DNA from: Bradyrhizobium sp. LHD-71
Lineage (GTDB): Bacteria; Pseudomonadota; Alphaproteobacteria; Rhizobiales; Xanthobacteraceae
Direction: 5' to 3'
Assembly: GCF_031157255.1 (NCBI RefSeq)
Contig: NZ_JAVIFX010000005.1
Coordinates: 280,690 to 344,689 of the forward strand
DNA: 64,000 nt
Of this stretch, positions 1 through 64,000 are shown piece by piece. The notes below the pieces were generated by a model. The model saw nothing but the letters and a program-made list of their open reading frames with translations, did not search any database and was not told where the DNA came from. Each line of letters begins with the position of its first letter. Position 1 is the first letter of the stretch. Made by a program: the position numbers and the translations under genes.

Positions 1-1
1 G

Positions 2-625
2 TCAGCCAATCGCATAGTATCGGCTCTCGGTCGTTTTATTCTTATATTCACATTGGTGATTGTTTCGCCGACCAATCCGCAAAGCTACGACGCCCAGTCG
101 TACCTCTTCTTCTTTCTGTTTGCTTGTGTCGGCCCAAGTCTGTTGTTCGTGGTGCAATTTCTTGTGCCTCCCGTTTCGCAAGATCGGCGGGGACGCTGGA
201 TCTTATCGTCGGTCCGCAAAGAGATCGCTCAAGGGCAATTCCGTGGCCGGCAATATGAGCCGGAGGAGGAGATGTTTCGCGACGCCGGCAGGATAGGTCA
301 GATCCTGTCTGCTGGCGCGAACGCCTCCAGCAACCCGGAAGCCATCGACGAGGTTCTTTCTCATTTCGATCAATCGTCGATTATCCGGTTGTGTGACCAC
401 AAGCTGAAGATGCTGACTGGCGGCGCGCTGACGGGATTGGTCGACGAGATCCGCGCGGCGTTCAGCAAACGTGACCCGGGGGCAATTCGCGCCGCGGCGG
501 ACGTCTTAAGCAAGGCGTCAACTTCGGATCAGATTTTGGCTGATCTTCGTGCCGCGCTCCTGGTCGCGAGCTTCCACATCGAGACGGCGCGCGGACGACA
601 CGCTGAACTTGGCGAGGCCGCATGA
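2..625 (+). CDS. FUSC family aromatic-acid efflux protein, C-terminal part (5'-truncated by window edge)
   Basis: The frame is open to the left edge, so this is the last ~207 residues of a larger protein (FUSC/AaeB proteins usually have 650-700). What remains is a hydrophobic helix pair (about residues 10-55, rich in F, L and V) followed by a soluble alpha-helical tail ending GRHAELGEAA. The family forms the inner-membrane pump of p-hydroxybenzoate/fusaric-acid type efflux. The next two genes are the classic partners, a DUF1656 (AaeX-like) protein and a HlyD-type adaptor. The stop overlaps the DUF1656 start by 4 nt (ATGA), so translation is coupled. The assignment depends mainly on this context, because the diagnostic N-terminal half is outside the window. 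Confidence 0.75.
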   Translation, partial: SANRIVSALGRFILIFTLVIVSPTNPQSYDAQSYLFFFLFACVGPSLLFVVQFLVPPVSQDRRGRWILSSVRKEIAQGQFRGRQYEPEEEMFRDAGRIGQILSAGANASSNPEAIDEVLSHFDQSSIIRLCDHKLKMLTGGALTGLVDEIRAAFSKRDPGAIRAAADVLSKASTSDQILADLRAALLVASFHIETARGRHAELGEAA

Positions 626-825
626 CGCGTAGCTTTCACGAGTTCGTCATCGGCGGCGTCTTGGTCGAGCCGTTCATAGCGTACGTGGTCACGGCTCTCG
701 TCGTCGTACTCCTAATCAGGCCGCTTATGCGTTTTGCGGGAGTTCTAAAGATCTTCAGCAACGCTGCGATCGCCGAGCTCAGCCTCTACGTCACAATTTT
801 GGGCCTGACGGTCTTGTTCTTCTGA
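622..825 (+). CDS. DUF1656 (AaeX-like) small membrane protein
   Basis: A 67-residue protein with two hydrophobic helices (about 18-36 and 48-66) and the family pattern of a charged N-terminus (MTRSFHEFVIGGV) and an internal RPLMRF. DUF1656/AaeX proteins are always encoded between the FUSC pump and the HlyD adaptor of aromatic carboxylic acid efflux systems; their precise role is unknown. The start overlaps the upstream stop (ATGA) and the adaptor begins 11 nt downstream, so this is the middle gene of a tight operon. Confidence 0.85.
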   Translation: MTRSFHEFVIGGVLVEPFIAYVVTALVVVLLIRPLMRFAGVLKIFSNAAIAELSLYVTILGLTVLFF

Positions 826-836
826 GGGAATGATGA

Positions 837-1991
837 ATGCACGGTGCGAGTCAAGATAAGGCTGTCGATCGAGAAGAAGTGGGGTCGAAATCCTTGTCGG
901 ATTCGACCGACGATGACACGTCGGTCGAACTCCGTCCGATTGTGCGTGCGAAATCCGAGCCGCCTCTTGTACCGCCCGCTAACCCGCCAGCCGCCCAAGG
1001 AAGCGGCATCGCGCGGGTTCTATTGTCGATGTCGCGCAGACTGGCGACATTGGCGATCTTGCTCGTTGCGGTGCTCATCTCACTCGTGGTGTGGGACCAG
1101 TATGTCGTTGCGCCCTGGACCCGCAACGGACGCGTGCGTGTCCAGGTTGCGAGTGTAGCGCCTCGAGTATCCGGCCAGATTACGCAGCTGCGAGTCTCCG
1201 ACAATCAGTTCGTCCACAAGGGAGACGTTCTCTATCAGATTGAGCCCTTTGATTTCGACGTCGCGTTGCGACTGAACAAGGCGCTGTTAGAGCAAAGAGA
1301 AGCCGACAGTCACGTCAAGGAGCTGCAGTCCGAACGGCGGAACCAGCTGTCGGAACTGTCCACCTCGCGAGAACAGCAGCAGATATTCGAAGGCAGTGCG
1401 CGACAGGCCAAGTCCGCCGTCGACGCAGCACGCGAACAGGTTGCGCAAGCGGAAATTAATCGGAAGCGAACGGAGATTCGTAGCCCGGTGAACGGCTACG
1501 TCACGAATCTGCTGCTTCGCGTCGGCGACTATGCGCACGAGGGGGTCAGCAATATGACGATCGTCGATACCGATAGCTTCTGGGTGGATGGCTATTTCGA
1601 GGAGACGAAACTGGCGCAGGTGTGCATCGGAGATCGCGCCGAGGTCCAGTTGCTGGGGTATTCGATTCCGCTCGTCGGCCATGTGACGACGATCACCCGG
1701 GGCATTAGCGTGTCGAACGCTGCGCCTGGCCCTCAGGGCCTCCCCAATGTGGACCCCATCTACACCTGGGTACGGCTGGCGCAACGTGTCCCGGTCAGAA
1801 TCGCCATCGATAGAGTGCCGTCCGGCGTGCCGCTCGTCTCCGGCATGACGGGAACCGTAACGTTGCGCGACGAGTCGCAAGCGACTGAGCGTACATGGTT
1901 TTATCGCGCCATGGCCGCGCTCGGGACGAGCCTCTCCCACTTGATCAGTGGGGTATCGCCGCGGCCCGGCTGCATCGCGTCGAAAACATGA
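837..1991 (+). CDS. HlyD family periplasmic adaptor of aromatic-acid efflux (AaeA/EmrA-like)
   Basis: A 384-residue membrane-fusion protein. A cytoplasmic N-terminus of ~60 residues precedes one transmembrane helix (LATLAILLVAVLISLVVW, about 72-89). Then come the biotinyl-lipoyl half motif (VRVQVASVAPRVSGQI, DNQFVHKGDVLYQIEPFDF), a coiled-coil hairpin rich in E, Q and R (about 148-205), and the second lipoyl half (IRSPVNGYVTNLLLRVGDYA). The C-terminal barrel carries the LVSGMTGTVTL element. It should link the FUSC pump to an outer-membrane channel, which is not encoded here. The start is supported by GAGGG just upstream. Confidence 0.88.
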   Translation: MHGASQDKAVDREEVGSKSLSDSTDDDTSVELRPIVRAKSEPPLVPPANPPAAQGSGIARVLLSMSRRLATLAILLVAVLISLVVWDQYVVAPWTRNGRVRVQVASVAPRVSGQITQLRVSDNQFVHKGDVLYQIEPFDFDVALRLNKALLEQREADSHVKELQSERRNQLSELSTSREQQQIFEGSARQAKSAVDAAREQVAQAEINRKRTEIRSPVNGYVTNLLLRVGDYAHEGVSNMTIVDTDSFWVDGYFEETKLAQVCIGDRAEVQLLGYSIPLVGHVTTITRGISVSNAAPGPQGLPNVDPIYTWVRLAQRVPVRIAIDRVPSGVPLVSGMTGTVTLRDESQATERTWFYRAMAALGTSLSHLISGVSPRPGCIASKT

Positions 1992-2015
1992 GCGAAAGGC
2001 ATTCGCAAGGTTCGC

Positions 2016-2657
2016 ATGAACATTCTCCATATTGATTGTAGCCCGCGTCCGGAATCGCATAGCCGTCAGCTTTCGGCCGCCATCGTCGCAAGGCTCATTG
2101 GGGTCACGTCCGGCGCGACTATCATTCGGCGTGATTTTGCCGCCGCTCCGCTGCCGCACGCGTCACTCGACTACGCGACCGCATTGTCGTCGCCAGCGAC
2201 GTTGGCTGCGCCGCCGAAGGGCGCGCTTGATCGTTCCGAAGTGCTTATTCGGGAAGTCGAGGCCGCCGATGTGATCGTCATCGGAACGCCCATGCACAAC
2301 CTCACCGTTCCATCGGTCCTCAAGGCGTGGATCGATCAGATCCTGCGCGCCGGTCGCACCTTTATGTCGACGCCGGCCGGGAAGGTCGGAATGCTCGGGG
2401 ATCGGCCGGTATTCGTCGGCATCGCTTCCGGTGGCGTCTTTTCGGGCGAGAAAGCCAATCAACCCGATTTTCTTACGCCATATCTGTCGGTGGTTCTGGG
2501 CTCCATTGGGCTGACAACCCTACAATTCGCTCTCTTGCAGGCCACCGCGTTCCTCGAGGGGGACCACGCGAGGTTAGCGAGGGAGAAAGCGCTCGCGGCG
2601 ATCGACCTGACGGTTGTGGCGGAGGTTCCACGTCGGGCGACCGCGGAGGGAGCGTAA
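2016..2657 (+). CDS. azoR: FMN-dependent NADH-azoreductase / quinone reductase family
   Basis: A 213-residue flavodoxin-fold reductase of normal AzoR length. The N-terminal phosphate/FMN-binding strand-loop is MNILHIDCSPRPESHSRQ; the flavin-contact motif GTPMHNLTVPSVLKAWIDQ lies near 92-110, and the second FMN loop (FVGIASGGVFSG) is present. The family reduces quinones and azo bonds with NAD(P)H using two-electron chemistry. It starts 24 nt after the efflux adaptor and ends 3 nt before the next gene, so it is likely co-transcribed with both. That context suggests detoxification of aromatic or quinone compounds the pump exports. The ribosome site is weak (AAGG). Confidence 0.85.
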   Translation: MNILHIDCSPRPESHSRQLSAAIVARLIGVTSGATIIRRDFAAAPLPHASLDYATALSSPATLAAPPKGALDRSEVLIREVEAADVIVIGTPMHNLTVPSVLKAWIDQILRAGRTFMSTPAGKVGMLGDRPVFVGIASGGVFSGEKANQPDFLTPYLSVVLGSIGLTTLQFALLQATAFLEGDHARLAREKALAAIDLTVVAEVPRRATAEGA

Positions 2658-2660
2658 ACC

Positions 2661-3416
2661 ATGAAGATCGTCGTGATCGGTGGCACTGGCCTGATCGGCT
2701 TGAAGACCGTTGCCATCTTACGTGAGAGCGGCCACGAGGTCGTCGCAGCGTCGCGAAAGGGTGGCGTCAACACCGTCACCGGAGACGGGCTCAAAGAAGC
2801 AATGGCTGGCGCTGAGGTCGTGATCGACCTCTCGAATGTGCGTTCAGCAGACCGCGAGGCGGTGTTGGACTTCTTCGAAAGCTCTGGCCGCAACCTAATC
2901 GCGGCGGAGGCGGCGGCGGGTATCCGCCACCATGTCACGCTGTCCATTGTCGGCGTCGACAGGGTTCCCGGCCAACTCTATTACCGCGCCAAAGTCGCGC
3001 AAGAGAAGCTGATCCAGGCGTCCAGGATCCCATTTACGATCGTTCGCTCGACACAGTTTCTCGAATTCCTCAGGGCCATCGCCGATGCGAGTACGGATGC
3101 AGGCGTCGTCAGGCTTGCGCCGGGGCTGCTTCAACCTATTGCGGCCGATGACGTCGCCAGTATCGTCGCTGAAACTGCCGTCGCTCATCCGGAAAACGGG
3201 ATCGTCGAGATCGCGGGACCGGAATGCGCGCCGTTCAACGAAATCGTTGCTCGCTATTTGAAGGCGGTCGGCGACCTGCGCAAGGTCGTGACAGATCCCG
3301 AAGCTCGATATTTCGGCGGTCGGCTCGAAGAAACGTCGCTCGTACCGTTGGGTGAAGCGCGTATCGGCCGTCTCAATCTCGAGGAGTGGTTGCGCCGCTC
3401 CCGGAAAAGAAGCTGA
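2661..3416 (+). CDS. NAD(P)-binding NmrA-like / atypical SDR oxidoreductase
   Basis: A 251-residue Rossmann protein beginning MKIVVIGGTGLIGLKTV, the GxxGxxG dinucleotide motif of atypical SDR/NmrA-like proteins. The substrate half contains YYRAKVAQEKLIQASRIPFTIVRSTQFLEF, in which the Y and K resemble the SDR active-site pair. It starts 3 nt after azoR, so the two are translationally close and probably functionally linked. Substrate is unknown; related proteins act as quinone reductases or as NADP-sensing regulators. The C-terminus (LEEWLRRSRKRS) is basic and normal for the group. Confidence 0.8.
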   Translation: MKIVVIGGTGLIGLKTVAILRESGHEVVAASRKGGVNTVTGDGLKEAMAGAEVVIDLSNVRSADREAVLDFFESSGRNLIAAEAAAGIRHHVTLSIVGVDRVPGQLYYRAKVAQEKLIQASRIPFTIVRSTQFLEFLRAIADASTDAGVVRLAPGLLQPIAADDVASIVAETAVAHPENGIVEIAGPECAPFNEIVARYLKAVGDLRKVVTDPEARYFGGRLEETSLVPLGEARIGRLNLEEWLRRSRKRS

Positions 3417-3506
3417 TCCGGCCGTCGCAGGTCATCGACCAGGCCTCCGCATCAGCCCGCCCAGAGCCTCCCACAAAACCAGCCTAAGTGTGAAAGGAGA
3501 AAGCCT

Positions 3507-3926
3507 ATGAAAATAAAAACCGTCGCCGCCGCCGCAAGCGTTGCGTTCGCCCTTTTGATTACGGGTCCCACCACCGCCCAGGAGAAAAAGATGGAAACCG
3601 TCGCAAAGAACTTCGAGGGGGCCATTCCCAATATCCCCGGCAAATCGCTGATTGCCGTGGAAGTCAATTACCCGGCGGGTGCAGCCTCTCCGTCCCACAC
3701 CCACGCGAAATCGGCTTTCATCTACGCGTATGTGATCTCGGGTGCGATCGAGTCGAAGGTGAATGATGGTAAGACGCGCATTTATCGGGCAGGCGAGAGC
3801 TGGTCAGAACCGCCGGGTGCGACCCATTCGATCAGCCGCAATGCGAGCAAGACCGAGCCGGCGAAGCTGCTCGCCGTCTTCGTGCTCGACACCAATGACA
3901 ACCCCCTGACCACGCCCCTCAAATAA
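3507..3926 (+). CDS. secreted single-domain cupin protein
   Basis: A 139-residue protein with an N-terminal Sec signal (MKIKTVAAAASVAFALLITGPTTAQ, cleavage expected after TTAQ or nearby) and one cupin barrel. Metal-binding cupin motif 1 is visible as PSHTHAKSAFIYAYVISGAIES (two His plus Glu); motif 2 is EPPGATHSISRNAS. The ribosome site AAAGGAG lies 8 nt upstream. A paralogue with the same layout sits at 47558-48049. Substrate unknown. It lies 90 nt downstream of the NmrA-like gene and may be the last member of that operon or have its own promoter. Confidence 0.82.
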   Translation: MKIKTVAAAASVAFALLITGPTTAQEKKMETVAKNFEGAIPNIPGKSLIAVEVNYPAGAASPSHTHAKSAFIYAYVISGAIESKVNDGKTRIYRAGESWSEPPGATHSISRNASKTEPAKLLAVFVLDTNDNPLTTPLK

Positions 3927-4124
3927 CCCTCAAGGGAACGGCGGCGTGGTCGAACAGCTCGTCCATCGAGGATCCTCATTGCCGGTCGCCGCGCTAGGCA
4001 ATGACGTCGGCAGGGTTGCAACGAGCGGCAGGCATTCCGCGCCAAAGTAGTTATCGTGCTCAACTGTTAGAGACGAGCTCCTGACCGACGGAACGTGGCG
4101 CGCCGCGTTAAGTGCATAAACGGA
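3927..4124. other. intergenic stretch without a gene
   Basis: Between the cupin stop and the hairpin I see no supported gene. Short open frames here lack a ribosome site and have no recognisable protein pattern. Confidence 0.5.
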
Positions 4125-4148
4125 ACCCGGAATCGCGAGATTCCGGGT
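4125..4148. terminator. perfect hairpin between convergent genes
   Basis: A perfect 10-bp inverted repeat (ACCCGGAATC / GATTCCGGGT) with a GCGA loop lies between the cupin gene (ends 3926, +) and the binding-protein gene (ends 4182, -), about 34 nt beyond the latter's stop. On the minus strand it is followed by a short T-containing stretch (TTCCGTTTATG). It is probably the terminator of the minus-strand gene; the U tract is weak. Confidence 0.6.
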
Positions 4149-4181
4149 AAACGCTGCCCATTATGCGGAGTGACGGGCACG

Positions 4182-5372
4182 TCACTTCGTCAGCCGGCAA
4201 CCGCTTTCCTTGGCGGTGTAGAACGCCTGGTCGCCAGGCACCACCGCGAGCCGCTTGTAGTAGTCCCAGGGCTTCTTCGACTCCGAGGGCTTCTTGACCT
4301 CGAACAGGTACATGTCGTGCACCATGAGGCCGTTGGGCAGTACCTTGCCCTTGGCAAAAGCGTCGTCGACCGGCAGCTCTTTCAACTTCCGGGCGACCGC
4401 GTCGGCGTCTTTGGTGCCAGCGGCCTTCACCGCCTTCAGGTAGCTCAACGTCGCCGAATAGGTGCCGGCCTGGTTCGTGTTCGGCATCCGTCCGGTACGC
4501 TTGAAGAACCGTTCGGAGAAAGCGCGACTCCGGTTGTCTTGATCCCAGTAGAATCCCTCTGTCACCACCAGACCTTGCGCCGCGTCGAGACCGAGGCTGT
4601 GAACTTCGGAGACGGTCATCAGCAGGCCGGCAAGCTTCTGGCCCTGTCGGAAGATGCCGAACTCCGCCGCCTGTTTGATCGAGTTCGTGGTGTCCTGGCC
4701 GGCATTTGCGAGACCGATGATTTTTGCGTTCGAGCTCTGCGCCTGGAGTAGAAAGGACGAGAAGTCCGACGAGTTCAGCGGCGCGCGAACCGAGCCGACC
4801 ACCTTGCCGCCCGAACGGCTGACGATTTCGCTGGTGTCCTTTTCCAGCGCGTGGCCGAATGCGTAGTCGGCGGTCAGAAAGAACCAGGTGTCGCCGCCCG
4901 CCTTCACTAGCGCGCTGCCGGTACTGACCGCGATCGCGTGGTTGTCGTAGGCCCAGTGGAAGCCGTAAGGAGTGCAGGCGTCGCCGGTGAGGCGCGTGGT
5001 CCCGGAGCCGACGACGATATCGATCTTCCTCTTTTCATCAGAAAGTTCCTGCACCGCCAGAGCGACCGTCGACGTCGTCAGGTCGGTGATCATGTCGACG
5101 CCGTCGGCGTCATACCAGCGCCGCGCGATGGCGACGGCGAGATCGGGCCTGTTCTGGTGATCGGCGGTGATCAGCTCGACCTTACGACCGAGCACCTCGC
5201 CGCCGAAATCTTCAATGGCCATCCGGGCGGCTTCGACCGAATACCTGCCGCCGTAGTCGGCATAGACGCCGGACTGGTCATTCAGAACACCTATCTTGAC
5301 ACCTTGCGCCGACGCCGGCGCAGCGACCAGTAGGCAGCATGAAGCCGCCGCGACGAAAATTCCCAGTTTCAT
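4182..5372 (-). CDS. periplasmic ABC-type substrate-binding protein (branched-chain amino acid / aromatic type)
   Basis: A 396-residue type I periplasmic binding protein. The Sec signal MKLGIFVAAASCCLLVAAPASAQ is followed by VKIGVLNDQSGVYADYGG, the typical LivK-like ligand-binding opening. I chose the ATG at 5372 because GGGGAG lies 7 nt upstream; seven more codons exist in frame without a good ribosome site. No permease or ATPase genes adjoin it, so it is an orphan component, common in Bradyrhizobium. Ligand cannot be told from sequence; homologues bind branched-chain amino acids, amides or aromatic acids. The neighbouring efflux and oxidoreductase genes favour aromatics only weakly. Confidence 0.85.
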   Translation of the reverse strand: MKLGIFVAAASCCLLVAAPASAQGVKIGVLNDQSGVYADYGGRYSVEAARMAIEDFGGEVLGRKVELITADHQNRPDLAVAIARRWYDADGVDMITDLTTSTVALAVQELSDEKRKIDIVVGSGTTRLTGDACTPYGFHWAYDNHAIAVSTGSALVKAGGDTWFFLTADYAFGHALEKDTSEIVSRSGGKVVGSVRAPLNSSDFSSFLLQAQSSNAKIIGLANAGQDTTNSIKQAAEFGIFRQGQKLAGLLMTVSEVHSLGLDAAQGLVVTEGFYWDQDNRSRAFSERFFKRTGRMPNTNQAGTYSATLSYLKAVKAAGTKDADAVARKLKELPVDDAFAKGKVLPNGLMVHDMYLFEVKKPSESKKPWDYYKRLAVVPGDQAFYTAKESGCRLTK

Positions 5373-5427
5373 TTTATAACTCCCCACAGCCAATAGTATC
5401 GCCTCTCCAGCCGTACAGTCTCGGACC

Positions 5428-5500
5428 CGTCATCCTCAGGTGCTGAGGGGACCGAGGCTCGAAGGGCGCGCGGTGGGGGCGGGGCCGCGCACCCTTCGAG
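5428..5500. repeat. Bradyrhizobium-type palindromic intergenic repeat
   Basis: Begins CATCCTCAGGTGCTGAGG and contains a long inverted repeat with 15 of 16 bases paired: arm 5458-5473 (CTCGAAGGG then CGCGCGG) and arm 5485-5500 (ending CCCTTCGAG), around an 11-base G-rich loop. Wording such as CATCCTGAGG...CTCGAAGG is a frequent intergenic repeat in Bradyrhizobium and relatives. It lies between the RND pump stop (5573) and the binding-protein start, where it could also act as a terminator for the RND operon. Confidence 0.65.
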
Positions 5501-5572
5501 ATGGGCGGTCCGCGCTCGTACGAGTGAGAGAGATCGCGTTCCCGCTTCATCGTGCATCGGCGTCACCGCTGC

Positions 5573-8500
5573 TCATTCTGCTGCGGCTGCCATTGTTTGG
5601 GTCAGCTTGCTCTCGTTCTTTCCTTCCGCGAGGTTGCGTACCACCACGTAGAAGATCGGCGTGAAGATCAGGCCGAACAGCGTGACGCCGAGCATGCCGA
5701 AGAACACTGCGACACCGACCGCCTGTCGCATCTCCGAGCCGGAACCGGTCGACACAACCAACGGCAATACGCCGAGAATGAAGGCGAATGAGGTCATCAG
5801 GATCGGCCGTAGGCGGAGCCGGCAGGCTTCGATGACGGCCTCCAGCCGCGACCTGCCTTGAAGCTCGATGTCGCGCGCGAACTCGACAATCAGGATCGCG
5901 TTCTTGGCCGCCAGTCCCACCAGCACAACAAAGCCGATCTGTGTCAGGATGTTGATGTCCTGGCCCATGATGCGCACGCCAATGGTGCCCGCGAAGAGGC
6001 ACATCGGTACGATCAGGAGGACCGCGAATGGCAGAGTCCAGCTGCCATATTGCGCCGCCAACACCAGATAGACGAACAGCACGCAGATTGGGAACACATA
6101 GAGGCCGGCATTACCCCCGGTCACCTGTAGATAGGACAGATCGGTCCATTCGAAGGAAAAGCCGCCTGGCAACGTTTCTTGCGCCAGTTGCTTGATAGTG
6201 TTGAGAGCTGTCGTTGAGCTCACGCCCGCCGGTTCACCCTGTATCTCGGACGCCGGGTAGAGATTGTAGCGCGCGACGCGGTCCGGTCCGGAGATGTTCT
6301 TGAAGTCCACGACGCTTCCGAGCATCACCATGTCGCCGGCGGCGTTACGGGTACGCAGCCGAGCGAGATCGGAGGTCTCTTTGCGGAATAGTTGGTCGGC
6401 CTGCGCCGTGACGCGATAGGTGCGTCCGAACAGGTTGAAGTCGTTGACATAGGTCGAGCCGAAATAGGTCTGGATCGTGTCGTTGATGTTGGTGATCGGC
6501 ACCCCCAGCTTTTGTGCTTTGACGCGATCGATATCGACGAACAACTGCGGTGTGTTCGCGGAGAACGGTGAGAACACTGAAGTCAGGTTGGGTGACTTGC
6601 GCGCTGCCGCCACCAGTTCATCCGTCGCAGCCGCCAGCAGCTCAGGTCCGCGACCTTGCCGATCCTGCACGCGGACTGCGAAACCGCCGCCTGTTCCGAC
6701 ACCCGGCACCGCGGGTGGCGGAATGACGATCACGAAAGCGCCCTGGACGACCGACAGTCGCTTGCGCAGTTCGGCCGTGATGGCGCTCGCCGACAATCCC
6801 TTTTTCATCCGCTCCTCCGGCTCGTCGAACACCGGAAAAAGCGCGGCGGCATTGCCCGCCTGCGTGAACGTCGCGCCGGAGAAGCCGGCGAAGGCCCCGA
6901 CACGGACGACACCTGGCGTATCCAGCGCAATCCGCTCGATTTCGCGGACTACCGCGGTAGTTCGCGCCAGCGACGCAGCGCCTGGCAATTGCGCCGAGAT
7001 GATGAGGTAGCCGCGATCCTGTTCCGGAATGAAGCCCTGCTGGGTGCTCACGAGCAGCCAACCGGCGCTGCCGATCAGCGCGAGATAGATCACGAGCATC
7101 GCCACCGTATGTCGGATCACGAAATTGGCCGATGTCGCGTAACCGTGCGCGAGGCGATCGAAGGCGCGGTTGAACAGCGCGGTGAACCTGTCCCAGCCGC
7201 GCGCGATGATATTCCAGCGCGCCGGCGGACGTTGTTCCTCGTGCGGAGTAAGGATCAGCGAGGCCAATGCCGGCGACAGCGTCAGCGAGCAGAAGCACGA
7301 GATCGCGGTCGCGACCGCTATGGTGACGGCGAATTGCCGGAAAAACTCTCCGGAAATGCCACCCAGGAAGGCCGTCGGCACGAACACCGCGCAGAGCACC
7401 AGCGCGATCGAGACCAGCGCGCCGCCGACCTCCTCCATAGTCTTGAGCGCCGCCTCGCGCCGGCTCGTACCGAGCTGGAGATGTCGCTCGACATTCTCGA
7501 CAACCACGATCGCGTCGTCGACCACGATGCCGACCGCGAGAACCAGGCCAAACAGCGTCAGATTGTTAATTGAGAATCCGAGCGCGGCCATCACCGCGAA
7601 GGTGCCGACCAGCGACACCGGGATCGCGATAATCGGGATGATCGCAGGGCGCCAGCCCTGCAAGAACACCAGCACCACAATCACGACGAGCGCCATCGCC
7701 TCGTAGACGCTCTTGATCAGCTCATGGATCGACCGAGCGATGAATTCGGTGGGATTGTAGCCGATATTGTAGTCCAATCCGTTCGGAAAGTTGGTCTTGA
7801 GCCGTTCCATCGTGTCGGAGATATGCTTCGCGGTGGCGAGCGCGTTCGATCCGGGCCGTTGCGTCACGACCATTGCGACGGCCGATTTGCGCAGAATGAA
7901 GCTGCTGGTGTTGTAGGATAGCGCACCGAGCTCGACGCGAGCGACGTCGCGCAGCCGCACGATACGACCATCGGAGCCGGCCTTCACCACGATGTCCTCG
8001 AACTCCCTTATATCTTTGAGGCGGCCGGTGAAGACGAGGTTCGGCTGGAATGCGCGATCGGCAATGGGCGGCTCCGCGATCTGTCCGCCCGCGATCTGCA
8101 GGTTCTGGGCGCGGATCGCTGCAAGCACTTCGCTTGATGTCAGACCAACATTTGCGATCCGGTCGGGATCGAGCCACAACCGCATCGAGTAGTCGCGCGC
8201 GCCAAACATCTCGATGTTGCCGACGCCATCGATTCGCAAAAGCTCATCGCGCACCTGCAGCAACGTATAGTTGGAGATGTAGAGCTGATCGAACGTGTCG
8301 TCGGGCGACAGCATAAACACCGCCATCAGGATGTCGGGCGAGTCTTTGCGGGTCACGACGCCGTTGCGCTGCACCTCCTCGGGCAGACGCGGTTGCGCAA
8401 TCGCAACGCGGTTCTGCACCAGCACCTGGGCCTTGTCGAGATCGGTACCAAGCTTGAAGGTCACGGTGATGGTGAGCTGGCCGTTCGACGTCGCTTGGCT

Positions 8501-8743
8501 GTAGAGATACAGCATGTCCTCGACGCCGTTGATCTCCTGCTCGATCGGGGCGGCGACCGTGTCGGATACGGTCTGCGCCGAGGCGCCCGGATATCTCGTG
8601 GTGACTGTAACGGTCGGCGGCACCACCTGCGGGTATTCCGATATCGGTAGCGTCGTATAAGCGATCGCACCGACAATCACGAGCACGATCGACAGCACCA
8701 TCGCGAGGATGGGCTGGTTGATGGAAAGCCTTCCGAGATTCAT
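5573..8743 (-). CDS. RND multidrug efflux permease (HAE1 family, AcrB/MexB-like)
   Basis: A 1056-residue inner-membrane proton/drug antiporter of full HAE1 length. The N-terminus (NLGRLSINQPILAMVLSIVLVIVGAIAYTTLP) is the first transmembrane helix. The two adjacent proton-relay aspartates are visible in VGIVVDDAIVVVENVER (transmembrane helix 4), and the conserved GGISGEFFRQFAVTIAVATAIS segment follows. Twelve helices and two large periplasmic loops are expected. It overlaps the adaptor gene by 4 nt (ATGA on the minus strand). No outer-membrane channel gene is adjacent, so a TolC/OprM-like partner must come from elsewhere. Confidence 0.93.
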   Translation of the reverse strand: MNLGRLSINQPILAMVLSIVLVIVGAIAYTTLPISEYPQVVPPTVTVTTRYPGASAQTVSDTVAAPIEQEINGVEDMLYLYSQATSNGQLTITVTFKLGTDLDKAQVLVQNRVAIAQPRLPEEVQRNGVVTRKDSPDILMAVFMLSPDDTFDQLYISNYTLLQVRDELLRIDGVGNIEMFGARDYSMRLWLDPDRIANVGLTSSEVLAAIRAQNLQIAGGQIAEPPIADRAFQPNLVFTGRLKDIREFEDIVVKAGSDGRIVRLRDVARVELGALSYNTSSFILRKSAVAMVVTQRPGSNALATAKHISDTMERLKTNFPNGLDYNIGYNPTEFIARSIHELIKSVYEAMALVVIVVLVFLQGWRPAIIPIIAIPVSLVGTFAVMAALGFSINNLTLFGLVLAVGIVVDDAIVVVENVERHLQLGTSRREAALKTMEEVGGALVSIALVLCAVFVPTAFLGGISGEFFRQFAVTIAVATAISCFCSLTLSPALASLILTPHEEQRPPARWNIIARGWDRFTALFNRAFDRLAHGYATSANFVIRHTVAMLVIYLALIGSAGWLLVSTQQGFIPEQDRGYLIISAQLPGAASLARTTAVVREIERIALDTPGVVRVGAFAGFSGATFTQAGNAAALFPVFDEPEERMKKGLSASAITAELRKRLSVVQGAFVIVIPPPAVPGVGTGGGFAVRVQDRQGRGPELLAAATDELVAAARKSPNLTSVFSPFSANTPQLFVDIDRVKAQKLGVPITNINDTIQTYFGSTYVNDFNLFGRTYRVTAQADQLFRKETSDLARLRTRNAAGDMVMLGSVVDFKNISGPDRVARYNLYPASEIQGEPAGVSSTTALNTIKQLAQETLPGGFSFEWTDLSYLQVTGGNAGLYVFPICVLFVYLVLAAQYGSWTLPFAVLLIVPMCLFAGTIGVRIMGQDINILTQIGFVVLVGLAAKNAILIVEFARDIELQGRSRLEAVIEACRLRLRPILMTSFAFILGVLPLVVSTGSGSEMRQAVGVAVFFGMLGVTLFGLIFTPIFYVVVRNLAEGKNESKLTQTMAAAAE

Positions 8744-9972
8744 GGTGTGGCACCTGTTGCCTTATCGCCTGTCGGCGTTGCCATCGTCGGTGTCACTTTG
8801 GCACCGACGCGAGCACGCTGCAGACCATCGACGATGACATGATCCTCGGCCTTGAGACCTTCGCGAATAACCCGCAGCCCTTCATCGAGTGGCCCGAGCA
8901 CAACCGACCTTGCCTCCACGCTGTTGTCTTCCTTGACCACGAACACGATCTTGCGCGATTGATCGGTTGCGATGGCGGTGTCCGGGATCAACAGCGCCTC
9001 ATATGGCGCGGAGCCAATGATCCGGACCCGGCCGAATTGGCCTGGCAGGATCGAGAGATCCTTGTTTGGGATGATCGCTCGGCTGCGCAGCGTCGCGGTC
9101 GAGTCGTCCAGTCGATTGTCGAGGAAGTCCATCTTTCCATCATGCGAGGGCTTCGTCTCGCCGGACAGAGTTACCTGCACCGGGTTAGACGTGTCGCGAG
9201 AACTCGGCCGCTTGCCCTCGAACCACAGCTTGCTGTTGCGCTGATAGGTCGCCTCGTCGACGTCGAAATACATATAGATCGGATCGAGCGATACAATCGA
9301 AGTCAGTAGTGTCGCGCCGCCCTCGCTGCCCTGCACGAGGTTGCCCGGAGTCACGAGACGACGGCTGACGCGGCCGGCGATCGGTGCGGTCACGTGGGAG
9401 AACTCGATATTGAGCTGCGCAACCCTCAGCGCGCCTTTGGCCCGCGTCTCCGCGGCGCGTGCCGCCTGCAGCGCCTGACGGCGTTGATCGACCGATTGTT
9501 CGGAGACCGCGCTCGACTGCACGAGGCTCAGAGCGCGATCGAGGTCTCGCTTGGCAAGCTCGCCCTTGGCGCGCGCGTCAGCGAGCTGCCCCTCAGCTTC
9601 TAGTGCGACCGCTTCGAACGGGCGAGGATCTATGACGTAAAGCAGATCGCCGGCCTTGACGATCGCACCGTCCTTGAATGCGACACGGTCGATGAAGCCG
9701 CCGACACGAGCGCGGACCTGAACTTCCTCGATCGCCTCAAAGCGACCTGTGAACTCGTCCCAATCCGTGACGGTCCGCTTAACCGGTTGCGAAACCGTGA
9801 CCGGCGGCGGAGGTGGGGTGACCTGCGATTGCCCCTTGTCATCGCAGCCAACGAGCGCGAGCGCCAACAGCATACCGATCGGTGCTCCGCCGCACCGCGC
9901 AAAGTAGCGAAGCGAACCGCGATCGCGCCAAATCGCCGGAGCGCGATACTCCGTTGTGTCTGCCACATCCAC
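8740..9972 (-). CDS. RND efflux periplasmic adaptor (AcrA/MexA family lipoprotein)
   Basis: A 410-residue membrane-fusion protein. A lipobox (LALVGC, Cys near 43) follows a somewhat long N-terminal region, so it is probably a lipoprotein. Then come a proline-rich linker (TPPPPPVTVSQP), the first lipoyl half (VQVRARVGGFIDRVAFKDGAIVKAGDLLYVIDPRPF), a coiled coil (about 110-175) and the second half (VTAPIAGRVSRRLVTPGNLV). Start is GTG at 9972, with GGAGAG about 7 nt upstream. The gene lies 18 nt after the GMC oxidoreductase and overlaps the pump gene, so oxidoreductase, adaptor and pump form one operon. Confidence 0.92.
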   Translation of the reverse strand: MDVADTTEYRAPAIWRDRGSLRYFARCGGAPIGMLLALALVGCDDKGQSQVTPPPPPVTVSQPVKRTVTDWDEFTGRFEAIEEVQVRARVGGFIDRVAFKDGAIVKAGDLLYVIDPRPFEAVALEAEGQLADARAKGELAKRDLDRALSLVQSSAVSEQSVDQRRQALQAARAAETRAKGALRVAQLNIEFSHVTAPIAGRVSRRLVTPGNLVQGSEGGATLLTSIVSLDPIYMYFDVDEATYQRNSKLWFEGKRPSSRDTSNPVQVTLSGETKPSHDGKMDFLDNRLDDSTATLRSRAIIPNKDLSILPGQFGRVRIIGSAPYEALLIPDTAIATDQSRKIVFVVKEDNSVEARSVVLGPLDEGLRVIREGLKAEDHVIVDGLQRARVGAKVTPTMATPTGDKATGATP

Positions 9973-9990
9973 TTCAATCTCTCCAGGGAC

Positions 9991-11670
9991 CTAGAATGTT
10001 ATGTATGAATTGGCCAGGACCTCAGCGGGCGTGACGATGCCGCCAGCGTCGTCGTCGTTTTGTGCCCGCGGGCTTTTTGTTAGCTTCAGATCCTCGACCA
10101 TCATCGCCGTGGCGTGGCGCGCAAGCGCCTGGGTCGGGGCGTTGGTGTTGCCGCTGGTGATGGTCGGCATGATCGAGGCATCGATCACCCTGAGGTTGTC
10201 GACGCCGCGAACCCTCAGCCTTGCGTCAACGACCGCTCGCTCATCCTTGCCCATCCGGCACGTGCCGACCGGGTGCCACATCGTGGACACAGTACGCTTC
10301 ACATATTCGCTGATCTCGGCGTCGGAACAGATGCCAGGCCCAGGCTCCTTCTCTTCCTCGATCACCGCCGCCAACGACTCCTGCGCCATCACGTTACGGA
10401 TCGCATGTACCGAGTCCACGGCGGCCGTCAGGTCTTCATCCTCGCCCATGAAGTTGGGGTTGATCAGCGGCATCGACGTCGGGTCGTTGTCGGCTAACCG
10501 CACCCAGCCGCGGCTCTTGGGTCGAAGCACGACGAGCTCGAAAGTGATGCCCGAGCGATCTCCCGTAGCTTTGAGGTCCTGGTTCGAGATGATGGGCGCG
10601 TGATAGCATTGGATCGTGGGATCTGCGGTGAAGTCGGACGGGTTCCAGTGCGAAACCGTCTCGATGCCGGTACCCGCGGCCGGGCCATCCTTGGTGACGA
10701 GATAGCGCAGGCCCGCCTTCACAGTACCGAGACCGTGCGCGGCGGCCTGATAGCCGAGATCTCCCTTCACATAGGCGCGCACCGGCACCATCGGGTGGTC
10801 ATGGAGATTCTCGCCGACTTCAGGAGAGTCCACGATCACCGCGATGCCGTGGTCGCGCAGCTGCTGGGCCGGTCCGACACCCGAATGCATAAGAATCTTC
10901 GGACTATGGACGGCGCCGGCCGACAGCACGACCTCTCCGGCCGAGATCGTCTCGAGGCCATTGTCGCTCAGCTCGACGCCGACCGCCCGCTTGTTTTCGA
11001 TAAGAACGCGAGTAACGGTCTTGCCTGTGAGAAGGGTCACGCGGCCCGAAGCAAGGTGCGGGCGTAGATAAGCATCGGCCGCACTGCATCGGCGAGCATT
11101 TCCAACCGTCGACTGCACGGGTGAGACGCCGATCTGGCTCTTGCCGTTATAGTCTGGATTGAACGGGAGCCCGTATTCTTGGAAGGCCTTAAGGCAGTAC
11201 TGATTCAGTTTGTTGATGCCCTTGGGCAAAGAAACCGCCAGACCACCATTGATGCCATGATAGTCGTCGTGGAACGTGTCGTTGTCTTCCTGCGCCATGA
11301 AGACCGGAAGCAGGTCTTCATACGACCAGTTGCCGGTGTCGCCGACCGCGTCTTGCCACGCGGCAAAGTCGCGCGGCTGACCGCGGACGTAGGCCATCGC
11401 GTTGACCGAAGAGCCGCCGCCGAGCACCTTGCCGGAGCGAAAGGCCTTCTTAGCGCCGTGCTGGGGAACTGTCTCGTATGTCCACACATGCCGGTCATGG
11501 GCCAACATTAGCGCAAAGCCTGCTGGAATGTGGATGAAGGGATCACGATCCGTGTCGCCTGCCTCGACCAGGGCGATCGAGGCATCGGTATGTTCGGCGA
11601 GATAACTCGCGACGACGCAGCCGGCCGCGCCAGCGCCAACTATGACAATGTCGTAGGCTTCCTCGGACAT
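9991..11670 (-). CDS. GMC family FAD-dependent alcohol dehydrogenase/oxidase (choline dehydrogenase-like)
   Basis: A 559-residue glucose-methanol-choline oxidoreductase. The ADP-binding motif is at the N-terminus (YDIVIVGAGAAGCVVASYLAEH), followed by the GMC signature regions (GGGSSVNAMAYVRG and a GAVHSPKILMHSGVGP type motif). The catalytic His region is in WHPVGTCRMG, and SGNTNAPTQALARHAT closes the protein. I placed the start at 11670: 70 in-frame codons upstream have no family similarity, while this ATG is followed at once by the FAD motif. It heads an operon with the RND adaptor and pump and has the shared upstream element at 11798-11841. The alcohol substrate is unknown. A wrecked fragment of a close relative lies at 12603-12695. 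Confidence 0.9.
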   Translation of the reverse strand: MSEEAYDIVIVGAGAAGCVVASYLAEHTDASIALVEAGDTDRDPFIHIPAGFALMLAHDRHVWTYETVPQHGAKKAFRSGKVLGGGSSVNAMAYVRGQPRDFAAWQDAVGDTGNWSYEDLLPVFMAQEDNDTFHDDYHGINGGLAVSLPKGINKLNQYCLKAFQEYGLPFNPDYNGKSQIGVSPVQSTVGNARRCSAADAYLRPHLASGRVTLLTGKTVTRVLIENKRAVGVELSDNGLETISAGEVVLSAGAVHSPKILMHSGVGPAQQLRDHGIAVIVDSPEVGENLHDHPMVPVRAYVKGDLGYQAAAHGLGTVKAGLRYLVTKDGPAAGTGIETVSHWNPSDFTADPTIQCYHAPIISNQDLKATGDRSGITFELVVLRPKSRGWVRLADNDPTSMPLINPNFMGEDEDLTAAVDSVHAIRNVMAQESLAAVIEEEKEPGPGICSDAEISEYVKRTVSTMWHPVGTCRMGKDERAVVDARLRVRGVDNLRVIDASIMPTITSGNTNAPTQALARHATAMMVEDLKLTKSPRAQNDDDAGGIVTPAEVLANSYITF

Positions 11671-11797
11671 CACTGTTTGTCTCTTTCGCGTTGTTTGCAT
11701 CGCCAAATGAACGACCATAGCCGCGGCGCCTTCGCGGTGCCTGGATGCCGAGATCAATTGGACTAAGTTCGGAAAATGACTTTGCGTGGCTGGCGAG

Positions 11798-11841
11798 GGA
11801 AATGACCTCTGGCCATGGAGTCGATAGCCGATCGTTATTGG
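11798..11841 (-). promoter_or_regulatory. shared upstream element, copy A (GMC/RND operon)
   Basis: Read toward the GMC gene this copy has ATAACG-ATC-GGCTATC, then GACTCCATGGCC and AGGTCATTTCC. It ends 127 nt before the start codon at 11670. It matches copy D (50189-50233) at about 41 of 45 positions. The ATAAC...GCTAT part fits the LysR-type T-N11-A box. Confidence 0.65.
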
Positions 11842-12053
11842 CTGACGCCACGCGGCGCGAGAAAGAGCTTCCTGGAGCAAGAACGCGCCCGACTTGCGAA
11901 TGGATTGAGGACTGGCGCCTCTTCATTCTCTATCGCTATGAAAACGATACGCATCGGCGATTGGAAATGTAGGTCGGGCGCCGCGATCAATGGCTCTTGC
12001 AGCGTGCGTCATTGCCTCGCCGCAGTTCAACTAACGCGAACAGGAGACCCCTG

Positions 12054-12458
12054 ATGCCCGAGAAATTTCCCCTCCCTACCAAACCCGAAGATGTTATCCC
12101 GTCGCTCGTAAAGCGTTTTAACTCCGGCGACGTCATGAACCAGATGGCGATGTACGCGCCGGAGGCCGTGTTCGTCGCGAACGATGGACGAGTTATCACC
12201 GATCACGCGGAGATCACTGCCATAATCGGGCGCGATATCAAGCTCGGCCTGTCGCTGGAGACCAATGTGCGCCATGTGTTTGTTGCCGGCGATACCGCTC
12301 AGATCGTTCTGGATTGGTCTATTCATGGCAAGGGTCCGGACGGTAAGGACGTGCACGTGCATGGCACGGCGTGCGACATCGTGCGTCGCGGCGCGGATGG
12401 ATTCTGGCGTTACCTCATCGACAATAATCAAGGGACGGCGGTGCGGCGGGCCGTCTGA
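12054..12458 (+). CDS. SnoaL-like / NTF2-fold protein (DUF4440 type)
   Basis: A 134-residue protein of NTF2-like cone fold. The pattern VIPSLVKRFNSGDVMNQMAMYAPEAVFVANDGRVITDHAEITAIIGR is typical of SnoaL/YybH/DUF4440 proteins: one helix followed by a beta-rich pocket. The start at 12054 is supported by CAGGAG 6 nt upstream. Such proteins may be isomerases, hydrolases or ligand-binding proteins, and no catalytic residue can be assigned here. It is transcribed away from the GMC operon; the 380-nt divergent gap contains shared element copy A, which points toward the GMC gene. Confidence 0.75.
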   Translation: MPEKFPLPTKPEDVIPSLVKRFNSGDVMNQMAMYAPEAVFVANDGRVITDHAEITAIIGRDIKLGLSLETNVRHVFVAGDTAQIVLDWSIHGKGPDGKDVHVHGTACDIVRRGADGFWRYLIDNNQGTAVRRAV

Positions 12459-12809
12459 CATATCTGCGCCACGGCGAGTGTCGGCGACGGAGCCATTCTT
12501 TCAGCCTCGCGCCGACGACGCCCGCGATAGGGCGCCGGCCTATCTGTCCGGCCAGTCCAACGCCTGAGCGAATTGGAATCGTCGGGACATGGACGGCTGT
12601 GACTGACAACACGACCTCGCCGCTATGATTGTCTCGACGCCAATGTTGCTCAGCTCGACGCCGACAGCCCGCTTGTTCTCGATAGGAACGCGACCGTGGT
12701 GAGGTTCGGGCTCAGATCAATACCAACGGTGCTGGATCATCGTTCGATCGCGACCATCTTTTGGCGCGCGTAAGAATAGGGTCTCGATGACGCCTGGTTC
12801 AATGAGCCG
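12459..12809. other. gene-free stretch with decayed coding sequence
   Basis: Besides the GMC remnant at 12603-12695 I see no supported gene. The rest looks like degraded coding DNA without continuous frames. Confidence 0.5.
12603..12695 (-). pseudogene. fragment of a GMC oxidoreductase gene
   Basis: These ~93 bases align with 10920-11020 of the intact GMC gene, including an identical run of CAGCTCGACGCCGAC and near-identical GCCCGCTTGTTCTCGATA. On the minus strand they correspond to the RVLIENKRAVGVELSDNGLETI region. The frame is interrupted and no start, FAD motif or catalytic end is present. It is the remnant of a second, related GMC gene rather than a functional product. Confidence 0.7.
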
Positions 12810-13187
12810 TCACTTCAACGTAGCAAGATAGGCGGCGAGGTCCGTACGGTCCGTCGGATTCTTCAGACCGGCGTACGGCATCCTGTTTCCGGGAACCGCT
12901 TTCTGTGGCGATTCCAGAAACGCATCGAGGGTCTTCGCATCCCAGACAATCCCGGAGTTCTTCATCGCGTTACTGTAGCGGAAACCGGCGACCGCGCCTG
13001 CCTTCCTGCCGATGACCCCTGCAAGTCCCGGTCCGACGCGATTTGCGTTGTCTAGCGCATGACATGTTGCGCACGCTTTGAAGATGGTCTTCCCGTGCTC
13101 GGCGTCCTGCGCGTAACCGGAAGTCGCAGTTGCTCCCGCAAGCACGAACACCGCGATAAACGCGGCGATTGTCCTCTCGCTTTTCAT
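12810..13187 (-). CDS. periplasmic class I cytochrome c
   Basis: A 125-residue secreted c-type cytochrome. Sec signal MKSERTIAAFIAVFVLAGATATSGYAQ; single haem motif CATCH at residues 39-43; axial Met likely in GNRMPYAGLKN near residue 103; C-terminal helix LAAYLATLK. The length and order match cytochrome c550/c2-like proteins. It is the last gene of a minus-strand trio after the gluconate-dehydrogenase-type subunits and starts 26 nt after the large-subunit stop, so it is the likely electron acceptor of that enzyme. Known membrane dehydrogenases of this class use a tri-haem cytochrome, so a mono-haem partner is unusual. Confidence 0.88.
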   Translation of the reverse strand: MKSERTIAAFIAVFVLAGATATSGYAQDAEHGKTIFKACATCHALDNANRVGPGLAGVIGRKAGAVAGFRYSNAMKNSGIVWDAKTLDAFLESPQKAVPGNRMPYAGLKNPTDRTDLAAYLATLK

Positions 13188-13213
13188 GGGGATGTCCTTC
13201 GTTTGGATCGGGA

Positions 13214-14974
13214 TCAGAGGTGGCGCGGGCGTGCGACGTAATCGTTGAGGTCGTCACCAAGCCGAAGCGCGAGGGCCCCCAGCGGGCCTGTGGGGTTGTA
13301 GCCCGCATTGAACGGATAGACGGACGCACCGACGACAAACAGGTTCTCCGCATCCCAGTGTTGCAGGCGAGGGGAGACGACGCTGGTGCCAGGATCACTT
13401 CCCATGATCGTGCCGCCGGTAACATGGGTGCTCTGATAGATGCGGCTGTCGTACGGACCCTTGCGGGGCGGTGTCGGCGGCGCGATGTCGGCACCCGTCG
13501 CTTTGGCGATCTCGTCGATCGTTTTCGACAGATAGATGGACATCCTGCGCTCGTTCTCACGAATATCGAACGTCATGCGCAGAAGCGGTTGCCCATAAGC
13601 ATCGACATAGGTGGGGTCGAGATCGACATAGTTCTCACGATGCGGATACCAGCTGCCATGGGCGGATATGGTGAAATTGTGGGCGTACCAATCAGCGTTG
13701 GCCTTCTTCCAGGCCGAGCCCCATTTCGGGGTTCCAGGCGGGACGCCTCGGCTCGTAATCGGTCGTCCGTTTGTAACGTTGGCGTAGATGTAGCCGCCTC
13801 CGAGGAAGCCGAGACCGCTGTGGTCGAAATTGTCACCGTTGAATTCGTCGATCACGGTTTGTGAGGCACCGGACGCGAGGAACGGGTTGATCCAGCGGTC
13901 CTTGAAGAAGACACGCGTTCCGGACATTGTCTGGTGGCAGAAGTTCTTGCCGACGACCCCTTGACCGGTCTTCGGGTTGTAGGGCGCTCCGATCCCTGCC
14001 ATCAGCAGAAACTTGGTGTTCGACATCGTAAAAGAAGAAAGCACTACGACGTCCGCCGGCTGCTCGTACTCCTCGCCCGTTACCCGATCGATGTAGCGAA
14101 CGCCGGTCACGCGCTTGGACTTGCGATCATAAAGAATATCGAGAACGTGAGTTTGGAGGCGCAATTCGAAGCTCTTGCGCTTTCTCAGCATCGGATAGAG
14201 CAGAACTTCAGGGCTGGCCTTGGCATTGGCTTCGCAAATGAAGCGCTCGCAATGACCACAGAATTGGCACTGACCAAGCTGCATGCCATCGGGATTGGTG
14301 TAGGCCTCCGGCGAATTTGCTGCGGGCAAGGGGAAAGGTTTGTAACCTAACTTCTTGGCTGCCTCGCTGAAGATCACACCCGCTTCAGTGATAGGTAGAG
14401 GTTTTTGCGGAAAGTCGTTCTGTCGTGGTGCCTCGAACGGATTTCCGCCCTCTTGCAGCTTGCCACGCAGATTTCCCGCCTTGCCGGCGATGCCGAACAG
14501 TTTTTCGAACTGATCGTGATAGGGTTCCATCTCGGCATAGGTGACGCCCCAATCCTGGATCGCCATTTCAGCTGGAATAGCCTTCTTTCCATACCGGTTC
14601 TCAAGATGGGTGCGCAAAACGGGGTCAGATTCGCTCCAGCGCCAGGTCTGTCCGTTCCAGTGATTGGCAGCACCGCCCATTCCCTCGCCGGGCTTGAAAG
14701 ATTGGAGACGCCGTATCGGCAGAGCCGTTTCGTCGCCATTATGGCGAAGCGTGTAGGCCTGGACGGACCAATCTTGAAAGAGCTCACCATGGACGTCCCA
14801 ACGCAGTTCGTCGCGTTGCGATGGCAGACTTGTTGCGGCGGTATGTGTATGGTCGATTCCACGTTCAAGGACGACGACATCGACGCCCTTGGCAGTCAGT
14901 TGGCGAGCAGCCAGCGCCGCCGTGAATCCGCCGCCAACGAAAACGACCGCGCGGTGTTTCAAGCGTGTAGCCAT
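13214..14974 (-). CDS. GMC-type dehydrogenase large subunit (gluconate 2-dehydrogenase/fructose dehydrogenase-like)
   Basis: A 586-residue FAD subunit. The dinucleotide motif is VVFVGGGFTAALAARQL, followed by GEGMGGAANHWNGQTWRW, characteristic of the gluconate/fructose/2-keto-acid dehydrogenase branch of GMC enzymes. A cysteine-rich segment (CQFCGHCERFICEANAKAS, near 235-255) may bind an Fe-S centre, as seen in this branch. The C-terminus HVTGGTIMGSDPGTS...GYNPTGPLGALALRL carries the catalytic region. No signal peptide is present; the Tat signal of the small subunit encoded just upstream would carry the folded complex to the periplasm. The sugar or polyol substrate is not evident. Confidence 0.9.
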   Translation of the reverse strand: MATRLKHRAVVFVGGGFTAALAARQLTAKGVDVVVLERGIDHTHTAATSLPSQRDELRWDVHGELFQDWSVQAYTLRHNGDETALPIRRLQSFKPGEGMGGAANHWNGQTWRWSESDPVLRTHLENRYGKKAIPAEMAIQDWGVTYAEMEPYHDQFEKLFGIAGKAGNLRGKLQEGGNPFEAPRQNDFPQKPLPITEAGVIFSEAAKKLGYKPFPLPAANSPEAYTNPDGMQLGQCQFCGHCERFICEANAKASPEVLLYPMLRKRKSFELRLQTHVLDILYDRKSKRVTGVRYIDRVTGEEYEQPADVVVLSSFTMSNTKFLLMAGIGAPYNPKTGQGVVGKNFCHQTMSGTRVFFKDRWINPFLASGASQTVIDEFNGDNFDHSGLGFLGGGYIYANVTNGRPITSRGVPPGTPKWGSAWKKANADWYAHNFTISAHGSWYPHRENYVDLDPTYVDAYGQPLLRMTFDIRENERRMSIYLSKTIDEIAKATGADIAPPTPPRKGPYDSRIYQSTHVTGGTIMGSDPGTSVVSPRLQHWDAENLFVVGASVYPFNAGYNPTGPLGALALRLGDDLNDYVARPRHL

Positions 14975-14986
14975 GATTTTCGTCCC

Positions 14987-15781
14987 TCAAGCGAAGTCGG
15001 CGATTGATTTCGGATCGGCCGCGCCTGGAAAGGGCTTGCCACGGAAATCGATCATGTCCTGTGAGTGAACCGCCGGCAGGCCCGGATAGCCGATAGCCTT
15101 CCAGAACACCTTGCCGGCATTGCCGCCGTAGATGGGATCGGCAAAGCAAGCTTGCTCAAACAATGGATAGACAAGTTCGTTGAACCACGAGGAGAGCGGC
15201 ACGCGCTCGTCCGTCACCTTGCTTCCGGCTATTTCATAGAGAAAGCGGTCAGCGTCGCTCGCAGCCAATTCACTAAACGACTTGCCATTGCGCGTCCGGC
15301 AGGCCGCATCCGCAGCAGCAAGTCCAGCCTTGAAAAACTGCTCGGGCGTGAGCGGCGATTGATAACCGAGCTCCGGCTTACCCTCTCGCCAGGGGCCGCG
15401 CATATAAAGGCGCGCGCCCTTACCGAAACCGCTTGCCAGCTGTCGATCGATGTAGGTCGCGAGCCCGCAATCGACGCCGCCTGGCGTCAGCGCATCCGCA
15501 GGACACATCACGTTGACCATTGCCTCGACGAAGCCGGCTTCATCCGGCCCGAATGACAGGTAGCCGGGCGTCGGCCATGGCGGTTTGCAAGTCGCAGGAC
15601 TCGCGGAAGCATCCACGGCCTGGGAGGGCGCAGGTTGGGATGCTTCCGCGAGAGCCGTGGTGGTCGCGGCGGTTCCTACCACGACACCCGGAGCGACAGA
15701 AGCTGCACCGGTGGCGGCGACAACGCCGAGAAAGCGCCGACGGCTGGCAACGTGGGTCTTGTCGTTTGGCTCATCGGTCAT
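14987..15781 (-). CDS. gluconate 2-dehydrogenase subunit 3 family protein, Tat-exported
   Basis: A 264-residue small (gamma) subunit. The twin-arginine signal is SRRRFLGVVAATGAASVAP, followed by an Ala/Ser/Pro-rich linker (about 40-63) and the subunit-3 domain (about 75-264). The family stabilises and exports the FAD subunit by co-translocation. It is the first gene of the trio, 12 nt upstream of the FAD subunit. The linker-coding DNA contains a striking perfect inverted repeat (15601-15651). The ribosome site is weak. Confidence 0.87.
   Translation of the reverse strand: MTDEPNDKTHVASRRRFLGVVAATGAASVAPGVVVGTAATTTALAEASQPAPSQAVDASASPATCKPPWPTPGYLSFGPDEAGFVEAMVNVMCPADALTPGGVDCGLATYIDRQLASGFGKGARLYMRGPWREGKPELGYQSPLTPEQFFKAGLAAADAACRTRNGKSFSELAASDADRFLYEIAGSKVTDERVPLSSWFNELVYPLFEQACFADPIYGGNAGKVFWKAIGYPGLPAVHSQDMIDFRGKPFPGAADPKSIADFA
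15601..15651. repeat. perfect 14-bp inverted repeat inside the subunit-3 linker
   Basis: Arm 15601-15614 (TCGCGGAAGCATCC) and arm 15638-15651 (its exact complement) flank a 23-base spacer. An outer 7-bp pair CCACGGC (15613-15619)/GCCGTGG (15654-15660) adds more symmetry. It lies in the Ala/Ser-rich linker coding region just after the Tat signal, where it could form an mRNA hairpin. Confidence 0.8.
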
Positions 15782-16211
15782 CGGAGTTGCAGTCCACTGT
15801 TTTTGGTCGCCGCATAATCGTGTGATTTCGCGGCTACTCCTTTGCGGCCCACGCGCGGCACGGCGGCTCAGCGCGTTAGAATGTTAAGGCGTCCACGTTT
15901 GCGCGGTGCCTTGGTCACAACCAGAATCGGACGCGGTGGGCGAAATTAGAAATTCCCTTTGGGTATGCTTTCGATAGGTGTGAGGCATCGTCGCCTAAAC
16001 GCGTTGGGCGCGCCGTTGCCCACCGCGATTGCAAATCTGCTCATTTCCGGATTGTCTCGGATACAGCCCCGGAAAGCGGAGGCGCGCTGTCGTTTGGACG
16101 AACGGCGACGGATTATGGATTCGCGGTACGGTCCGTGGACTTATTTTTCCGGCCGCGGCGGCGTCCGGCCCGCGGTGTTCTCGTTCGGGCCATTCAAGGA
16201 AGCGACCGTCG
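15782..16211. other. divergent intergenic region
   Basis: Separates the Tat-exported dehydrogenase operon (-) from the EgtD-like gene (+). An in-frame extension of the EgtD frame runs through 16029-16211 but has no family similarity. No clear promoter motif or repeat was recognised. Confidence 0.4.
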
Positions 16212-17258
16212 ATGCACGATCTTTCTGCGACACTGTCGCATTGCGACCATGACCTCTTTCGCGCCGACGTCGTCGAGGGATTGAGCCGCCTTCAAAAAAC
16301 GATCCCTTGCCGCTGGTTATATGACGAACGAGGATCCGACCTGTTCGAAGAGATCACGCGCCTCGAAGACTACTACCCAACGCGCACGGAGACAGAGATC
16401 CTGCGGGCACGCCAATGCGTAATGCGGGAATTCGCGGGGCCGGGACCAATCCTGATCGAGTACGGCGCGGGCGCCGGCGTGAAAACTGAGGTGGTGCTGG
16501 AGGCGCTCATGGCGCCGCGGGGCTATGTGCCTATCGACGTCGCACGGGAGTACCTGCTTCAAACGGCGCATCGGATGGAAAGTCGCTTTCCTTCTTTGTG
16601 GGTGCGCCCCATCGAACGCGACTTCCTAAGCGTGTTCGAGATGCCCACGGGAATGCCTTCGGGTCGGCGCGTCGGATTCTTTCCTGGGTCGACGATCGGA
16701 AACCTCGACGCCGCCGAAGCCGAGGCGTTCCTCTCTCAGATGGTACGCCACGTTGAACCTGACGGTGCCGCGATCGTCGGCGTTGACCTCGCGAAGCCGG
16801 TCGAGACGCTGCTGCGAGCCTACGACGACAGTGAAGGCGTCACGGCACAGTTCAACCTCAACCTGCTCGCCCGCATCAACAAAGAACTCGGGGGCGATTT
16901 CTGCCTCGACCGCTTCCGGCACCTCGCGAAGTGGAACGGCGCCGAAAGAGCGGTCGAGATGCACCTGCTAAGCCTCACAGACCAATGGGCTTCGATCGGT
17001 CAACGCCGATTCCACTTCCGGGAGGCCGAAACAATCCACACGGAGAGCTCAAGGAAATACGATCGCGAGGGGTTTGCCGCGCTCGCGAAACGCGCAGGCT
17101 GGCGGGTGTCGCAGGCGTGGGAGGATGATAAGGGGTTGTTTTGTGTGTTCGCACTCTTGCCGCACGCCGCCAAACTCAACGCCGGCGTGACATCTCGCAC
17201 GGTCATCGCAAAAAACACCAATCTGGAGAGGATCGATGCAGCGCACGGACCACGTTAA
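16212..17258 (+). CDS. egtD: EgtD-like SAM-dependent histidine N-alpha-methyltransferase
   Basis: A 348-residue methyltransferase of the EgtD/DUF2260 family, full length. The start at 16212 follows AAGGAAG by 9 nt, and MHDLSATLSHCDHDLFRADVVEGLSRLQKTIPCRWLYDERGSDLFEEITRLEDYYPTRTE is the family opening. The SAM site is ILIEYGAGAGVKTEVVL, followed by GFFPGSTIGN and the C-terminal H-F region. EgtD trimethylates histidine to hercynine in ergothioneine synthesis. The partner egtB is broken 4.7 kb downstream (21913-22553), so an intact pathway would need an egtB elsewhere. Its 3' end overlaps the Hsp20 gene by 23 nt. Confidence 0.85.
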   Translation: MHDLSATLSHCDHDLFRADVVEGLSRLQKTIPCRWLYDERGSDLFEEITRLEDYYPTRTETEILRARQCVMREFAGPGPILIEYGAGAGVKTEVVLEALMAPRGYVPIDVAREYLLQTAHRMESRFPSLWVRPIERDFLSVFEMPTGMPSGRRVGFFPGSTIGNLDAAEAEAFLSQMVRHVEPDGAAIVGVDLAKPVETLLRAYDDSEGVTAQFNLNLLARINKELGGDFCLDRFRHLAKWNGAERAVEMHLLSLTDQWASIGQRRFHFREAETIHTESSRKYDREGFAALAKRAGWRVSQAWEDDKGLFCVFALLPHAAKLNAGVTSRTVIAKNTNLERIDAAHGPR

Positions 17259-17643
17259 CTGGATGCTCTCCGCCGCGCTCGGGACGCTCGCGCGCGCCGA
17301 GAGAATGCACCAGCAGTTTCTGAAACTGCTACCTCGCGAGGGATTGCGCGAGCCGTGTTGGGAGCCACCTGTCGATGTGCTCGAGACGGAGGCGGAGATC
17401 CTGATCCTCGTTGCGCTCCCGGGTGTCGCGCCGGATGATGTCGAGGCAGTGATCGAAGGTGACACCCTCGTCATTCGGGGCCGCCGCGAGCCTCCCGTGG
17501 AATTGCGAGATGCGCGGATCCACCGTTTGGAGCTCCCGCAGGGTTGTTTCGAACGTCGCCTCGCCCTGTCGCCTGGACGATACGCGATAACCCGATTCTC
17601 CAGCCATGGGTGCATCGGCCTTCGTCTCAACAAGTCGGCCTGA
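17236..17643 (+). CDS. Hsp20 / alpha-crystallin family small heat-shock protein
   Basis: A 135-residue protein with an alpha-crystallin-like beta sandwich from about residue 43: WEPPVDVLETEAEILILVALPGVAPDDVEAVIEGDTLVIRGRREPP, then IHRLELPQGCFERRLALSPGRY. The usual C-terminal I-x-I/V anchor is replaced by a short tail (FSSHGCIGLRLNKSA), so oligomerisation may differ from standard sHsps. The start overlaps egtD by 23 nt and the gene ends 10 nt before lon. The three genes therefore read as one operon, consistent with protein and redox stress. It acts as an ATP-independent holdase in the cytoplasm. Confidence 0.82.
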   Translation: MQRTDHVNWMLSAALGTLARAERMHQQFLKLLPREGLREPCWEPPVDVLETEAEILILVALPGVAPDDVEAVIEGDTLVIRGRREPPVELRDARIHRLELPQGCFERRLALSPGRYAITRFSSHGCIGLRLNKSA

Positions 17644-17653
17644 AGGGGAGAGT

Positions 17654-20086
17654 ATGCCAGACGTCGAAACAACTTCTGCCGACCAAAGCGGTGTGCGGCC
17701 GATCTCGATCCCACAAGACGCTGTCCCAATTGTTCCGGTACGCAACACGGTCCTTTTTCCGGGGATGCTCGCCCCGATCACGCTAAGCGCGCCGTCGTCC
17801 GTCGCGGCCGCACAGCAGGCGGTCCGCGAGCAGCGCCAGATAGGAATCCTTCTGCAGCAAGACGCTGAGTTGGGTGAAGCGGGACCAGACGACCTGTACC
17901 GCATCGGCACACTGGCCAACGTCATCCGTTATCTGACCGGACCCGACAACACACATCACGTCGTCTGCCAGGGCGTGCAGCGGATGCGAGTGCTCGATTT
18001 CATTCCTGGCACGCCATTTCTTACCGCTCGCGCTCTTGAAATCCCTGAACCCGCCAGTAGCTCGCCAGATATCGAGGCGCGGTTGCTGAACCTGCGCCGG
18101 CTTTCAGTCGACGCCGCGCGACTGCTCCCGCAGGTGCCACAGGAGTTGATCGTCGCGCTTGAGAGCAGCCAAACACCGAGCGCGCTCGCAGACCTTGCCG
18201 CGTCGTTCATGGACATCAAGCCGAAGGAGAAGCAGGAGATCCTGGAAACGGTCGACCTCGTCGCGCGCATGGACAAGGTCGCACGACGTCTCTCCGAGCG
18301 CATAGAGGTCCTGCGCCTCAGCAACGAGATCGGCCTGCAGACTAAGGCGACGTTCGACGAGAGGCAACGCAAGGCCGTCCTTCGCGAGCAGATGGCGACG
18401 ATACAGCGGGCGTTGGGCGAGGGCGACGGCAAGGCCCAAGAGATCGCGGAGTTGGAGGACGCCATCGCCAAAGCGAACATGCCGGAAGAGGCGGAGAGCC
18501 AGGCGCTGAAGGAACTTCGGCGCTACGAACGCATGCCCGAAGGCGCCGCCGAGGCCGGAATGGTCCGAAACTACCTCGACTGGCTGAGCGAGATGCCATG
18601 GGGCCTGCCGTTAGAGGCGCAGATCGATATTGCGGAGGCAAGGCGCATCCTGGACGAGGATCACTACGGACTCGAGAAGATCAAGAGCCGGATCGTCGAG
18701 TACCTCGCAGTCAGAAAGCTCGCACCAGACGGCAAGGCGCCTATCCTCTGCTTTGCTGGGCCGCCCGGCGTCGGCAAAACGTCGCTGGGCCAATCGATTG
18801 CGCGCGCGATGAAGCGCCCGTTCGTGCGTGTCAGCCTCGGCGGCGTCCACGACGAGGCGGAGATTCGCGGCCATCGACGAACCTACATCGGTGCGCTCCC
18901 GGGCAACATCGTTCAAGCAGTCAAGAAGGCAGGCGCCCGTAACTGTGTCATGATGCTCGATGAGATAGACAAGCTCGGCCGGGGGATTCGAGCCGATCCC
19001 TCCGCCGCGATGCTCGAAGTACTTGACCCGGAGCAGAACGCGTCTTTCCGCGACAACTATCTCGGCGTTCCGTTTGACCTGTCGCGTGTCGTATTCCTCG
19101 CGACCGCGAACCTCCTCGACACGGTGCCGGGCCCGCTGCTCGACCGCATGGAGGTCATCAGCCTGCCGGGTTACACCGAGGAGGAGAAGCTTCAGATCGC
19201 GCGACGCTACCTCGTGCGCCGACAGCTCCAGGCAAACGGCCTGACGTCCGAACAAGCTGACGTAGATGACGAGGCCCTGCGCTTCATCATCAGCGGATAC
19301 ACCCGCGAGGCGGGTGTCCGCAGCCTGGAACGAGACATCGGCAAGACCCTGCGCAACGTGGCGGTCCGGATCGCGGAGGGAAGCGCGACCGCCGTTAGGC
19401 TGAATGCGAACGACATCGCAGCAATACTCGGTCAGCCGCGGTTCGAGAGCGAAGTCGCGATGCGGACGAGTATCCCCGGGGTTGCAACGGGTTTGGCGTG
19501 GACGCCGGTCGGCGGCGACATCTTGTTCATCGAAGCCACGCGAACACCCGGCAAGGGTGGTCTCATCCTCACCGGACAGCTGGGCGACGTGATGCGCGAG
19601 AGCGCCCAGGCCGCGCTGACCCTCCTCAAGACACGTTCGTCGGAGCTCGGTGTTGACGCCGGCGTGCTCGACGGTAGCGACATCCACATCCACGTGCCCG
19701 CAGGCGCGACGCCAAAGGACGGACCCAGTGCCGGCGTCGCAATGTTCACAGCCCTTGCGTCCCTCGTTACAGGTCGCAATGTCCGCAGCGATACGGCGAT
19801 GACCGGGGAGATTTCACTACGGGGTCTTGTGTTGCCCGTAGGTGGGATCAAGGAGAAGGTCGTCGCCGCCGCTGCAGCGGGCTTGTCGCGCGTCCTGCTG
19901 CCGGCGCGCAACCGCCGCGACTACGACGACATCCCCGCCGGCGCCCGGGACAAGCTTGAGATCGTGTGGCTTGAACGCGTCGATGATGCGGTTGCCGCCG
20001 GATTGGAGGAGCGCGCAAGCCCGCCCGCGCCAGCGGTAGGTGTGCGGACCGACCAGTCCGCGGTGGCCGGCCGGCAAGCGCGATGA
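17654..20086 (+). CDS. lon: ATP-dependent protease Lon
   Basis: An 810-residue LonA protease: N-terminal substrate domain (about 20-220), coiled-coil region, AAA+ module with Walker A GPPGVGKTSLGQS (about 370) and Walker B MMLDEIDKLGRG, then the protease domain with the catalytic Ser in DGPSAGVAMFTAL (about 692) and catalytic Lys in VGGIKEKVVAAA. The start at 17654 is supported by GGGGAG 5 nt upstream. It follows hsp20 directly, so chaperone and protease are co-expressed. Many rhizobia have another lon in a clpX-lon context; this one, beside egtD and hsp20, may be an accessory paralogue (inference). Confidence 0.95.
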   Translation: MPDVETTSADQSGVRPISIPQDAVPIVPVRNTVLFPGMLAPITLSAPSSVAAAQQAVREQRQIGILLQQDAELGEAGPDDLYRIGTLANVIRYLTGPDNTHHVVCQGVQRMRVLDFIPGTPFLTARALEIPEPASSSPDIEARLLNLRRLSVDAARLLPQVPQELIVALESSQTPSALADLAASFMDIKPKEKQEILETVDLVARMDKVARRLSERIEVLRLSNEIGLQTKATFDERQRKAVLREQMATIQRALGEGDGKAQEIAELEDAIAKANMPEEAESQALKELRRYERMPEGAAEAGMVRNYLDWLSEMPWGLPLEAQIDIAEARRILDEDHYGLEKIKSRIVEYLAVRKLAPDGKAPILCFAGPPGVGKTSLGQSIARAMKRPFVRVSLGGVHDEAEIRGHRRTYIGALPGNIVQAVKKAGARNCVMMLDEIDKLGRGIRADPSAAMLEVLDPEQNASFRDNYLGVPFDLSRVVFLATANLLDTVPGPLLDRMEVISLPGYTEEEKLQIARRYLVRRQLQANGLTSEQADVDDEALRFIISGYTREAGVRSLERDIGKTLRNVAVRIAEGSATAVRLNANDIAAILGQPRFESEVAMRTSIPGVATGLAWTPVGGDILFIEATRTPGKGGLILTGQLGDVMRESAQAALTLLKTRSSELGVDAGVLDGSDIHIHVPAGATPKDGPSAGVAMFTALASLVTGRNVRSDTAMTGEISLRGLVLPVGGIKEKVVAAAAAGLSRVLLPARNRRDYDDIPAGARDKLEIVWLERVDDAVAAGLEERASPPAPAVGVRTDQSAVAGRQAR

Positions 20087-20140
20087 CACGCGACTGGACG
20101 TTTCCGCATCCGCGTAGTTCGGTCGGTTAGGAACGACTCG

Positions 20141-20173
20141 CGGCGGTCGATCTCGGTTTGAGATCTCTCGCCG
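20141..20173 (+). terminator. stem-loop downstream of lon
   Basis: CGGCG-gtc-GATCTC-ggttt-GAGATC-tct-CGCCG: an 11-bp stem with a symmetrical 3-nt internal bulge, 55 nt beyond the lon stop. There is no T tract, so it is a possible terminator or RNA-stability hairpin. Confidence 0.5.
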
Positions 20174-20467
20174 ACGCGAATGGGCATAAATTCATAAAGC
20201 TTCGCGCGTCGCTGAAATGCTCGACGGGCAAATTCATGTTGCGGCTGAATATATCAAATTCAGCGGCGACCACTACTCGGCAGCCCGAAATTGCGTGATG
20301 GTTCAGCGGCTTCAGTTGAAGGCAACGAAGACAGAACCGATCGAACCCCAGATCAGGTTGGAGCGCGAAAGGCCCTTCAGCCAGTCGCGCAGGCCGCTTA
20401 CATGAGTTGGCCTCATCCCGCTGTCCCGAAGCCGAGCTGATGTGGGTCTGAGCACCATAAAGGCTTC
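20174..20467. other. intergenic region upstream of the AraC gene
   Basis: No gene is supported. AT-richer patches near 20185-20270 (CATAAATTCATAAAG, GAATATATCAAATTC) are plausible promoter sequence for the AraC-type gene. Confidence 0.35.
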
Positions 20468-21505
20468 TTGGACGTGGCAGGCGAGCTGTATTGGCGTATT
20501 TCGCGAAAAGACCTGGACGAGTTGATGACGACTTTGGACGTCAGCTCCGTCAGGCTGTCGGAGTGCGCACTTGCGGCGGATGCCCACCTGGCGGTCGCCC
20601 GCACGGCGACGTCCACCATTCACTATTGCTTTCGAGGGACCGGGTTCATCCTCCTTGAGGATGAAGCGCCGATACGTCTGACACCACACACACTGGTGAT
20701 CGTTCCACCCGGGCGGGCGATGACAATAACGGCGGCAGCCCACCCAGCCACACTACGGACCGTCGGCAAACGGAACGGCAGGGACTTCACGCTGGGGTCG
20801 TTACAGCGGCACTCCGTTGGGCACGGAGCGCCAACGCTGGTGCTTGCCTGCGGGTCCTTCCGGGCCAACTACGGTCCGGCGCTCGACTTGTTCGCCTCCC
20901 TTGCGACGGCCGTCGTCGAGAGGTTCGACGTGCACGACCAGCTCGACCAGGTCATGTCCTATGCGATGGCAGAGCTCACTGCCCAGCACGTCGGAGGAGG
21001 AGCGATGTCGGCGGCGCTCCTGAAACTCGTCCTGCTCGCGTTGCTCCGGCGCTGTTTGGTGTCGACGAACCCTTGGGTCGAGCGCTTCGCGATATTGAGC
21101 GATCCGCCGATCGCGCGGGCGTTCGCCGCCATGACCTCACGCCTGTCGGTCCCACATACGGTACAGAGCCTGGCGCAGGCCGTCGGTCTCAGCCGGTCGG
21201 CTTTCATGGCGCGGTTTTCCGCTGCATTCGGAGAGTCGCCGATGTCATTGCTCCGCCGCGTGCGGATGCGTCACGCGGCGGACCTGCTTGCCGCCAACGC
21301 GTTGTCTATCGACCAAGTCGCCTTGAACGCTGGCTACCAGAGCCGGAGTAGCTTCACCCGCACGTTCCGCAGGTACTACGGCAGCGATCCGTCAGAATAC
21401 CGTGCCAAGGCGCAGCGTGCCTTCTCCGAAAGGGTAACTCCCGCTGAAGACATGATTGAGGAATCCGATGCGGGCGGACATCGGCCGGCAGCGGCAACAG
21501 CGTAA
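20468..21505 (+). CDS. AraC family transcriptional regulator with cupin-type sensor
   Basis: Up to 345 residues. The N-terminal AraC-binding/cupin_6-like sensor spans about 20-190 (VRLSECALAADAHLAVARTATSTIHYCFRGTGFILLEDEAPIRLTPHTLVIVPPGRAMTI). The C-terminal double helix-turn-helix is clear (VQSLAQAVGLSRSAFMARFSAAFGESPMSLLRRVRMRHAADLLAANALSIDQVALNAGYQSRSSFTRTFRRYYG). The start is uncertain: TTG at 20468, GTG at 20474 and ATG at 20525 are all possible. This subfamily is commonly tied to oxidoreductase genes of small-molecule metabolism. It stands alone between lon and the minus-strand stress genes. Confidence 0.88.
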   Translation: MDVAGELYWRISRKDLDELMTTLDVSSVRLSECALAADAHLAVARTATSTIHYCFRGTGFILLEDEAPIRLTPHTLVIVPPGRAMTITAAAHPATLRTVGKRNGRDFTLGSLQRHSVGHGAPTLVLACGSFRANYGPALDLFASLATAVVERFDVHDQLDQVMSYAMAELTAQHVGGGAMSAALLKLVLLALLRRCLVSTNPWVERFAILSDPPIARAFAAMTSRLSVPHTVQSLAQAVGLSRSAFMARFSAAFGESPMSLLRRVRMRHAADLLAANALSIDQVALNAGYQSRSSFTRTFRRYYGSDPSEYRAKAQRAFSERVTPAEDMIEESDAGGHRPAAATA

Positions 21506-21620
21506 GTGCCGGCGCGGGATCGGCCTGAAGCTCGCCAGACGCACGGAAAGCCGGACCGTCCGGATTTGACGGAGTCGGTACCGCGAAAGGTCTGTCAACT
21601 GGCACCAACTCGATGTCTGT

Positions 21621-21875
21621 TCAGACCGGTTTTCCCGACTGCTCCTCCTCGAATGTCACGGCCACGGCAGCATTCGCAGAAAGACGCACCTTCTGCCCTT
21701 CGACATCGGCGACTAATCCAAGGTCGATGAAATGCGCGTGACCCTTGTGTCGGCCCTCTCCGCTGTCGCGCTCCGCGAGCTTGATGCGACCGTTGGCGAC
21801 ACCGTCCACGGTGCCGACGTGGACGCCGTCCGCGCCGATGACTTCCATATTCCGCGCGATCTTGTCGTTTGTCAT
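21621..21875 (-). CDS. DUF2171 domain protein
   Basis: An 84-residue soluble protein with the DUF2171 pattern: MEVIGADGVHVGTVDGVANGRIKLAERD, then HFIDLGLVADVEGQKVRLSANAAVAVTFEEE. The domain resembles PRC-barrel proteins (a short beta barrel binding other proteins or RNA); no function is established. A strong ribosome site (AAGGAGAG) precedes the ATG. Many rhizobial genomes carry several copies, often near stress genes. Confidence 0.82.
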   Translation of the reverse strand: MTNDKIARNMEVIGADGVHVGTVDGVANGRIKLAERDSGEGRHKGHAHFIDLGLVADVEGQKVRLSANAAVAVTFEEEQSGKPV

Positions 21876-21912
21876 TTGGTCTCTCCTTGTGATTTCAATG
21901 ATTGCGCCCGAG

Positions 21913-22326
21913 CTACGCGTCCTCCGCCAGGCGGAGTCCTGCGAATTGCCAACACATATGGGCGGGGAAGAAATTGCGGTAAGTCGCGCGGAGGTGTCCC
22001 GGCGGAGTTACGCAAGAGCCGCCGCGCAACACGAACTGTCCGGACATGAACTTGCCATTGTACTCGCCGACTGAGCCTTCAACTGCGTGGAATCTCGGGT
22101 AAGGTGAGGCCGTGTCCTTCGGATGGTATTGCTTTGGCGCCGTATCGATGCCGAGATAGAATCCGAGCGCGCCGCCCAGCATCATGATCAGCGCAAATCC
22201 CTGCGAAGTCGGCGCCGACACGCTCGAACCGACACGGATGGCGACGAACAAACCGCTTGCGGCTCCCGCCAAAGCAAGGCCGAAGCGCTCCAGGACATGT
22301 GCAAATTTTCTGACGCGGCTGCGCAT
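21913..22326 (-). pseudogene. chimeric ORF: small membrane protein fused to the C-terminal end of EgtB
   Basis: From ATG 22326 (ribosome site GAGG) the frame encodes a membrane protein start ([29 protein letters not shown]...[19 protein letters not shown], two helices). It then runs in frame into the last ~60 residues of an EgtB/formylglycine-generating-enzyme domain ([54 protein letters not shown]). Both partners look truncated. The EgtB start fragment lies immediately upstream on the same strand (22338-22553), so a small membrane-protein gene has replaced the middle of egtB. A functional product is unlikely. Confidence 0.65.
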
Positions 22327-22337
22327 TGCTCGCCTCA

Positions 22338-22553
22338 TCAATGAGTTGCGCCGCTGCTCAGGCTGGGACTTGGATTTTGCGCGAACGGATGGAGGAGGAT
22401 GGCCGTGAGCAGGAGCTTGTGGTGCTGTTGCTCGTGGCGGCATCCGAACTCGACTAGCCCGGCGACGTTGTGAGTCGGTAGAGAGTTGAGCGGCTTCGCG
22501 ACGGCAAGATCGCTGAGCGTGAGTGCCGACTGGAAAGAATGTACAGGAGCCAT
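22338..22553 (-). pseudogene. EgtB N-terminal (DinB-like) fragment
   Basis: Seventy-one codons containing [29 protein letters not shown]. This is the HxxxEQQH iron-ligand helix of the DinB_2 domain of ergothioneine synthase EgtB (typically GLHHEQQHQELLLTDI). It stops at 22338. The matching C-terminal sulfoxide-synthase end is found at 21913-22110 on the same strand. With the centre missing the enzyme cannot work. Confidence 0.6.
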
Positions 22554-22795
22554 TGCAATTCCTCAGCATAAATTCGGAATGGGCTGTCGCAACGGGGATG
22601 GCGCCGCGTACGCAAACGCTATGCAACACTCCGGGTTTGGAATCTAAAAACCGTGTCGGCCCCCGTCCAGCCCTCTCCAGCTTGTCGCGGCATGACCGAT
22701 TTCACGTCGGCAGCCTGGACACCTGGCAAACAAACTGCGATGCGCACGCGGCAAGGCTGTGCGCGCCGCAGTCATGGATAGCTTGGTAGGCGCCG

Positions 22796-23308
22796 TCAAG
22801 CGGCATTCCTCCGAGGCAACTTCCAACCCGGGCGAATGAAGTGGCAGGTGTAGCCGCTCGCATAGCGTTCCAGGTAATCCTGGTGTTCCGCCTCGGCCTG
22901 CCAGAAATCGCCGGCGGGAGAAAGCTCGGTTACTACCTTGCCCGGCCACAGCCCTGACGCCTCGACGTCGGCGATCGTGTCTTGCGCGACGCGCAGCTGA
23001 TCCTCGCTGGTGTAGAAGATCGCAGACCTGTAGCTCGTGCCGCGGTCGTTGCCCTGCCGGTTGAGCGTGGTCGGGTCGTGGATCTGGAAGAAGAACTCCA
23101 GCAGGTCGCGGAAGCTCGTCTTGCTTGGATCGAACATGATCTCGATCGCTTCGGCGTGCGTGCCGTGGTTGCGGTAGGTGGCGTTCTCCACGTCACCGCC
23201 GGAGTATCCCACTCGCGTCGACACGACACCGGGCAAACGCCGCACCAGCTGCTGCATTCCCCAGAAGCAACCGCCGGCCAGAATCGCGCGTTCTGTAGTC
23301 GCTGCCAT
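22796..23308 (-). CDS. msrA: peptide-methionine (S)-S-oxide reductase
   Basis: A 170-residue MsrA with the catalytic motif GGCFWGMQ (Cys14) and family hallmarks ([28 protein letters not shown], then [25 protein letters not shown]). It reduces the S-epimer of methionine sulfoxide using thioredoxin. It starts 2 nt after the msrB stop, so the two are a tight operon repairing both epimers. There is no signal peptide, so it is cytoplasmic. Confidence 0.95.
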
Positions 23309-23310
23309 GG

Positions 23311-23763
23311 TTACGCCTCCTGCTTGTCGAAAAGTTTCGCGTATTCGCCGTAACCCGCGCTTTCCAATTGATCGCGGTGGATGAAACGGAGGGAGGCCGA
23401 GTTCATACAGTATCGCAACCCGCCCTTGTCGCGCGGCCCGTCGGGGAAGAGGTGACCCAGGTGGCTATCGCCGTGCTTCGAACGAACCTCGGTCCGAGTC
23501 ATGCCGTGCGAGTTGTCGACCTTCTCGACGACGTTCGCGGCCTCGAAAGGCCGGGTGAAACTTGGCCAGCCAGTGCCGCTATCGAACTTGTCGAAGGATG
23601 CGAAGAGCGGCTCGCCGGAAACCACGTCGACGTAGAGGCCAGGCTCCTTGTTGTCCCAGTATTCGTTGGAAAACGGGCGCTCGGTCCCATCGGTCTGCGT
23701 GACGCGGTACTGCTCGGGAGTCAGCGCCGAGACCGCCTCCGGGTTTTTCCTATAGGTCGCCAT
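23311..23763 (-). CDS. msrB: peptide-methionine (R)-S-oxide reductase
   Basis: A 150-residue MsrB. The catalytic Cys119 is in [13 protein letters not shown], with fold motifs [11 protein letters not shown] and [10 protein letters not shown]. The CxxC zinc-binding pairs of many MsrB proteins are absent, so this is the zinc-free type. The start at 23763 is backed by AAGGAG; a longer upstream in-frame extension has no family similarity. First gene of the msrB-msrA operon. Confidence 0.94.
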
Positions 23764-24210
23764 TTGCGGAGCTCCTTTTTGATCTGGCGTGAAGATAGGT
23801 ATCGGGTGGGCGAGTGTCCAATCACCGCCAGCTATCGAAACGATGCCTGAGGATCGTGGCTGGAAGTGTTTCAAATCTGCCGGAACCAATTCGCTCCCCC
23901 GTCGAAGGGTCTGAAATTGTTGGAACAGAACTTTGAATCGGCGCTCGCCGCGATACCGGACGGCTACGGCGAGGGCGTTTACAACGGTCTGCGATATGGC
24001 GTGATGGTGCGGAACTCTCGTGATGGAAAGCGGACTAACCTGGTCGCGCGAGCGCTCGGCGGTGGCGATGTGGTCAGCTTCAACCTTTACCGGCTGAGGT
24101 CGGGAGTACCCTCTTTGCGGCCCTGCGAAATGCCGGCCGAGAAAGTCGTCGCGTTTGTTCTCGGGTATATTCCCGACCTCCCAAAGTCTTGAGCAAGCTT
24201 GCGCAGTCAC

Positions 24211-24505
24211 CTGCGGCGACGTCTGTGTGCCACCAGCAAAGTGAGCTCCGGACTCAGTGCGCCTGACCTCCGGGAGCTTCAGCCTTCAACGCGGCGGCCG
24301 AGGCGAGTGCCGCGGCATTGATCGAAGGCCGGACCTGAGTATGGACATGGGCAGTCGCGAATGCGTCGAGCGGGGCGGACTGCTGACGATGTTTCGCTCG
24401 GAGCCTTCTGGAAGCCCGGCAGGCCGATCCTCTTCGCGCCGACGCACCCATCGCCTCACAGTCCGCGACTGCGATGGTCTCGGCACTGATGGCGGGCCGT
24501 TCCGG
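24211..24505. other. gene-free stretch between msrB promoter region and peroxiredoxin-like gene
   Basis: A 65-codon minus-strand open frame ends at 24254 but has no ribosome site or recognisable pattern. I see no supported gene or repeat here. Confidence 0.35.
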
Positions 24506-25237
24506 TTAGGACGTCGACGCGGCCCGGCGCAAAGAGGACAAGATTTGCGCCGGCTCCTCCCGCACCGTGAAGTCGGGTTCGACGAACGCGCTGCGGATCC
24601 GACCGTCCGTGTCAATCACGTAGGTCGCGGGAATGGGCAGCATCCAGACCGGCGAACCGTGCCGCGCACCGAAGTCGAAACCGAGTCCGGAATAGTGCGC
24701 TTTGGTCTCGTCGGGCACCCGGAACAGGACGCCATATGACATCGCAACGGCGTAGTCGACGTCGGAGAGCACCTTCAGCTCCAATCCCAGGCTTTGCTTG
24801 AGCTGCCGCGGAAAATGCCTCGTCTCGGGTGTCACGACCGCGAGAGTTGCGCCGAGGTTCTCGAACTCATCCTTCGCGGCTTGGAGGGCGCACAGCTCTG
24901 CGGTGCAGAATGGGCACCAGCCGCCTCGGAAGAAACTCAGGACGAGCGGGCCGTTTCGACGCAGCTGCTCAGAGGAGTGGAGGCGGCCATCGGCGTCCGG
25001 CAGGAGGAAGTCCGGGGCGGTATCTCCGACGTTCAACGCGTATGATGCCACGCCTGTATCGCGCAGCCAGCCTACGAGATGGTTGTATGACTCCCAGTCC
25101 GCGGGGCTAAATGTCGCCAACAGCTCAGAGCGAATCTGGGCGAATGTCTTGTCGATCTGGTTTGGCCTCGGCGAGGCGTCAGACTGCGGATCGATTGGTT
25201 GGAAATGGTTGGCGGGTGGCGTGCGTGTCGCGGTCAT
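24506..25237 (-). CDS. peroxiredoxin-like AhpC/TSA family protein (paralogue 1)
   Basis: A 243-residue thioredoxin-fold protein. An N-terminal helical extension (about 1-65) precedes the AhpC/TSA domain (VGDTAPDFLLPDADGRLHSSEQL). The active-site motif is FFRGGWCPFCTAEL, with cysteines near 112 and 115. The ending (MLPIPATYVIDTDGRIRSAFVEPDFTVREEP) is typical of the peroxiredoxin-like family. Thiol peroxidase activity is presumed. The ATG overlaps the LysR stop by 4 nt, so it is co-translated with that regulator. Two other paralogues (29577, 53893) have motifs RWCPYC and MWCQAC. Confidence 0.85.
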   Translation of the reverse strand: MTATRTPPANHFQPIDPQSDASPRPNQIDKTFAQIRSELLATFSPADWESYNHLVGWLRDTGVASYALNVGDTAPDFLLPDADGRLHSSEQLRRNGPLVLSFFRGGWCPFCTAELCALQAAKDEFENLGATLAVVTPETRHFPRQLKQSLGLELKVLSDVDYAVAMSYGVLFRVPDETKAHYSGLGFDFGARHGSPVWMLPIPATYVIDTDGRIRSAFVEPDFTVREEPAQILSSLRRAASTS

Positions 25238-26169
25238 GCTGACGCGCTCGCCACTTCCGAAAACGTTTCTTGCGGCGTGCCTCGATGGCGAACTTCGATC
25301 GACCAGTCGCGAAGCCGGGCGACCTTGACGAAAGCGTCTAGCGCAGGCGAGTAGCGGCGCCCCTGCACAGCCAGCAACCGGACTTCCCGAGAAACCTGAT
25401 CACCTTCGAGCGGAATGGTTTTGAGCATCGGAAGGCGCGGCATGTGCTCGGGCGCGAGTATCACGCCGAAGCCAGCCGCCGCCATGTGCTGCAGGTGCAA
25501 GTCATGACCACTGCAGTGGCCGAAGCGGGGCGGTTGCTCAGGAAAATACGACCGCTTTATCTTTGGGGCGACGTCGCATCCGGATCGATCCAGCAAGACA
25601 GTCTCTTGGAGGTCGTCGATGCCGATCGAGGGACGGTTGGCCAGCTTGTGTGTCGGCGCGAGAACCGCGACGTAGCGTTCCTCAAACAGCGACCAATCGT
25701 CGATTCGGGGGGGTATGTCCCGCACGTCCCCGACCACTGCGGCGTTGATCTCCCCCTCAAGCAAGAGGTCGACGAGTTTTTCCGCTGCGCCCTCGCGCAG
25801 TTCGACTTGAAGTCCAGGTACGAACCTCGCAATCTCTGCGATCGGATCGAGGACGAGCGATGCCGAGATCGTTGGGGCGAGGCCGATCTTGAGCGGCGCG
25901 ACCTCCTTGCGTTGGAACTCCTTCGCTCTGCGACGCACCGCCTCTGCCGACGCCAGCGTGCGTTCCAGCATCGGAAGGACTTCCTTTCCGAGATCGGTGA
26001 GCTGCGTCAATTGGCGCTCGCGGTAGAGCAACTGCCCGCCGAGCTCCTGCTCAAGCTTCTGCACCCCCTTGGTTAGGGCCGGCTGCGTAACATTGCACTG
26101 CTCGGCCGCGCGAGTGAAGTTGAGCGTGGACGCGACCGCGAGGAAGTAGCGGACTTGATGAAGCTCCAT
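25234..26169 (-). CDS. LysR family transcriptional regulator (1)
   Basis: A 311-residue LTTR. The winged helix-turn-helix is at the N-terminus (MELHQVRYFLAVASTLNFTRAAEQCNVTQPALTKGVQKLEQELGGQLLYRERQLTQLTDLGKEVLP), followed by the periplasmic-binding-like effector domain. I use the ATG at 26169 (GGAG 8 nt upstream); the longer upstream frame is not LysR sequence. It is divergent from iorAB and co-translated with the peroxiredoxin-like gene, so it likely controls one or both. A T-N11-A-like site (CAT at 26242, ATG at 26256) lies in the divergent gap. Confidence 0.92.
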   Translation of the reverse strand: MELHQVRYFLAVASTLNFTRAAEQCNVTQPALTKGVQKLEQELGGQLLYRERQLTQLTDLGKEVLPMLERTLASAEAVRRRAKEFQRKEVAPLKIGLAPTISASLVLDPIAEIARFVPGLQVELREGAAEKLVDLLLEGEINAAVVGDVRDIPPRIDDWSLFEERYVAVLAPTHKLANRPSIGIDDLQETVLLDRSGCDVAPKIKRSYFPEQPPRFGHCSGHDLHLQHMAAAGFGVILAPEHMPRLPMLKTIPLEGDQVSREVRLLAVQGRRYSPALDAFVKVARLRDWSIEVRHRGTPQETFSEVASASA

Positions 26170-26417
26170 CGGTTGTTCTCCGTCAAGTTGCTGCCGACGA
26201 TACTGAAGAGGCTTTGCACTCGACGACGTGACGAGGCACGCCATAATCGTTGGGCATGGATGCCACTTGCGGCTGCGCCTTGGAATGGTCCGGTCTATTG
26301 GTTTGGACGCGCGGACACGCTTTCTGGAGCCTCTGAGAGCCCGGGCTAATGAAGTCTCACAGGAAATCTGCAAGTTTTAGCCGTTCAGGCTCGATGACCG
26401 AGCCTCTCGAGGTTATC

Positions 26418-26885
26418 ATGCCGCAAAACACAACCCTCAATATCAACGGCAAGGATCAGGCCGTCTCGGTCGAGCCGGACAGCATGTTGATATATGCGCT
26501 GCGTAACAATCTCGGGCTTCACGGTCCCAGATTCGGCTGTGGCCTCGGGGAATGCGGTGCATGTACCGTCGTGATTGACGGCGAGGCTATTCGTTCATGC
26601 ATCACTCCTGTTTCCACCATCGGCACCAGCAAGATCACGACTTTGGAGGGACTTGGCACCGTCGACAACCCGCACCCGCTGCAAAAGGCCTTCATCCAAG
26701 AGCAAGCCGCCCAATGCGGATATTGCATTAATGGGATGATCATGGCGGCGAAGGCGCTGCTGGACCATACGCCGCATCCGAGCCGGGATGACATCAAGGA
26801 GGCGCTGGACGGCAATCTATGCCGCTGCGGCACCCATATGCGGATCGTGCGCGCGATCGAACGTGCCGCCTCGCAGGCGGAGTGA
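26418..26885 (+). CDS. iorA: (2Fe-2S)-binding small subunit, isoquinoline 1-oxidoreductase alpha-like
   Basis: A 155-residue xanthine-oxidase-family iron-sulfur subunit. The plant-type ferredoxin cluster cysteines are in FGCGLGECGACTV plus the following RSC; the second cluster is in AAQCGYC and NLCRCG. ATG 26418 has GAGG 7 nt upstream; two earlier in-frame ATGs (26349, 26394) are less likely. It passes electrons from the molybdenum subunit encoded 4 nt downstream to a cytochrome or quinone. Substrates of this family are N-heteroaromatics or aldehydes. Confidence 0.9.
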   Translation: MPQNTTLNINGKDQAVSVEPDSMLIYALRNNLGLHGPRFGCGLGECGACTVVIDGEAIRSCITPVSTIGTSKITTLEGLGTVDNPHPLQKAFIQEQAAQCGYCINGMIMAAKALLDHTPHPSRDDIKEALDGNLCRCGTHMRIVRAIERAASQAE

Positions 26886-26889
26886 TACG

Positions 26890-29196
26890 ATGAAGCAGAA
26901 CGAGTCTGGCATCGGCGGTGCGCAGTTAAACCGGCGCGGATTCCTGCAGGCTTCGGGTGGGCTTGTCGTCGCTTTCAGCTTGTTTAACGCGACGGAGATC
27001 GCGGTCGCAGAGCCCGCGGCGGGGAGATCGGTTGCATCGCCGCCGGCGGGCAAACTCTATGCCTGGCTTGCCGTTCATCCTGACAACACCGCAACGCTGT
27101 TCACCGGAAAGGTCGAAACAGGCAACGGTGTGCTGACCGCACTGGCCCAGATCGCGGCCGAGGAACTGGACCTTCCTATTGACCGGCTGGACGTCGTGAT
27201 GGGCACCACTTCGCAGACGGTGGATCAGGGTCCGAGCTATGGCAGCATGACTGTTCGGTACGCCGGCCCGCAGATTCGTCAGGCGGCCGCTGCAGGGCGG
27301 CAGGTGCTGATCGACTTGGCGGCCAAGCATTTCGGCGTATCGTCCAATCAGCTCGTCGCCAGAGAAGGCACGATTACGATACTTGGCTCCTCTGACCGTT
27401 CCATCACCTATGGCAAGCTGGTGGATGGCAAGCGGCTGGACGTGGACATTGGGGCCAGTGGCGAGCGCTTCGCCATGAAAGTAGCTCCCGAAGCGCGCAC
27501 CAAGGATCCATCCACCTACACGGTGGTCGGTAAATCCGTAAAGCGCAAGGACATTCCCGGCAAGGTGACCGGCGAGTTTACCTACGTCCAGGATGTCAAA
27601 GTGGACGGCATGCTGCATGGCCGCGTGGTGCGGCCGTACGGCGTGGAGTCCAGGCTGCTGAGCGTGGACGAAAACGGGTTGAAGGACATTCCCGGCTTCG
27701 TGCAAGTGGTGCGGCGTGAAAATTTCCTGGGTGTAGTCGCCGAAACCGAGTGGGGCGCGATCCAGGCGGCGGAGAAGCTCGGTTCTACTTTGAACCCATC
27801 TGGCCCGGATGACGGCCAAGCGAAATGGTCGAATTGGAATGGCCTGTCGCCTATGGACCAGATTTGGGACACGTTGCGTCAGACCGCGGGGATCAACCGT
27901 TCCGTCGCGAGCACCGGATCAGTGGACATAGCTCTGGCTTCTCAGTCCGGAGGCCAGGTTCTGAAAGCGACCTACAAGACCCCGTTTCAGATGCACGGTT
28001 CGATCGGCCCATCCTGCGCCATCGCCGACGTAAAGAGTGATCGTGCTACTTTGTGGTCGGGCACGCAGATGCCTCATGAAACGCGGGGTGACATTGCCAA
28101 GATACTGGGCATCCCACTCGACGATGTTGAGCTGCGCTGGTTCGAGGCATCGGGCGGTTATGGTCGTAACGGCCTCGACCACTCCGTCGCTGACGCCGCG
28201 ATCATGTCGCAGGAGGTAGGACGGCCGGTACGCGTCCAATGGATGCGCTGGGATGAGCATGGGTGGGAGCCGAAAGGCCCGCCTATCGTTCAGGACCTAC
28301 TCGGCATTGTCGACAAGGATGGCAACGCCATCGCCTGGCGTCACCACATGTGGGTCCCAACGATTACTGATACGCACCTGATCGCGCCCGCGCTGATCGG
28401 CAAACCAGATGTCACTGGAATCACGGGCACGGGCGCAACTCCGGTCATTAGGTACGTCTATACTTTTGACAACACCGATGTTGCAGTCCACGACGAAGGA
28501 CGGGTGGGTCTGCTGACCGCCTGGCTGCGTTCTCCGGCGCAGTTCGAGACCACTTTCGCCATGGAATCGTTCATCGACGAAATGGCGGTGGCGGCCGGGC
28601 AGGACCCGTTGGCCTTCCGTCTGGCACATATCGACGACCCGCGAGCCATTGCCGTTCTGAAGGCGGCTGCGGAAAAGTATGGCTGGGTCAGTCGACCCGC
28701 TGGCGGGAAGAAGCTGCAAGGCGCGGGCAAACCCGTACAGGGCCGCGGTATCGCCTGGGTGAATCGCGACGATGTGCGCGTGGCGACGATCGCCGACGTT
28801 ACAGTCGATCCGGCCAGCGGGCAGATTAAGGTGGGTCGCGTCGTGGTGGCGCACGATTGCGGGCTGGTGGTCAACCCTGATGGGCTGCGCAACCAGGTTG
28901 AAGGCAACGTCATCCAGTCCCTCAGTCGTACGCTGCATGAGGAAGTGACGTTCGACCGCGCCCATGTCACCAGCCGTGACTGGGAGGGCTACCCGATTCT
29001 GCGCTTCTCCGACATTCCGGACAGCATCGATGTTGTTCTAGTGAACAACACGCCGCAATACCCATCTTATGGCGCCGGGGAGCCGGCGACCAACCCGACG
29101 GCCGCTGTTATTAGCAACGCAGTGTTCGATGCGGTCGGCGTGCGTCTGCGACAGACGCCGTTCCGTCCCGAGCGGGTGAAGGCAGCGATGGGGTGA
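26890..29196 (+). CDS. iorB: molybdopterin-binding large subunit, isoquinoline 1-oxidoreductase beta-like
   Basis: A 768-residue Mo-hydroxylase subunit. A Tat-like signal (LNRRGFLQASGGLVVAFSLF) suggests periplasmic location. Family regions include QGPSYGSMTVRYAGPQIRQAA, FQMHGSIGPSCAIADV, a GGYGRNGLDHSVADAA motif and a C-terminal YGAGEPATNPTAAVISNAVFDAVGVR with the conserved Glu. It starts 4 nt after the small subunit. Such IorAB-type enzymes hydroxylate N-heterocycles or oxidise aldehydes with water. The exact substrate cannot be predicted. Confidence 0.9.
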   Translation: MKQNESGIGGAQLNRRGFLQASGGLVVAFSLFNATEIAVAEPAAGRSVASPPAGKLYAWLAVHPDNTATLFTGKVETGNGVLTALAQIAAEELDLPIDRLDVVMGTTSQTVDQGPSYGSMTVRYAGPQIRQAAAAGRQVLIDLAAKHFGVSSNQLVAREGTITILGSSDRSITYGKLVDGKRLDVDIGASGERFAMKVAPEARTKDPSTYTVVGKSVKRKDIPGKVTGEFTYVQDVKVDGMLHGRVVRPYGVESRLLSVDENGLKDIPGFVQVVRRENFLGVVAETEWGAIQAAEKLGSTLNPSGPDDGQAKWSNWNGLSPMDQIWDTLRQTAGINRSVASTGSVDIALASQSGGQVLKATYKTPFQMHGSIGPSCAIADVKSDRATLWSGTQMPHETRGDIAKILGIPLDDVELRWFEASGGYGRNGLDHSVADAAIMSQEVGRPVRVQWMRWDEHGWEPKGPPIVQDLLGIVDKDGNAIAWRHHMWVPTITDTHLIAPALIGKPDVTGITGTGATPVIRYVYTFDNTDVAVHDEGRVGLLTAWLRSPAQFETTFAMESFIDEMAVAAGQDPLAFRLAHIDDPRAIAVLKAAAEKYGWVSRPAGGKKLQGAGKPVQGRGIAWVNRDDVRVATIADVTVDPASGQIKVGRVVVAHDCGLVVNPDGLRNQVEGNVIQSLSRTLHEEVTFDRAHVTSRDWEGYPILRFSDIPDSIDVVLVNNTPQYPSYGAGEPATNPTAAVISNAVFDAVGVRLRQTPFRPERVKAAMG

Positions 29197-29576
29197 ACAT
29201 GTTGTTACGCTTATTCCGGCTTTCAAAAGCACTGATTGCACGGTCTACCCTACGGGCACCGTAAAGTTGTCGACAAATTGATGCGCGATAGCGGCTCACG
29301 CCGTAGCGCCTTTCCTCATGAAATCCCTCGTTTCGGCTCCCTGCCAATGCTGGCATCGGCAGGGAGCGCGATACACTAGATAAAGCATGCGCGCTGCTGC
29401 ATTTGTCATGAGGCGCTCCGACCTACGCCGTCGCACAAAGCGGTCTTCAGGTCGACTTTGGGTGCAACTGAGCGAGAGAGAACTTCGATGTGCGATCGAT
29501 CGCTACGGAGAGGTAGGGCTTAACGCCTCCCCGAAATGCGAGATGAACTCGGCGCCAACACCCACGGACCGGACAC
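29197..29576. other. intergenic region with inverted repeat
   Basis: No gene is supported. It contains the perfect inverted repeat at 29336-29367, listed separately. Confidence 0.45.
29336..29367. terminator. perfect 10-bp inverted repeat, possible bidirectional terminator
   Basis: GCTCCCTGCC (29336-29345) pairs exactly with GGCAGGGAGC (29358-29367) around a 12-base loop, between the convergent iorB and peroxiredoxin-like genes. No T tract follows on either strand. Confidence 0.5.
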
Positions 29577-30329
29577 TTAGTGCGCGGCGAGGTGGGCGAG
29601 AACTGGGAACAGTTCGGATGGATCGCCGCGCTGCGTGTAATCGGGGCTGATGTCGGCGTATTCAATTGTCCCGTCGCGCGCCACGACGTATCGAGCGGGC
29701 ATGGTCAAGGTCCAGCTCGGATCGCCATTGAAGACCGAGAGATCCAATCCGCTGTCCAGCTCGACAGCGCGCAGGTCGTCTGGCACTTTCCAGCGCAGGC
29801 CAAATGCGTGCGCAACCTTGCCTCCCGGGTCGACAAGGCTTCCAAACGAAAGTCCGTTAAGTTTTTGCGTTTCCAGACTATTCTCAGGCGTCTGCTGAGA
29901 AATGACGACCAGCGAGGCGCCGAGCCTGCGTATGTCGTGAGAGGCCGACTCGATCGCCCGAAGGTCGACGGTGCAATAGGGGCACCATCTACCACGGTAG
30001 AATGCGAGCACGACCGGGCCGCGAAGCACCGCATCGCGAGACGAGAACACCCTGCCATTGCCATCGCGTAGCCGAAAGGTGGGAGCTTCTTCCCCGGCCT
30101 GCACCGCCCGCTCGGCCAATCCGGATGTGACGAGAGCGTCGACCGCCCGGCGCCGAACCAGCGTTGCCACCGGCGGGGTGTTTGCCAGATCCTCGGCTCT
30201 CACAGCGTCCAGTTCGTCTTGGAGTAACATTTTTCGGCCCGTCGCGGGCTGTCCACGATCTCTAAGATAATCGCTCTTACAACGGCGCTCGGGAAGTCCT
30301 CCTGCGCAAGTTTGAGTTATTTTTGTCAT
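29577..30329 (-). CDS. peroxiredoxin-like AhpC/TSA family protein (paralogue 2)
   Basis: Up to 250 residues; an alternative start is ATG 30230 (217 residues). The domain begins AGEEAPTFRLRDGNGRVFSSRDAV and has the active site FYRGRWCPYCTVDLRAIES. The C-terminal part (DPSWTLTMPARYVVARDGTIEYADISPDYTQRGDP) closely follows paralogue 3 at 53893. It starts 26 nt after the stop of the second LysR gene, on the same strand. This repeats the LysR-peroxiredoxin pairing seen at 24506-26169. Confidence 0.83.
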   Translation of the reverse strand: MTKITQTCAGGLPERRCKSDYLRDRGQPATGRKMLLQDELDAVRAEDLANTPPVATLVRRRAVDALVTSGLAERAVQAGEEAPTFRLRDGNGRVFSSRDAVLRGPVVLAFYRGRWCPYCTVDLRAIESASHDIRRLGASLVVISQQTPENSLETQKLNGLSFGSLVDPGGKVAHAFGLRWKVPDDLRAVELDSGLDLSVFNGDPSWTLTMPARYVVARDGTIEYADISPDYTQRGDPSELFPVLAHLAAH

Positions 30330-30355
30330 GCATGAGTGAGCGTCCGCGAGTGAGC

Positions 30356-31306
30356 TTATGCCGTCTTTCCCGCGCCCGTCTTTGGCATGGAGAGTTTGCG
30401 TAGATCGGCCGCTAGCGACTTGCGCAGTCGAGACGCAGCGAACTCCATGAAACGCCGCAGCTTGAGGGGCAGGAGCGCCTGTCCCGCATGCACCAGGTGC
30501 ACCGGGATCGGGTCTGGCTCGTAGTCCTGCAGGATGAGCCTAAGCTTGCCCTCGGCCACTGCGCGCGCGACCTGGTAGGAGAACACGTTCGTCACGCCGA
30601 CGCCCGCGATCGCCGCGTCGATCGCGGACTCCGCCGTGTTGATCTTCAGTCGGCAGTAAGGACGAACGCTCTTGGTCGACTTGCCGCGCGGGTTGAAGAT
30701 CCATGTCATCCCGGACGCCAGGGCGGTGTACGTCACGCACATGTGTTCGGCCAGGTCCTCGGGCGTTTTGGGGACGCCGTGAGAAGCGAAATAGTCAGGG
30801 CTGCCGCACACCACGCGCCTGATCTCGCCTACCTTCGTCGCGATGAACGTGCTGTCGGACAGCGTACCGATGCGGACGGCCAGGTCGACGTGCTCGTCGA
30901 TAATGTTGATCGTGTGGTCGGTGAGCGTCAGCTGAACACTGATCTGCGCGAACCGCGCGAGGAATTCGTTTACGACCGGTACGACGTGGAGGCGACCGAA
31001 AACGATCGGCGCCGCCATCGAGAGTGTACCGCGCGGAACCGTGTACTCCCCGGAAGCCTGAGATTCAGCCTCCTCGACCTGTTCCAGGATGCGTTTGCAG
31101 GCGGTGACGTAGGCGAGCCCCGCTTCGGTCAGAGACAGCTTCCGCGTCGATCGGACCAGAAGCTGGGTGTTGAGGTGCGCCTCCAGCTCGGCGACCTTCC
31201 GACTGACGGTCGGTAGGGGAACGCCGAGCTGCCGCCCCGCCGCGGAGAAACTCCCGGCCTCGGCCGACGCCACCAAAATCGACATTGCTTCAAGTCGGTC
31301 CATCAT
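30356..31306 (-). CDS. LysR family transcriptional regulator (2), CrgA-like
   Basis: A 316-residue LTTR: MMDRLEAMSILVASAEAGSFSAAGRQLGVPLPTVSRKVAELEAHLNTQLLVRSTRKLSLTEAG is the DNA-binding domain. The effector domain has YTVPRGTLSMAAPIVFGRLHVVPVVNEFL, typical of the CrgA/YafC-type subfamily whose members respond to aromatics, aldehydes or quinones. A 33-bp palindromic operator-like sequence (31302-31334) overlaps its ribosome site and start. A closely similar sequence lies beside the related LysR at 38982. Probable autoregulation and control of the downstream peroxiredoxin-like gene. Confidence 0.92.
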   Translation of the reverse strand: MMDRLEAMSILVASAEAGSFSAAGRQLGVPLPTVSRKVAELEAHLNTQLLVRSTRKLSLTEAGLAYVTACKRILEQVEEAESQASGEYTVPRGTLSMAAPIVFGRLHVVPVVNEFLARFAQISVQLTLTDHTINIIDEHVDLAVRIGTLSDSTFIATKVGEIRRVVCGSPDYFASHGVPKTPEDLAEHMCVTYTALASGMTWIFNPRGKSTKSVRPYCRLKINTAESAIDAAIAGVGVTNVFSYQVARAVAEGKLRLILQDYEPDPIPVHLVHAGQALLPLKLRRFMEFAASRLRKSLAADLRKLSMPKTGAGKTA

Positions 31307-31334
31307 CTCTCACTTTTCGAGAGGTTATTTCTCA
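31302..31334 (-). promoter_or_regulatory. 33-bp palindromic operator-like site, copy 1
   Basis: Toward the gene: TGAGA, 7 bases, CTCTC, 7 bases, GAGAG, then ATGAT, where the ATG is the LysR start. CTCTC-N7-GAGAG is a perfect inverted repeat. It matches 26 of 33 positions with 40127-40159. The GAGAG arm doubles as the ribosome site, so a bound regulator would block its own expression. Confidence 0.6.
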
Positions 31335-31511
31335 TGATTAGCGGATTATGCTGCTGAGCGGTAGGGGTTAGGAAAAAAGGTAACAATTGCGTTGGTCGGC
31401 GTTCAACGGAGAGAAAATGCCCCGTATCGCTATCCCCGGGGCGCGATGAGGCGGAGAAACTTCTCCTGGTCTCATCAGGCGATGAAGAAGATGCTCAAGA
31501 AGGGCAAAACG

Positions 31512-32021
31512 ATGAAAGCTGACATCGTCCCGGCTGACGGTGCAAAAACCAAGGCCGTCCAGATCGTCAGAGCTACCGAGGTGGACATCCCCTTCATCAT
31601 GGCGATGGAGCGGCTACCTGCGAACGAAGGGCTGGTAGGGTGTTGGGAGCGGGAGCAGCACAAGCAGGCGATCACCGATCAAGGCAACGCCTATTTCGTC
31701 GGCGCGAGTGAGGGAACGCCCGTCGGATTCGTCATCGTTCAGCACTGGGCGTCGGCTCACCGCGCAACGCTGATCGGGCGGATCATCGTTGCCGATACAG
31801 GAAAAAAGATCGGCCGTGAACTTCTGTCAAAAGTGATCGACACGGTTTTCACCGAAACCGAGGCGTTACAGATTTGGCTCAACGTCCACCCGAGCAACGA
31901 GCGTGCGCAAAGATGCTACACCGCGATCGGATTTCGCTTCGAAGACCGGGCGAAATTCCCAGTGGCCGGCGAGAGTAAGATGATGCTGATGATCCTGCAG
32001 CGGACGGCCTGGCGGCACTGA
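31512..32021 (+). CDS. GNAT family N-acetyltransferase (1)
   Basis: A 169-residue GNAT: IVRATEVDIPFIMAMERLP, GTPVGFVIVQHW, the acetyl-CoA loop region (IGRIIVADTGKKIGRELLSKVIDTVF) and WLNVHPSNERAQRCYTAIGFRFE, the hallmark C-terminal motif. ATG 31512 has an AAGGG about 8 nt upstream; an ATG at 31482 is an alternative. The Q/RxxGxG/A loop is degenerate (TGKKIG). Substrate unknown. Standalone, divergent from LysR 2. Confidence 0.82.
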   Translation: MKADIVPADGAKTKAVQIVRATEVDIPFIMAMERLPANEGLVGCWEREQHKQAITDQGNAYFVGASEGTPVGFVIVQHWASAHRATLIGRIIVADTGKKIGRELLSKVIDTVFTETEALQIWLNVHPSNERAQRCYTAIGFRFEDRAKFPVAGESKMMLMILQRTAWRH

Positions 32022-32306
32022 CCGTTCGAGGACAGTCTCGAAGCTTAATGTTCGCCTGTCCTAGGTCGTTTCCGGAGAGCACCGTGAAGGCCGATGAGGG
32101 CTCGTAAATGCACTGATGCCGATGCAGGTGTAGAAAGTCCAGCTTGTCCTCGCAAGTGGACGTCAGAGGCGCTCATTTGGCAATGTCTATCGCCAGAAAC
32201 TGCCGTTGCAAGAGCGTGGTGCGGCTCGCGTTAGACCCGGAGCCGGCGCCACTCGTGACCCAACCGGGTGACGATAATGTTCCTGGTCCAATCGCACCAA
32301 CTCGAA
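32022..32306. other. intergenic stretch
   Basis: I see nothing recognisable between the convergent GNAT genes. Confidence 0.35.
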
Positions 32307-32765
32307 TCAAGGCAGGGCGATGTCGTAACGAACGTAGTTGGTGGGGCGTGCGATGCGATCGTACAGCGCGCGACCCGCCACGTTATCAGCCTCCGTATGC
32401 CAGTAGACTCGGCGCCAGCCTTTATCGCGGCCGCGAGCGACGAGGGCATCGATGAGAGCGTGTCCTATACCCGCGCGGCGCGCGGGAGGCTCGACCCACA
32501 GGTCTTCAAGGTAACAGACCATGCTCGCGCTGAACGTGTGCGGATGGAGCACGTAATGCGCCAGTCCAACCGGCATGCCTTCGAAATCGGCGGCGCTGCA
32601 TACAAGCGCACCCACCGCATGATTTGGGTCCATGATCCGGCGCCACAGTTCACGATCATCGGCCTCTGGGATCGATACACCCTGGTACGCGCAATTGGCG
32701 GACCACATTCGCTGCCACGCTGACCAGTCGGCAACTGTCGGATTGCGGACCTCAATAGTCGGCAT
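32307..32765 (-). CDS. GNAT family N-acetyltransferase (2)
   Basis: A 152-residue GNAT. MPTIEVRNPTVADWSAWQRMW opens the fold; VCYLEDLWVEPPARRAGIGHALIDALVARGRDKGWRRVYWHTEADNVAGRALYDRI contains the acetyl-CoA loop RRAGIG and the terminal Tyr motif. The 19 extra upstream codons in frame overlap the preceding gene, and the ATG at 32765 is preferred. It starts 1 nt after the stop of the other GNAT, so the pair is translationally coupled. Substrate unknown, possibly a polyamine or amino-acid-like amine. Confidence 0.86.
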   Translation of the reverse strand: MPTIEVRNPTVADWSAWQRMWSANCAYQGVSIPEADDRELWRRIMDPNHAVGALVCSAADFEGMPVGLAHYVLHPHTFSASMVCYLEDLWVEPPARRAGIGHALIDALVARGRDKGWRRVYWHTEADNVAGRALYDRIARPTNYVRYDIALP

Positions 32766-32766
32766 C

Positions 32767-33324
32767 TCAAACCCCAATGGACCTCGCCTCGGGATCAGGT
32801 AGAATCTCGTTAGCCTCAATCGAGTAGATCAAACGATCCCTGCTGTTCACAGTCATCCTTCGTTCGAAGCTCTCTCCAAGGCGTTCGGCGACACGAATGG
32901 ACGCGACATTCTCCGGATGAATCATGCTGATCACGCGCTTGATGCGCAGATGGCCGAAGGCATATTCGAGCGCGGCCCGTCCACCCTCCGTCGCATAGCC
33001 TTTGCCCCAATGCTCACGAGTCAGCATCCAGCCGACCTCCGTGGCTGGCCAACCTTCGGGTCGCTGGAGGCCGATGCGCCCGACGAAGGCGCCTGTTGCT
33101 TTGTCCTCTGCCAGCCATTCACCGAAGCCCAGCAGATGCCAATGGCCGACAAATGCAGCCATTTCAAACCAAGCGTTGATCCGGGCTATGGGAAGCCCAT
33201 TACCCAAATATCGTATGACCTCGGGGTCGGCACTCATTCGTGCAAACGCCTCGAAGTCGGAAGTGGTGAACGGGCGGAGTCTGAGCCGAGGGGTTTCGAT
33301 CGTCACGAATGGATGCTCTGACAA
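32767..33324 (-). CDS. GNAT family N-acetyltransferase, RimJ/RimL type (3)
   Basis: A 185-residue acetyltransferase: ETPRLRLRPFTTSDFEAFARMSADPEVIRYLG is the RimJ/RimL-type opening, followed by VGWMLTREHWGKGYATEGGRAALEYAF (acetyl-CoA loop WGKGYA) and VASIRVAERLGESFE. The start is probably TTG at 33324, with GAGG about 7 nt upstream; no ATG fits. Members acetylate ribosomal proteins or small molecules. First gene of a two-GNAT operon. Confidence 0.86.
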   Translation of the reverse strand: MSEHPFVTIETPRLRLRPFTTSDFEAFARMSADPEVIRYLGNGLPIARINAWFEMAAFVGHWHLLGFGEWLAEDKATGAFVGRIGLQRPEGWPATEVGWMLTREHWGKGYATEGGRAALEYAFGHLRIKRVISMIHPENVASIRVAERLGESFERRMTVNSRDRLIYSIEANEILPDPEARSIGV

Positions 33325-33630
33325 AACTGAACCTCGGCGCGAGTTGATTCCCGTTTAATGCATGGCCGCACAGCGTAGGCCGGAGCGGCCGCCTTCAGCA
33401 ACCCCTTACGTCTCGCAAGGGTCAAAGGCGACTTTCCCGCGTCTTCAGGCATGTCCGCCTTACGAGAGCGGACATTTAGATCATGGTCAACAAGCTGGCG
33501 AAGCCTGACGTAAGGCGCGTACTCATAAATTTCGGGAAGTCGACTTCGCGCCAAGAGCGACCGAGATAATCTTGCGGTGACGCACTGGCCATAGCTATGT
33601 TGTCGATCTCGACAGTCCGAAAGTGCACAC
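33325..33630. other. gene-free stretch with possible ankyrin-like debris
   Basis: On the minus strand around 33390-33520 a frame reads LRQLVDHDLNVRSRKADMPEDAGKSPLTLARRKGLLKAA, faintly reminiscent of an ankyrin repeat. It has no start or ribosome site and is probably a decayed fragment. The ATGTCCGC repeat also lies here. Confidence 0.3.
33451..33475. repeat. ATGTCCGC palindromic repeat
   Basis: ATGTCCGC (33451-33458) and GCGGACAT (33468-33475) form a perfect 8-bp inverted repeat around nine bases. Similar ATGTCCGCTTT elements are frequent between genes in Bradyrhizobium-like genomes; another partial copy is at 34394. Confidence 0.55.
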
Positions 33631-34329
33631 CTAAATTCCCAATTCTGTCTTCGATTCTTCTCTTGATTGCGGGCGACTTTCCCCCAGGCGCGGCTCCGTC
33701 CCGGCCAATAGCCGCTGAATGTTGGCACGATGGCGCACAATCACGTAAATGCCACCTGCGATCACCAATAACCGATAGGGCGACGGTTGCTCCAAGCCGC
33801 AGATGAGGGCGATCGCGGTCAACGCTGCTAGCGCCGAGCCAAGGGAAACAATTCGAAAAATTGCCAGTGCAACGCCAAACACCGTCAAAGCGCCTAAACC
33901 GACTGGCCAAGACAACGCCAGCAACACGCCCAGCCCTGCCGCAACGGATTTGCCGCCTGTAAACTTCAACCAAATCGAACGGCTATGCCCCAACAACACG
34001 GCAAGTCCGGCCAAGCAAACAGCCCACGGCATCCAGGTTTGCAGATCAAGCGCTGTGGGTGGTGTGACGGACGGCAATGTATAGAGCCAAGGATAAAACC
34101 AGCGGGCAAAGACGATCGCCGCCGTACCTTTCAGCACATCTACCTGGAGCACCACCAACGCAGGCCATTTCCCCAAGGTTCGCAATACGTTCGTCGCCCC
34201 AACGGATCTGGAGCCATGCTCGCGGATATCAATGCCCTTGAGCAGTGTTCCCGCCAGATACCCCGTGGGCGTAGAGCCGAAGAGATAAGCGATCGCCAAT
34301 CCAACCACACTCGCTATCCAGAAAGTCAT
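33631..34329 (-). CDS. plsY: glycerol-3-phosphate acyltransferase PlsY
   Basis: A 232-residue membrane acyltransferase. The first conserved loop is YLFGSTPTGYLAGTLLKGIDIREHGSRSVGATNVLRTLG, the second VDVLKGTAAIVFA, the third LGHSRSIWLKFTGGKSVAAGLGVLLAL; five helices are expected. PlsY transfers acyl from acyl-phosphate to glycerol-3-phosphate, the first step of phospholipid synthesis. The C-terminal tail (GTEPRLGESRPQSREESKTELGI) is typical. It stands alone here, so it may be a second copy beside a housekeeping plsY (inference). Confidence 0.92.
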   Translation of the reverse strand: MTFWIASVVGLAIAYLFGSTPTGYLAGTLLKGIDIREHGSRSVGATNVLRTLGKWPALVVLQVDVLKGTAAIVFARWFYPWLYTLPSVTPPTALDLQTWMPWAVCLAGLAVLLGHSRSIWLKFTGGKSVAAGLGVLLALSWPVGLGALTVFGVALAIFRIVSLGSALAALTAIALICGLEQPSPYRLLVIAGGIYVIVRHRANIQRLLAGTEPRLGESRPQSREESKTELGI

Positions 34330-34393
34330 GGGGATACCCTCGACGCTCCAATTTCATGCATTCTAGGCCGATTCAATGAGGGTAGGCTGATCG

Positions 34394-34416
34394 ATGTCCG
34401 CTTTGGGTCGAAAGCG
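34394..34416 (+). repeat. partial ATGTCCGCTTTGGGTC intergenic repeat
   Basis: ATGTCCGCTTTGGGTC followed by GAAAGCG resembles a short intergenic repeat widespread in Bradyrhizobium and relatives. The pairing arm is degenerate. Confidence 0.5.
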
Positions 34417-34512
34417 TCGCGGCCGGGACTGGAAGCGTTGCGTTGTGTTGGCTCATGCGGTTCATTTTTGATTGACCATTGGCACACCTGAGAAGGTATT
34501 GCGGAGCGTCAC

Positions 34513-34944
34513 ATGGCGAACTGGGCGACTGAAAGACTTAACGAACTTGTGCGCGGTACTGACGTTGTCTTGCCGCCCGTGACGAAAACCTTGAGGTTAG
34601 GAACGATCGACTCCTGGGCGCCGGGATTGATCAAGAAGACATGGCTGCCTCATCCAGAACTGCTTAACGTCGATGGCTCTATGTTCGGAGGCTACATCGC
34701 CGCCTTGGCGGACCAAGCCCTTACACTTGCGGCGATGACGCGCGTACCGGATGATCTCGTATTTCGTACGCTCAATCTCTCCGTCAACTTCCTGCGCGTT
34801 GGCAAGGCAGAGCCGCTGGCCATTGAGGCCCGGGTGACCGCTCAAACGCGGCAAGTCATATCTACACGCGCAGAGTTCCGGCGGCCTGATAACGAGTTGA
34901 TCGCGGAGGCATCCGCGCAACAGTTTTTGCTCGCGATGCGATGA
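34513..34944 (+). CDS. PaaI-family hotdog-fold thioesterase
   Basis: A 143-residue hotdog protein: HPELLNVDGSMFGGYIAALADQALTLAAMTRVPDD is the long central helix with the family N/D-G motif, followed by strands RTLNLSVNFLRVGKAEPLAIEARVTAQTRQVISTRAEF. The group hydrolyses acyl-CoA esters, for example phenylacetyl-CoA derivatives. It has its own promoter region between plsY (-) and this gene; no operon partner. The specific substrate is unknown. Confidence 0.85.
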   Translation: MANWATERLNELVRGTDVVLPPVTKTLRLGTIDSWAPGLIKKTWLPHPELLNVDGSMFGGYIAALADQALTLAAMTRVPDDLVFRTLNLSVNFLRVGKAEPLAIEARVTAQTRQVISTRAEFRRPDNELIAEASAQQFLLAMR

Positions 34945-35112
34945 CTTCAGAATGAGCGGATGTGCCAAGGATACGCTAAGCCCCCGCCGATCAGCGCAAG
35001 CAAGGCGCTGAACTGAAACCACAGTAAGCCGTGCCTTCTAGAATCTACGGATGACTGCTAAGTTTACGGCATCGCACAGGGGAACGGGCGATTCCCACCC
35101 GATAACGAGCCG
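34945..35112. other. intergenic stretch
   Basis: Nothing recognisable; the region precedes the pantothenate-kinase stump. Confidence 0.3.
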
Positions 35113-35271
35113 ATGGTCGAATCCCAAGAACTCGAAGCATATAGAATGTTCGGCAGGAGCGAGTGGTCGGCACTACGATCCAACACGCCGCTCACGCTCA
35201 CGGATGGCGACCTAAAAACACTCCGCGGCTTGAATGAATCGATCACGCTTGACGAGGATCGGGAGTTATGA
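35113..35271 (+). pseudogene. coaA: N-terminal stump of type I pantothenate kinase
   Basis: A 52-codon frame that reads YRMFGRSEWSALRSNTPLTLTDGDLKTLRGLNESITLDED then stops. This is the start of bacterial type I CoaA (pattern Y..F.R..WA.LR...PLTL.....L..LNE..SL.EV). The rest of the ~315-residue kinase (YLPLSRLL, Walker A GxxxxGKS) is absent downstream. It is a truncated duplicate of a housekeeping gene. Confidence 0.65.
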
Positions 35272-35555
35272 CTTGCGCCGTATTGTTAGGTTCTTGGCAG
35301 CTATCAAAGCCGGGCAGTAAGATGTCTCAGCACCGGTGTATTCGCACCACACTTAGCCGAGTCATTCGGCGACGATATAAACGGTCATGGTACGCGCGCT
35401 CGCGGCCTGGTCTTCACCAGCGGGCTCGTGAGTTTCGCGCGCTTTGTTCATTGCAGAGTTCGGTTCGAACTCCATGAACTGATTTCGGCGATGATCCCGT
35501 CGAAGAGGTCCAGGTACTGTTCTGGAGTTCGTAAACTTCGAGCTCTCGCACCGAA
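35272..35555. other. gene-free stretch after the coaA stump
   Basis: Several short plus-strand frames occur, but none has a ribosome site or known pattern. Confidence 0.3.
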
Positions 35556-36053
35556 CTAGTCGGCATCGATGTAGGGAATCGGAAGCTCGTTCAAGTCGTC
35601 GTCATAATTCGCCGGTCGCCCGACGGTGATGTTGTCGTTCGTGCGGATGTCGGCGCTAAGGCCCAGCGACCGCCCGACGGGACACATATCCGCGGCCTGC
35701 ATGAGTTGGGCGCGCTCCTCCTCACGCAGCGGTCCTTGCAGCTTGATGGAGCGCTCGAACGAGTCGCGGCCGCCATCCACGCCGTGGTGAAACGACACGG
35801 CGACCTCGACATGAGAAAGCGGCAATTTCCGTCTTCGCGCCTCGAAGCGGATCGTCATCGCCGTGCATGCCGCAAGCGAAGCGCTTAGCAGCTCGTAAGG
35901 GTTCGCTCCCGTCGCCATTCCGCCCCTGCCGTCGGGGCCGCCAATCGAGAACTCGGATGCGCCAGCACGGCCGTTGAGTGTGGCGGCACCGTTAAGGTCA
36001 CCGGCCACCACAGCCTGCGGGCGGCGAGTACCGTCATCGATCGAATTCGTCAT
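35556..36053 (-). CDS. OsmC family peroxide-reductase-like protein
   Basis: A 165-residue OsmC-fold protein: GGMATGANPYELLSASLAACTAMTIRFEARRRKLPLSHVEV contains the first conserved Cys, and LMQAADMCPVGRSL contains the second. OsmC/Ohr proteins reduce organic hydroperoxides using a Cys pair. The C-terminus (GRPANYDDDLNELPIPYIDAD) is acidic. It is the last of a minus-strand series (sulfite-oxidase-like, ferredoxin reductase, ABM, OsmC), which suggests a common redox-stress role, although 159 nt separate it from the ABM gene. Confidence 0.9.
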   Translation of the reverse strand: MTNSIDDGTRRPQAVVAGDLNGAATLNGRAGASEFSIGGPDGRGGMATGANPYELLSASLAACTAMTIRFEARRRKLPLSHVEVAVSFHHGVDGGRDSFERSIKLQGPLREEERAQLMQAADMCPVGRSLGLSADIRTNDNITVGRPANYDDDLNELPIPYIDAD

Positions 36054-36212
36054 TATGCCTTCCTTTCAGATTTTGACAGTGGACTTGGCTCGCCCGTCGG
36101 GCGCAAGCTTCCTTGACCATCTGTCCGTGCTACCTCGCCCAATCGATCCTTGCGCTCGCACGACACGCCTTGGAGTGTGCAACTTCCTCGCGGGGTCTGA
36201 CCCTGGCTGCTC

Positions 36213-36899
36213 TCAGCTGCGGAGCGTCTTGCTGCCGCTGGCGTCCACGTAGTATTGAGGCGCCTCGCGACGGTCGCATTTCCCGTAGTCACGAACGATT
36301 CGCACTGTCCGAAGCCTTGCCTTGTCATTCGGCGCCGACGAGTTCTCGTACGCTTGCGCCGCAGCCGCATCTTTCCAGGTTATGAGGAGAACCAGATCGC
36401 CAGGCGTAAGTATCGCCTCGAAAACGTCCCAGGATGTACTGTCAGCGGCCCACGGATTCAGGCCGAGCCATTCGGCGCAATCATACGGATTGTTGGTCTG
36501 CTTCCATTGCGTGGGACGCGTTGCGTTGATCAGCGTGACGGTGGTTCCTTCCCCGACCTCCGTCTCGTCGAGCCGCTGTTCCGTAAGCGCACAACCCGGC
36601 GGCAGTTGATTGTCGCCAGTGATCTGGCCGACACGCAGGTGATAGTCCGCGAAGATTACGTCACGTCCCTTCTTCTGGGCTTCGTGATGGCGGCCGTGCG
36701 TGCGCCAGCGGACGAGCGACTTCTCGTTCCGCCAGCTCGACAGCGAAAGGATCCACCCGTCGCGGATAAGGCTCTTGTATCGGATGTTGTCGACGAAACC
36801 ATCGATCTTCTCGAGCTCGGGGCGCAGCATCTCAGCGCTTTTGAGGTAGTCATCCTCATTTTCTTTGTTCGGGAGAACTTCGAAAATCACCGAGAACAT
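36213..36899 (-). CDS. antibiotic biosynthesis monooxygenase (ABM) domain protein
   Basis: A 228-residue protein with an ABM-type ferredoxin-like N-terminal domain (MFSVIFEVLPNKENEDDYLKSAEMLRPELEKIDGFVDNIRYKSLIRDGWILSLSSWRNEKSLVRWRTHGRHHEAQ). A second, less clear domain of the same kind follows (about 115-210: FEAILTPGDLVLLITWKDAAAAQAYE), so it is probably a tandem ABM protein. These catalyse oxygen-dependent oxidation of quinols without cofactors, or act as stress proteins. It is downstream of the ferredoxin-reductase/sulfite-oxidase-like pair. Confidence 0.78.
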   Translation of the reverse strand: MFSVIFEVLPNKENEDDYLKSAEMLRPELEKIDGFVDNIRYKSLIRDGWILSLSSWRNEKSLVRWRTHGRHHEAQKKGRDVIFADYHLRVGQITGDNQLPPGCALTEQRLDETEVGEGTTVTLINATRPTQWKQTNNPYDCAEWLGLNPWAADSTSWDVFEAILTPGDLVLLITWKDAAAAQAYENSSAPNDKARLRTVRIVRDYGKCDRREAPQYYVDASGSKTLRS

Positions 36900-37162
36900 G
36901 ACGATATCCTTGCTCTAACGTGCCACGGCATAACCGATAGCGATGTCAACGTGCCGCGATCGGACGCGTCACCCTCATACGAGATGATATTCAAGCCCTC
37001 GGCATCGATCTCAACGGGCGGCATCTGTGCAGCTGCCGTTTTCCTTACCGACACGCCTTCCTGCTTCCGTAGCGCCGCAATCGACCCGCACCGCGCCGAT
37101 AATCTGACGTTCGCGAAAGCGATCCTCTTGCCGAGCGAGTTCGATCGTCTCTTAGGTTCCAT
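36887..37162 (-). CDS. hypothetical small protein, start overlaps ferredoxin-reductase gene
   Basis: A 91-codon frame whose ATG overlaps the last codons of the upstream oxidoreductase by 11 nt and whose end overlaps the ABM start by 13 nt, so it would bridge the two genes. It contains QMPPVEIDAEGLNIISYEGDASDRG, but I recognise no family. It may be the decayed form of the small DUF-type gene often found after sulfite-oxidase-like operons. Low confidence that it is expressed. Confidence 0.3.
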   Translation of the reverse strand: MEPKRRSNSLGKRIAFANVRLSARCGSIAALRKQEGVSVRKTAAAQMPPVEIDAEGLNIISYEGDASDRGTLTSLSVMPWHVRARISSCSR

Positions 37163-37898
37163 AACGTTCGGTCTTTATTGCGCCCGCCTTCAGTCCCAAG
37201 CCGAGCGCAGCGTCCGCAGCAATCTCGACGAACGCGTTCGACCCGCAAACGAAGACGCGGCCGGGGGACGCAGACAACCGCGCTGCGACGTCAGCGACCA
37301 TCGGCGCGTCGATCCGCTTGCCGAAGTCGGTAGGTCGCGTCGGCCTCTCGCGAGTGAGCGCCAAGGCGAGCCTGAAGTCGGACAACGAACTCTCGAGCTC
37401 GAGGAGCTCGTCCCTGAACAGCACGTCATTCCAGGTCCTGGAGGAGAGCAGCAGCGCGACGGGTACGGGTTCTGCGCTGGCCTTCCTGTACCGAATCATG
37501 GCCATCAGTGGCGCGACGCCGGAACCCGCTCCGATCAAGAGCACTGGGGTCTCGCTGCGGCCCGGCCAGAGAAAGTGACCACCGAGGGGGCCGCGAAGCT
37601 CGATCGTGTCGCCTACCTGGGCGACGTCGTGGAAAAACGGCGAGACCTCACCATCCGCGAGGCGCTCGATCGCGAGTTCGATCATGTCCGAGCCGCTCGG
37701 CGCGGATGCGATCGAGTAGCTGCGCATGGCCGTGTAGCCATCGGGCGCAGTCAGGCGGATGTCGACGTGCTGACCCGCCTTGTAGTCGAACCGTTGTGTC
37801 AGGCGCAGGAAAAAGCTCTTGATGGTCGGCGTTCTTGCCACGATCTCGTCAATCGTGCACCTCTGCCAGCGCGCTGCCGCGACGGCTGCATCAGTCAT
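37152..37898 (-). CDS. ferredoxin-reductase-type FAD/NAD(P) oxidoreductase
   Basis: A 248-residue flavoprotein. The FAD domain (FDYKAGQHVDIRLTAPDGYTAMRSYSIASAP, with the RxYS motif), GGHFLWPGRSETPVLLIGAGSGVAPLMAMIRY (NAD-binding GAGSG), and FVCGSNAFVEIAADAAL show the whole FNR fold. There is no 2Fe-2S domain. ATG 37898 overlaps the stop of the molybdenum enzyme gene by about 8 nt, so it probably feeds or drains electrons of that enzyme. The C-terminus ends ERYGT. Confidence 0.88.
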   Translation of the reverse strand: MTDAAVAAARWQRCTIDEIVARTPTIKSFFLRLTQRFDYKAGQHVDIRLTAPDGYTAMRSYSIASAPSGSDMIELAIERLADGEVSPFFHDVAQVGDTIELRGPLGGHFLWPGRSETPVLLIGAGSGVAPLMAMIRYRKASAEPVPVALLLSSRTWNDVLFRDELLELESSLSDFRLALALTRERPTRPTDFGKRIDAPMVADVAARLSASPGRVFVCGSNAFVEIAADAALGLGLKAGAIKTERYGT

Positions 37899-38496
37899 GC
37901 GTGTAGCGCTGTTCACGCCAGGGATCGCCATAGATGTGGTAGCCGCGCAGTTCCCAGAAGCCGGCCTCGTCGCGCTCCGTGAATTGAAGTCCGTTCACCC
38001 ACTTTGCCGACTTCCAGAAATAGAGATGCGGCACGAGCAGGCGTGCCGGCCCTCCGTGATCGCGCGGCAGCGGCTGGCTTTCGTAATTGAGAGCGACCAT
38101 TGCCTTCCCCGCCGCGAGATCCGCGAGTGGCACATTGGTGGAGTATCCGTCGTAGCAATGCGCGAGCGCGAACGGAGTTGGCGCGCTAAGGCCGGCGTCG
38201 GCGAGAATGTCGTCGATGGTAACGCCCTCCCAGGCGGTGTTGAGCTTCGACCACGCAGTCACGCAATGGATGTCTCGCGTCATCCTGGTTCGCGGAAGTG
38301 CATTGAACTCCGACCAACTCCAGACCTTGATCGGCCGAGGTCCAACCTTCAGCGTGAAAGTCCAGTCAGCGGGCTCGATCCGTGGCGTGGGGCCGGCCGT
38401 AAGCACCGGGAAATTCTCCACGAGGTGCTGTCCAGGCGGGATCCGATCCGATAGATCTGATCCCGAGTTGCGACCGGTGAAACCGCGAGTAGCCAT
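37891..38496 (-). CDS. sulfite-oxidase-like molybdopterin-dependent oxidoreductase
   Basis: A 201-residue protein of the oxidoreductase molybdopterin-binding (sulfite oxidase/YedY core) family. DIHCVTAWSKLNTAWEGVTIDDILADAG contains the Mo-ligand Cys; PRDHGGPARLLVPHLYFWKSAKWVNGLQF and GYHIYGDPWREQRY follow. No Tat signal is visible, unlike MsrP/YedY, so a cytoplasmic enzyme is likely. It is coupled to a ferredoxin reductase. Shared element copy B lies 94 nt upstream of the start. It heads the operon running down to 36213 and possibly 35556. Confidence 0.88.
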   Translation of the reverse strand: MATRGFTGRNSGSDLSDRIPPGQHLVENFPVLTAGPTPRIEPADWTFTLKVGPRPIKVWSWSEFNALPRTRMTRDIHCVTAWSKLNTAWEGVTIDDILADAGLSAPTPFALAHCYDGYSTNVPLADLAAGKAMVALNYESQPLPRDHGGPARLLVPHLYFWKSAKWVNGLQFTERDEAGFWELRGYHIYGDPWREQRYTHD

Positions 38497-38590
38497 GGCG
38501 GATATCCTCTGTCGGCGGTTGAAAGGGGCGTCGTCCGGCTCCGCGGATGAGCATGAAACCGGCGAAACATGAAATGTTGCGCGGCGAATG

Positions 38591-38637
38591 GGAAATGACG
38601 TGAGGCCATGAAGTTGATAGCCGCACGTTATGGTGGC
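38591..38637 (-). promoter_or_regulatory. shared upstream element, copy B (sulfite-oxidase-like operon)
   Basis: Toward the gene: ATAACG-TGC-GGCTATC, AACTTCATGGCC, then CGTCATTTCCC, ending 94 nt before the start at 38496. Similarity to copy C continues past the core (TTGCCGCGC versus TCGCCGCGC). Confidence 0.65.
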
Positions 38638-38857
38638 CGTCCGCCTTCCGATTGGGGCTCGTGGGCCGTTGACGAGAACCGCTCAAGCAGCTCGGTCAGC
38701 ATCCTGACGGCCTGCGTTAGCTCCAGGACCTCACGCTTCCGTAATTGGTCGATCTTCTCGTACCCATCCGTTTAGGCGAGCGAGCAGGTCGATAGCCGCG
38801 CGAAAGACAGTCTCGACCGCACGATAATTATTAGTGGCCGCATGCGCGTCGGCCTGT

Positions 38858-38903
38858 GCATCAGGCAAATAAATTCCGCCGCATCAGGTCAATAAGTTCC
38901 GCG
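38858..38903 (+). repeat. 23-bp imperfect tandem repeat, two units
   Basis: Units 38858-38880 and 38881-38903 share GCATCAGG...AATAA.TTCCGC, 19 of 23 positions identical. Location between two minus-strand genes; function unknown. Confidence 0.75.
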
Positions 38904-38981
38904 TCCATTGAGGTAAAACTATCATATCGATAACCGCGCGGAGTGCGACGCTCTCGCGTCGATTCCTTGGCCGTTACCGTC

Positions 38982-39866
38982 CTAGTGCGCGCGGAGCTCC
39001 CTGAGAAGGAAGTCGGTAAATGCGCGGGCGGCAGGCTTTATTGTCTTTCCGCTCACGAAGACCGCGTTCAGCTCCTGCGAGCCGAAATCCCAGTCAGGCA
39101 ACACCCGCACGAGCTTGCCGGCGTCAAGCTCTGCTCGCGCGCTGTTCTCGCTCGACGCTGCGATCCCCAACCCGGCGACCGCGCTTGCCGTGGCGACTTC
39201 GTTCGTGGTGATCGAGAGCGGGCTGTCAACCCGCACGGAGGTGACGCGACCGCCCTTGCGGAAGGAGAACGTCGGTGAGGGATGCGCCGGACTGATGATC
39301 ACAGTGTGGTGCGTGAGGTCCGACGGCATCGTCGGCATGCCGCGCTCCCGCAAGTAGTCGGGAGAGGCCGTGAGTATCCTTGGCTGGTGGATGATCTTGC
39401 GGGCAGTCGCGCTCGAGTCGGGGAGGGGGCCGAACTGGAACGACACGTCGAGGCCCTCAGTCACGAGGTCTGGGTAGCGGTCAGTCGGCCGGAGCTCGAT
39501 CTTGAGAGCAGGGTGCTGCTTCATGAACGCGGGAAGCCGCGGGACGATTTCCCTGAGCCCGAAACTGATTGGCGTGCCGACCCGCAGCGAGCCGCGCAGC
39601 TCTCCCGTTCCGCGCGCCTCGTGGTCGGCCTCGTCGAGCGCCGCCAGGATCGCCTCAACGCGCATGAGGTACGTCGTGCCGGCGTCGGTCAGCGTCACCG
39701 CCCGGGTGGTGCGGCTGAAGAGCGTCGTGCCGACCTCCTCCTCGAGGGCAGCGATCAGCCTGGATGCGGTCGGCTGCGACAGGCCGAGCTCTCGGCCGGC
39801 ACTGGAGAAGTTGCCGACGCGCGCGGCGCGGGCAAACAGCCTGAGTGCTGAGAGTCGATCGTTCAT
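38982..39866 (-). CDS. LysR family transcriptional regulator (3), CrgA-like
   Basis: A 294-residue LTTR: MNDRLSALRLFARAARVGNFSSAGRELGLSQPTASRLIAALEEEVGTTLFSRTTRAVTLTDAG, then GELRGSLRVGTPISFGLREIVPRLPAFM. It belongs to the same subfamily as LysR 2 (30356), and a 33-bp operator shared with LysR 2 lies upstream (40127-40159). A small membrane-protein gene (39889-40044) precedes it by 22 nt on the same strand, so the two are probably co-transcribed. Confidence 0.92.
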   Translation of the reverse strand: MNDRLSALRLFARAARVGNFSSAGRELGLSQPTASRLIAALEEEVGTTLFSRTTRAVTLTDAGTTYLMRVEAILAALDEADHEARGTGELRGSLRVGTPISFGLREIVPRLPAFMKQHPALKIELRPTDRYPDLVTEGLDVSFQFGPLPDSSATARKIIHQPRILTASPDYLRERGMPTMPSDLTHHTVIISPAHPSPTFSFRKGGRVTSVRVDSPLSITTNEVATASAVAGLGIAASSENSARAELDAGKLVRVLPDWDFGSQELNAVFVSGKTIKPAARAFTDFLLRELRAH

Positions 39867-39888
39867 CGCTTGCCGCGGTCGCCGTGCG

Positions 39889-40044
39889 CTACAGGAAGGC
39901 CCAGACGAGTGCGAAGGCCAGGGGGACCGAAGCGAACGCGGCGGCGCTCGTCACGACAGCGCCGACCGCTGCGATCCCAAGCTCGCCGTGCTCGTCTGAA
40001 CCGAAACGGGTTGACTTCGGTTTCGAGAGCGGCTTCCCAGGCAT
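39889..40044 (-). CDS. small hydrophobic protein upstream of LysR 3
   Basis: A 51-residue frame with a good ribosome site (GAGGAG, 8 nt before ATG 40044). The N-terminal half is polar (MPGKPLSKPKSTRFGSDEHG); the second half is one long hydrophobic helix (LGIAAVGAVVTSAAAFASVPLAFALVWAFL). It therefore looks like a genuine single-pass membrane peptide. No family recognised. It lies between the 33-bp operator and the LysR gene, 22 nt from the latter. Confidence 0.6.
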   Translation of the reverse strand: MPGKPLSKPKSTRFGSDEHGELGIAAVGAVVTSAAAFASVPLAFALVWAFL

Positions 40045-40753
40045 TTATCGGTCTCCTCAGCGGGCGCCATGCTCCCCGCTGCCGGGGCAGATAGTGCCTA
40101 TCGACTTCTAATATAATCGCAGTTTGTGAGACATTGTCTCTCAAAATATGAGAGATGATAAGTTGCCTGCCAACGGTACTGATTGTCGAGACCTGTGTGT
40201 GAGAGGACGGCGCCGGGACCGGCGGATCGCGGCTTCGATAACAAGACGAGGTCGTCGCCTTGCCGCCGCTCGGCTTATGACAAGCGCAAAAAGGACGACG
40301 TGTGGACGCAAGTTCGGCGGATAAACCGGCGACGCCGGCGCGGCGGGCGGTCGCCACCTGTGCAGTCGCGGGCCTCTGACGGCGATGCGGTTGCCCGGAC
40401 GAAGCAGCGCGAAATGTGCGGGTGGCACGGGCCTGGTCTGATTTAAGTCGGCTCTGGCCTCCGGACGGCTGCAAGACCGAGGATCGAGGACACCCGCGAT
40501 ACGCTGGATGTCATTGTAAGTGATGTTGCGATTTGTTGACCCAATGCGGATACGTGACGCCTTCATCCGCATCTTCGGCTTCTCCCCACGCCGCGCATAC
40601 CGCGGCATTCGGCCCCGCTGATCCGGAGCGTGTGGCGGATCTGTAAGCGCCTCACGCGACACGAGCGGCACCCGGCAGAAGGGCGCGGCTCACTCAAACG
40701 TTCTCGCGGCCGCCCAAATGACACGAGGTAATGCGGCACCGGCACTTGTCCCC
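40045..40753. other. 708-bp region without a recognisable gene
   Basis: Apart from the 33-bp operator (40127-40159) and a hairpin at 40739-40763 I see no gene. Long open frames exist on both strands but lack ribosome sites, known motifs and normal amino-acid composition (very Arg/Pro-rich). Confidence 0.5.
40127..40159 (+). promoter_or_regulatory. 33-bp palindromic operator-like site, copy 2
   Basis: TGAGA, 7 bases, CTCTC, 7 bases, GAGAG, ATGAT. TCTCTCA (40137-40143) and TGAGAGA (40149-40155) form a perfect 7-bp inverted repeat; GAGAC-ATT-GTCTC (40128-40140) adds another. It shares 26 of 33 positions with copy 1 at LysR 2. It is 83 nt upstream of the small membrane-protein gene that precedes LysR 3. 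Confidence 0.6.
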
Positions 40754-40763
40754 TCAGTGCCGG
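40739..40763. terminator. hairpin at the 3' end of the MFS transporter gene
   Basis: CCGGCACT (40739-40746) and AGTGCCGG (40756-40763) form a perfect 8-bp stem around nine bases, overlapping the MFS stop codon. No T tract; a possible terminator of the catabolic operon. Confidence 0.45.
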
Positions 40764-42181
40764 ACGTCGTGATTTGAAAATGATTGAGGGACACTTAGCG
40801 AAGTGGTGTGAGCTCGCGTCGGCTTTTCGGCAAAACCGAGAACCTTCGCCCTTTGCGCCATCCCCCCATACCAATATCCAAGCAGGAGGATGAGCGATCC
40901 GGCGATCAGCATCGGAATCCCGGCAACGTAGAGAATGTGCTGTGCGTTGAGGTGATACGCAAGCAAGGCCCCAATCAACAGCGGGCCGCCAATGCCACCC
41001 AACCTTCCGATCCCGAGAGCCCAGCCCACGCCTGTGGACCTGATCGAGGTCGGATAATAAATCGTCGCCAGCGCGATCACGCTCTTCTGTCCGCCGCTGA
41101 TGCAAAAGCCGGCGCAGAATGCGGTCGCCACCATCATCCAGCTCGGTTTGTCGATCGAATAGCCGAACAAGACAACAAACGCGGCGCCAACAAGATAAAC
41201 TGTGGCAAGAGAGCCGTAGGGGCCGATTCGATCCATCGCCGGTCCGATCACGAATGCGGCGACGATGCCGCCGACGGTGGTCATGGTGGTAGCGAGCGCG
41301 ACTGTGTTGAGAGAATGTCCGACATTCGTCAGCATGGACGGCAGCCAGCTTTGCAGCGCGTAAAATTCGGCCAGATTGAGCATGAACACGACCCAGACCA
41401 CCAGCGTTCCGGCAGCGCGGCCGGACGAAAACAGACTTCCAACCGCGCTGCGCCGCTCAGCCGCTTCGGTGACGAACTGCGTCGGCCCCTGCACCGGCAA
41501 CGCACCATCGATTCGACGCACCACACGCCAGACGGCATCCGGTTTCGCCTTCGTGCGGATCAGAAAGTCCATCGACTCGGGTAAGAACATCAACGCTAGG
41601 ATTGCGGCCACCATGGGCGCGGCTGCGCCGATCCACAGCATCGATCGCCAGCCATACTCGGGGATAACCCAGGCTGCGACCGCGCCGGCTGCGACGAAGC
41701 CGAGCGAGAATCCGCTATAGATCGCCAGCACAAAAGTCGCGCGCAGACGCGCGGGACTGAACTCTGTCGTCAACGCAATGGTGCTAGGAATTACGGACCC
41801 AAGCGCGATGCCGGTGATGAAACGCAGCACCATCAATTCAGTGACGTTAGTTGCGAAGATCGTCGCAAACGTCAGCAACGCGAAGGCAAAGGTCGAGATG
41901 ACCACAAGCCTGCGATGGCCGAAGCGATCCGACAACGGCGAGACAAGCAGATAGCCGACCATCAAACCGGACAGCGCCGATGAGAAGATCGGCCCGAGAA
42001 GCTGTCTCGGGAGCCCCCATTCTTTCGCGATCGACGGCGCCATATAGCTGATGGCCTGCGTATCGAAGCCATCGAGGAACATGATAAGACCGCACAAGGC
42101 GACGATCGCATACTGCGTGATGCCGGTGCGACGCGAATTGATGAAGGATGGGACGTCGAAAGTAACCTCGGTACTACTCAT
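40754..42181 (-). CDS. MFS transporter, aromatic acid:H+ symporter (AAHS) family
   Basis: A 475-residue, 12-helix permease. AAHS hallmarks are the first-helix motif LCGLIMFLDGFDTQAISYMAPSI (D..D-type charged helix), the loop 2-3 motif SPLSDRFGHRRLVVIST and GIALGSVIPSTIALTTEFSPARLRAT. Relatives (PcaK, BenK, MhpT) import protocatechuate, benzoate or hydroxyphenylpropionate. I prefer ATG 42181 over an upstream TTG at 42202. As the last gene of the ring-hydroxylating-dioxygenase operon it is the likely importer of the substrate. It replaces the TphC/TTT uptake system of Comamonas. Confidence 0.9.
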   Translation of the reverse strand: MSSTEVTFDVPSFINSRRTGITQYAIVALCGLIMFLDGFDTQAISYMAPSIAKEWGLPRQLLGPIFSSALSGLMVGYLLVSPLSDRFGHRRLVVISTFAFALLTFATIFATNVTELMVLRFITGIALGSVIPSTIALTTEFSPARLRATFVLAIYSGFSLGFVAAGAVAAWVIPEYGWRSMLWIGAAAPMVAAILALMFLPESMDFLIRTKAKPDAVWRVVRRIDGALPVQGPTQFVTEAAERRSAVGSLFSSGRAAGTLVVWVVFMLNLAEFYALQSWLPSMLTNVGHSLNTVALATTMTTVGGIVAAFVIGPAMDRIGPYGSLATVYLVGAAFVVLFGYSIDKPSWMMVATAFCAGFCISGGQKSVIALATIYYPTSIRSTGVGWALGIGRLGGIGGPLLIGALLAYHLNAQHILYVAGIPMLIAGSLILLLGYWYGGMAQRAKVLGFAEKPTRAHTTSLSVPQSFSNHDVRH

Positions 42182-42286
42182 TTCCTCACCTCTGCCGGCC
42201 AAATGATTTGGTCCAATTTTGTTTCTATTTTTTTGCCAGCACGACGATCACGTCGCGCCGCAAGCACGAAAGACGTGCGGATATCG

Positions 42287-43318
42287 TCAGTCGACTGTTT
42301 GCAGGATTTGCGCCGGCGTTGTGTCGGACGACCCGCTCGGGATGAACGCATCGGCGTAGAAGTGATTCCTGGGCAATCCGCCGCGCGTCTCGAATTGACT
42401 GCGAGCGGCTTCGATCATCATGGGATTGCCGCAGGCATAGACATGTCGGTCCGACAGATCCGCAAGATCCTCAAGCACCGCAGCGTGCACCAGGCCGCGG
42501 CGCCCCCTCCAGTTCGAGTCGGGTTCAGACAGCACTGGAACGAACGTGAGCCATGAATAGCGCTTTGCCCATTTTTTGCAGGTCTCCGCGAGATAAAGAT
42601 CGGCCTCGCGGCGTCCGCCCCAATAGAAGCGTACCTCGCGGTTGAGCCGCCGCCGAATTATGTCATCGAGGATCGATTTCAAAGGCGCGAAACCGGTGCC
42701 GGTCGCGACGAAGACGTAACGTGCCTTATCGTCCTCGCGGAGATAGAAATCGCCGAACGGCACCTCGACCTCGAGCTTGTCGTCGATCTGCAAGGAGGCC
42801 AGCACTTTTTCCGAGAACGCGCCGCCGGGCACGTGCCGGATGTGCAGCTGCACGCCGTCACTCTCCTGCGGAGGGTTGGCCATTGAAAAGCTGCGCACGT
42901 CGCCATCCGGCGTGCGGATGCGCAGATACTGCCCCGCCTTGAACTTGCTGCGAATGCTGGCCGGAAAGCGCAATTGCAGAATGGCTACATCATCTGCCGG
43001 GCGCGACATGCGAAAGACCCGCGCCTGAATTGTCTTCCGCGCCGACGGGTCGTGGCGCTGGATCCGTCGCGGTCGAATGGTGAGATCGCTCTTGGCGGTC
43101 GCCGTGCAGAACAAGACCTTGCCGGAGGGACCTGCGATTTGTTTTGAACGCTGTTTGACGTTGCCCTTGCTCAGAAAGCCTTCACAGGATGCGCAGACGC
43201 CCTTCCTGCATGAATAAGGCATCGTGTAGCCCGCGCGCTCCGCCGCAACGAGAATCGTTTCGCCGTCATCGCACGTGAAGCTGATGTCGGCGTCTTCGAC
43301 CGCGATCGTGTGCGTCAT
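42287..43318 (-). CDS. tphA1: dioxygenase reductase component (2Fe-2S/FAD/NAD), TphA1-like
   Basis: A 343-residue reductase. The N-terminal plant-type ferredoxin has the cluster cysteines C37, C42 and C45 (SCRKGVCASC) and C71 (VLFC). The FAD domain has FKAGQYLRIRTPDGDVRSFSMANPP; the NAD domain has YVFVATGTGFAPLKSILDD and HVYACGNPMMIEAA. Ferredoxin-first order is that of class IB dioxygenase and TphA1-type reductases. It supplies electrons to the oxygenase encoded upstream in the operon. Its ATG overlaps the PdxA-type gene stop by 4 nt. Confidence 0.88.
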   Translation of the reverse strand: MTHTIAVEDADISFTCDDGETILVAAERAGYTMPYSCRKGVCASCEGFLSKGNVKQRSKQIAGPSGKVLFCTATAKSDLTIRPRRIQRHDPSARKTIQARVFRMSRPADDVAILQLRFPASIRSKFKAGQYLRIRTPDGDVRSFSMANPPQESDGVQLHIRHVPGGAFSEKVLASLQIDDKLEVEVPFGDFYLREDDKARYVFVATGTGFAPLKSILDDIIRRRLNREVRFYWGGRREADLYLAETCKKWAKRYSWLTFVPVLSEPDSNWRGRRGLVHAAVLEDLADLSDRHVYACGNPMMIEAARSQFETRGGLPRNHFYADAFIPSGSSDTTPAQILQTVD

Positions 43319-44304
43319 GCCGTTTCCTTGAATTGATTGGCACCTGCGACGAACTGAATGCAGCGCAGGACCGGCGTGGGATCGGCAATGCCCTTCCCAG
43401 CAATGTCGAAGGCACCGCCATGGCCGACGCTTGAGAACATCAGACCGGCACCGATCGACATCGCAGCCGAATTCCGGCCCGCGAGCAGCTTGATCGGGAT
43501 GTGCCCCTGATCGTGATACATCGCCGCGAACGCATCGAAACCTTGCTGACCAAGCATCAGATCGGCGCCCACCGGCCCCTCGATATCGATGCCTTCCGTC
43601 TTCAGCCGTTCGACCAGCGGCTTGACGATACGGTCGTCATCATCGCCAAAAAGGCCGCCTTCGCCCGCGTGGGGGTTGATGCCGAAAACGCCAAGCCTCG
43701 GGTGCGGAATGCCGAGGTTGCGTAAGGCATCGATCGTTGTGCGAATGGCGCGCTCGATCAACGTTGGCGTGATCCGATTGAGGGCGTCGAAAAGCCGCTC
43801 GTGCAAGGTCACATGAACGATCCGCAAGCCGGCGCCGACCAGCATGAGAAACACTTCGTCTTCCGGCACCTTCTTCAACCGCGCTAGCAGGCTCGGATAA
43901 CCGGAAAATGTGATGCCGGCGGAGTTCACGTTGGTCTCAGAATGCGGACATGCCACGATGCAGTGGGCGCGCCCTCGAGTGATGAGGTCGAGCGCCGCCT
44001 CGACATAGGCGACGGTCGCACGGCCGCTCTCCGGGGATCCTTGCCCCGGCTGGAAGGCTTTGGCGTCCAAAGCGGCAACAGGATGATAAAGCAACGCCCG
44101 CTTGTCAGCGGATGTCCCGGCCTGCGTCAGAGTGCGGCCGGGCGCGAATTTGTCCGCGTAGAAGCGAATGACATGCTCATCGCCAACCAAAATCGGAGAT
44201 GAGTCTGGCTTTGCTTCCGCGCACAGCACCGCGGCCTTCACCGCGATTTCAGGGCCGATGCCATTGGGATCGCCAATGGTCAGCGCGACAGCTTTCGGTG
44301 TCAT
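43315..44304 (-). CDS. tphB: PdxA-family cis-dihydrodiol dehydrogenase, TphB-like
   Basis: A 329-residue member of the 4-hydroxythreonine-4-phosphate dehydrogenase (PdxA) family. Metal ligands are visible in ACPHSETNVNSAG, INPHAGEGG and MYHDQGHIPIK; the N-terminus is LTIGDPNGIGPEIAVKA. PdxA paralogues inside ring-hydroxylating clusters, notably TphB, dehydrogenate the diol dicarboxylate produced by the oxygenase with CO2 loss, giving protocatechuate. The position between the oxygenase and reductase genes supports this role over vitamin B6 synthesis. It overlaps both neighbours by 4 nt. Confidence 0.82.
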   Translation of the reverse strand: MTPKAVALTIGDPNGIGPEIAVKAAVLCAEAKPDSSPILVGDEHVIRFYADKFAPGRTLTQAGTSADKRALLYHPVAALDAKAFQPGQGSPESGRATVAYVEAALDLITRGRAHCIVACPHSETNVNSAGITFSGYPSLLARLKKVPEDEVFLMLVGAGLRIVHVTLHERLFDALNRITPTLIERAIRTTIDALRNLGIPHPRLGVFGINPHAGEGGLFGDDDDRIVKPLVERLKTEGIDIEGPVGADLMLGQQGFDAFAAMYHDQGHIPIKLLAGRNSAAMSIGAGLMFSSVGHGGAFDIAGKGIADPTPVLRCIQFVAGANQFKETA

Positions 44305-44771
44305 AACGGCAGCGCCAGCAGGGTGTCGATCCGCGAACTGTCACACACCACCGTGCGCTCATGCAGTTGCGCCACCCCATCCACGATCTCGTAGACATCG
44401 AAATAGCGCCCGGTGGCGTAGATCGACGTGTCGCCATCCTGCAGGATGCGCGCCACCATGAAGGGCGTCTCGCTCTTCACCTTTGCGCCGTCTTCCGAGA
44501 GGATCGATGGCAGGCCAAGGATGTGGCGATAGCTCTGCCGCTCATAAATATTGGCTTCACGGAGAGCCGAGACGCGGTCGGTGAGCATGCCGCGCGAGTT
44601 GGCGAACACGATGCCGGCCTCTAACCCGTCGCGATAGTTCGACGCCGTGGTGATCTTGTAGAGGCACGGACCATGAAACAGGCTCGGCCATTCCTCCAGG
44701 CGATCGTCGTCAATGCAGCGTGCGTAATCGGCCTGCGCCTTGGTGATGTATTGCAGAGAGTTCGCGTGCAC
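44301..44771 (-). CDS. tphA3: ring-hydroxylating dioxygenase small (beta) subunit, TphA3-like
   Basis: A 156-residue NTF2-fold subunit: ITKAQADYARCIDDDRLEEWPSLFHGPCLYKITTASNYRDGL, IVFANSRGMLTDRVSALREANIYERQSYRHILG, and C-terminal HERTVVCDSSRIDTLLALPL. Beta subunits pack the alpha3beta3 oxygenase. The alpha gene ends 11 nt upstream and the dehydrogenase overlaps its end by 4 nt. Confidence 0.88.
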   Translation of the reverse strand: MHANSLQYITKAQADYARCIDDDRLEEWPSLFHGPCLYKITTASNYRDGLEAGIVFANSRGMLTDRVSALREANIYERQSYRHILGLPSILSEDGAKVKSETPFMVARILQDGDTSIYATGRYFDVYEIVDGVAQLHERTVVCDSSRIDTLLALPL

Positions 44772-44782
44772 GGCGCTGGTCC

Positions 44783-46039
44783 TTAGATGCCCATATTGGC
44801 GCGATACGCCTTCCAGAAACCGCGCACCGACGCCTCGGTCACTCTGCTCTCGCTGCTGTTAGCCTCAGCGCCGCCCATCTCAAGCACCGCTTGATCCTCG
44901 CTTGCGCCGGCAATGCCACGCTGCACGAAGCCGCCGACACAGCCGTCTTCCATGGAGATGTAACCGGCGGGACCGACGAGGTTGCCCTGCTTGAGGCGCG
45001 TCAAGCGCTGCTCGCGCGTATCGTCGGCAAAACCGAGATAAGTCCAGTTGAGGTCGGTCCGGTCGACCGCGCGCGGCACGATCTGGCGCACGGCGATGGC
45101 ATTCTGGATCTGCTGCAGCACGAACGTCGGAAAAACCGACAGGATCTGCAGCGTGCAACCGTCCTGATATTCGTCGAAGCTTTCCAGCAAAGTTGGATCG
45201 GCAAGCTTGTATTCGCTCTCGGAGCGCAGTTGCTGCTTGGCGTAATCGACGTCCTTTTCCGCCTCACGATCGATCGCCGAATAGCTGACGTGGTGTCCCC
45301 CGCTTTCATCGACGATGATGCCGCCCTTCATTGACAGCCGGTTTAATTCAAACGTTGTGAAGAACAGATGCAGGATGCTGGCGTGATAGGAATCCTTCAC
45401 GTTCTCCATGTAGAGCTTCCAGTTGTTCGGAAGCACCTGGGTGAAGCGTCCGAGCACAACGGCCTTACGCCCGCCAAGCACGCGCTCGATATGGTTCAGG
45501 ATCTCTTCACCGAGATACTCCTCAATCGAGGGCACGTCTTCGGAGAATGAGCCGAAGATCAGGCCGTGAACGATGGCGATGCGCAGCTTGCGCGGACCGT
45601 GCTGCTCCATTTTGAAGCTATCCGGCATACCGCCCTTGCCCTTGATGCCGTCCTTGAAAGCAATGCCCGTCAGGTTGCCCTGCGGATCGTAATTCCAGGC
45701 GTGATAGACGCAGCTGAAATCCTTGCGATGCTTGCCGCGGTTTTCCAGGCAGATCAGCGCGCCGCGATGGGCGCAACGGTTTTCGAACGCGTAGATTTCA
45801 TTGTCGGTGTCGTGCGTGACGATCACCGGCGTGTCGCCGATGTGGGTCGTGAGGAAATCGCCGGGCTCCGCCAACTCAACTTCCAGCGCGAGATAATGCC
45901 AATTCGGTCCCTGGAAGATCTTGCGTTGCTCCTCCGCGTAAACCGATTGATCCTGAAATACCCAATACGGAACGCGGGTGAGCCCTTCCGGCCAGTTGGC
46001 CGGAGTCGACGCTTCCGGCGGCAAAACGATCTTGTTCAT
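44783..46039 (-). CDS. tphA2: ring-hydroxylating dioxygenase large (alpha) subunit, TphA2-like
   Basis: A 418-residue Rieske oxygenase. Rieske ligands are C89, H91 (CAHRG), C110 and H113 (CVYHAW); mononuclear iron ligands are in [15 protein letters not shown] (H219, H224). Stretches such as [16 protein letters not shown] and [12 protein letters not shown] are, as I recall the family, shared with terephthalate 1,2-dioxygenase TphA2 and the anthranilate/salicylate-type subgroup. Together with a PdxA-type dehydrogenase this makes terephthalate or another para/ortho-carboxylated benzoate the best guess. First gene of the operon, divergent from the IclR regulator. Confidence 0.85.
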
Positions 46040-46064
46040 CGGCGCTCCTCACGCTTGACTTCAA

Positions 46065-46107
46065 GTTCGATGTGTTCGAATATCGAACAAATATCCAAAG
46101 TTCGAAC
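46065..46107. promoter_or_regulatory. IclR operator cluster in the divergent promoter
   Basis: GTTCGA at 46065-46070; the perfect inverted repeat GTTCGA-ATA-TCGAAC at 46074-46088; and the palindrome GTTCGAAC at 46100-46107. All lie between the divergent tphA2-like and iclR genes. IclR proteins such as PcaR, PobR and TphR bind short palindromes in this position, so the sites are likely the regulator's operators. Confidence 0.65.
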
Positions 46108-46150
46108 AACCTGAGCCGTTCTAAATCGGCTGTCAAGGCGGAGCCGGGCT

Positions 46151-46930
46151 ATGGCGAGCGCGGAGGCCAAAGAGAAACGTGAAGGAATGGCGGGGCTCGC
46201 GAAAGGCCTCGCGATCATTGAGGCATTCTCGATTCGCCCGGTGATGAGTGTTGCCGATGCCGCGCGCGCATCAGGCGCCACACGCGCAGCAGCGCGCCGA
46301 TGCCTTCTCACCCTGGTCGAATTGAATTACCTGGAGCTGTCGGGACGAGACTTCCGTCCCCTGGATCGCTTGCGCCGACTGGGCGGCATGATGTCCGAGC
46401 GCGATAAACTCGTGCATATCGCGCAGCCGCTGCTGGAGCGCGCTCGCGACGAAGTCGCGGAATCGGTTTCGCTGGCGGTGCTGGACGACGATCAATCGCT
46501 CTTCATTGCCCGCGCGCAAGCCGAGCACTACGTCCAGACCGGCGTTCGCGTCGGCGCTTATCTACCGCTCTATTGCTCCGCGACCGGCCGCATCCTGCTC
46601 GGCCGCCGTACCGATGACGACATCACGCGTCGGCTGAGCCGGCATCCGATGAGCGCGCGCGCGCCGCGGACGCTGACGACGATCCCGGACATTCTGTCTG
46701 CGATCCGGACCGCCGCGGAGAACGGCTATGCCATCAGCAACGAGGAGCTGGCGCCGGGCATCAGATCGATGGCCGTCCCGGTGTTTGTCGCCAACGGCGA
46801 CATCGTCGCCGCCGTCAGCGTGAGTGCGGCCTCGGCCCGTATCAAAGTCAGCGATCTGCGCAAACGCCTATTGCCTGTGCTGCTCGACTGCGCGAACCAG
46901 ATCGCGCGGCCGTTGAAAGAGCTGCGTTGA
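46151..46930 (+). CDS. tphR: IclR family transcriptional regulator (PcaR/TphR-like)
   Basis: A 259-residue regulator. The winged helix-turn-helix at the N-terminus (GMAGLAKGLAIIEAFSIRPVMSVADAARASGATRAAARRCLLTLVELNYLEL) is followed by the IclR effector domain (VHIAQPLLERARDEVAESVSLAVLDDDQSLFIARAQ, and YAISNEELAPGIRSMAVPVFVANGDIVAAVSVSA). The R...R at ATRAAARR resembles PcaU/PcaR-type regulators of protocatechuate pathways. Divergent from the dioxygenase operon, 111 nt apart, with three GTTCGA-type half sites between. Confidence 0.9.
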   Translation: MASAEAKEKREGMAGLAKGLAIIEAFSIRPVMSVADAARASGATRAAARRCLLTLVELNYLELSGRDFRPLDRLRRLGGMMSERDKLVHIAQPLLERARDEVAESVSLAVLDDDQSLFIARAQAEHYVQTGVRVGAYLPLYCSATGRILLGRRTDDDITRRLSRHPMSARAPRTLTTIPDILSAIRTAAENGYAISNEELAPGIRSMAVPVFVANGDIVAAVSVSAASARIKVSDLRKRLLPVLLDCANQIARPLKELR

Positions 46931-47557
46931 AGCGTTCCACCACCGTTCGTACAGCGAACGGCGGTCATGCGCCCATCGCGATCCGTACCTTGACGGAACG
47001 GCTCTTGCGATACCTCCGTGTGGAGCAGGACGATCCGACCGCTTCGTCCATGTAGTAGGCGACTGCGAGCGCACCTCGCCCAGGGAAATTTCAAACCGCC
47101 TCATGGACGGATTGTCCGGGGGGTCGCTTTCCACGTTCTGCCTCGCTCCCTCATCCGCACCCCAACTTGGCGAAGCTCTGCCGGGGGCCGCTGCGACAAG
47201 CGGCGCGAGCCATATGTCCGGACGAACCGCGACGACGGCCGTTGGCCCTCCGCATCGGCCTCGCGTGCACCCGAGGTCGACTTCTGCAGCAGGTCGGTCA
47301 GGACCCTGAGACCACCGCATGTCACTCCGGCGTCTCTGCCACGCAAACGGCGCACGACCCGACGCGGCTCTCCTGCAGCATCGCGAGCGTCATCATCTCC
47401 GCAATCGTGTCGCTTGTGACGGAGGTTGACCGCAACGGCCGACGGCAAGAACCGATGATGCAGTCATGATGCCAGCCACACGCGCATCCGGCTCCGCCCC
47501 CGTCTTACCGACTGAGGGATGGTGGCACGATCGAGGATGCTGACGAAACTCCCGTCG
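46931..47557. other. gene-free stretch with M50/CBS gene debris
   Basis: No intact gene. Its right part (47379-47553) is a remnant of the site-2-protease/CBS gene found at 48104, described separately. The left part has no recognisable content. Confidence 0.5.
47379..47553 (-). pseudogene. remnant of an M50 protease/CBS gene 3' region
   Basis: CATCGCGAGCGTCATCATCT and the following TCCGCAATCGTGTCGCTTGTGACG align with 48172-48216 of the intact gene; AGTCATGATGCCAGCCACAC through GACGAAACTCCC aligns with 48335-48420. A segment of ~100 bp between them is missing, so this is a decayed partial duplicate with an internal deletion. Encodes, on the minus strand, scraps of the second CBS domain. Confidence 0.7.
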
Positions 47558-48049
47558 TCAGTCCAAGTAAGTGGTCAATGTCGCGCCGTCGTCAGCCACG
47601 AAGATCGCTATCAACTCCGCAGGCTCGGTCGTGCTGGCGTTTGCCGAAACAACATGCGTTGCGCCCGGAGGTTCAAAAAATGATTGCCCAACCGTGAACG
47701 TCTGCAAAGGACCACCGCCAAGCTGCGAACGTATTTCGCCCTTTGTGATATAGGCTGTTACTGTACCGGCGTGCCGATGTGGCGGAGTAAAGCCTCCAGG
47801 GCCGTAGACCACGCGGACCACGGTGACACGCTTCCCGGGAATGTCAGCTAACGGATAGGATGCGACGACTTCAACAGACGAACCCGGAGAATTTGCGGTG
47901 CTGCAAAACGGCGTCAGGATCGTTGACGCCGCATCCATGGTGGCCGGAAGGGCCTTGGCAACAGCGAGCGCACAAGCAAGCCCTGCAACGAGCGCCAACG
48001 AGAGCATTCGAAAATCGTGGGACGGCAAGAATGTTGTTTCAGCTTTCAT
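47558..48049 (-). CDS. secreted cupin protein (paralogue of 3507-3926)
   Basis: A 163-residue protein: an N-terminal hydrophobic segment (LSLALVAGLACALAVAKALPATMDA), then a cupin with motif 1 in PPHRHAGTVTAYITKGEIRS and motif 2 in EPPGATHVVSANAS. The layout EPPGATH...AELIAIFV repeats the cupin at 3507. Exported by a signal of borderline length. Substrate unknown; no obvious partner except the downstream debris of the M50 gene. Confidence 0.8.
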   Translation of the reverse strand: MKAETTFLPSHDFRMLSLALVAGLACALAVAKALPATMDAASTILTPFCSTANSPGSSVEVVASYPLADIPGKRVTVVRVVYGPGGFTPPHRHAGTVTAYITKGEIRSQLGGGPLQTFTVGQSFFEPPGATHVVSANASTTEPAELIAIFVADDGATLTTYLD

Positions 48050-48103
48050 ATTGGATCGCCTCCAGTTCTGACTTGTTGGTGTAAGTCGATCGTCCCGGTG
48101 AGA

Positions 48104-49237
48104 TCATCGCATGCTGCTCCCGTGGCCTCGCCACGCGAGCGCCGCATCGTCGGTACGGTCCTTCCGCGCCATCGCTAGCGTCATCATCTCCGCAATTGTG
48201 TCGCTTGTGACGAGACCGACCAATTTGCCTGCCGCCTCCGTGACGCCGACTGTTGCGGCAGAATTCTGCTGCATCAGCTTCAATGCTTGCTCTAAGGTGG
48301 CGCGACAGCTGACGGTGAGAACCGGTGATTCAGTCATGATGTCAGCCACACGCGCAACCGGCGCGGTTTGTCTTACAGACTGAAGGATATTGGCACGATC
48401 GAGAGTGCCAACGAAACTTCCATTGCTGTCGACGATGGGAAACGTCCGCTGTGAGGTTTGCAAAAGGACGTTTATCGCTTCGTCAATGTGAATGTCAGGC
48501 CGTAGCGTGACGAAGTGACTCATCATCGCTTGGCGCACCGGTACGCCCCGCGAGACAGCGCGCAAAGCGACTGAATGGGCTTCTGAAGCCGCTGCCAGAT
48601 AAACGAAGACGGCAACGAAGACGAGGATCGGGTTATGAAAGAGACCGATAAAGCCGAGCACGAAGGCCGTGAACTGGCCGATCGATGCTGCGCGTTCGGT
48701 TGCGCGCACGAATCCTAATCGGCTCGCAAGCGCTGCGCGCAGCACACGGCCGCCATCCATCGGGAAGGCAGGAATGAGATTGAAGAGCGCAAGAAAGAGG
48801 TTCAGCGCGGCCAGCCGGTCCACCATCGGGATCTGCATGTTGTCGATGCCCATCGCGGCGCTGGCGCGCAGGTTCGCATTAGCGAAGACGATCAGTGCGA
48901 CGGCGATGACCACGTTGACCGCGGGACCTGAGATCGCAACGAGGAATTCCTCCCACGGCTCCTCCGGAATGCGCTCGAGCTCGGCGACGCCGCCAATCGG
49001 GAGTAGCGTCACATACGGTGTGGGCACGCCGAATGCCCGCGCGGTGACGATGTGTCCGAACTCGTGCAGCAGCACGCATAAGAACAGGAGCACCACGAAG
49101 AGAAGACTGTTCCAGGCTATGGTCGCGCCGCTCGAGGCATAGTTAGAAACAAAGATCCATGCGAGAAATAGCACGAACGTGATGTGCAGGCGGACCACGG
49201 TGCCGGCCACTTTTCCGATGTTCAATGACCAGGACAT
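48104..49237 (-). CDS. site-2 protease family (M50) with two CBS domains
   Basis: A 377-residue membrane protease. The zinc motif HEFGH is at residues 58-62, and the third ligand Asp in AFPMDGGRVLRA near 168. Six helices are followed by two CBS modules (about 245-300 and 308-365: QAMMSHFVTLRPDIHIDEAINVLLQTSQRTFPIVD, and VADIMTESPVLTVSCRATLEQALKLMQQNSAATVGVTEAAGKLVGLVTSDTI). CBS domains usually sense adenosine nucleotides. Substrate (perhaps an anti-sigma factor) unknown. The start is set at 49237; a longer frame exists. Remnants of related genes lie at 47379-47553 and 57709-57745. Confidence 0.9.
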   Translation of the reverse strand: MSWSLNIGKVAGTVVRLHITFVLFLAWIFVSNYASSGATIAWNSLLFVVLLFLCVLLHEFGHIVTARAFGVPTPYVTLLPIGGVAELERIPEEPWEEFLVAISGPAVNVVIAVALIVFANANLRASAAMGIDNMQIPMVDRLAALNLFLALFNLIPAFPMDGGRVLRAALASRLGFVRATERAASIGQFTAFVLGFIGLFHNPILVFVAVFVYLAAASEAHSVALRAVSRGVPVRQAMMSHFVTLRPDIHIDEAINVLLQTSQRTFPIVDSNGSFVGTLDRANILQSVRQTAPVARVADIMTESPVLTVSCRATLEQALKLMQQNSAATVGVTEAAGKLVGLVTSDTIAEMMTLAMARKDRTDDAALAWRGHGSSMR

Positions 49238-49426
49238 GTGGGTCTCATCTCGATCGTTCCGGCTGTGGTTACAGACAGCATGTAGCCGGGGCGGGTAGGC
49301 TCGCGCTGCGCGGTGCCGCGGATGGCATATCTCGTACGGCTGGCTCATCTACGAGCTGGGGCAACACGCCGGTGGGAAGCCGCGGTCCTTCTCTCGACGA
49401 TATTGGTGAAGGGCACACGCTTCGAC

Positions 49427-49921
49427 TCATCCCCGCGCGTTTGGCCCGGTTTCAGCGACCGATCCGATAAACCGATAGATGTCGATTTCGAATCCATCCT
49501 GAAGGACCATGCCGTCGGGGTCGATGGCAACGAACCACGGTGTGCCACCGGTGCGGTAGTTTTCCATCGTGGTGGGATAGAGGCCGAGTGAGGAACGGTC
49601 CTCATGGCCGAAAGGAATCTTGAGGCCGTAACGCCGCTGGTCCAAAGGTAGCGTGTCAGGCGTATTGACCGACGAACCCTCGAATACAGTCTGGACTGCG
49701 GCGTAGGCGACACTCTGGCTACGTGGATCTTCAACCAGCGCCTGGAGCATTGGAAATCCGCGCGAATGGCAGCCGGGGCACCAATGCTGGTAGAAAAAGA
49801 GAAGCCGGTGCCGCTCGCCGAGTTCCTTCAGAGTAACAGGCGGGCATTGCGTTCCCTTCGCGTCGATCCAGTAGGGGACCTCGAGTTCGGGAGCAAGTTG
49901 TCCCGCGATAGTCTGAGTCAT
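49427..49921 (-). CDS. TlpA/thioredoxin-like thiol-disulfide protein
   Basis: A 164-residue thioredoxin-fold protein. It has the redox motif CPGC in FFYQHWCPGCHSRGFPML, followed by AYAAVQTVFEGSSVNTPDTLPLDQRRYGLKIPFGHEDRSSLGLYPTTMENYRTGGTPWFVAIDPDGMVLQDGF, with the cis-Pro in GGTPW. There is no signal peptide, so cytoplasmic. The N-terminal leader (LAPELEVPYWIDAKGTQCPPVTLKEL) is AhpC/TlpA-like. Shared element copy E lies 98 nt upstream of its start. Thiol-reductase or peroxidase function is presumed. Confidence 0.8.
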   Translation of the reverse strand: MTQTIAGQLAPELEVPYWIDAKGTQCPPVTLKELGERHRLLFFYQHWCPGCHSRGFPMLQALVEDPRSQSVAYAAVQTVFEGSSVNTPDTLPLDQRRYGLKIPFGHEDRSSLGLYPTTMENYRTGGTPWFVAIDPDGMVLQDGFEIDIYRFIGSVAETGPNARG

Positions 49922-50019
49922 GGATACTCTCGCGCAATTCCGAAGCCAAGCGAGGCAGGTACAGTCTGTTCAGTCTCGGACCGGGCCCCGGCACCATACC
50001 CGTATCGGCGTGGAATGGG

Positions 50020-50055
50020 CTGGTAAAGCTATGATCTTGATAGCCAGCGGTAATG
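50020..50055 (-). promoter_or_regulatory. shared upstream element, copy E (thiol-disulfide gene), diverged
   Basis: Toward the gene: ATTACC-GCT-GGCTATC, AAGATCATAGC. The core spacing and T-N11-A box agree with the other copies, but the AGGTCATTTCC block is lost. It ends 98 nt before ATG 49921. Confidence 0.45.
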
Positions 50056-50188
50056 CCTCAAGCGCCCGGATAGCCATGTGAGATAGCGATGCGAGGACGT
50101 CTCCCGGGCCGCCGAGTGCGACCCTTGGCGAATTGTTGTCGATCGCTGGGGCGCCTAGAGCCCGCATGCTCCAAACGCCCCAGTCACT

Positions 50189-50233
50189 CCAATAACGACC
50201 GGCTATCGACTCCATGGCGAGAGTTCATTTTCC
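50189..50233 (+). promoter_or_regulatory. shared upstream element, copy D (histidine kinase/NhaA region)
   Basis: CCAATAACG-ACC-GGCTATC, GACTCCATGGCGAGAG, TTCATTTTCC. It ends 102 nt before the GTG start at 50336, and is nearly identical to copy A. It points away from copy E, so 49922-50335 is a divergent double promoter. Confidence 0.65.
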
Positions 50234-50335
50234 TTTTCGACAATCATGGAGACACTCGTAAATCGATCGCTGCCCGCCCTGTGTGCGGGCCGAAGTCGAC
50301 GTTTCGTTGAGCGGTCGCGGGCCAGGAGGTCGGAC

Positions 50336-51397
50336 GTGCAAATCAGAGGGAAAACTGGCATTTTACAGCCCGATTCTGTTGAAAGCATTCCGCTAGAAGA
50401 TGTTGTCGTGCTCGTGGACAGGGCCGGCGTCGCGATCGGGGTGCAGCCCACATTCAGCGCGAGGGTGGGCGGCGTCGGCGACCGCGGCAGCACCATCAAC
50501 GCGTCCAGGTGGGTTGAAATTCCGATCGTCGGGTCAAACGGCGAGGTTTCCGGGGTCCTGTGCCACAGCAGGCGGGGGACCAGTGCGGGTTGCGCGATTG
50601 CCGCCAGCGACCGGGGGAACGTGAGCGCAACAACGGACGTCTTGCCGTCGATCGCGCATGACATAAACAGCCTCTTCGCGGTGATCGGCGGCGGTCTGTG
50701 GCTGCTCGCGTGCGAGAGCGATGCAGGATACCGAAACGTCATCGTCGGTGAAAGGGAGGAGGCCATCACCCGCGGCTTGTTGCTCAGCCAGCAACTTCTC
50801 GACCCCGTGCGGCCCAAATCGATCGATGAGTTGATCACAGGAAGTCGCCTCAGGGTGATCGCGGGAACCCTCGAGCTCGCTTTGGGTCCGGACATCTCGG
50901 TCCGCGTCGAGATCGCCCCTGACTTGTGGGCCTTCAATGCCGACTCGGAAGAGCTTTACTTTGCTCTGTTGAATCTCTGCCGAAACTCGGCCGATGCGAT
51001 GCCGCACGGTGGCGTGATCACCGTCGCGGCGCGGAACGTCGAACAGGTCTCCGCCGCAACGCGGCGGTTCGTCGAAATCGTCGTCGTCGACGATGGGGAG
51101 GGCATGTCGGAGGAGATTCTCTCGCAAGCCCTCATCCCATACTTCACGACAAAACCCCCATGCAGCGCCAGCGGACTCGGGCTCACCGAGGTCCAGCGCT
51201 TCGCCGATGCGCGAGACGGCGCGATCCGTATAGAAAGCAAACCTGGCGTCGGCACACTGGTGCGAATCTTCCTACCGCGTGCGGACGCAACCGAGCCCCC
51301 GCGCTTAGTTGTCGACACGGAGATCGCGTATTCACCGACACCCGAGGGCGGCGTATTCCGCGTCATCAACCGGGCGTTGGCTGCGCCGACGTCGTAG
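50336..51397 (+). CDS. orphan sensor histidine kinase with ATPase domain
   Basis: 353 residues from GTG 50336, which follows AGGAGG by 6 nt; an in-frame ATG at 50246 has no ribosome site. An N-terminal PAS-like segment precedes the H-box SIAHDINSLFAVIGGGLWLL (His about 108). The ATPase has N-box NLCRNSADAMPHGGVITVAA, G1 VVVDDGEGMSEEIL, F-box PYFTTKP and G2 SASGLGLTEVQRFA. No transmembrane helix and no adjacent response regulator, so it is a soluble orphan kinase. The DsbA-NhaA gene follows 31 nt later. Confidence 0.85.
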   Translation: MQIRGKTGILQPDSVESIPLEDVVVLVDRAGVAIGVQPTFSARVGGVGDRGSTINASRWVEIPIVGSNGEVSGVLCHSRRGTSAGCAIAASDRGNVSATTDVLPSIAHDINSLFAVIGGGLWLLACESDAGYRNVIVGEREEAITRGLLLSQQLLDPVRPKSIDELITGSRLRVIAGTLELALGPDISVRVEIAPDLWAFNADSEELYFALLNLCRNSADAMPHGGVITVAARNVEQVSAATRRFVEIVVVDDGEGMSEEILSQALIPYFTTKPPCSASGLGLTEVQRFADARDGAIRIESKPGVGTLVRIFLPRADATEPPRLVVDTEIAYSPTPEGGVFRVINRALAAPTS

Positions 51398-51428
51398 CAG
51401 ACGCGAACGCCTCGAAACTTGTCCAGCG

Positions 51429-53297
51429 ATGAAGCCTATGATCCGGCCAGGCCGCCTCGACCGTTCGGTCGACCCGACAACAGACCACGTGCTCGGCCGC
51501 GCCGATGCCGAGATCAGGCTTGTCGAATACGGCAGCTACGCGTGCTCGCACTGCAGGGCTGCCAACGAACGCATCGCACAAGCTCGCGATCAACTTGGCG
51601 ACCGCGTTTGCTATGCCTTCCGCCACAGGCCGCTTTCTGACAACAGCCTTGCGTATCGGGCCGCCGAACTCGTCGAACTTGCGCAGACGCCAGAGGCGTT
51701 CTGGTCGGCGCACATCAAGCTGATGACGCGGTCGACGGAGCTCACGGAGGGTGATCTCATCGCGGTGGCGAACGACCTCGGCGTGGACGCCGACTTCGCG
51801 CGCGCCGACAGCGATGCTTTGAGGCGCGCAAGAGCGAAGGTCGAGGCGGATATCGCGAGCTCTCGCGCAAGCGGGGTGAGGTTTACGCCGACCTTCTACA
51901 TTAACCGCCGGCGCTACGACGGGCCTTGGGACGAGAGCTCTTTCGTCGACGCGATGCTCGGCACGCTTGGCCACCGCGTCCGTACAGCGGCGCTGGACTT
52001 CGCGCGTTGGGGTCCGTCCGCTGGCATCTTGTTGGTCCTCGCGACTTTGCTGGCGATCGTCTTGACGAACTCTCCGATCGGTCCGGCGTTCGAAGCGTTT
52101 TGGCACCGAGAGCTTGGCGTGACCGTCGGTGACGCTCACTTCCGGATGTCTATCCTTCATTGGGTGAACGACGCCCTTCTCACGAGCTTCTTCCTCGTCG
52201 TGGGATTGGAAGTGAAGCGCGAGATGACAGTCGGCCACCTGGCAAGTCGGCGGGCCGCTGCGCTTCCGATCGCGGCCGCGATAGGCGGCATGGTCGTGCC
52301 GGCGCTTCTGTATGTACTGGTCATCCCTAGCGGGCCCTGGTCATACGGATGGGGTGTTCCGATGGCGACGGACACCGCGTTCGCGATTGCGTTGATTGTC
52401 CTGATGGGCGCACGCGTCCCCGTCGAGCTGCGCATCTTCCTTACCGCGGCAGCTATCGTCGACGACATCGGTGCGATTATCGTCGTCGCCGTGTTCTACT
52501 CAGGAGACATCCATCTGGGCTACCTGGCAGCGGCAGCCGCAGTGGTCGTCGCGCTGGTGCTGCTGAGCCGATCCAAAATCTACATGCTCTCGCCTTACAT
52601 CGTGTTGGGCCTCACGTTGTGGGTACTTGTTCACGCGAGCGGCCTCCATGCGACGCTGGCCGCCGTGGTACTGGCGATGTTCATCCCGACGCGCCCGCCG
52701 GCCGACCTGGCGACTCTGATGATGCAGGCCAGCACTATCATTGCCTCCGAGGCCCGGCACGAGGGCGAGGTTCTCAGACACGGCCCATCCACCCCGGCGC
52801 TGCAAGCGCTCGATGCGATACACGACAGACTTGAATCGCCAGCCGACCGGCTGCTGCGCCACGCCGGCGCTCGCTCGAGCTACGCGGTCCTTCCAATCTT
52901 CGCATTGGCGAATGCCGGCGTCGTGATCAATCTGGACGTCTTCGCCGGGCATAGCTGGCTCATGGCCGCGATCATCGCCGGTCTTGCGATAGGCAAGCCG
53001 TTCGGCTTCTTTCTCGCGACAGCCGCGGTCGTACGTGCAGGCATCGCCGTCAAGCCGGAGGAGTATACCTGGCGCCAATTGGTTGGGGCGGGAGCCCTCG
53101 CAGGTATCGGCTTCACGATGTCGCTGTTCATCGCCGGGCAGACATTTCCAGATGCTACCGACTTCTCGGCCGCCAAGATCGCCGTGTTCGCCGCGTCGAT
53201 TCTTTCCGCCGTCGTTGGGACTGTCCTGCTCTGGGGAGCTTCGCCTCAGGAGCTCGTCGAAGAGGCGCCCGACAATGCGAGCATGCAAGCATCATAG
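51429..53297 (+). CDS. nhaA: Na+/H+ antiporter NhaA with N-terminal DsbA-like thioredoxin domain
   Basis: A 622-residue fusion. Residues ~20-195 form a DsbA/thioredoxin-like domain (ADAEIRLVEYGSYACSHCRAANERIA, redox motif C39-S-H-C42; GVRFTPTFYINRRRYDG contains the cis-Pro). Residues ~205-610 are a full NhaA: TFLL-type LTNSPIGPAF, LVVGLEVKREMTVGHL, MATDTAFAIALIVL, AIVDDIGAIIVVAV with the two catalytic-type Asp residues, and LVGAGALAGIGFTMSLFIAGQTF. NhaA exchanges sodium for protons. Fusions with a DsbA-like domain exist in alphaproteobacteria and actinobacteria; the domain's task is unknown. The start region lacks a strong ribosome site. Confidence 0.92.
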   Translation: MKPMIRPGRLDRSVDPTTDHVLGRADAEIRLVEYGSYACSHCRAANERIAQARDQLGDRVCYAFRHRPLSDNSLAYRAAELVELAQTPEAFWSAHIKLMTRSTELTEGDLIAVANDLGVDADFARADSDALRRARAKVEADIASSRASGVRFTPTFYINRRRYDGPWDESSFVDAMLGTLGHRVRTAALDFARWGPSAGILLVLATLLAIVLTNSPIGPAFEAFWHRELGVTVGDAHFRMSILHWVNDALLTSFFLVVGLEVKREMTVGHLASRRAAALPIAAAIGGMVVPALLYVLVIPSGPWSYGWGVPMATDTAFAIALIVLMGARVPVELRIFLTAAAIVDDIGAIIVVAVFYSGDIHLGYLAAAAAVVVALVLLSRSKIYMLSPYIVLGLTLWVLVHASGLHATLAAVVLAMFIPTRPPADLATLMMQASTIIASEARHEGEVLRHGPSTPALQALDAIHDRLESPADRLLRHAGARSSYAVLPIFALANAGVVINLDVFAGHSWLMAAIIAGLAIGKPFGFFLATAAVVRAGIAVKPEEYTWRQLVGAGALAGIGFTMSLFIAGQTFPDATDFSAAKIAVFAASILSAVVGTVLLWGASPQELVEEAPDNASMQAS

Positions 53298-53339
53298 CCA
53301 GCCGACGTCGAAGCGGAATCGTGAACAGGAGAACTTTTG

Positions 53340-53744
53340 ATGATTCTACCTACCGGTACGACAGTAGCAGTCGCTGACGGGGAGATCGTACGGCTGTTCC
53401 ATAACACGGGCGTCAAACCTGGTGTGCATCTAGTCGAGATCACTGAGGCCAATCCTGCGCCCGCACATTCAGGGTCGGGTGTGCGCCATCACACAGGCTC
53501 GGCCAACCCAGACAGCAAGCGGCTGGCCGAGGACGATTTCGCCGCGGCGACGGCCGCGTTCTTGAACAAGCTCAGCCTCGACGGGACAATAGAACACCTG
53601 GTCGTTGTCTCTGACCCCAGGACTTTGGGGGAGATGCGCAAGCATTTCCACCGGGACTTGAAATCCAAGATCATAGGCGAGCTCGCGAAGGACTTCAGCC
53701 GGCGCTCGCTTCAGGACATCGCCTCATTGATCGCGGACGCCTGA
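53340..53744 (+). CDS. host attachment protein family (PF10116)
   Basis: A 134-residue soluble protein of the family annotated as required for attachment to host cells (PF10116). Typical features: TTVAVADGEIVRLFHNTG, the central SGVRHHTGSANPDSKRLAEDDFAAATAAFL, and VVVSDPRTLGEMRKHFHRDLKSKIIGELAKDFSRRSLQDIASLI. An AGGAG lies ~10 nt before ATG 53340. The family resembles eRF1-like/Host factor folds; function unproven. It is the third gene after the histidine kinase and DsbA-NhaA genes. Confidence 0.88.
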   Translation: MILPTGTTVAVADGEIVRLFHNTGVKPGVHLVEITEANPAPAHSGSGVRHHTGSANPDSKRLAEDDFAAATAAFLNKLSLDGTIEHLVVVSDPRTLGEMRKHFHRDLKSKIIGELAKDFSRRSLQDIASLIADA

Positions 53745-53812
53745 CACGCCTCTGCAAACGGCTGCCGGCGGAGACCGCAAAGGACATAACTTGCATGAAC
53801 TCGGAGTTACCG

Positions 53813-53896
53813 ATGAAAACGACTGTACTTGATCAACCTGAACCAGAATGTCCCGCGGTTCCTGATGAGCGCGGGCCCAGGAAAGACCGGACATGA
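53813..53896 (+). CDS. 27-residue leader-like ORF overlapping the peroxiredoxin-like gene
   Basis: MKTTVLDQPEPECPAVPDER begins 7 nt after a GGAG ribosome site, and the stop codon overlaps the start of the next gene (ATGA). It is a possible translational-coupling leader, or the relic of a shortened gene. No family known. Confidence 0.4.
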   Translation: MKTTVLDQPEPECPAVPDERGPRKDRT

Positions 53897-54549
53897 AGAA
53901 GCGCGAGAACACGCCTTCGGCGGGTTCGACGAAGCTAAATAGCCGCGATGCTAGGGACGCGATACGAAGCGCGACCGAATATCTGATAGCGACGAGACAG
54001 GCCGAGCGCACGCTTATGGCGGGCAACCATGCGCCGTCTTTTCGATTGCGGGACCAGAACTGCGTCGAGGTCGTATCGGACACATTGCTTAGACGTGGTG
54101 CGCTGCTCGTTACGTTCTACACCGGCATGTGGTGCCAGGCTTGCAGCCGCGATTTGCAGGCATTCGAGTCCCACCGCGACAAGGTCGAGGCGCTTGGTGC
54201 GTCGCTCGTGAGCATCTCGCAGCAGACGGTCGAGGAGAACGCAAAAGCGCACACACAATTGAAGCTGGGTTTTCCGATACTCTGCGACCGAGGCGGCCGA
54301 ATCGCGCAGCAGTACGGAGTGCGCTGGAGTATTCCGGAGCTCCTCCGCGAGATCCACCGGAAAAGCGGCATCAACCTTCCGGCGCTCAACGGCGATGAGA
54401 GTTGGACGCTACCGATCCCTTCTCGCTTTATCGTCGATAAGGCGGGGCTCATCGCTTATTCGGAGATCAACCCTGGGCAATCCGGCAGCTCGCCGCCGCG
54501 AGACGTCTTGCCTGTGCTGGAACACCTGCGCCAGTTGCGCGCCGCTTGA
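53893..54549 (+). CDS. peroxiredoxin-like AhpC/TSA family protein (paralogue 3)
   Basis: A 218-residue thioredoxin-fold protein. AGNHAPSFRLRDQNCVEVVSDTLLRRGALLVTFYTGMWCQACSRDLQAFES gives the active site WCQAC. It continues EALGASLVSISQQTVEENAKAHTQLKLGFPILCDRGGRIAQQYGVRWSIPELLREI and ends SWTLPIPSRFIVDKAGLIAYSEINPG. It is closest to paralogue 2 at 29577. The start is coupled to the small ORF upstream. Thiol peroxidase activity is presumed. Confidence 0.85.
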   Translation: MKKRENTPSAGSTKLNSRDARDAIRSATEYLIATRQAERTLMAGNHAPSFRLRDQNCVEVVSDTLLRRGALLVTFYTGMWCQACSRDLQAFESHRDKVEALGASLVSISQQTVEENAKAHTQLKLGFPILCDRGGRIAQQYGVRWSIPELLREIHRKSGINLPALNGDESWTLPIPSRFIVDKAGLIAYSEINPGQSGSSPPRDVLPVLEHLRQLRAA

Positions 54550-54620
54550 AACCGCAAACAACAAATAGCTGGGGGCAATGATCTGCCTTGAGCTTCCGAC
54601 GTGCAAAAGGACCACCCATA

Positions 54621-55898
54621 ATGAGCGCTCCCGTCGACCGGTTTCCATACGCTGTCTTCGTCGCCGCCGGGCTCCGTACACCCTTCGGACGAGGAGGGGG
54701 AGCACTCGCCAGCTATGATGCGATCAGACTGTCGGTTCCTGTCGCCCAAGCGATGGCTGCTCGCGCCGAACCGGACCTTGTCGTGTGGGGGAGCGTGATT
54801 CCCAGCCTTGGCTGGAGCAATATCGCGCGGGAAATGTGGCTCGATGCCAAGCTCAATCCTAACGTCCCGGCATTCTCCGTCGTGCTTGCCTGTTCGACTA
54901 GCATGACCGCCGCGTTTGCGGCCGCCGGCATGCTTGGCGGCGGAATTGATCTGACCATGGTCGGAGGCGCGGAGGTGATGAGCCGTCCGCCGATCGGCTT
55001 GACCGCCGAGGCATCAAAGCGGCTGAGCGACCTGTTCGTACGCGATCCGGCTGCTGCCCGTGCTGCCCTCAAGGCACTCGAGCCGAAAGACTATCTCCTT
55101 CCGATCAAGGGATGGGCAAACCGGATTACCGGCCGCACGATGGGGGACCATATGCAAGAAACTGCGAAGGAATGGGGTATCACCCGCGAGGCGCAGGACG
55201 CGTGGGCGCTGAAGAGTCACCATCGCGCCATTGCCGGATGGAATGACGGATTCTTCGACGATCTGGTCATTAAGCTGCCCGAACTCGAACGTGACTCAAA
55301 TCCGCGCGCCGATACGTCGGCGGAGAAGCTCGCCGCGCTCAAGCCCGCGTTCGACAAAACGAGCGGGCAGGGGACGCTTACGGCGGGGAATTCGTCACCT
55401 ATCACCGACGGTGCGGCCGGCTGCTGGATTGCCAATGAGGTCGGCCTCGCCCGGCTGCCGGCGAACACGCCCTATCTGCGCCTGGTCGATTACGAGATTG
55501 CCGCGGTCGACCACCATGTCGAGGGGCTGCTGATGGCGCCATCCTATGCGATTCCTCGCCTGCTCGCCCGGCACGGCCTACGCTTCGATGACATAGATCT
55601 CTGGGAACTCCACGAAGCCTTTGCCGCTCAGGTGCTGGCGAACGTTGCCGCCATCGAACGAGACGATTGGATCCGCTCCAAGACTGGAGTTGATGCAGAT
55701 TTCGGGACCTTCCCGTGGGACCGGGTCAATCCCAACGGTGGCTCGGTCGCGATTGGCCACCCATTCGCCGCAACGGGCGCGAGAGACCTGAGTCAGACAG
55801 TAAAGGAGCTCTGGTCGCAGCCCGAAGGATCACTTGCGATCGTTAGTGTCTGCGCCGATGGCGGGCAGGGGACCGTTGTCCTGCTGGAGAGGGTTTGA
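54621..55898 (+). CDS. thiolase family protein (acetyl-CoA acyltransferase)
   Basis: A 425-residue thiolase. The catalytic Cys is in SVVLACSTSMTAAF (about residue 92). The His motif is WELHEAFAAQVLANVAAIE, GHPFAATGAR follows, and the final catalytic Cys region is VSVCADGGQG. Start at 54621. It cleaves or condenses acyl-CoA; whether it is catabolic (fatty acid or aromatic side chain) or biosynthetic is not evident. It follows the peroxiredoxin-like gene by 71 nt and may share its transcript. Confidence 0.88.
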   Translation: MSAPVDRFPYAVFVAAGLRTPFGRGGGALASYDAIRLSVPVAQAMAARAEPDLVVWGSVIPSLGWSNIAREMWLDAKLNPNVPAFSVVLACSTSMTAAFAAAGMLGGGIDLTMVGGAEVMSRPPIGLTAEASKRLSDLFVRDPAAARAALKALEPKDYLLPIKGWANRITGRTMGDHMQETAKEWGITREAQDAWALKSHHRAIAGWNDGFFDDLVIKLPELERDSNPRADTSAEKLAALKPAFDKTSGQGTLTAGNSSPITDGAAGCWIANEVGLARLPANTPYLRLVDYEIAAVDHHVEGLLMAPSYAIPRLLARHGLRFDDIDLWELHEAFAAQVLANVAAIERDDWIRSKTGVDADFGTFPWDRVNPNGGSVAIGHPFAATGARDLSQTVKELWSQPEGSLAIVSVCADGGQGTVVLLERV

Positions 55899-56126
55899 CG
55901 GCCGGGGATCGGAAACCGACGAGGCGTCGCGATCAACGGCATTCTTTGATCGCGCGAGGGCCACTAACGGCTGCCGCGACGTCGACATGTCGAGGCAGCC
56001 GCGAGCGACGGCGTCCGTTCGATTACCAAGCAAAACATATTGCCGCGACTCGTCGGCTCCGTGAACCACGGCGATCGACAAATGGTCCAGATATTCACCC
56101 GAGCCTACACAACGGAGAAGATGGAT

Positions 56127-56585
56127 ATGACCAATATCAGCACAACGAATGGCAAGGAGGCAGCCTATCATGGTGTGCCGGCTGAAGACCTTTACGGGTA
56201 CGCACAGGCGATCAAGATCGGAAACACGATCCATGTGGCCGGTCAGCTCAGCCACGACGACAAGGGAACCATGGTGGCCCCCGCGACGCTCGATGTATTC
56301 GGCAAGCCGGTTGAATTTTCGATGATGGAAGAGCAGATGCGGGTGACTTATGCCAACGCGGCGAAAATCTTGGGGAAGTTTGGGGCCACCCTCGACCACG
56401 TTGTGGAAGAGACCCTCTATGTCCTTGATGTTGATGAGGCGTTTGCGGTCGCGGGCAAGGTGCGCAAAGAAGCCTACGCCACCGCGAGGCCTCAGTGCGC
56501 CAGCAATCTGATCGGCGTATCGAGGCTAGCGTTTCCAGAGCAGCTTATCGAAATCGTCTTCAAGGCAATACTACCTCCAGACTAG
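56127..56585 (+). CDS. RidA/YjgF family protein (enamine/imine deaminase-like)
   Basis: A 152-residue protein with the Rid fold: AYHGVPAEDLYGYAQAIKIGNTIHVAGQLSHDDKG, YANAAKILGKFGATLDHVVEETLYVLDVDEAF and ARPQCASNLIGVSRLAFPEQLIEIVFKAI. The substrate Arg of RidA (R105-type) appears as ARPQCASNLIGVSRLA, so activity on enamines is plausible but not certain. The ATG at 56127 fits a GGAGAAG site at the right distance; 56121 is the alternative. Downstream of the thiolase, possibly the same operon. Confidence 0.85.
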   Translation: MTNISTTNGKEAAYHGVPAEDLYGYAQAIKIGNTIHVAGQLSHDDKGTMVAPATLDVFGKPVEFSMMEEQMRVTYANAAKILGKFGATLDHVVEETLYVLDVDEAFAVAGKVRKEAYATARPQCASNLIGVSRLAFPEQLIEIVFKAILPPD

Positions 56586-57011
56586 ACTTGCGGGTGCCGT
56601 ATAAATGGGCGCTACTGGCAGCCTCAGTCACCTTCAGTTGCTTGGCTTGCACCTCCAAGCACATTGAGCCGCGAAAACTCCGTCTCGCTCATCGACACCA
56701 CCACGATCGCCGTTTCCCGCAACTGCATTCCAACCGCGGAGCGCCATCTCAAATTTGCGGAGGGGTGTCATCTCTATATTGCGGCTGCACAAGCTGTTCG
56801 CATAACTAACATTATGGAACATAAACCATTGATTCAATTATAGTTTTATCGATTGCAGTTTGCAAGCTGACTCTGCTTCTATCCTCGAATCATGGATGCC
56901 GGCGCCTTGATTTTCGCAGCGCCGGTTGCTCGTGGCGAGTGTGCTTGAAGTAGTGCGTTAGCGGCGCCGTGCGACCGCCCAGTGACGAACGGCGCGCCGC
57001 CCTTTTGCGCT
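56586..57011. other. AT-richer gene-free stretch
   Basis: No gene is supported. The part at 56800-56880 is clearly lower in GC than its surroundings (CATAACTAACATTATGGAAC and following ATTCAATTATAG) and could be a promoter or an insertion scar. A plus-strand frame (VPYKWALLAASVTFSCLACTSKH) resembles a lipoprotein signal but lacks a good start. Confidence 0.35.
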
Positions 57012-57425
57012 CTAAGGAAATGTTATGCCGAATGCGGCCGGATCGGGCTTCTCGCCCTTTCGGGGAACCAACAAGCGCTCCAGCCCACCCGGCACGTAGG
57101 TGGCCAGCAGGGTCGCCTGGTCGCCGACCACCTTGATCGTATGCGGCACACCACGTGGAAGAGCCGCGTGCGCACCGGGCCCCACCTCGACGCTTGTATC
57201 GCCGACCGTCGCGATTAGCTTCCCCTGTACAACGTAGACTAACTCGTCCTCGCGGGAGTGGGTGTGCATCGGTGGCTCCTCCCCGGCTCGCACTGTCCAC
57301 AGGACGGCGCCATAGTCGCCTCCAGACTGGCTGCTTTCCACTTTGATCTCGATGCTCGACCCGCCGCTCGCGGTCATTGTCTCGCCGCCCTGCGGCGGTG
57401 TCAGAACTGGTTTTTTGACTGCCAT
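57012..57425 (-). CDS. cytoplasmic cupin (quercetinase-like) protein
   Basis: A 137-residue single cupin. Metal-site motif 1 is EEPPMHTHSREDELVYVVQGKL, motif 2 is LPRGVPHTIKVVGDQATLL. The start at 57425 has GGAG 8 nt upstream; longer in-frame reading has no family match. Shared element copy C lies 97 nt upstream. Function unknown; the motif spacing resembles quercetin 2,3-dioxygenase/pirin-like cupins of aromatic metabolism. Confidence 0.82.
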   Translation of the reverse strand: MAVKKPVLTPPQGGETMTASGGSSIEIKVESSQSGGDYGAVLWTVRAGEEPPMHTHSREDELVYVVQGKLIATVGDTSVEVGPGAHAALPRGVPHTIKVVGDQATLLATYVPGGLERLLVPRKGEKPDPAAFGITFP

Positions 57426-57522
57426 TTGTGGGCTCCTGATTATGCACCCTTGCTTGGGTGTCGCAGCAGCGACGAACGGTTGTCGCTCACACCCATCAGC
57501 ATGGAATTGCGCGCGGCAATTG

Positions 57523-57569
57523 AGAAATGACCTCACGCCATGAAATTAATAGCCATGCGTTATAATGGT
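57523..57569 (-). promoter_or_regulatory. shared upstream element, copy C (cupin gene)
   Basis: Toward the gene: CATTATAACG-CAT-GGCTATT, AATTTCATGGCG, AGGTCATTTCTC, ending 97 nt before ATG 57425. Confidence 0.6.
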
Positions 57570-57708
57570 CCTACGCGATCGATATTAAACACTTGGACCG
57601 TCGAGACGGACTGATGGTGCGCGTCGGCCACGACCCTAGGATCATTCGCACGCCACTCGATCTCTTCCGCCACGTCAACGGCGCATGACTGCGGCGATCT
57701 TTCTGAAG

Positions 57709-57745
57709 CATCGCTAGTGTCATTACCTCCGCGATTGTGTCACTT
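57709..57745 (-). pseudogene. third scrap of M50/CBS gene 3' end
   Basis: CATCGCTAGTGTCATTACCT and the following TCCGCGATTGTGTCACTT align with 48172-48208 (four or five differences over 37 bases). Too short and altered to be functional. Confidence 0.6.
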
Positions 57746-57825
57746 CGACGATTGCAGGGCCCGTCACACCCTCCCCGACCGGCTCGGCGACATTCCGGAT
57801 GCGATCGCCGCGACGGCGGTCCAGC

Positions 57826-57888
57826 GGGAGGAGCGCGGCCCGCAGTGGCGCGGATCTACGTCACCGAGGCGGCGATCGACACCGTGAG
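57826..57888 (+). pseudogene. remnant of a DUF3991/Toprim gene with internal deletion
   Basis: GGGAGGAGCGCGGCCCGCAG then TGGCGCGGA aligns with 62386-62414 of the intact gene. Directly after, CTACGTCACCGAGGCGGCG aligns with 62474-62492. The intervening ~56 bases are missing, exactly between two short repeats (GCGCGGA and TCGCGGA). Confidence 0.65.
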
Positions 57889-58270
57889 TTGAAGGCGCTC
57901 CTCGCACGGCTCGAAAAGTGAGCCATTGGCCAAAGCGGATTGACGGCGCCGGTCCACGACAACAACCTCGTTTACGTTCAAGTACTTCCGGATTCACAAA
58001 TACTGGGTCCTAGTACTTTCAGACGTACAAAACTGCTCCACCTTCTGGTGCTTGGGCATCTCGATAATCGCGGCGTGAAAGTTATCGTAGGCCGTGATCA
58101 TCTTCTCGTCCGTCTCGGTTTTTAGAAAGAAAGCAGGCGAAAATCGATCGACTATAGAAAAGTCTCGCGTTGACACGTGACGAATCGCAAACACTTACCG
58201 GTGTTCAATCCCCGAATGCAGGCCGCAACTACGACGTGGCGATCGCGCCTTCTATCAGAACGCCGCTCGG

Positions 58271-58552
58271 CTACCCGACGACAACGCCGCGCCAGAAAGC
58301 CACATGATCCTTGATGTTCGCCGCCGCCGTCGACGGCTCCGGATAGTACCATGCGGCGTCCTCATTCGTCATTCCGTCCACCACCAACGAGTAATACCGC
58401 GCCGTGCCTTTCCACGGGCAGCGGCTCGTCGTCGAACTTGCCTGCAGGTATTCCTTGCGGACGCTTTCGCGCGGGAAGTAGTGATTTCCCTCAACGACGA
58501 CCGTCTTATCGGACTCTGCGATCGTCACGCCGTTCCACGTCGCTGTCGTCAT
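58271..58552 (-). CDS. DUF427 domain protein
   Basis: A 93-residue beta-tent protein: ATWNGVTIAESDKTVVVEGNHYFPRESV, then SRCPWKGTARYYSLVVDGMTNEDAAWYYPEPSTAAANIKDHVAF. This is the DUF427 pattern; NHYFP and CPWKG are invariant. Function unknown; a nucleotide- or thiol-related role is speculative. An open frame ending just before the start (58553-58642) may be a coupled remnant. Confidence 0.88.
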   Translation of the reverse strand: MTTATWNGVTIAESDKTVVVEGNHYFPRESVRKEYLQASSTTSRCPWKGTARYYSLVVDGMTNEDAAWYYPEPSTAAANIKDHVAFWRGVVVG

Positions 58553-58865
58553 TCAATGCTTCTCGCGGTACTTTTGCTGGATGACGCCAACGTTATCGTC
58601 GACCTTAGCCTCCGTGAAATAACAAACGGGAATGGATTGCATAGCGGTAGCAATCGCGCGGTCACACCACGCTGTGCAAACGCCAGGACCTTTGGGATCG
58701 CCGCCTATGTTGAGTACAGCGTCTTATTCACGGCGAACCGCCCTCAGCTCCCCGGATTCCCGAAACCGTTCTCCTCGTCCGGATTCAGGAGGCGGTGGGC
58801 ATCTTCTGAACGTCTCTTGTGCAATTCCCGAAACCGCGACAGCGGATTTAGGAGTTCCGCGACCT
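58553..58865. other. gene-free stretch
   Basis: A minus-strand frame ending at 58553 reads MQSIPVCYFTEAKVDDNVGVIQQKYREKH and stops just before DUF427. It may be a decayed or very small gene. No other support. Confidence 0.3.
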
Positions 58866-59321
58866 TCAACCTCGTGACGGTGGAGGGCGCTTCATCATCA
58901 AAAGCTCCGTCACATCATGCCGATCATCTGCCGATGAGATCGCAACTGTTAGAAATTTTCCGTCGGGGTATGTTTTGGCTTCGTCGTAGAAGCTGACCAA
59001 CTGTGAGCGCCAGACATAACGCCGCTCCTCAAACTTCTCTCGTTCTGCTCTCCCCAAGACCACCACGGCCGAAAACCGCCTGTATTCCGGCAGAAAAGTG
59101 CAGAACGCCTTTGTTTTCTTGTAGCGCAGGGACCAGCCGCGTTTCTGGCCGCCATAGAGCCATTCCGGCATGAAAACGCCGGGGTAGAATTTCTCGATCC
59201 AGTTCTGCAGCCCGACCCAATGCTTGAATGCAGCCGATCCGATCCACTCACGGACGGCGCCGTCATCGGGCGGCGCCGACTTATCGGTGATCCTTGCGCC
59301 AATCTGGGGAGACTGTTCCAT
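58866..59321 (-). CDS. DUF3788 family protein
   Basis: A 151-residue protein: VREWIGSAAFKHWVGLQNWIEKFYPGVFMPEWLYGGQKRGWSLRYKKTKAFCTFLPEYRRFSAVVVLGRAEREKFEE. The pattern GGxKRGWSLRYKKxKAFCTFxP is diagnostic for DUF3788. ATG 59321 follows AAAGGA by 9 nt. Proteins of this family are typical single-domain stress/defence-island accessories of unknown function. Confidence 0.88.
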   Translation of the reverse strand: MEQSPQIGARITDKSAPPDDGAVREWIGSAAFKHWVGLQNWIEKFYPGVFMPEWLYGGQKRGWSLRYKKTKAFCTFLPEYRRFSAVVVLGRAEREKFEERRYVWRSQLVSFYDEAKTYPDGKFLTVAISSADDRHDVTELLMMKRPPPSRG

Positions 59322-60223
59322 GCCGCTTTCCTTTACGCCGCAGACCATCGACTTTCGCTTCGGCCTCAGCGCGGCATTGAGGCGTAGGCAAATTGGCCGT
59401 CAAAGCAGAAAGCCAAGTCGCGGATTCTCGGACACGGAATCTGGACTCCCGGCCGCCTCTTGGGAGAGGCGCATCTCTCGTCGTCGCCGAACGACCGGTC
59501 GCCATGTGCTCGTCGCGGCGTACGAAGTCGAGTGGGTGGGTGTCGTTTGAGCCGGCCGAGAACATGAACACATTGTTGCCGATGGGCTGCGCGGTGGTTC
59601 GCGAGCGCGTCGAAGTTCGCCCGCTTCGGATCGAAGAAGACCGCGGGATGTTACTCGACGGGCTCCGGCTTCATCTTGAAGCACCGGCCGGGGTTCCGAC
59701 GCCCGGTGGCGAATCGAGCTGCGGCGGTAGAGCCCATGTCACGTGGCTAGGGGATCACGCAAGGTTAACGAAGATCTACTTAGCTATCAGCTATCGACTA
59801 TCTTATGATCGAGTTAGCAACGTGAGATGACGGCGTCGACACCATGCCGCTGCCAGCACATGACGGCAACGTTCTGCTGGCAGGCCGGACGCCGACGCGG
59901 CCGTACAAGCTATCGGCCATGTCGTAGTCGATGGTGCTGATGCGATCGGAGCCGATAGCTGTAGATCAACTGAAACGTCGGTTCGAGCGTGACGCCATAG
60001 CTCAATGGGATCGGGTCACCGCCTTCGAGGGACGCGGTGACGCCCTCACCCTCGTCTTGACTGCGATGTAATTACCCTCCGACACGCCGCTGCCGGTATA
60101 GCGCGTGCCCATCACCGGCCGCCCGCCGCAGAGAACGCGCAGGAATGGAAACGATAACAGTCAAATATTTCACAGCGAAATGCTGCTTGCGTAGCGTCGG
60201 GGACAAGGCGCCTGGAGTTTCGG
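59322..60223. other. 900-bp region of decayed genes
   Basis: Contains an autotransporter-type remnant (59855-60110, -). A minus-strand stretch at 59480-59660 reads FFDPKRANFDALANHRA and, after a frameshift, IGNNVFMFSAGSNDTHPLDF; I do not recognise it. No intact gene. Confidence 0.4.
59855..60110 (-). pseudogene. autotransporter beta-domain remnant
   Basis: On the minus strand the frames read GSGVSEGNYIA, EGGDPIPLSYGVTLEPTFQLIYSYRL, and STIDYDMADSLYGRVGVR, separated by frameshifts. These match the final strands of an outer-membrane autotransporter barrel (typical wording: EGGYPF.L.YGL.LEPQ.QLIYQ, D..DSLYGR.G.RL). Broken and headless. Confidence 0.5.
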
Positions 60224-60796
60224 ATGAGATTAAAAGTAGCTGATGTTGTGGAGGCAGTTTCGCAACTCGTTAAGAGGGGCTACGACCGAGAGTATCGTAT
60301 CAAGGATGGTCATCTTTTCGACCTGGCGCGTAATTCCCCTCTGGACCCGAGGGACATCCATGTCGACACTGCCCTCCGTCTGGAGAGCGGGCCTGATGCG
60401 GGCGATGCGTCCAATGTCTATGCGATCTCGGACCAAAAGACGCACAGCAAGGGCCTGTTGATCGACGCGTTCGACATTTTCGACGAGATCTGTGACCCCG
60501 GGCTAGCTGAGCGGCTGGTGGACAGCCGTTTTACCGAGTTCATCGAAGATGGCGATGTCCCGAGCCGCTACGGCCTCCGCAAGGTCTACAAGAACGAGTA
60601 CGACCGCGATCCCGAGCGTTATGTGTTGCGCATCGGATATCCCGACTTTCCCGAATGCCCCTTTGGTGAGTCGTTCTCGATGCTCGGTTTCGACACTGCT
60701 GAGCAGGCATATGTTTGGCTCGTCACAAGTATACTCCGGGACTCGCGACTGAACCGAATCCCATATCAGGGCTCGGACGTTCCCGATAACGAATGA
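60224..60796 (+). CDS. hypothetical protein; N-terminal half resembles a small uncharacterised bacterial family
   Basis: A 190-residue protein. Residues 1-95 (DVVEAVSQLVKRGYDREYRIKDGHLFDLARNSPLDPRDIHVDTALRLESGPDAGDASNVYAISDQKTHSKGLLIDAFDIF) follow the pattern of the ~100-residue Bacteroidetes family mislabelled phosphoribosylpyrophosphate synthetase. Residues 96-190 (IEDGDVPSRYGLRKVYKNEY, GESFSMLGFDTAEQAYVWLV) match nothing I know. Soluble, acidic, no catalytic motif. It lies 85 nt upstream of the GreA-like gene. Confidence 0.6.
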   Translation: MRLKVADVVEAVSQLVKRGYDREYRIKDGHLFDLARNSPLDPRDIHVDTALRLESGPDAGDASNVYAISDQKTHSKGLLIDAFDIFDEICDPGLAERLVDSRFTEFIEDGDVPSRYGLRKVYKNEYDRDPERYVLRIGYPDFPECPFGESFSMLGFDTAEQAYVWLVTSILRDSRLNRIPYQGSDVPDNE

Positions 60797-60881
60797 GATG
60801 CGTCGGTAGCCGTAATCGATGCTCCGACGCTTTCGGAACCAGACCTAATGCGGAGGAGCGAGGGGTTTTCAAGGAGGTACA

Positions 60882-61325
60882 ATGGACAAGAACACCATCA
60901 AAGAGACAATGCTTTCGCTTGAGGCCGCTTCCCTTCAAAGCGCCCGTGAATTGTACTTCGATTACGTTGCTGGTGCTCGCCTCGACCGAAGCGAACCGAT
61001 CGAGAGCGATGAGCAGGCTCAGGCGGAAATCGCCAGTGATTTTTCCGAAGCCCTGGACGATACTCTCCACGATCATACCAATAAGCTCGACAAGTTGAGA
61101 GAGGTCGACTTCGGGCCAAAGTCGACCGTTACCGAAGGAGCCCTCGTGCGGCTTTCAGGTCGATACTTCGTGATAGCGGTCTCCACCGGCAAATTTACAT
61201 GCAATGGCCGAGAAGTCATGGGGATCTCCACGAAGGCCCCGGTCTTTGAGGCAATCGAGGGAGCACGGGCCGGCGAGACCGTGGAGTTCAATGGAAGGAA
61301 GCTTGTGATCGAAGAAGTCGCATAG
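60882..61325 (+). CDS. GreA/Rnk-like C-terminal-domain protein with helical N-terminus
   Basis: A 147-residue protein with a strong ribosome site (AAGGAGG). The N-terminal half is a helical hairpin (about 5-70, charged, LSLEAASLQSARELYFDYVAGARLD); the C-terminal half is the FKBP-like fold of transcription elongation factors GreA/Rnk (GALVRLSGRYFVIAVSTGKFTCNGREVMGISTKAPVFEAIEGARAGETVEFNGRKLVIEEV). The same layout is known in a Bacteroidetes family mislabelled 3-oxoacyl-ACP synthase. It may contact RNA polymerase. Downstream partner of 60224. Confidence 0.6.
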   Translation: MDKNTIKETMLSLEAASLQSARELYFDYVAGARLDRSEPIESDEQAQAEIASDFSEALDDTLHDHTNKLDKLREVDFGPKSTVTEGALVRLSGRYFVIAVSTGKFTCNGREVMGISTKAPVFEAIEGARAGETVEFNGRKLVIEEVA

Positions 61326-61874
61326 CGGAGCTCACCATCTCTCGGCAAATGAGCTTCCGCAATCAACCTGCGAGCGGTTCGCAAGGCAAGAGCGCGACCT
61401 CTTCGGCTGCGCTTTGAGGCGACCGTTGGTGCTTCCGAAGCCGTCCCCGCCTTGCGCGAGAATTGTCCCCACCGCAAGGCAGAAGCTCTCGCTATCTTCA
61501 ACAATCTCGCACTCGCTCGGAACACGCACACGATCTCGCCCGCGCCCTGATGATGCCGGTCATTTTTGTCGAGGTCGGTTGATCGCTCGGCATCAAGCCG
61601 TCACCCGAACTCGAGAAAGGCAACGTCACGATCATCCATCAATACGACCCTTGGCCCCCGGCTCAGTGAGCCGGGCGGCCTGGTGCCGCTGGCGCCATGC
61701 CCGATGCAAGGGAGGCTCCGCCGCGGCCAAGCTGTCATTAGCCATGAAATCTCACCGCGCCCTTGCATCCGTCACGCTTCGCGGCCGGAGGGCGCCGTGC
61801 CGTCGCCAAGCGATAGCAAAACCTCAAATGGAGAAAGGATCGGGCGAAGCCGAAAAGGAGGCCTGGTGAGGATC
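61326..61874. other. intergenic region upstream of the Toprim gene
   Basis: No supported gene; several Arg-rich frames without motifs. The last bases hold two candidate ribosome sites for the Toprim gene: AAGGAGG before GTG 61866 and GAGG before ATG 61875. Confidence 0.4.
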
Positions 61875-62861
61875 ATGGAAAAGAAAGAAATCGAAGAATT
61901 GCGGGATCGTGTCGGTTGCGCGGCCCTGCTCCAACACGACGGTTGGAAGCTTGATCTGAAAGAGAGCACGCGACGCGCAATCAAATATCGCCGCAATGCC
62001 AGCATCGTGATCGTGATCCACGGCGATCGTGGCTGGTTCGACCCGTTGTCGCCCGCGAAAGGCGATGTGTTCGACCTCGCGCAGCATCTCGGAGCCCAAG
62101 GTTTCGCACAAGCGTGCGACCACGTCGCGTCGCTGATCGGCTTCGTCCCGAGCCCACAACCATGGCAACGCGATAACCGTGTCAGCCCGCTCCGCTCGAT
62201 CGCCGAACGTTGGATGTACCGCCGCCTTCCGGGCGACGACTCACCGGCATGGAGCTATCTCACGATCACGCGCAGGCTGCCCGCCGCGATCGTTGCAGCC
62301 TGTGTCGGCCAGGCCGTTCTGCGCGAGGGCCCGCGTGGCAGCATTTGGGCTGCGCATCGTCGCGACGACGGTGAGCTGCTCGGTTGGGAAGAGCGCGGTC
62401 CGCAATGGCGCGGATTCGCGACCGGCGGATCCAAGGAGTTGTTTCGGCTGGGACCGTCAGCGGCATCGCGGATCTGCATCACCGAAGCTGCGATCGACGC
62501 GATGAGTGTCGCCGCGATCGAGGCTCTGCGCGCGGACACACTTTATGTGAGCACTGGCGGTGGTTGGGCGCCTGCGAGCGAGAATGCGATCCGCCGCTTG
62601 GCAACACACACAAACGCGCAACTTGTTGCGGCGACGGACAACAATCGGCAGGGCGACGTCTATGCGGACCGGATCCAGAGGATCGCGGCGGAGACCGGCG
62701 CGGCTTATGCGCGCTCGCGACCGCGCGCCGGCGATTGGAACGACGATTTGATCACGCTGTTCAAGCGGATGCCGCAGGCGCCGATCACAGCCGTCGGCCG
62801 ACTGGCCGCCGCTCGGTTTGCGCGCCGGTCTATCTATTGCAACCGGCTCGGCAGGCAGTGA
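61875..62861 (+). CDS. DUF3991 and Toprim domain protein (primase/relaxase-associated)
   Basis: A 328-residue protein (GTG 61866 possible alternative start). N-terminal region ELRDRVGCAALLQHDGWKLDLKESTRRAIKYRR...GWFDPLSPAKGDVFDLAQHLG is the zinc-less CHC2-like DUF3991 portion. The C-terminal Toprim_2-type fold spans about 205-300 (ICITEAAIDAMSVAAIEALRADTLYVSTGGGWAP, LVAATDNNRQGDVYADRIQRIA; E and DxN-type acidic residues). Such genes sit in conjugative or integrative elements. A remnant of a close relative is at 57826-57888. Confidence 0.85.
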   Translation: MEKKEIEELRDRVGCAALLQHDGWKLDLKESTRRAIKYRRNASIVIVIHGDRGWFDPLSPAKGDVFDLAQHLGAQGFAQACDHVASLIGFVPSPQPWQRDNRVSPLRSIAERWMYRRLPGDDSPAWSYLTITRRLPAAIVAACVGQAVLREGPRGSIWAAHRRDDGELLGWEERGPQWRGFATGGSKELFRLGPSAASRICITEAAIDAMSVAAIEALRADTLYVSTGGGWAPASENAIRRLATHTNAQLVAATDNNRQGDVYADRIQRIAAETGAAYARSRPRAGDWNDDLITLFKRMPQAPITAVGRLAAARFARRSIYCNRLGRQ

Positions 62862-63122
62862 AACCCATCGTGCTGGCGCGGCGGTTGGATCCGTCCGACC
62901 GACATCACGGCTAAAGGCTGATAGGCAATATATTGAGATTCAGATCGGCCTCCGGCCTCCGCCGGATTCGAGGACGAGCGTCATGTAGAGACGATGCACC
63001 CTGGCAACACGACAAAGGATTGTCCGAGAAAGTCGCGACTCATTTGAGTAGAGTCGAGCCCGATTGAGGCAGGAACCAAGAACCTGCGGGCGCATTGAGT
63101 CAGATCAGTTCCGGAGTTGCGT
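62862..63122. other. intergenic stretch
   Basis: Nothing recognised. Confidence 0.35.
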
Positions 63123-63446
63123 GTGTCCGCCCCCTCGATCATCCCCTCATCTAACCGCACCGTTTATATGGTTGAGGATGAGCTCGGTAATCTCGGGCGC
63201 GTCTTCGCGGAGACGGATACCGACCATTCAGATCGGGAAACGACGCTTAGCGATCTCTATGGCGGACAGTACAATGATCCCGTTCGCGTCGTGGCGTTCA
63301 ACACAGACGAAGGCTGGTCGCGCGATGTCTCGCGAGAGTTCGCAGCCGAGATCCAACGCAGAGCCGATCGTGAGCACCGGGAGCTGGCCGTTCCGCTCGC
63401 GGATTTTGTGGAGTTTTACACCCGCGCTGCGCCGCCGGTAGAATGA
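63123..63446 (+). CDS. hypothetical protein typical of mobile islands
   Basis: A 107-residue acidic protein starting at GTG 63123, with GGAG about 6 nt upstream. Residues 15-60 (RTVYMVEDELGNLGRVFAETDTDHSDRETTLSDLYGGQYNDPVRVVAFNTDEGWSRDVS) are compact and well coded. No family known to me; short proteins of this sort often accompany DUF3991 genes in Rhizobiales islands. No membrane helix or signal. Confidence 0.55.
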   Translation: MSAPSIIPSSNRTVYMVEDELGNLGRVFAETDTDHSDRETTLSDLYGGQYNDPVRVVAFNTDEGWSRDVSREFAAEIQRRADREHRELAVPLADFVEFYTRAAPPVE

Positions 63447-63870
63447 GCCCCTGATGCCCGACAGTGCCAAGACGCGCGGAAAGCGCGTGACCGCTCCCGT
63501 GGTTCGTTCTCATCCCCGGGTTCGACAGACGCAACATTAGCACCGGTAGCCCTTGAGCGATCGCAATCCGCGCCTTGTCGGTGCCGCTCCAGCGCCGCTG
63601 TCGGCCAACCTCGGTAAACACGTCGATCCGCCGAACCGGCTCCGGTGATAGCGCGCTATTGCTCAGTGCTCATTCATCGCGCTGGGCGGCATTCTCCTGC
63701 TTATGGATTGGTGACGGGTTCCTTCGCGTCGACCTGAGGTCCCGCCGATATCATTCGAATGGTGGATGCATCGCGATGGCCTGCGACAGATGCTGACCGG
63801 GCGGCGCCACCCGTGCCGTTCCGGACGGGAAGCGAATGTTGACCCAGCGCCGACTAGCCCAGGAGAATGC
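63447..63870. other. region with transposase debris
   Basis: Holds an IS66-type transposase remnant (63565-63645, -). The rest has no supported gene. Confidence 0.4.
63565..63645 (-). pseudogene. IS66-type transposase N-terminal remnant
   Basis: Minus strand: EPVRRIDVFTEVGRQRRWSGTDKARIA, resembling the opening of IS66 OrfA/TnpA proteins (RRIEVITGxxRRRRWSxxxKARIV). The frame then becomes unrelated sequence. No terminal repeats found. Confidence 0.45.
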
Positions 63871-64000
63871 ATGATGAAGAAGATAGGAAAATTCGTAAAA
63901 TACGTGGAGGATCCGACAAAATTGGTCACAAAAGTGGCCCAACGATTAGACCCTTCGGATTATGCGAAGGTGCCCGTTGAATTATTTGGCGACTTCCCAG
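63871..64000 (+). CDS. hypothetical protein, 3'-truncated by window edge
   Basis: ATG 63871 follows AGGAG by 5 nt, and the frame is open to the window end (43 codons): MMKKIGKFVKYVEDPTKLVT and more, KVPVELFGDFP at the edge. It is Lys-rich with lower GC than the rest of the window, which points to foreign origin. Product unknown. Confidence 0.6.
   Translation, partial: MMKKIGKFVKYVEDPTKLVTKVAQRLDPSDYAKVPVELFGDFP

Follow-up and report, generated by a model that had tools for sequence, protein, structure and literature searches.

A probable OxyR-spaced operator-promoter element and a candidate LysR-type regulator in a redox-rich region of Bradyrhizobium sp. LHD-71

Does a short sequence that recurs before several separate transcription units of Bradyrhizobium sp. 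LHD-71 constitute the operator-promoter of a single regulon and, if so, which regulator reads it? The question arises from a 64,000-nucleotide stretch of contig NZ_JAVIFX010000005.1 (C5:280690-344689, the right edge being the contig end), referred to here as the window, in which a first-pass annotation described five copies of an element of about 45 bp. No published description of the element or of a corresponding regulon was found in the titles and abstract openings searched, a coverage that mostly excludes subscription journals. All five copies occur at the coordinates and in the orientations originally reported, and are distributed in the window as follows:

50189..50234, + strand: element of the A1 subtype, before the histidine kinase and DsbA-NhaA genes (box 1 at 50192-50206, box 2 at 50214-50228)
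50012..50057, - strand: divergent element of the C subtype in which no second box is clear, preceding the gene for the thiol-disulfide-like protein
11796..11841, - strand: element before the GMC oxidoreductase and RND pump genes (boxes at 11824-11838 and 11802-11816; predicted -10 CATTTT at 11773-11778)
38589..38634, - strand: element of the A2 subtype, before the sulfite-oxidase-like operon (boxes at 38617-38631 and 38595-38609; predicted -10 CATGTT at 38566-38571)
57521..57566, - strand: element of the A2 subtype, before the cupin gene (boxes at 57549-57563 and 57527-57541; predicted -10 CATGCT at 57498-57503)

The core AT[AT]AC[CG]N3GGCTATN6CAT[AG]GC has five occurrences in the window and none in 200 dinucleotide shuffles. 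No Rfam family matches the window at gathering scores. A profile built from the five copies has six matches in the 7.48-Mb genome, all of them on C5 between 235 and 338 kb (within 103 kb); the sixth (C5:234972-235016) lies about 46 kb left of the window, before a gene for a DHA2-type MFS transporter. A looser pattern with up to three mismatches gives 24 matches in the genome compared with six for a reversed control, and six of the seven matches with 0-2 mismatches are located on C5. Intergenic and start positions were taken from our own crude gene caller, according to which the window's five elements overlap no called gene and the next called start on the same strand lies 136-171 bp from the element start, in agreement with the 94-127 bp originally measured from the element end to the start codon. 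A second family (B, described below) brings the A and B copies to ten; by these calls every one is intergenic and is followed by a gene on its own strand, nine within 80-350 bp and the tenth at 468 bp, the chance for a random position being 5%. The genome-wide scan that the annotation had proposed as a check returns copies that are not scattered, each preceding a same-strand gene, and favors a single regulon, albeit one narrower than implied, since in the host genome it is confined to one region of one contig. The copy placed at 50020-50055 is present as well; it is weaker than its four counterparts and represents the divergent subtype, in which the second box is missing.

The A-type unit comprises two 15-bp inverted boxes, ATA-N9-TAT (box 1) and AT-N11-AT (box 2), separated by 7 bp and spanning 37 bp in total. 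The exact arrangement ATA-N9-TAT-N7-AT-N11-AT is found in 82 of 90 A-type sites from this and other genomes (see below), much of it, except for the last AT, having been fixed by the search pattern. Over the 90 distinct A-type sites, complementarity amounts to 100, 100, 98, and 89% at pairs 1, 2, 3, and 5 of box 1 and to 92, 100, and 93% at pairs 1, 2, and 5 of box 2. The CATGGC/CATAGC block of the first description opens box 2, and the conserved unit runs about 20 bp farther than the 45 bp first assigned to it, up to a -10-like hexamer (CATNCT, GATCCT) at positions 63-68, 17 bp past a -35-like TTTCCN. Of 101 A and B sites, 93% have an A at position 64 together with a T at position 68, while the next best A-N3-T pair in the tested stretch reaches 32% (these sets of 90 and 101 sites leave out an Enterovibrio match, L025, and sites too near a locus end). 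Three of the window's five copies (11796, 38589, and 57521), as well as the B copy (15946), have the -10-like box in place; it is not found at its usual place at 50189 (where ACACTC occupies 50252-50257) or at the C copy at 50012. In the C subtype box 1 is kept and the right half consists of CTTTACCAG where box 2 would stand.

Judging from the -10-like hexamer, transcription would start near position 75. Because this hexamer occupies positions 63-68, box 1 would be centered near -65 and box 2 near -43, a predicted arrangement that is typical of an activator. The element thus displays the 15-bp dyad, the T-N11-A spacing and, relative to the inferred start site, the location near -65 of a LysR-type operator, and A-type copies also carry AT-N11-AT at +22 bp, which the C subtype does not; a LysR-type activation box is expected at about this distance, in the vicinity of -35. 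A box 1 dyad kept in 89-100% of sites at four pairs and centered near the predicted -65 supports the LysR-type geometry initially proposed.

The genes situated downstream of the window copies are:

9991..11670, - strand: GMC oxidoreductase, predicted target
8740..9972, - strand: membrane-fusion (HlyD-type) protein, predicted target operon
5573..8743, - strand: RND pump (ACR_tran), predicted target operon
37891..38496, - strand: sulfite-oxidase-like molybdopterin protein, predicted target
37152..37931, - strand: ferredoxin-reductase-like protein, predicted target operon
57012..57425, - strand: cupin, predicted target
49427..49921, - strand: thiol-disulfide-like protein (weak AhpC-TSA), predicted target of the C subtype
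50336..51397, + strand: histidine kinase, predicted target
51429..53297, + strand: DsbA-NhaA fusion, predicted target operon

Domain searches support the redox-rich character of these genes and additionally assign peroxiredoxins, MsrA, MsrB, and OsmC to other genes of the window. This gene content points to oxidant or electrophile defense, the kind of inducer being deduced from gene content only.

The exact pattern was run on 84,980 species genomes and retrieved 49 stretches from 33 genomes, which we take to belong to the Hyphomicrobiales with the exception of the Enterovibrio match; the latter lacks the second box and was regarded as chance. The element is present in more than 30 Hyphomicrobiales genomes and three rhizobial plasmids, where it precedes orthologous genes at a near-constant distance, the recurrence in related Rhizobiales that the annotation had suggested looking for. 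A total of 100 sites in 52 loci (the 49 stretches and three plasmid stretches) pass 22 bits, a threshold chosen by us, as were those of 17 and 20 bits in other site scans. The search pattern fixes much of positions 3-29, where conservation is partly by construction, whereas positions 30-46 and the -10-like box were left free. Average identity per ten columns in 22 histidine-kinase promoters is 0.90-0.98 over positions 0-49 versus 0.49-0.61 upstream; in 15 cupin promoters it is 0.91-0.97 versus 0.44-0.71, and in 11 sulfite-oxidase promoters, which are more alike throughout than the others, 0.92-0.99 versus 0.59-0.84. Conservation sets in sharply at the element and fades beyond the -10. Among the 99 sites of related loci (Enterovibrio left out), a homolog of some protein of the region could be assigned to 71, six are too near a locus end and 22 have no such homolog; the assigned sites include 23 before histidine kinases (median distance 147 bp), 15 before cupins (141 bp) and 10 before sulfite-oxidase-like genes (157.5 bp). 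Element subtypes track the downstream gene across loci, the C subtype being kept before the thiol-disulfide-like gene in other genomes, and some loci show divergent element pairs about 150 bp apart, as do the copies at 50012 and 50189. Among 101 relatives the element occurs in the own genome, with one further marginal match (E 0.007), and among 397 genomes of the order multi-copy elements occur in three (G000, G202, and G146), with one weak single match in G378, around which the 13 kb read contain no homologs of the region's genes. Both scans, each of more than 40 genomes, used stricter filters that lose weak matches.

Four regulatory genes of the window could account for the recognition of the element; they are listed here with the peroxiredoxin-like gene that overlaps one of them:

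25234..26169, - strand: LTTR3, LysR-family regulator, predicted to bind the element (best PDB match OxyR; Cys198 invariant)
24506..25237, - strand: peroxiredoxin-like gene (AhpC-TSA), overlapping the end of LTTR3
20474..21505, + strand: AraC-family protein with a Cupin_6 domain, rival regulator
38982..39866, - strand: LTTR1, rival regulator, recently duplicated
30356..31285, - strand: LTTR2, rival regulator

LTTR3 is encoded in 30 of the 32 element-bearing genomes searched (59-90% identity, E <= 1e-60), a set that contains Enterovibrio and leaves out the genome of locus L037. It usually occurs in two copies per element-bearing genome, some of which are only fragments at contig ends, and among the best 150 element matches 107 share a contig with LTTR3, at a median of 8.2 kb. 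The 101 relatives contain LTTR3 in the own genome and one 40% homolog. Across the 397 genomes of the order, LTTR3 with more than 50% identity and multi-copy elements are found in exactly the same three genomes, two 38-40% homologs occurring elsewhere (Fisher p 3.9e-7, with the weak G378 match counted as an element and genomes treated as independent). Among 72,556 plasmid records four encode LTTR3 (E <= 1e-60), and element matches below E 0.01 are confined to three of these; the fourth (55% identity) has no element, and the only other plasmid match, in Bosea (E 0.9), was taken as chance. LTTR3 occurs with the element and is absent where the element is absent, the exceptions being G378, the plasmid with the 55% homolog and G114, where a single element is present and LTTR3 is missing at E <= 1e-60. 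The region upstream of LTTR3 itself contains no A-type element.

Co-occurrence cannot by itself single out the regulator because island genes are inherited together. G202 does not separate the candidates either, since it also encodes an AraC ortholog (75% identity), whereas G146 does. In the latter genome three elements lie within 5 kb of the LTTR3-peroxiredoxin pair, before a sulfite-oxidase-like gene, a DUF3788/baeRF/zinc-dehydrogenase gene group and an RND operon, and the sulfite-oxidase-like pair is followed immediately by LTTR3 and the peroxiredoxin gene. No ortholog of LTTR1, LTTR2 or the AraC protein is present in the 60 kb read there, which include only one LysR gene that is 31-33% identical to LTTR1 and LTTR2. 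LTTR3 is the leading candidate and the likely regulator, and the other three fit worse.

The spacing of the element recalls a well-known system. The OxyR consensus is ATAG-N7-CTAT-N7-ATAG-N7-CTAT in PMC5720770, and like this operator the element spans 37 bp and contains four half-sites with the same spacing, although its half-sites 1, 3, and 4 deviate (ATAA, ATGG, TCAT or TGAT). The four full copies of the window agree with 12 of the 16 fixed letters, as does the Pseudomonas aeruginosa ahpC site in the table of that source (PMC5720770). With the spacing exact, 12 letters agree in 74 of the 100 sites, 13-14 in three and 9-11 in 23, while stretches scoring at least 12 occur in the region about 0.04 times per kb on one strand. 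The best PDB match of LTTR3 is an OxyR protein (E 1e-22), other OxyR entries being close behind. All 28 of 28 orthologs have Cys198, which lies roughly where OxyR has its redox cysteine and aligns with it exactly in one alignment and one residue off in others. The second cysteine (the OxyR pair is C199/C208) is not fixed and differs in position between clades: Cys219 occurs in 20 of 28 orthologs and a cysteine near 208 in five of 28. LTTR3 scores 87.2 bits against the NCBIfam OxyR equivalog, well below the cut-off of 329, and is scored higher by other LysR models, so that this would be an OxyR-like system and not OxyR. The AlphaFold model of LTTR3 is poor (mean pLDDT 46.8) and nothing rests on it. 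We infer that LTTR3 works like OxyR and shares redox genes as predicted targets, and that it differs in being island-borne and in having an RND pump, a cupin and a histidine kinase among those targets. In gene content the island may also resemble reactive-chlorine responses (HypT, RclR), as it encodes MsrA/MsrB, a sulfite-oxidase-like reductase and an AraC protein with Cupin_6. LsrB, the second cysteine-bearing LysR redox regulator of rhizobia, consistently adjoins trxB according to PMC11975290, while LTTR3 overlaps a peroxiredoxin gene; the gene neighborhood, as described there, sets the two apart.

Other readings of the element have to be weighed against recognition by LTTR3. Several other short repeats exist in the region, and an ordinary dispersed repeat, or a mobile cassette copied with its flanks, might look similar; this reading deserves hardly any credence and was discarded, as all ten A and B copies are intergenic and precede a same-strand gene, conservation has an abrupt onset at the element and declines beyond the -10, and subtypes follow the downstream gene. 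Position, conservation and subtypes uphold the earlier view of an operator/promoter of one regulon with LysR geometry. A regulator of the core genome (canonical OxyR or LsrB) could instead bind sites that the island merely brought along, given the OxyR-type spacing, the wide conservation of OxyR and the occurrence of LsrB in Rhizobiales (PMC11975290). Such a regulator would be expected in relatives, yet only one of 100 has even a marginal match to the element (E 0.007), which is also near-identical across genera before the same island genes; we regard this alternative as quite unlikely.

Recognition by the AraC/Cupin_6 protein, which would activate from the same position through an operator of two direct-repeat half-sites 22 bp apart, is unlikely but has more in its favor. 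The boxes can also be taken for a direct repeat with a 22-bp period, sharing their outer AT and their inner C/G letters, homologs occur in 29 of the 32 element genomes, several of which encode theirs a few kb from LTTR3, and the first HTH helix (LSRSAFMARF) is unchanged in the 20 homologs read. Against it, 17 of the 29 homologs are only 40-46% identical (the other 12 at least 59%), the HTH averages 60% identity in 13 homologs read versus 78-98% for the LTTR3 HTH in 27 orthologs, G120 has three elements and no match at E <= 1e-60, the 60 kb read in G146 contain no ortholog, and four of the six pairs of box 1 show dyad symmetry in 89-100% of sites, which AraC sites need not have. LTTR1, encoded next to the sulfite-oxidase operon, was the first suspect on account of the adjoining element, which it also adjoins in L034 and in plasmid pB2-1-1, and it is more than 80% identical in the same three plasmids as the elements; it was set aside as very improbable, since only 10 of 32 element genomes encode it with at least 72% identity (15 of 32 if remote homologs at E <= 1e-60 are counted) and the 60 kb read in G146 contain no ortholog. 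LTTR2 was rejected as well: some homolog exists in 31 of 32 genomes (E <= 1e-60), at least 63% identical in only 11.

A weight-matrix scan of C5:100001-344689 detected the second family (B), with four copies, at C5:250754, 263764, and 278892 and in the window:

15946..15991, - strand: element of the B subtype, before the gluconate-2-dehydrogenase subunit 3-like/GMC operon, with the -10-like box at the same position

B elements share the -10-like box with A elements and have a different core; they precede genes for a cytochrome P460, an IorA/IorB-like pair, a nitroreductase and carboxymuconolactone decarboxylase-like pair and the gluconate-2-dehydrogenase subunit 3-like/GMC pair. A regulator other than LTTR3 may read them, because the 60 kb read of G146, where LTTR3 is present and the AraC ortholog is absent, contain none. 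On the far side of B elements is a further repeat, TTTGGACGAACGGCGACGGATTATGGATTCGCGG, in three near-identical copies (window 16093-16126, + strand; C5:251166; C5:279068; L008 and L009), with a weaker relative at window 26304, between LTTR3 and a divergent IorA-like gene; it is possibly a site for another regulator, such as the AraC protein.

LTTR1 is duplicated 64 kb apart (window 38912-39881 and C5:254961-255931; 97.3% identical DNA, one amino-acid difference), and each copy is closely followed downstream by a stretch resembling the C-subtype element. The copy outside the window has, about 0.6 kb away, a fragment (C5:254313-254472) that resembles the peroxiredoxin-like gene linked to LTTR3 (window 24507-24666), seemingly a sign of past rearrangement. 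Short non-identical direct repeats (116-123 aligned bases, 76-80% identity) are present at window 47307-48421.

The set formed by the element and LTTR3 is absent from near relatives in the 101-genome scans, bar the one marginal match and the one 40% homolog, and occurs on plasmids of Mesorhizobium, Sinorhizobium, and Rhizobium. Near the contig end shared with the set, the window encodes a DUF3991/Toprim_2 protein (61875-62861, + strand), of a kind seen on mobile elements; it contains no tRNA that could bound an island. The set looks horizontally acquired, transfer being deduced from this distribution, and likely travels as a whole between rhizobia as an island or on plasmids.

Taken together, the element is probably an activator-type operator-promoter with OxyR-spaced boxes and, in most copies, a -10-like box at a constant distance, bound by LTTR3. 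An LTTR3 tetramer would occupy both boxes, box 1 at about -65 and box 2, which touches the -35-like TTTCCN, at about -43; its conformation would shift once Cys198 is oxidized, and RNA polymerase would then be recruited. Peroxide, hypochlorite, a quinone or another electrophile are candidate inducers, in response to which the GMC oxidoreductase and RND pump, the sulfite-oxidase-like reductase, the cupin, the thiol protein and the histidine kinase with DsbA-NhaA would be switched on jointly.

OxyR and other well-known LysR redox regulators are part of the core genome. More tentatively, at somewhat less than even chances, LTTR3 may represent a third cysteine-based LysR sensor of rhizobia beside OxyR and LsrB, at the head of a portable redox regulon that carries an OxyR-spaced operator of its own and is passed from genus to genus by islands and plasmids; newly captured detoxification genes would be recruited by acquiring the 46-bp operator-promoter, whose different subtypes would be tuned by two sensor clades that differ in where the second cysteine lies. 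The named sensor candidate, the exact operator and more than 30 natural replicates make this proposal quick to test. The LTTR3 system looks like a complete transferable defense circuit (sensor, operator, and effectors) common to Bradyrhizobium, Mesorhizobium, Rhizobium, Sinorhizobium, Afipia, Chelatococcus, and Devosia, and would provide a regulatory context for the poorly understood sulfite-oxidase-like reductase, cupin and DsbA-NhaA fusion.
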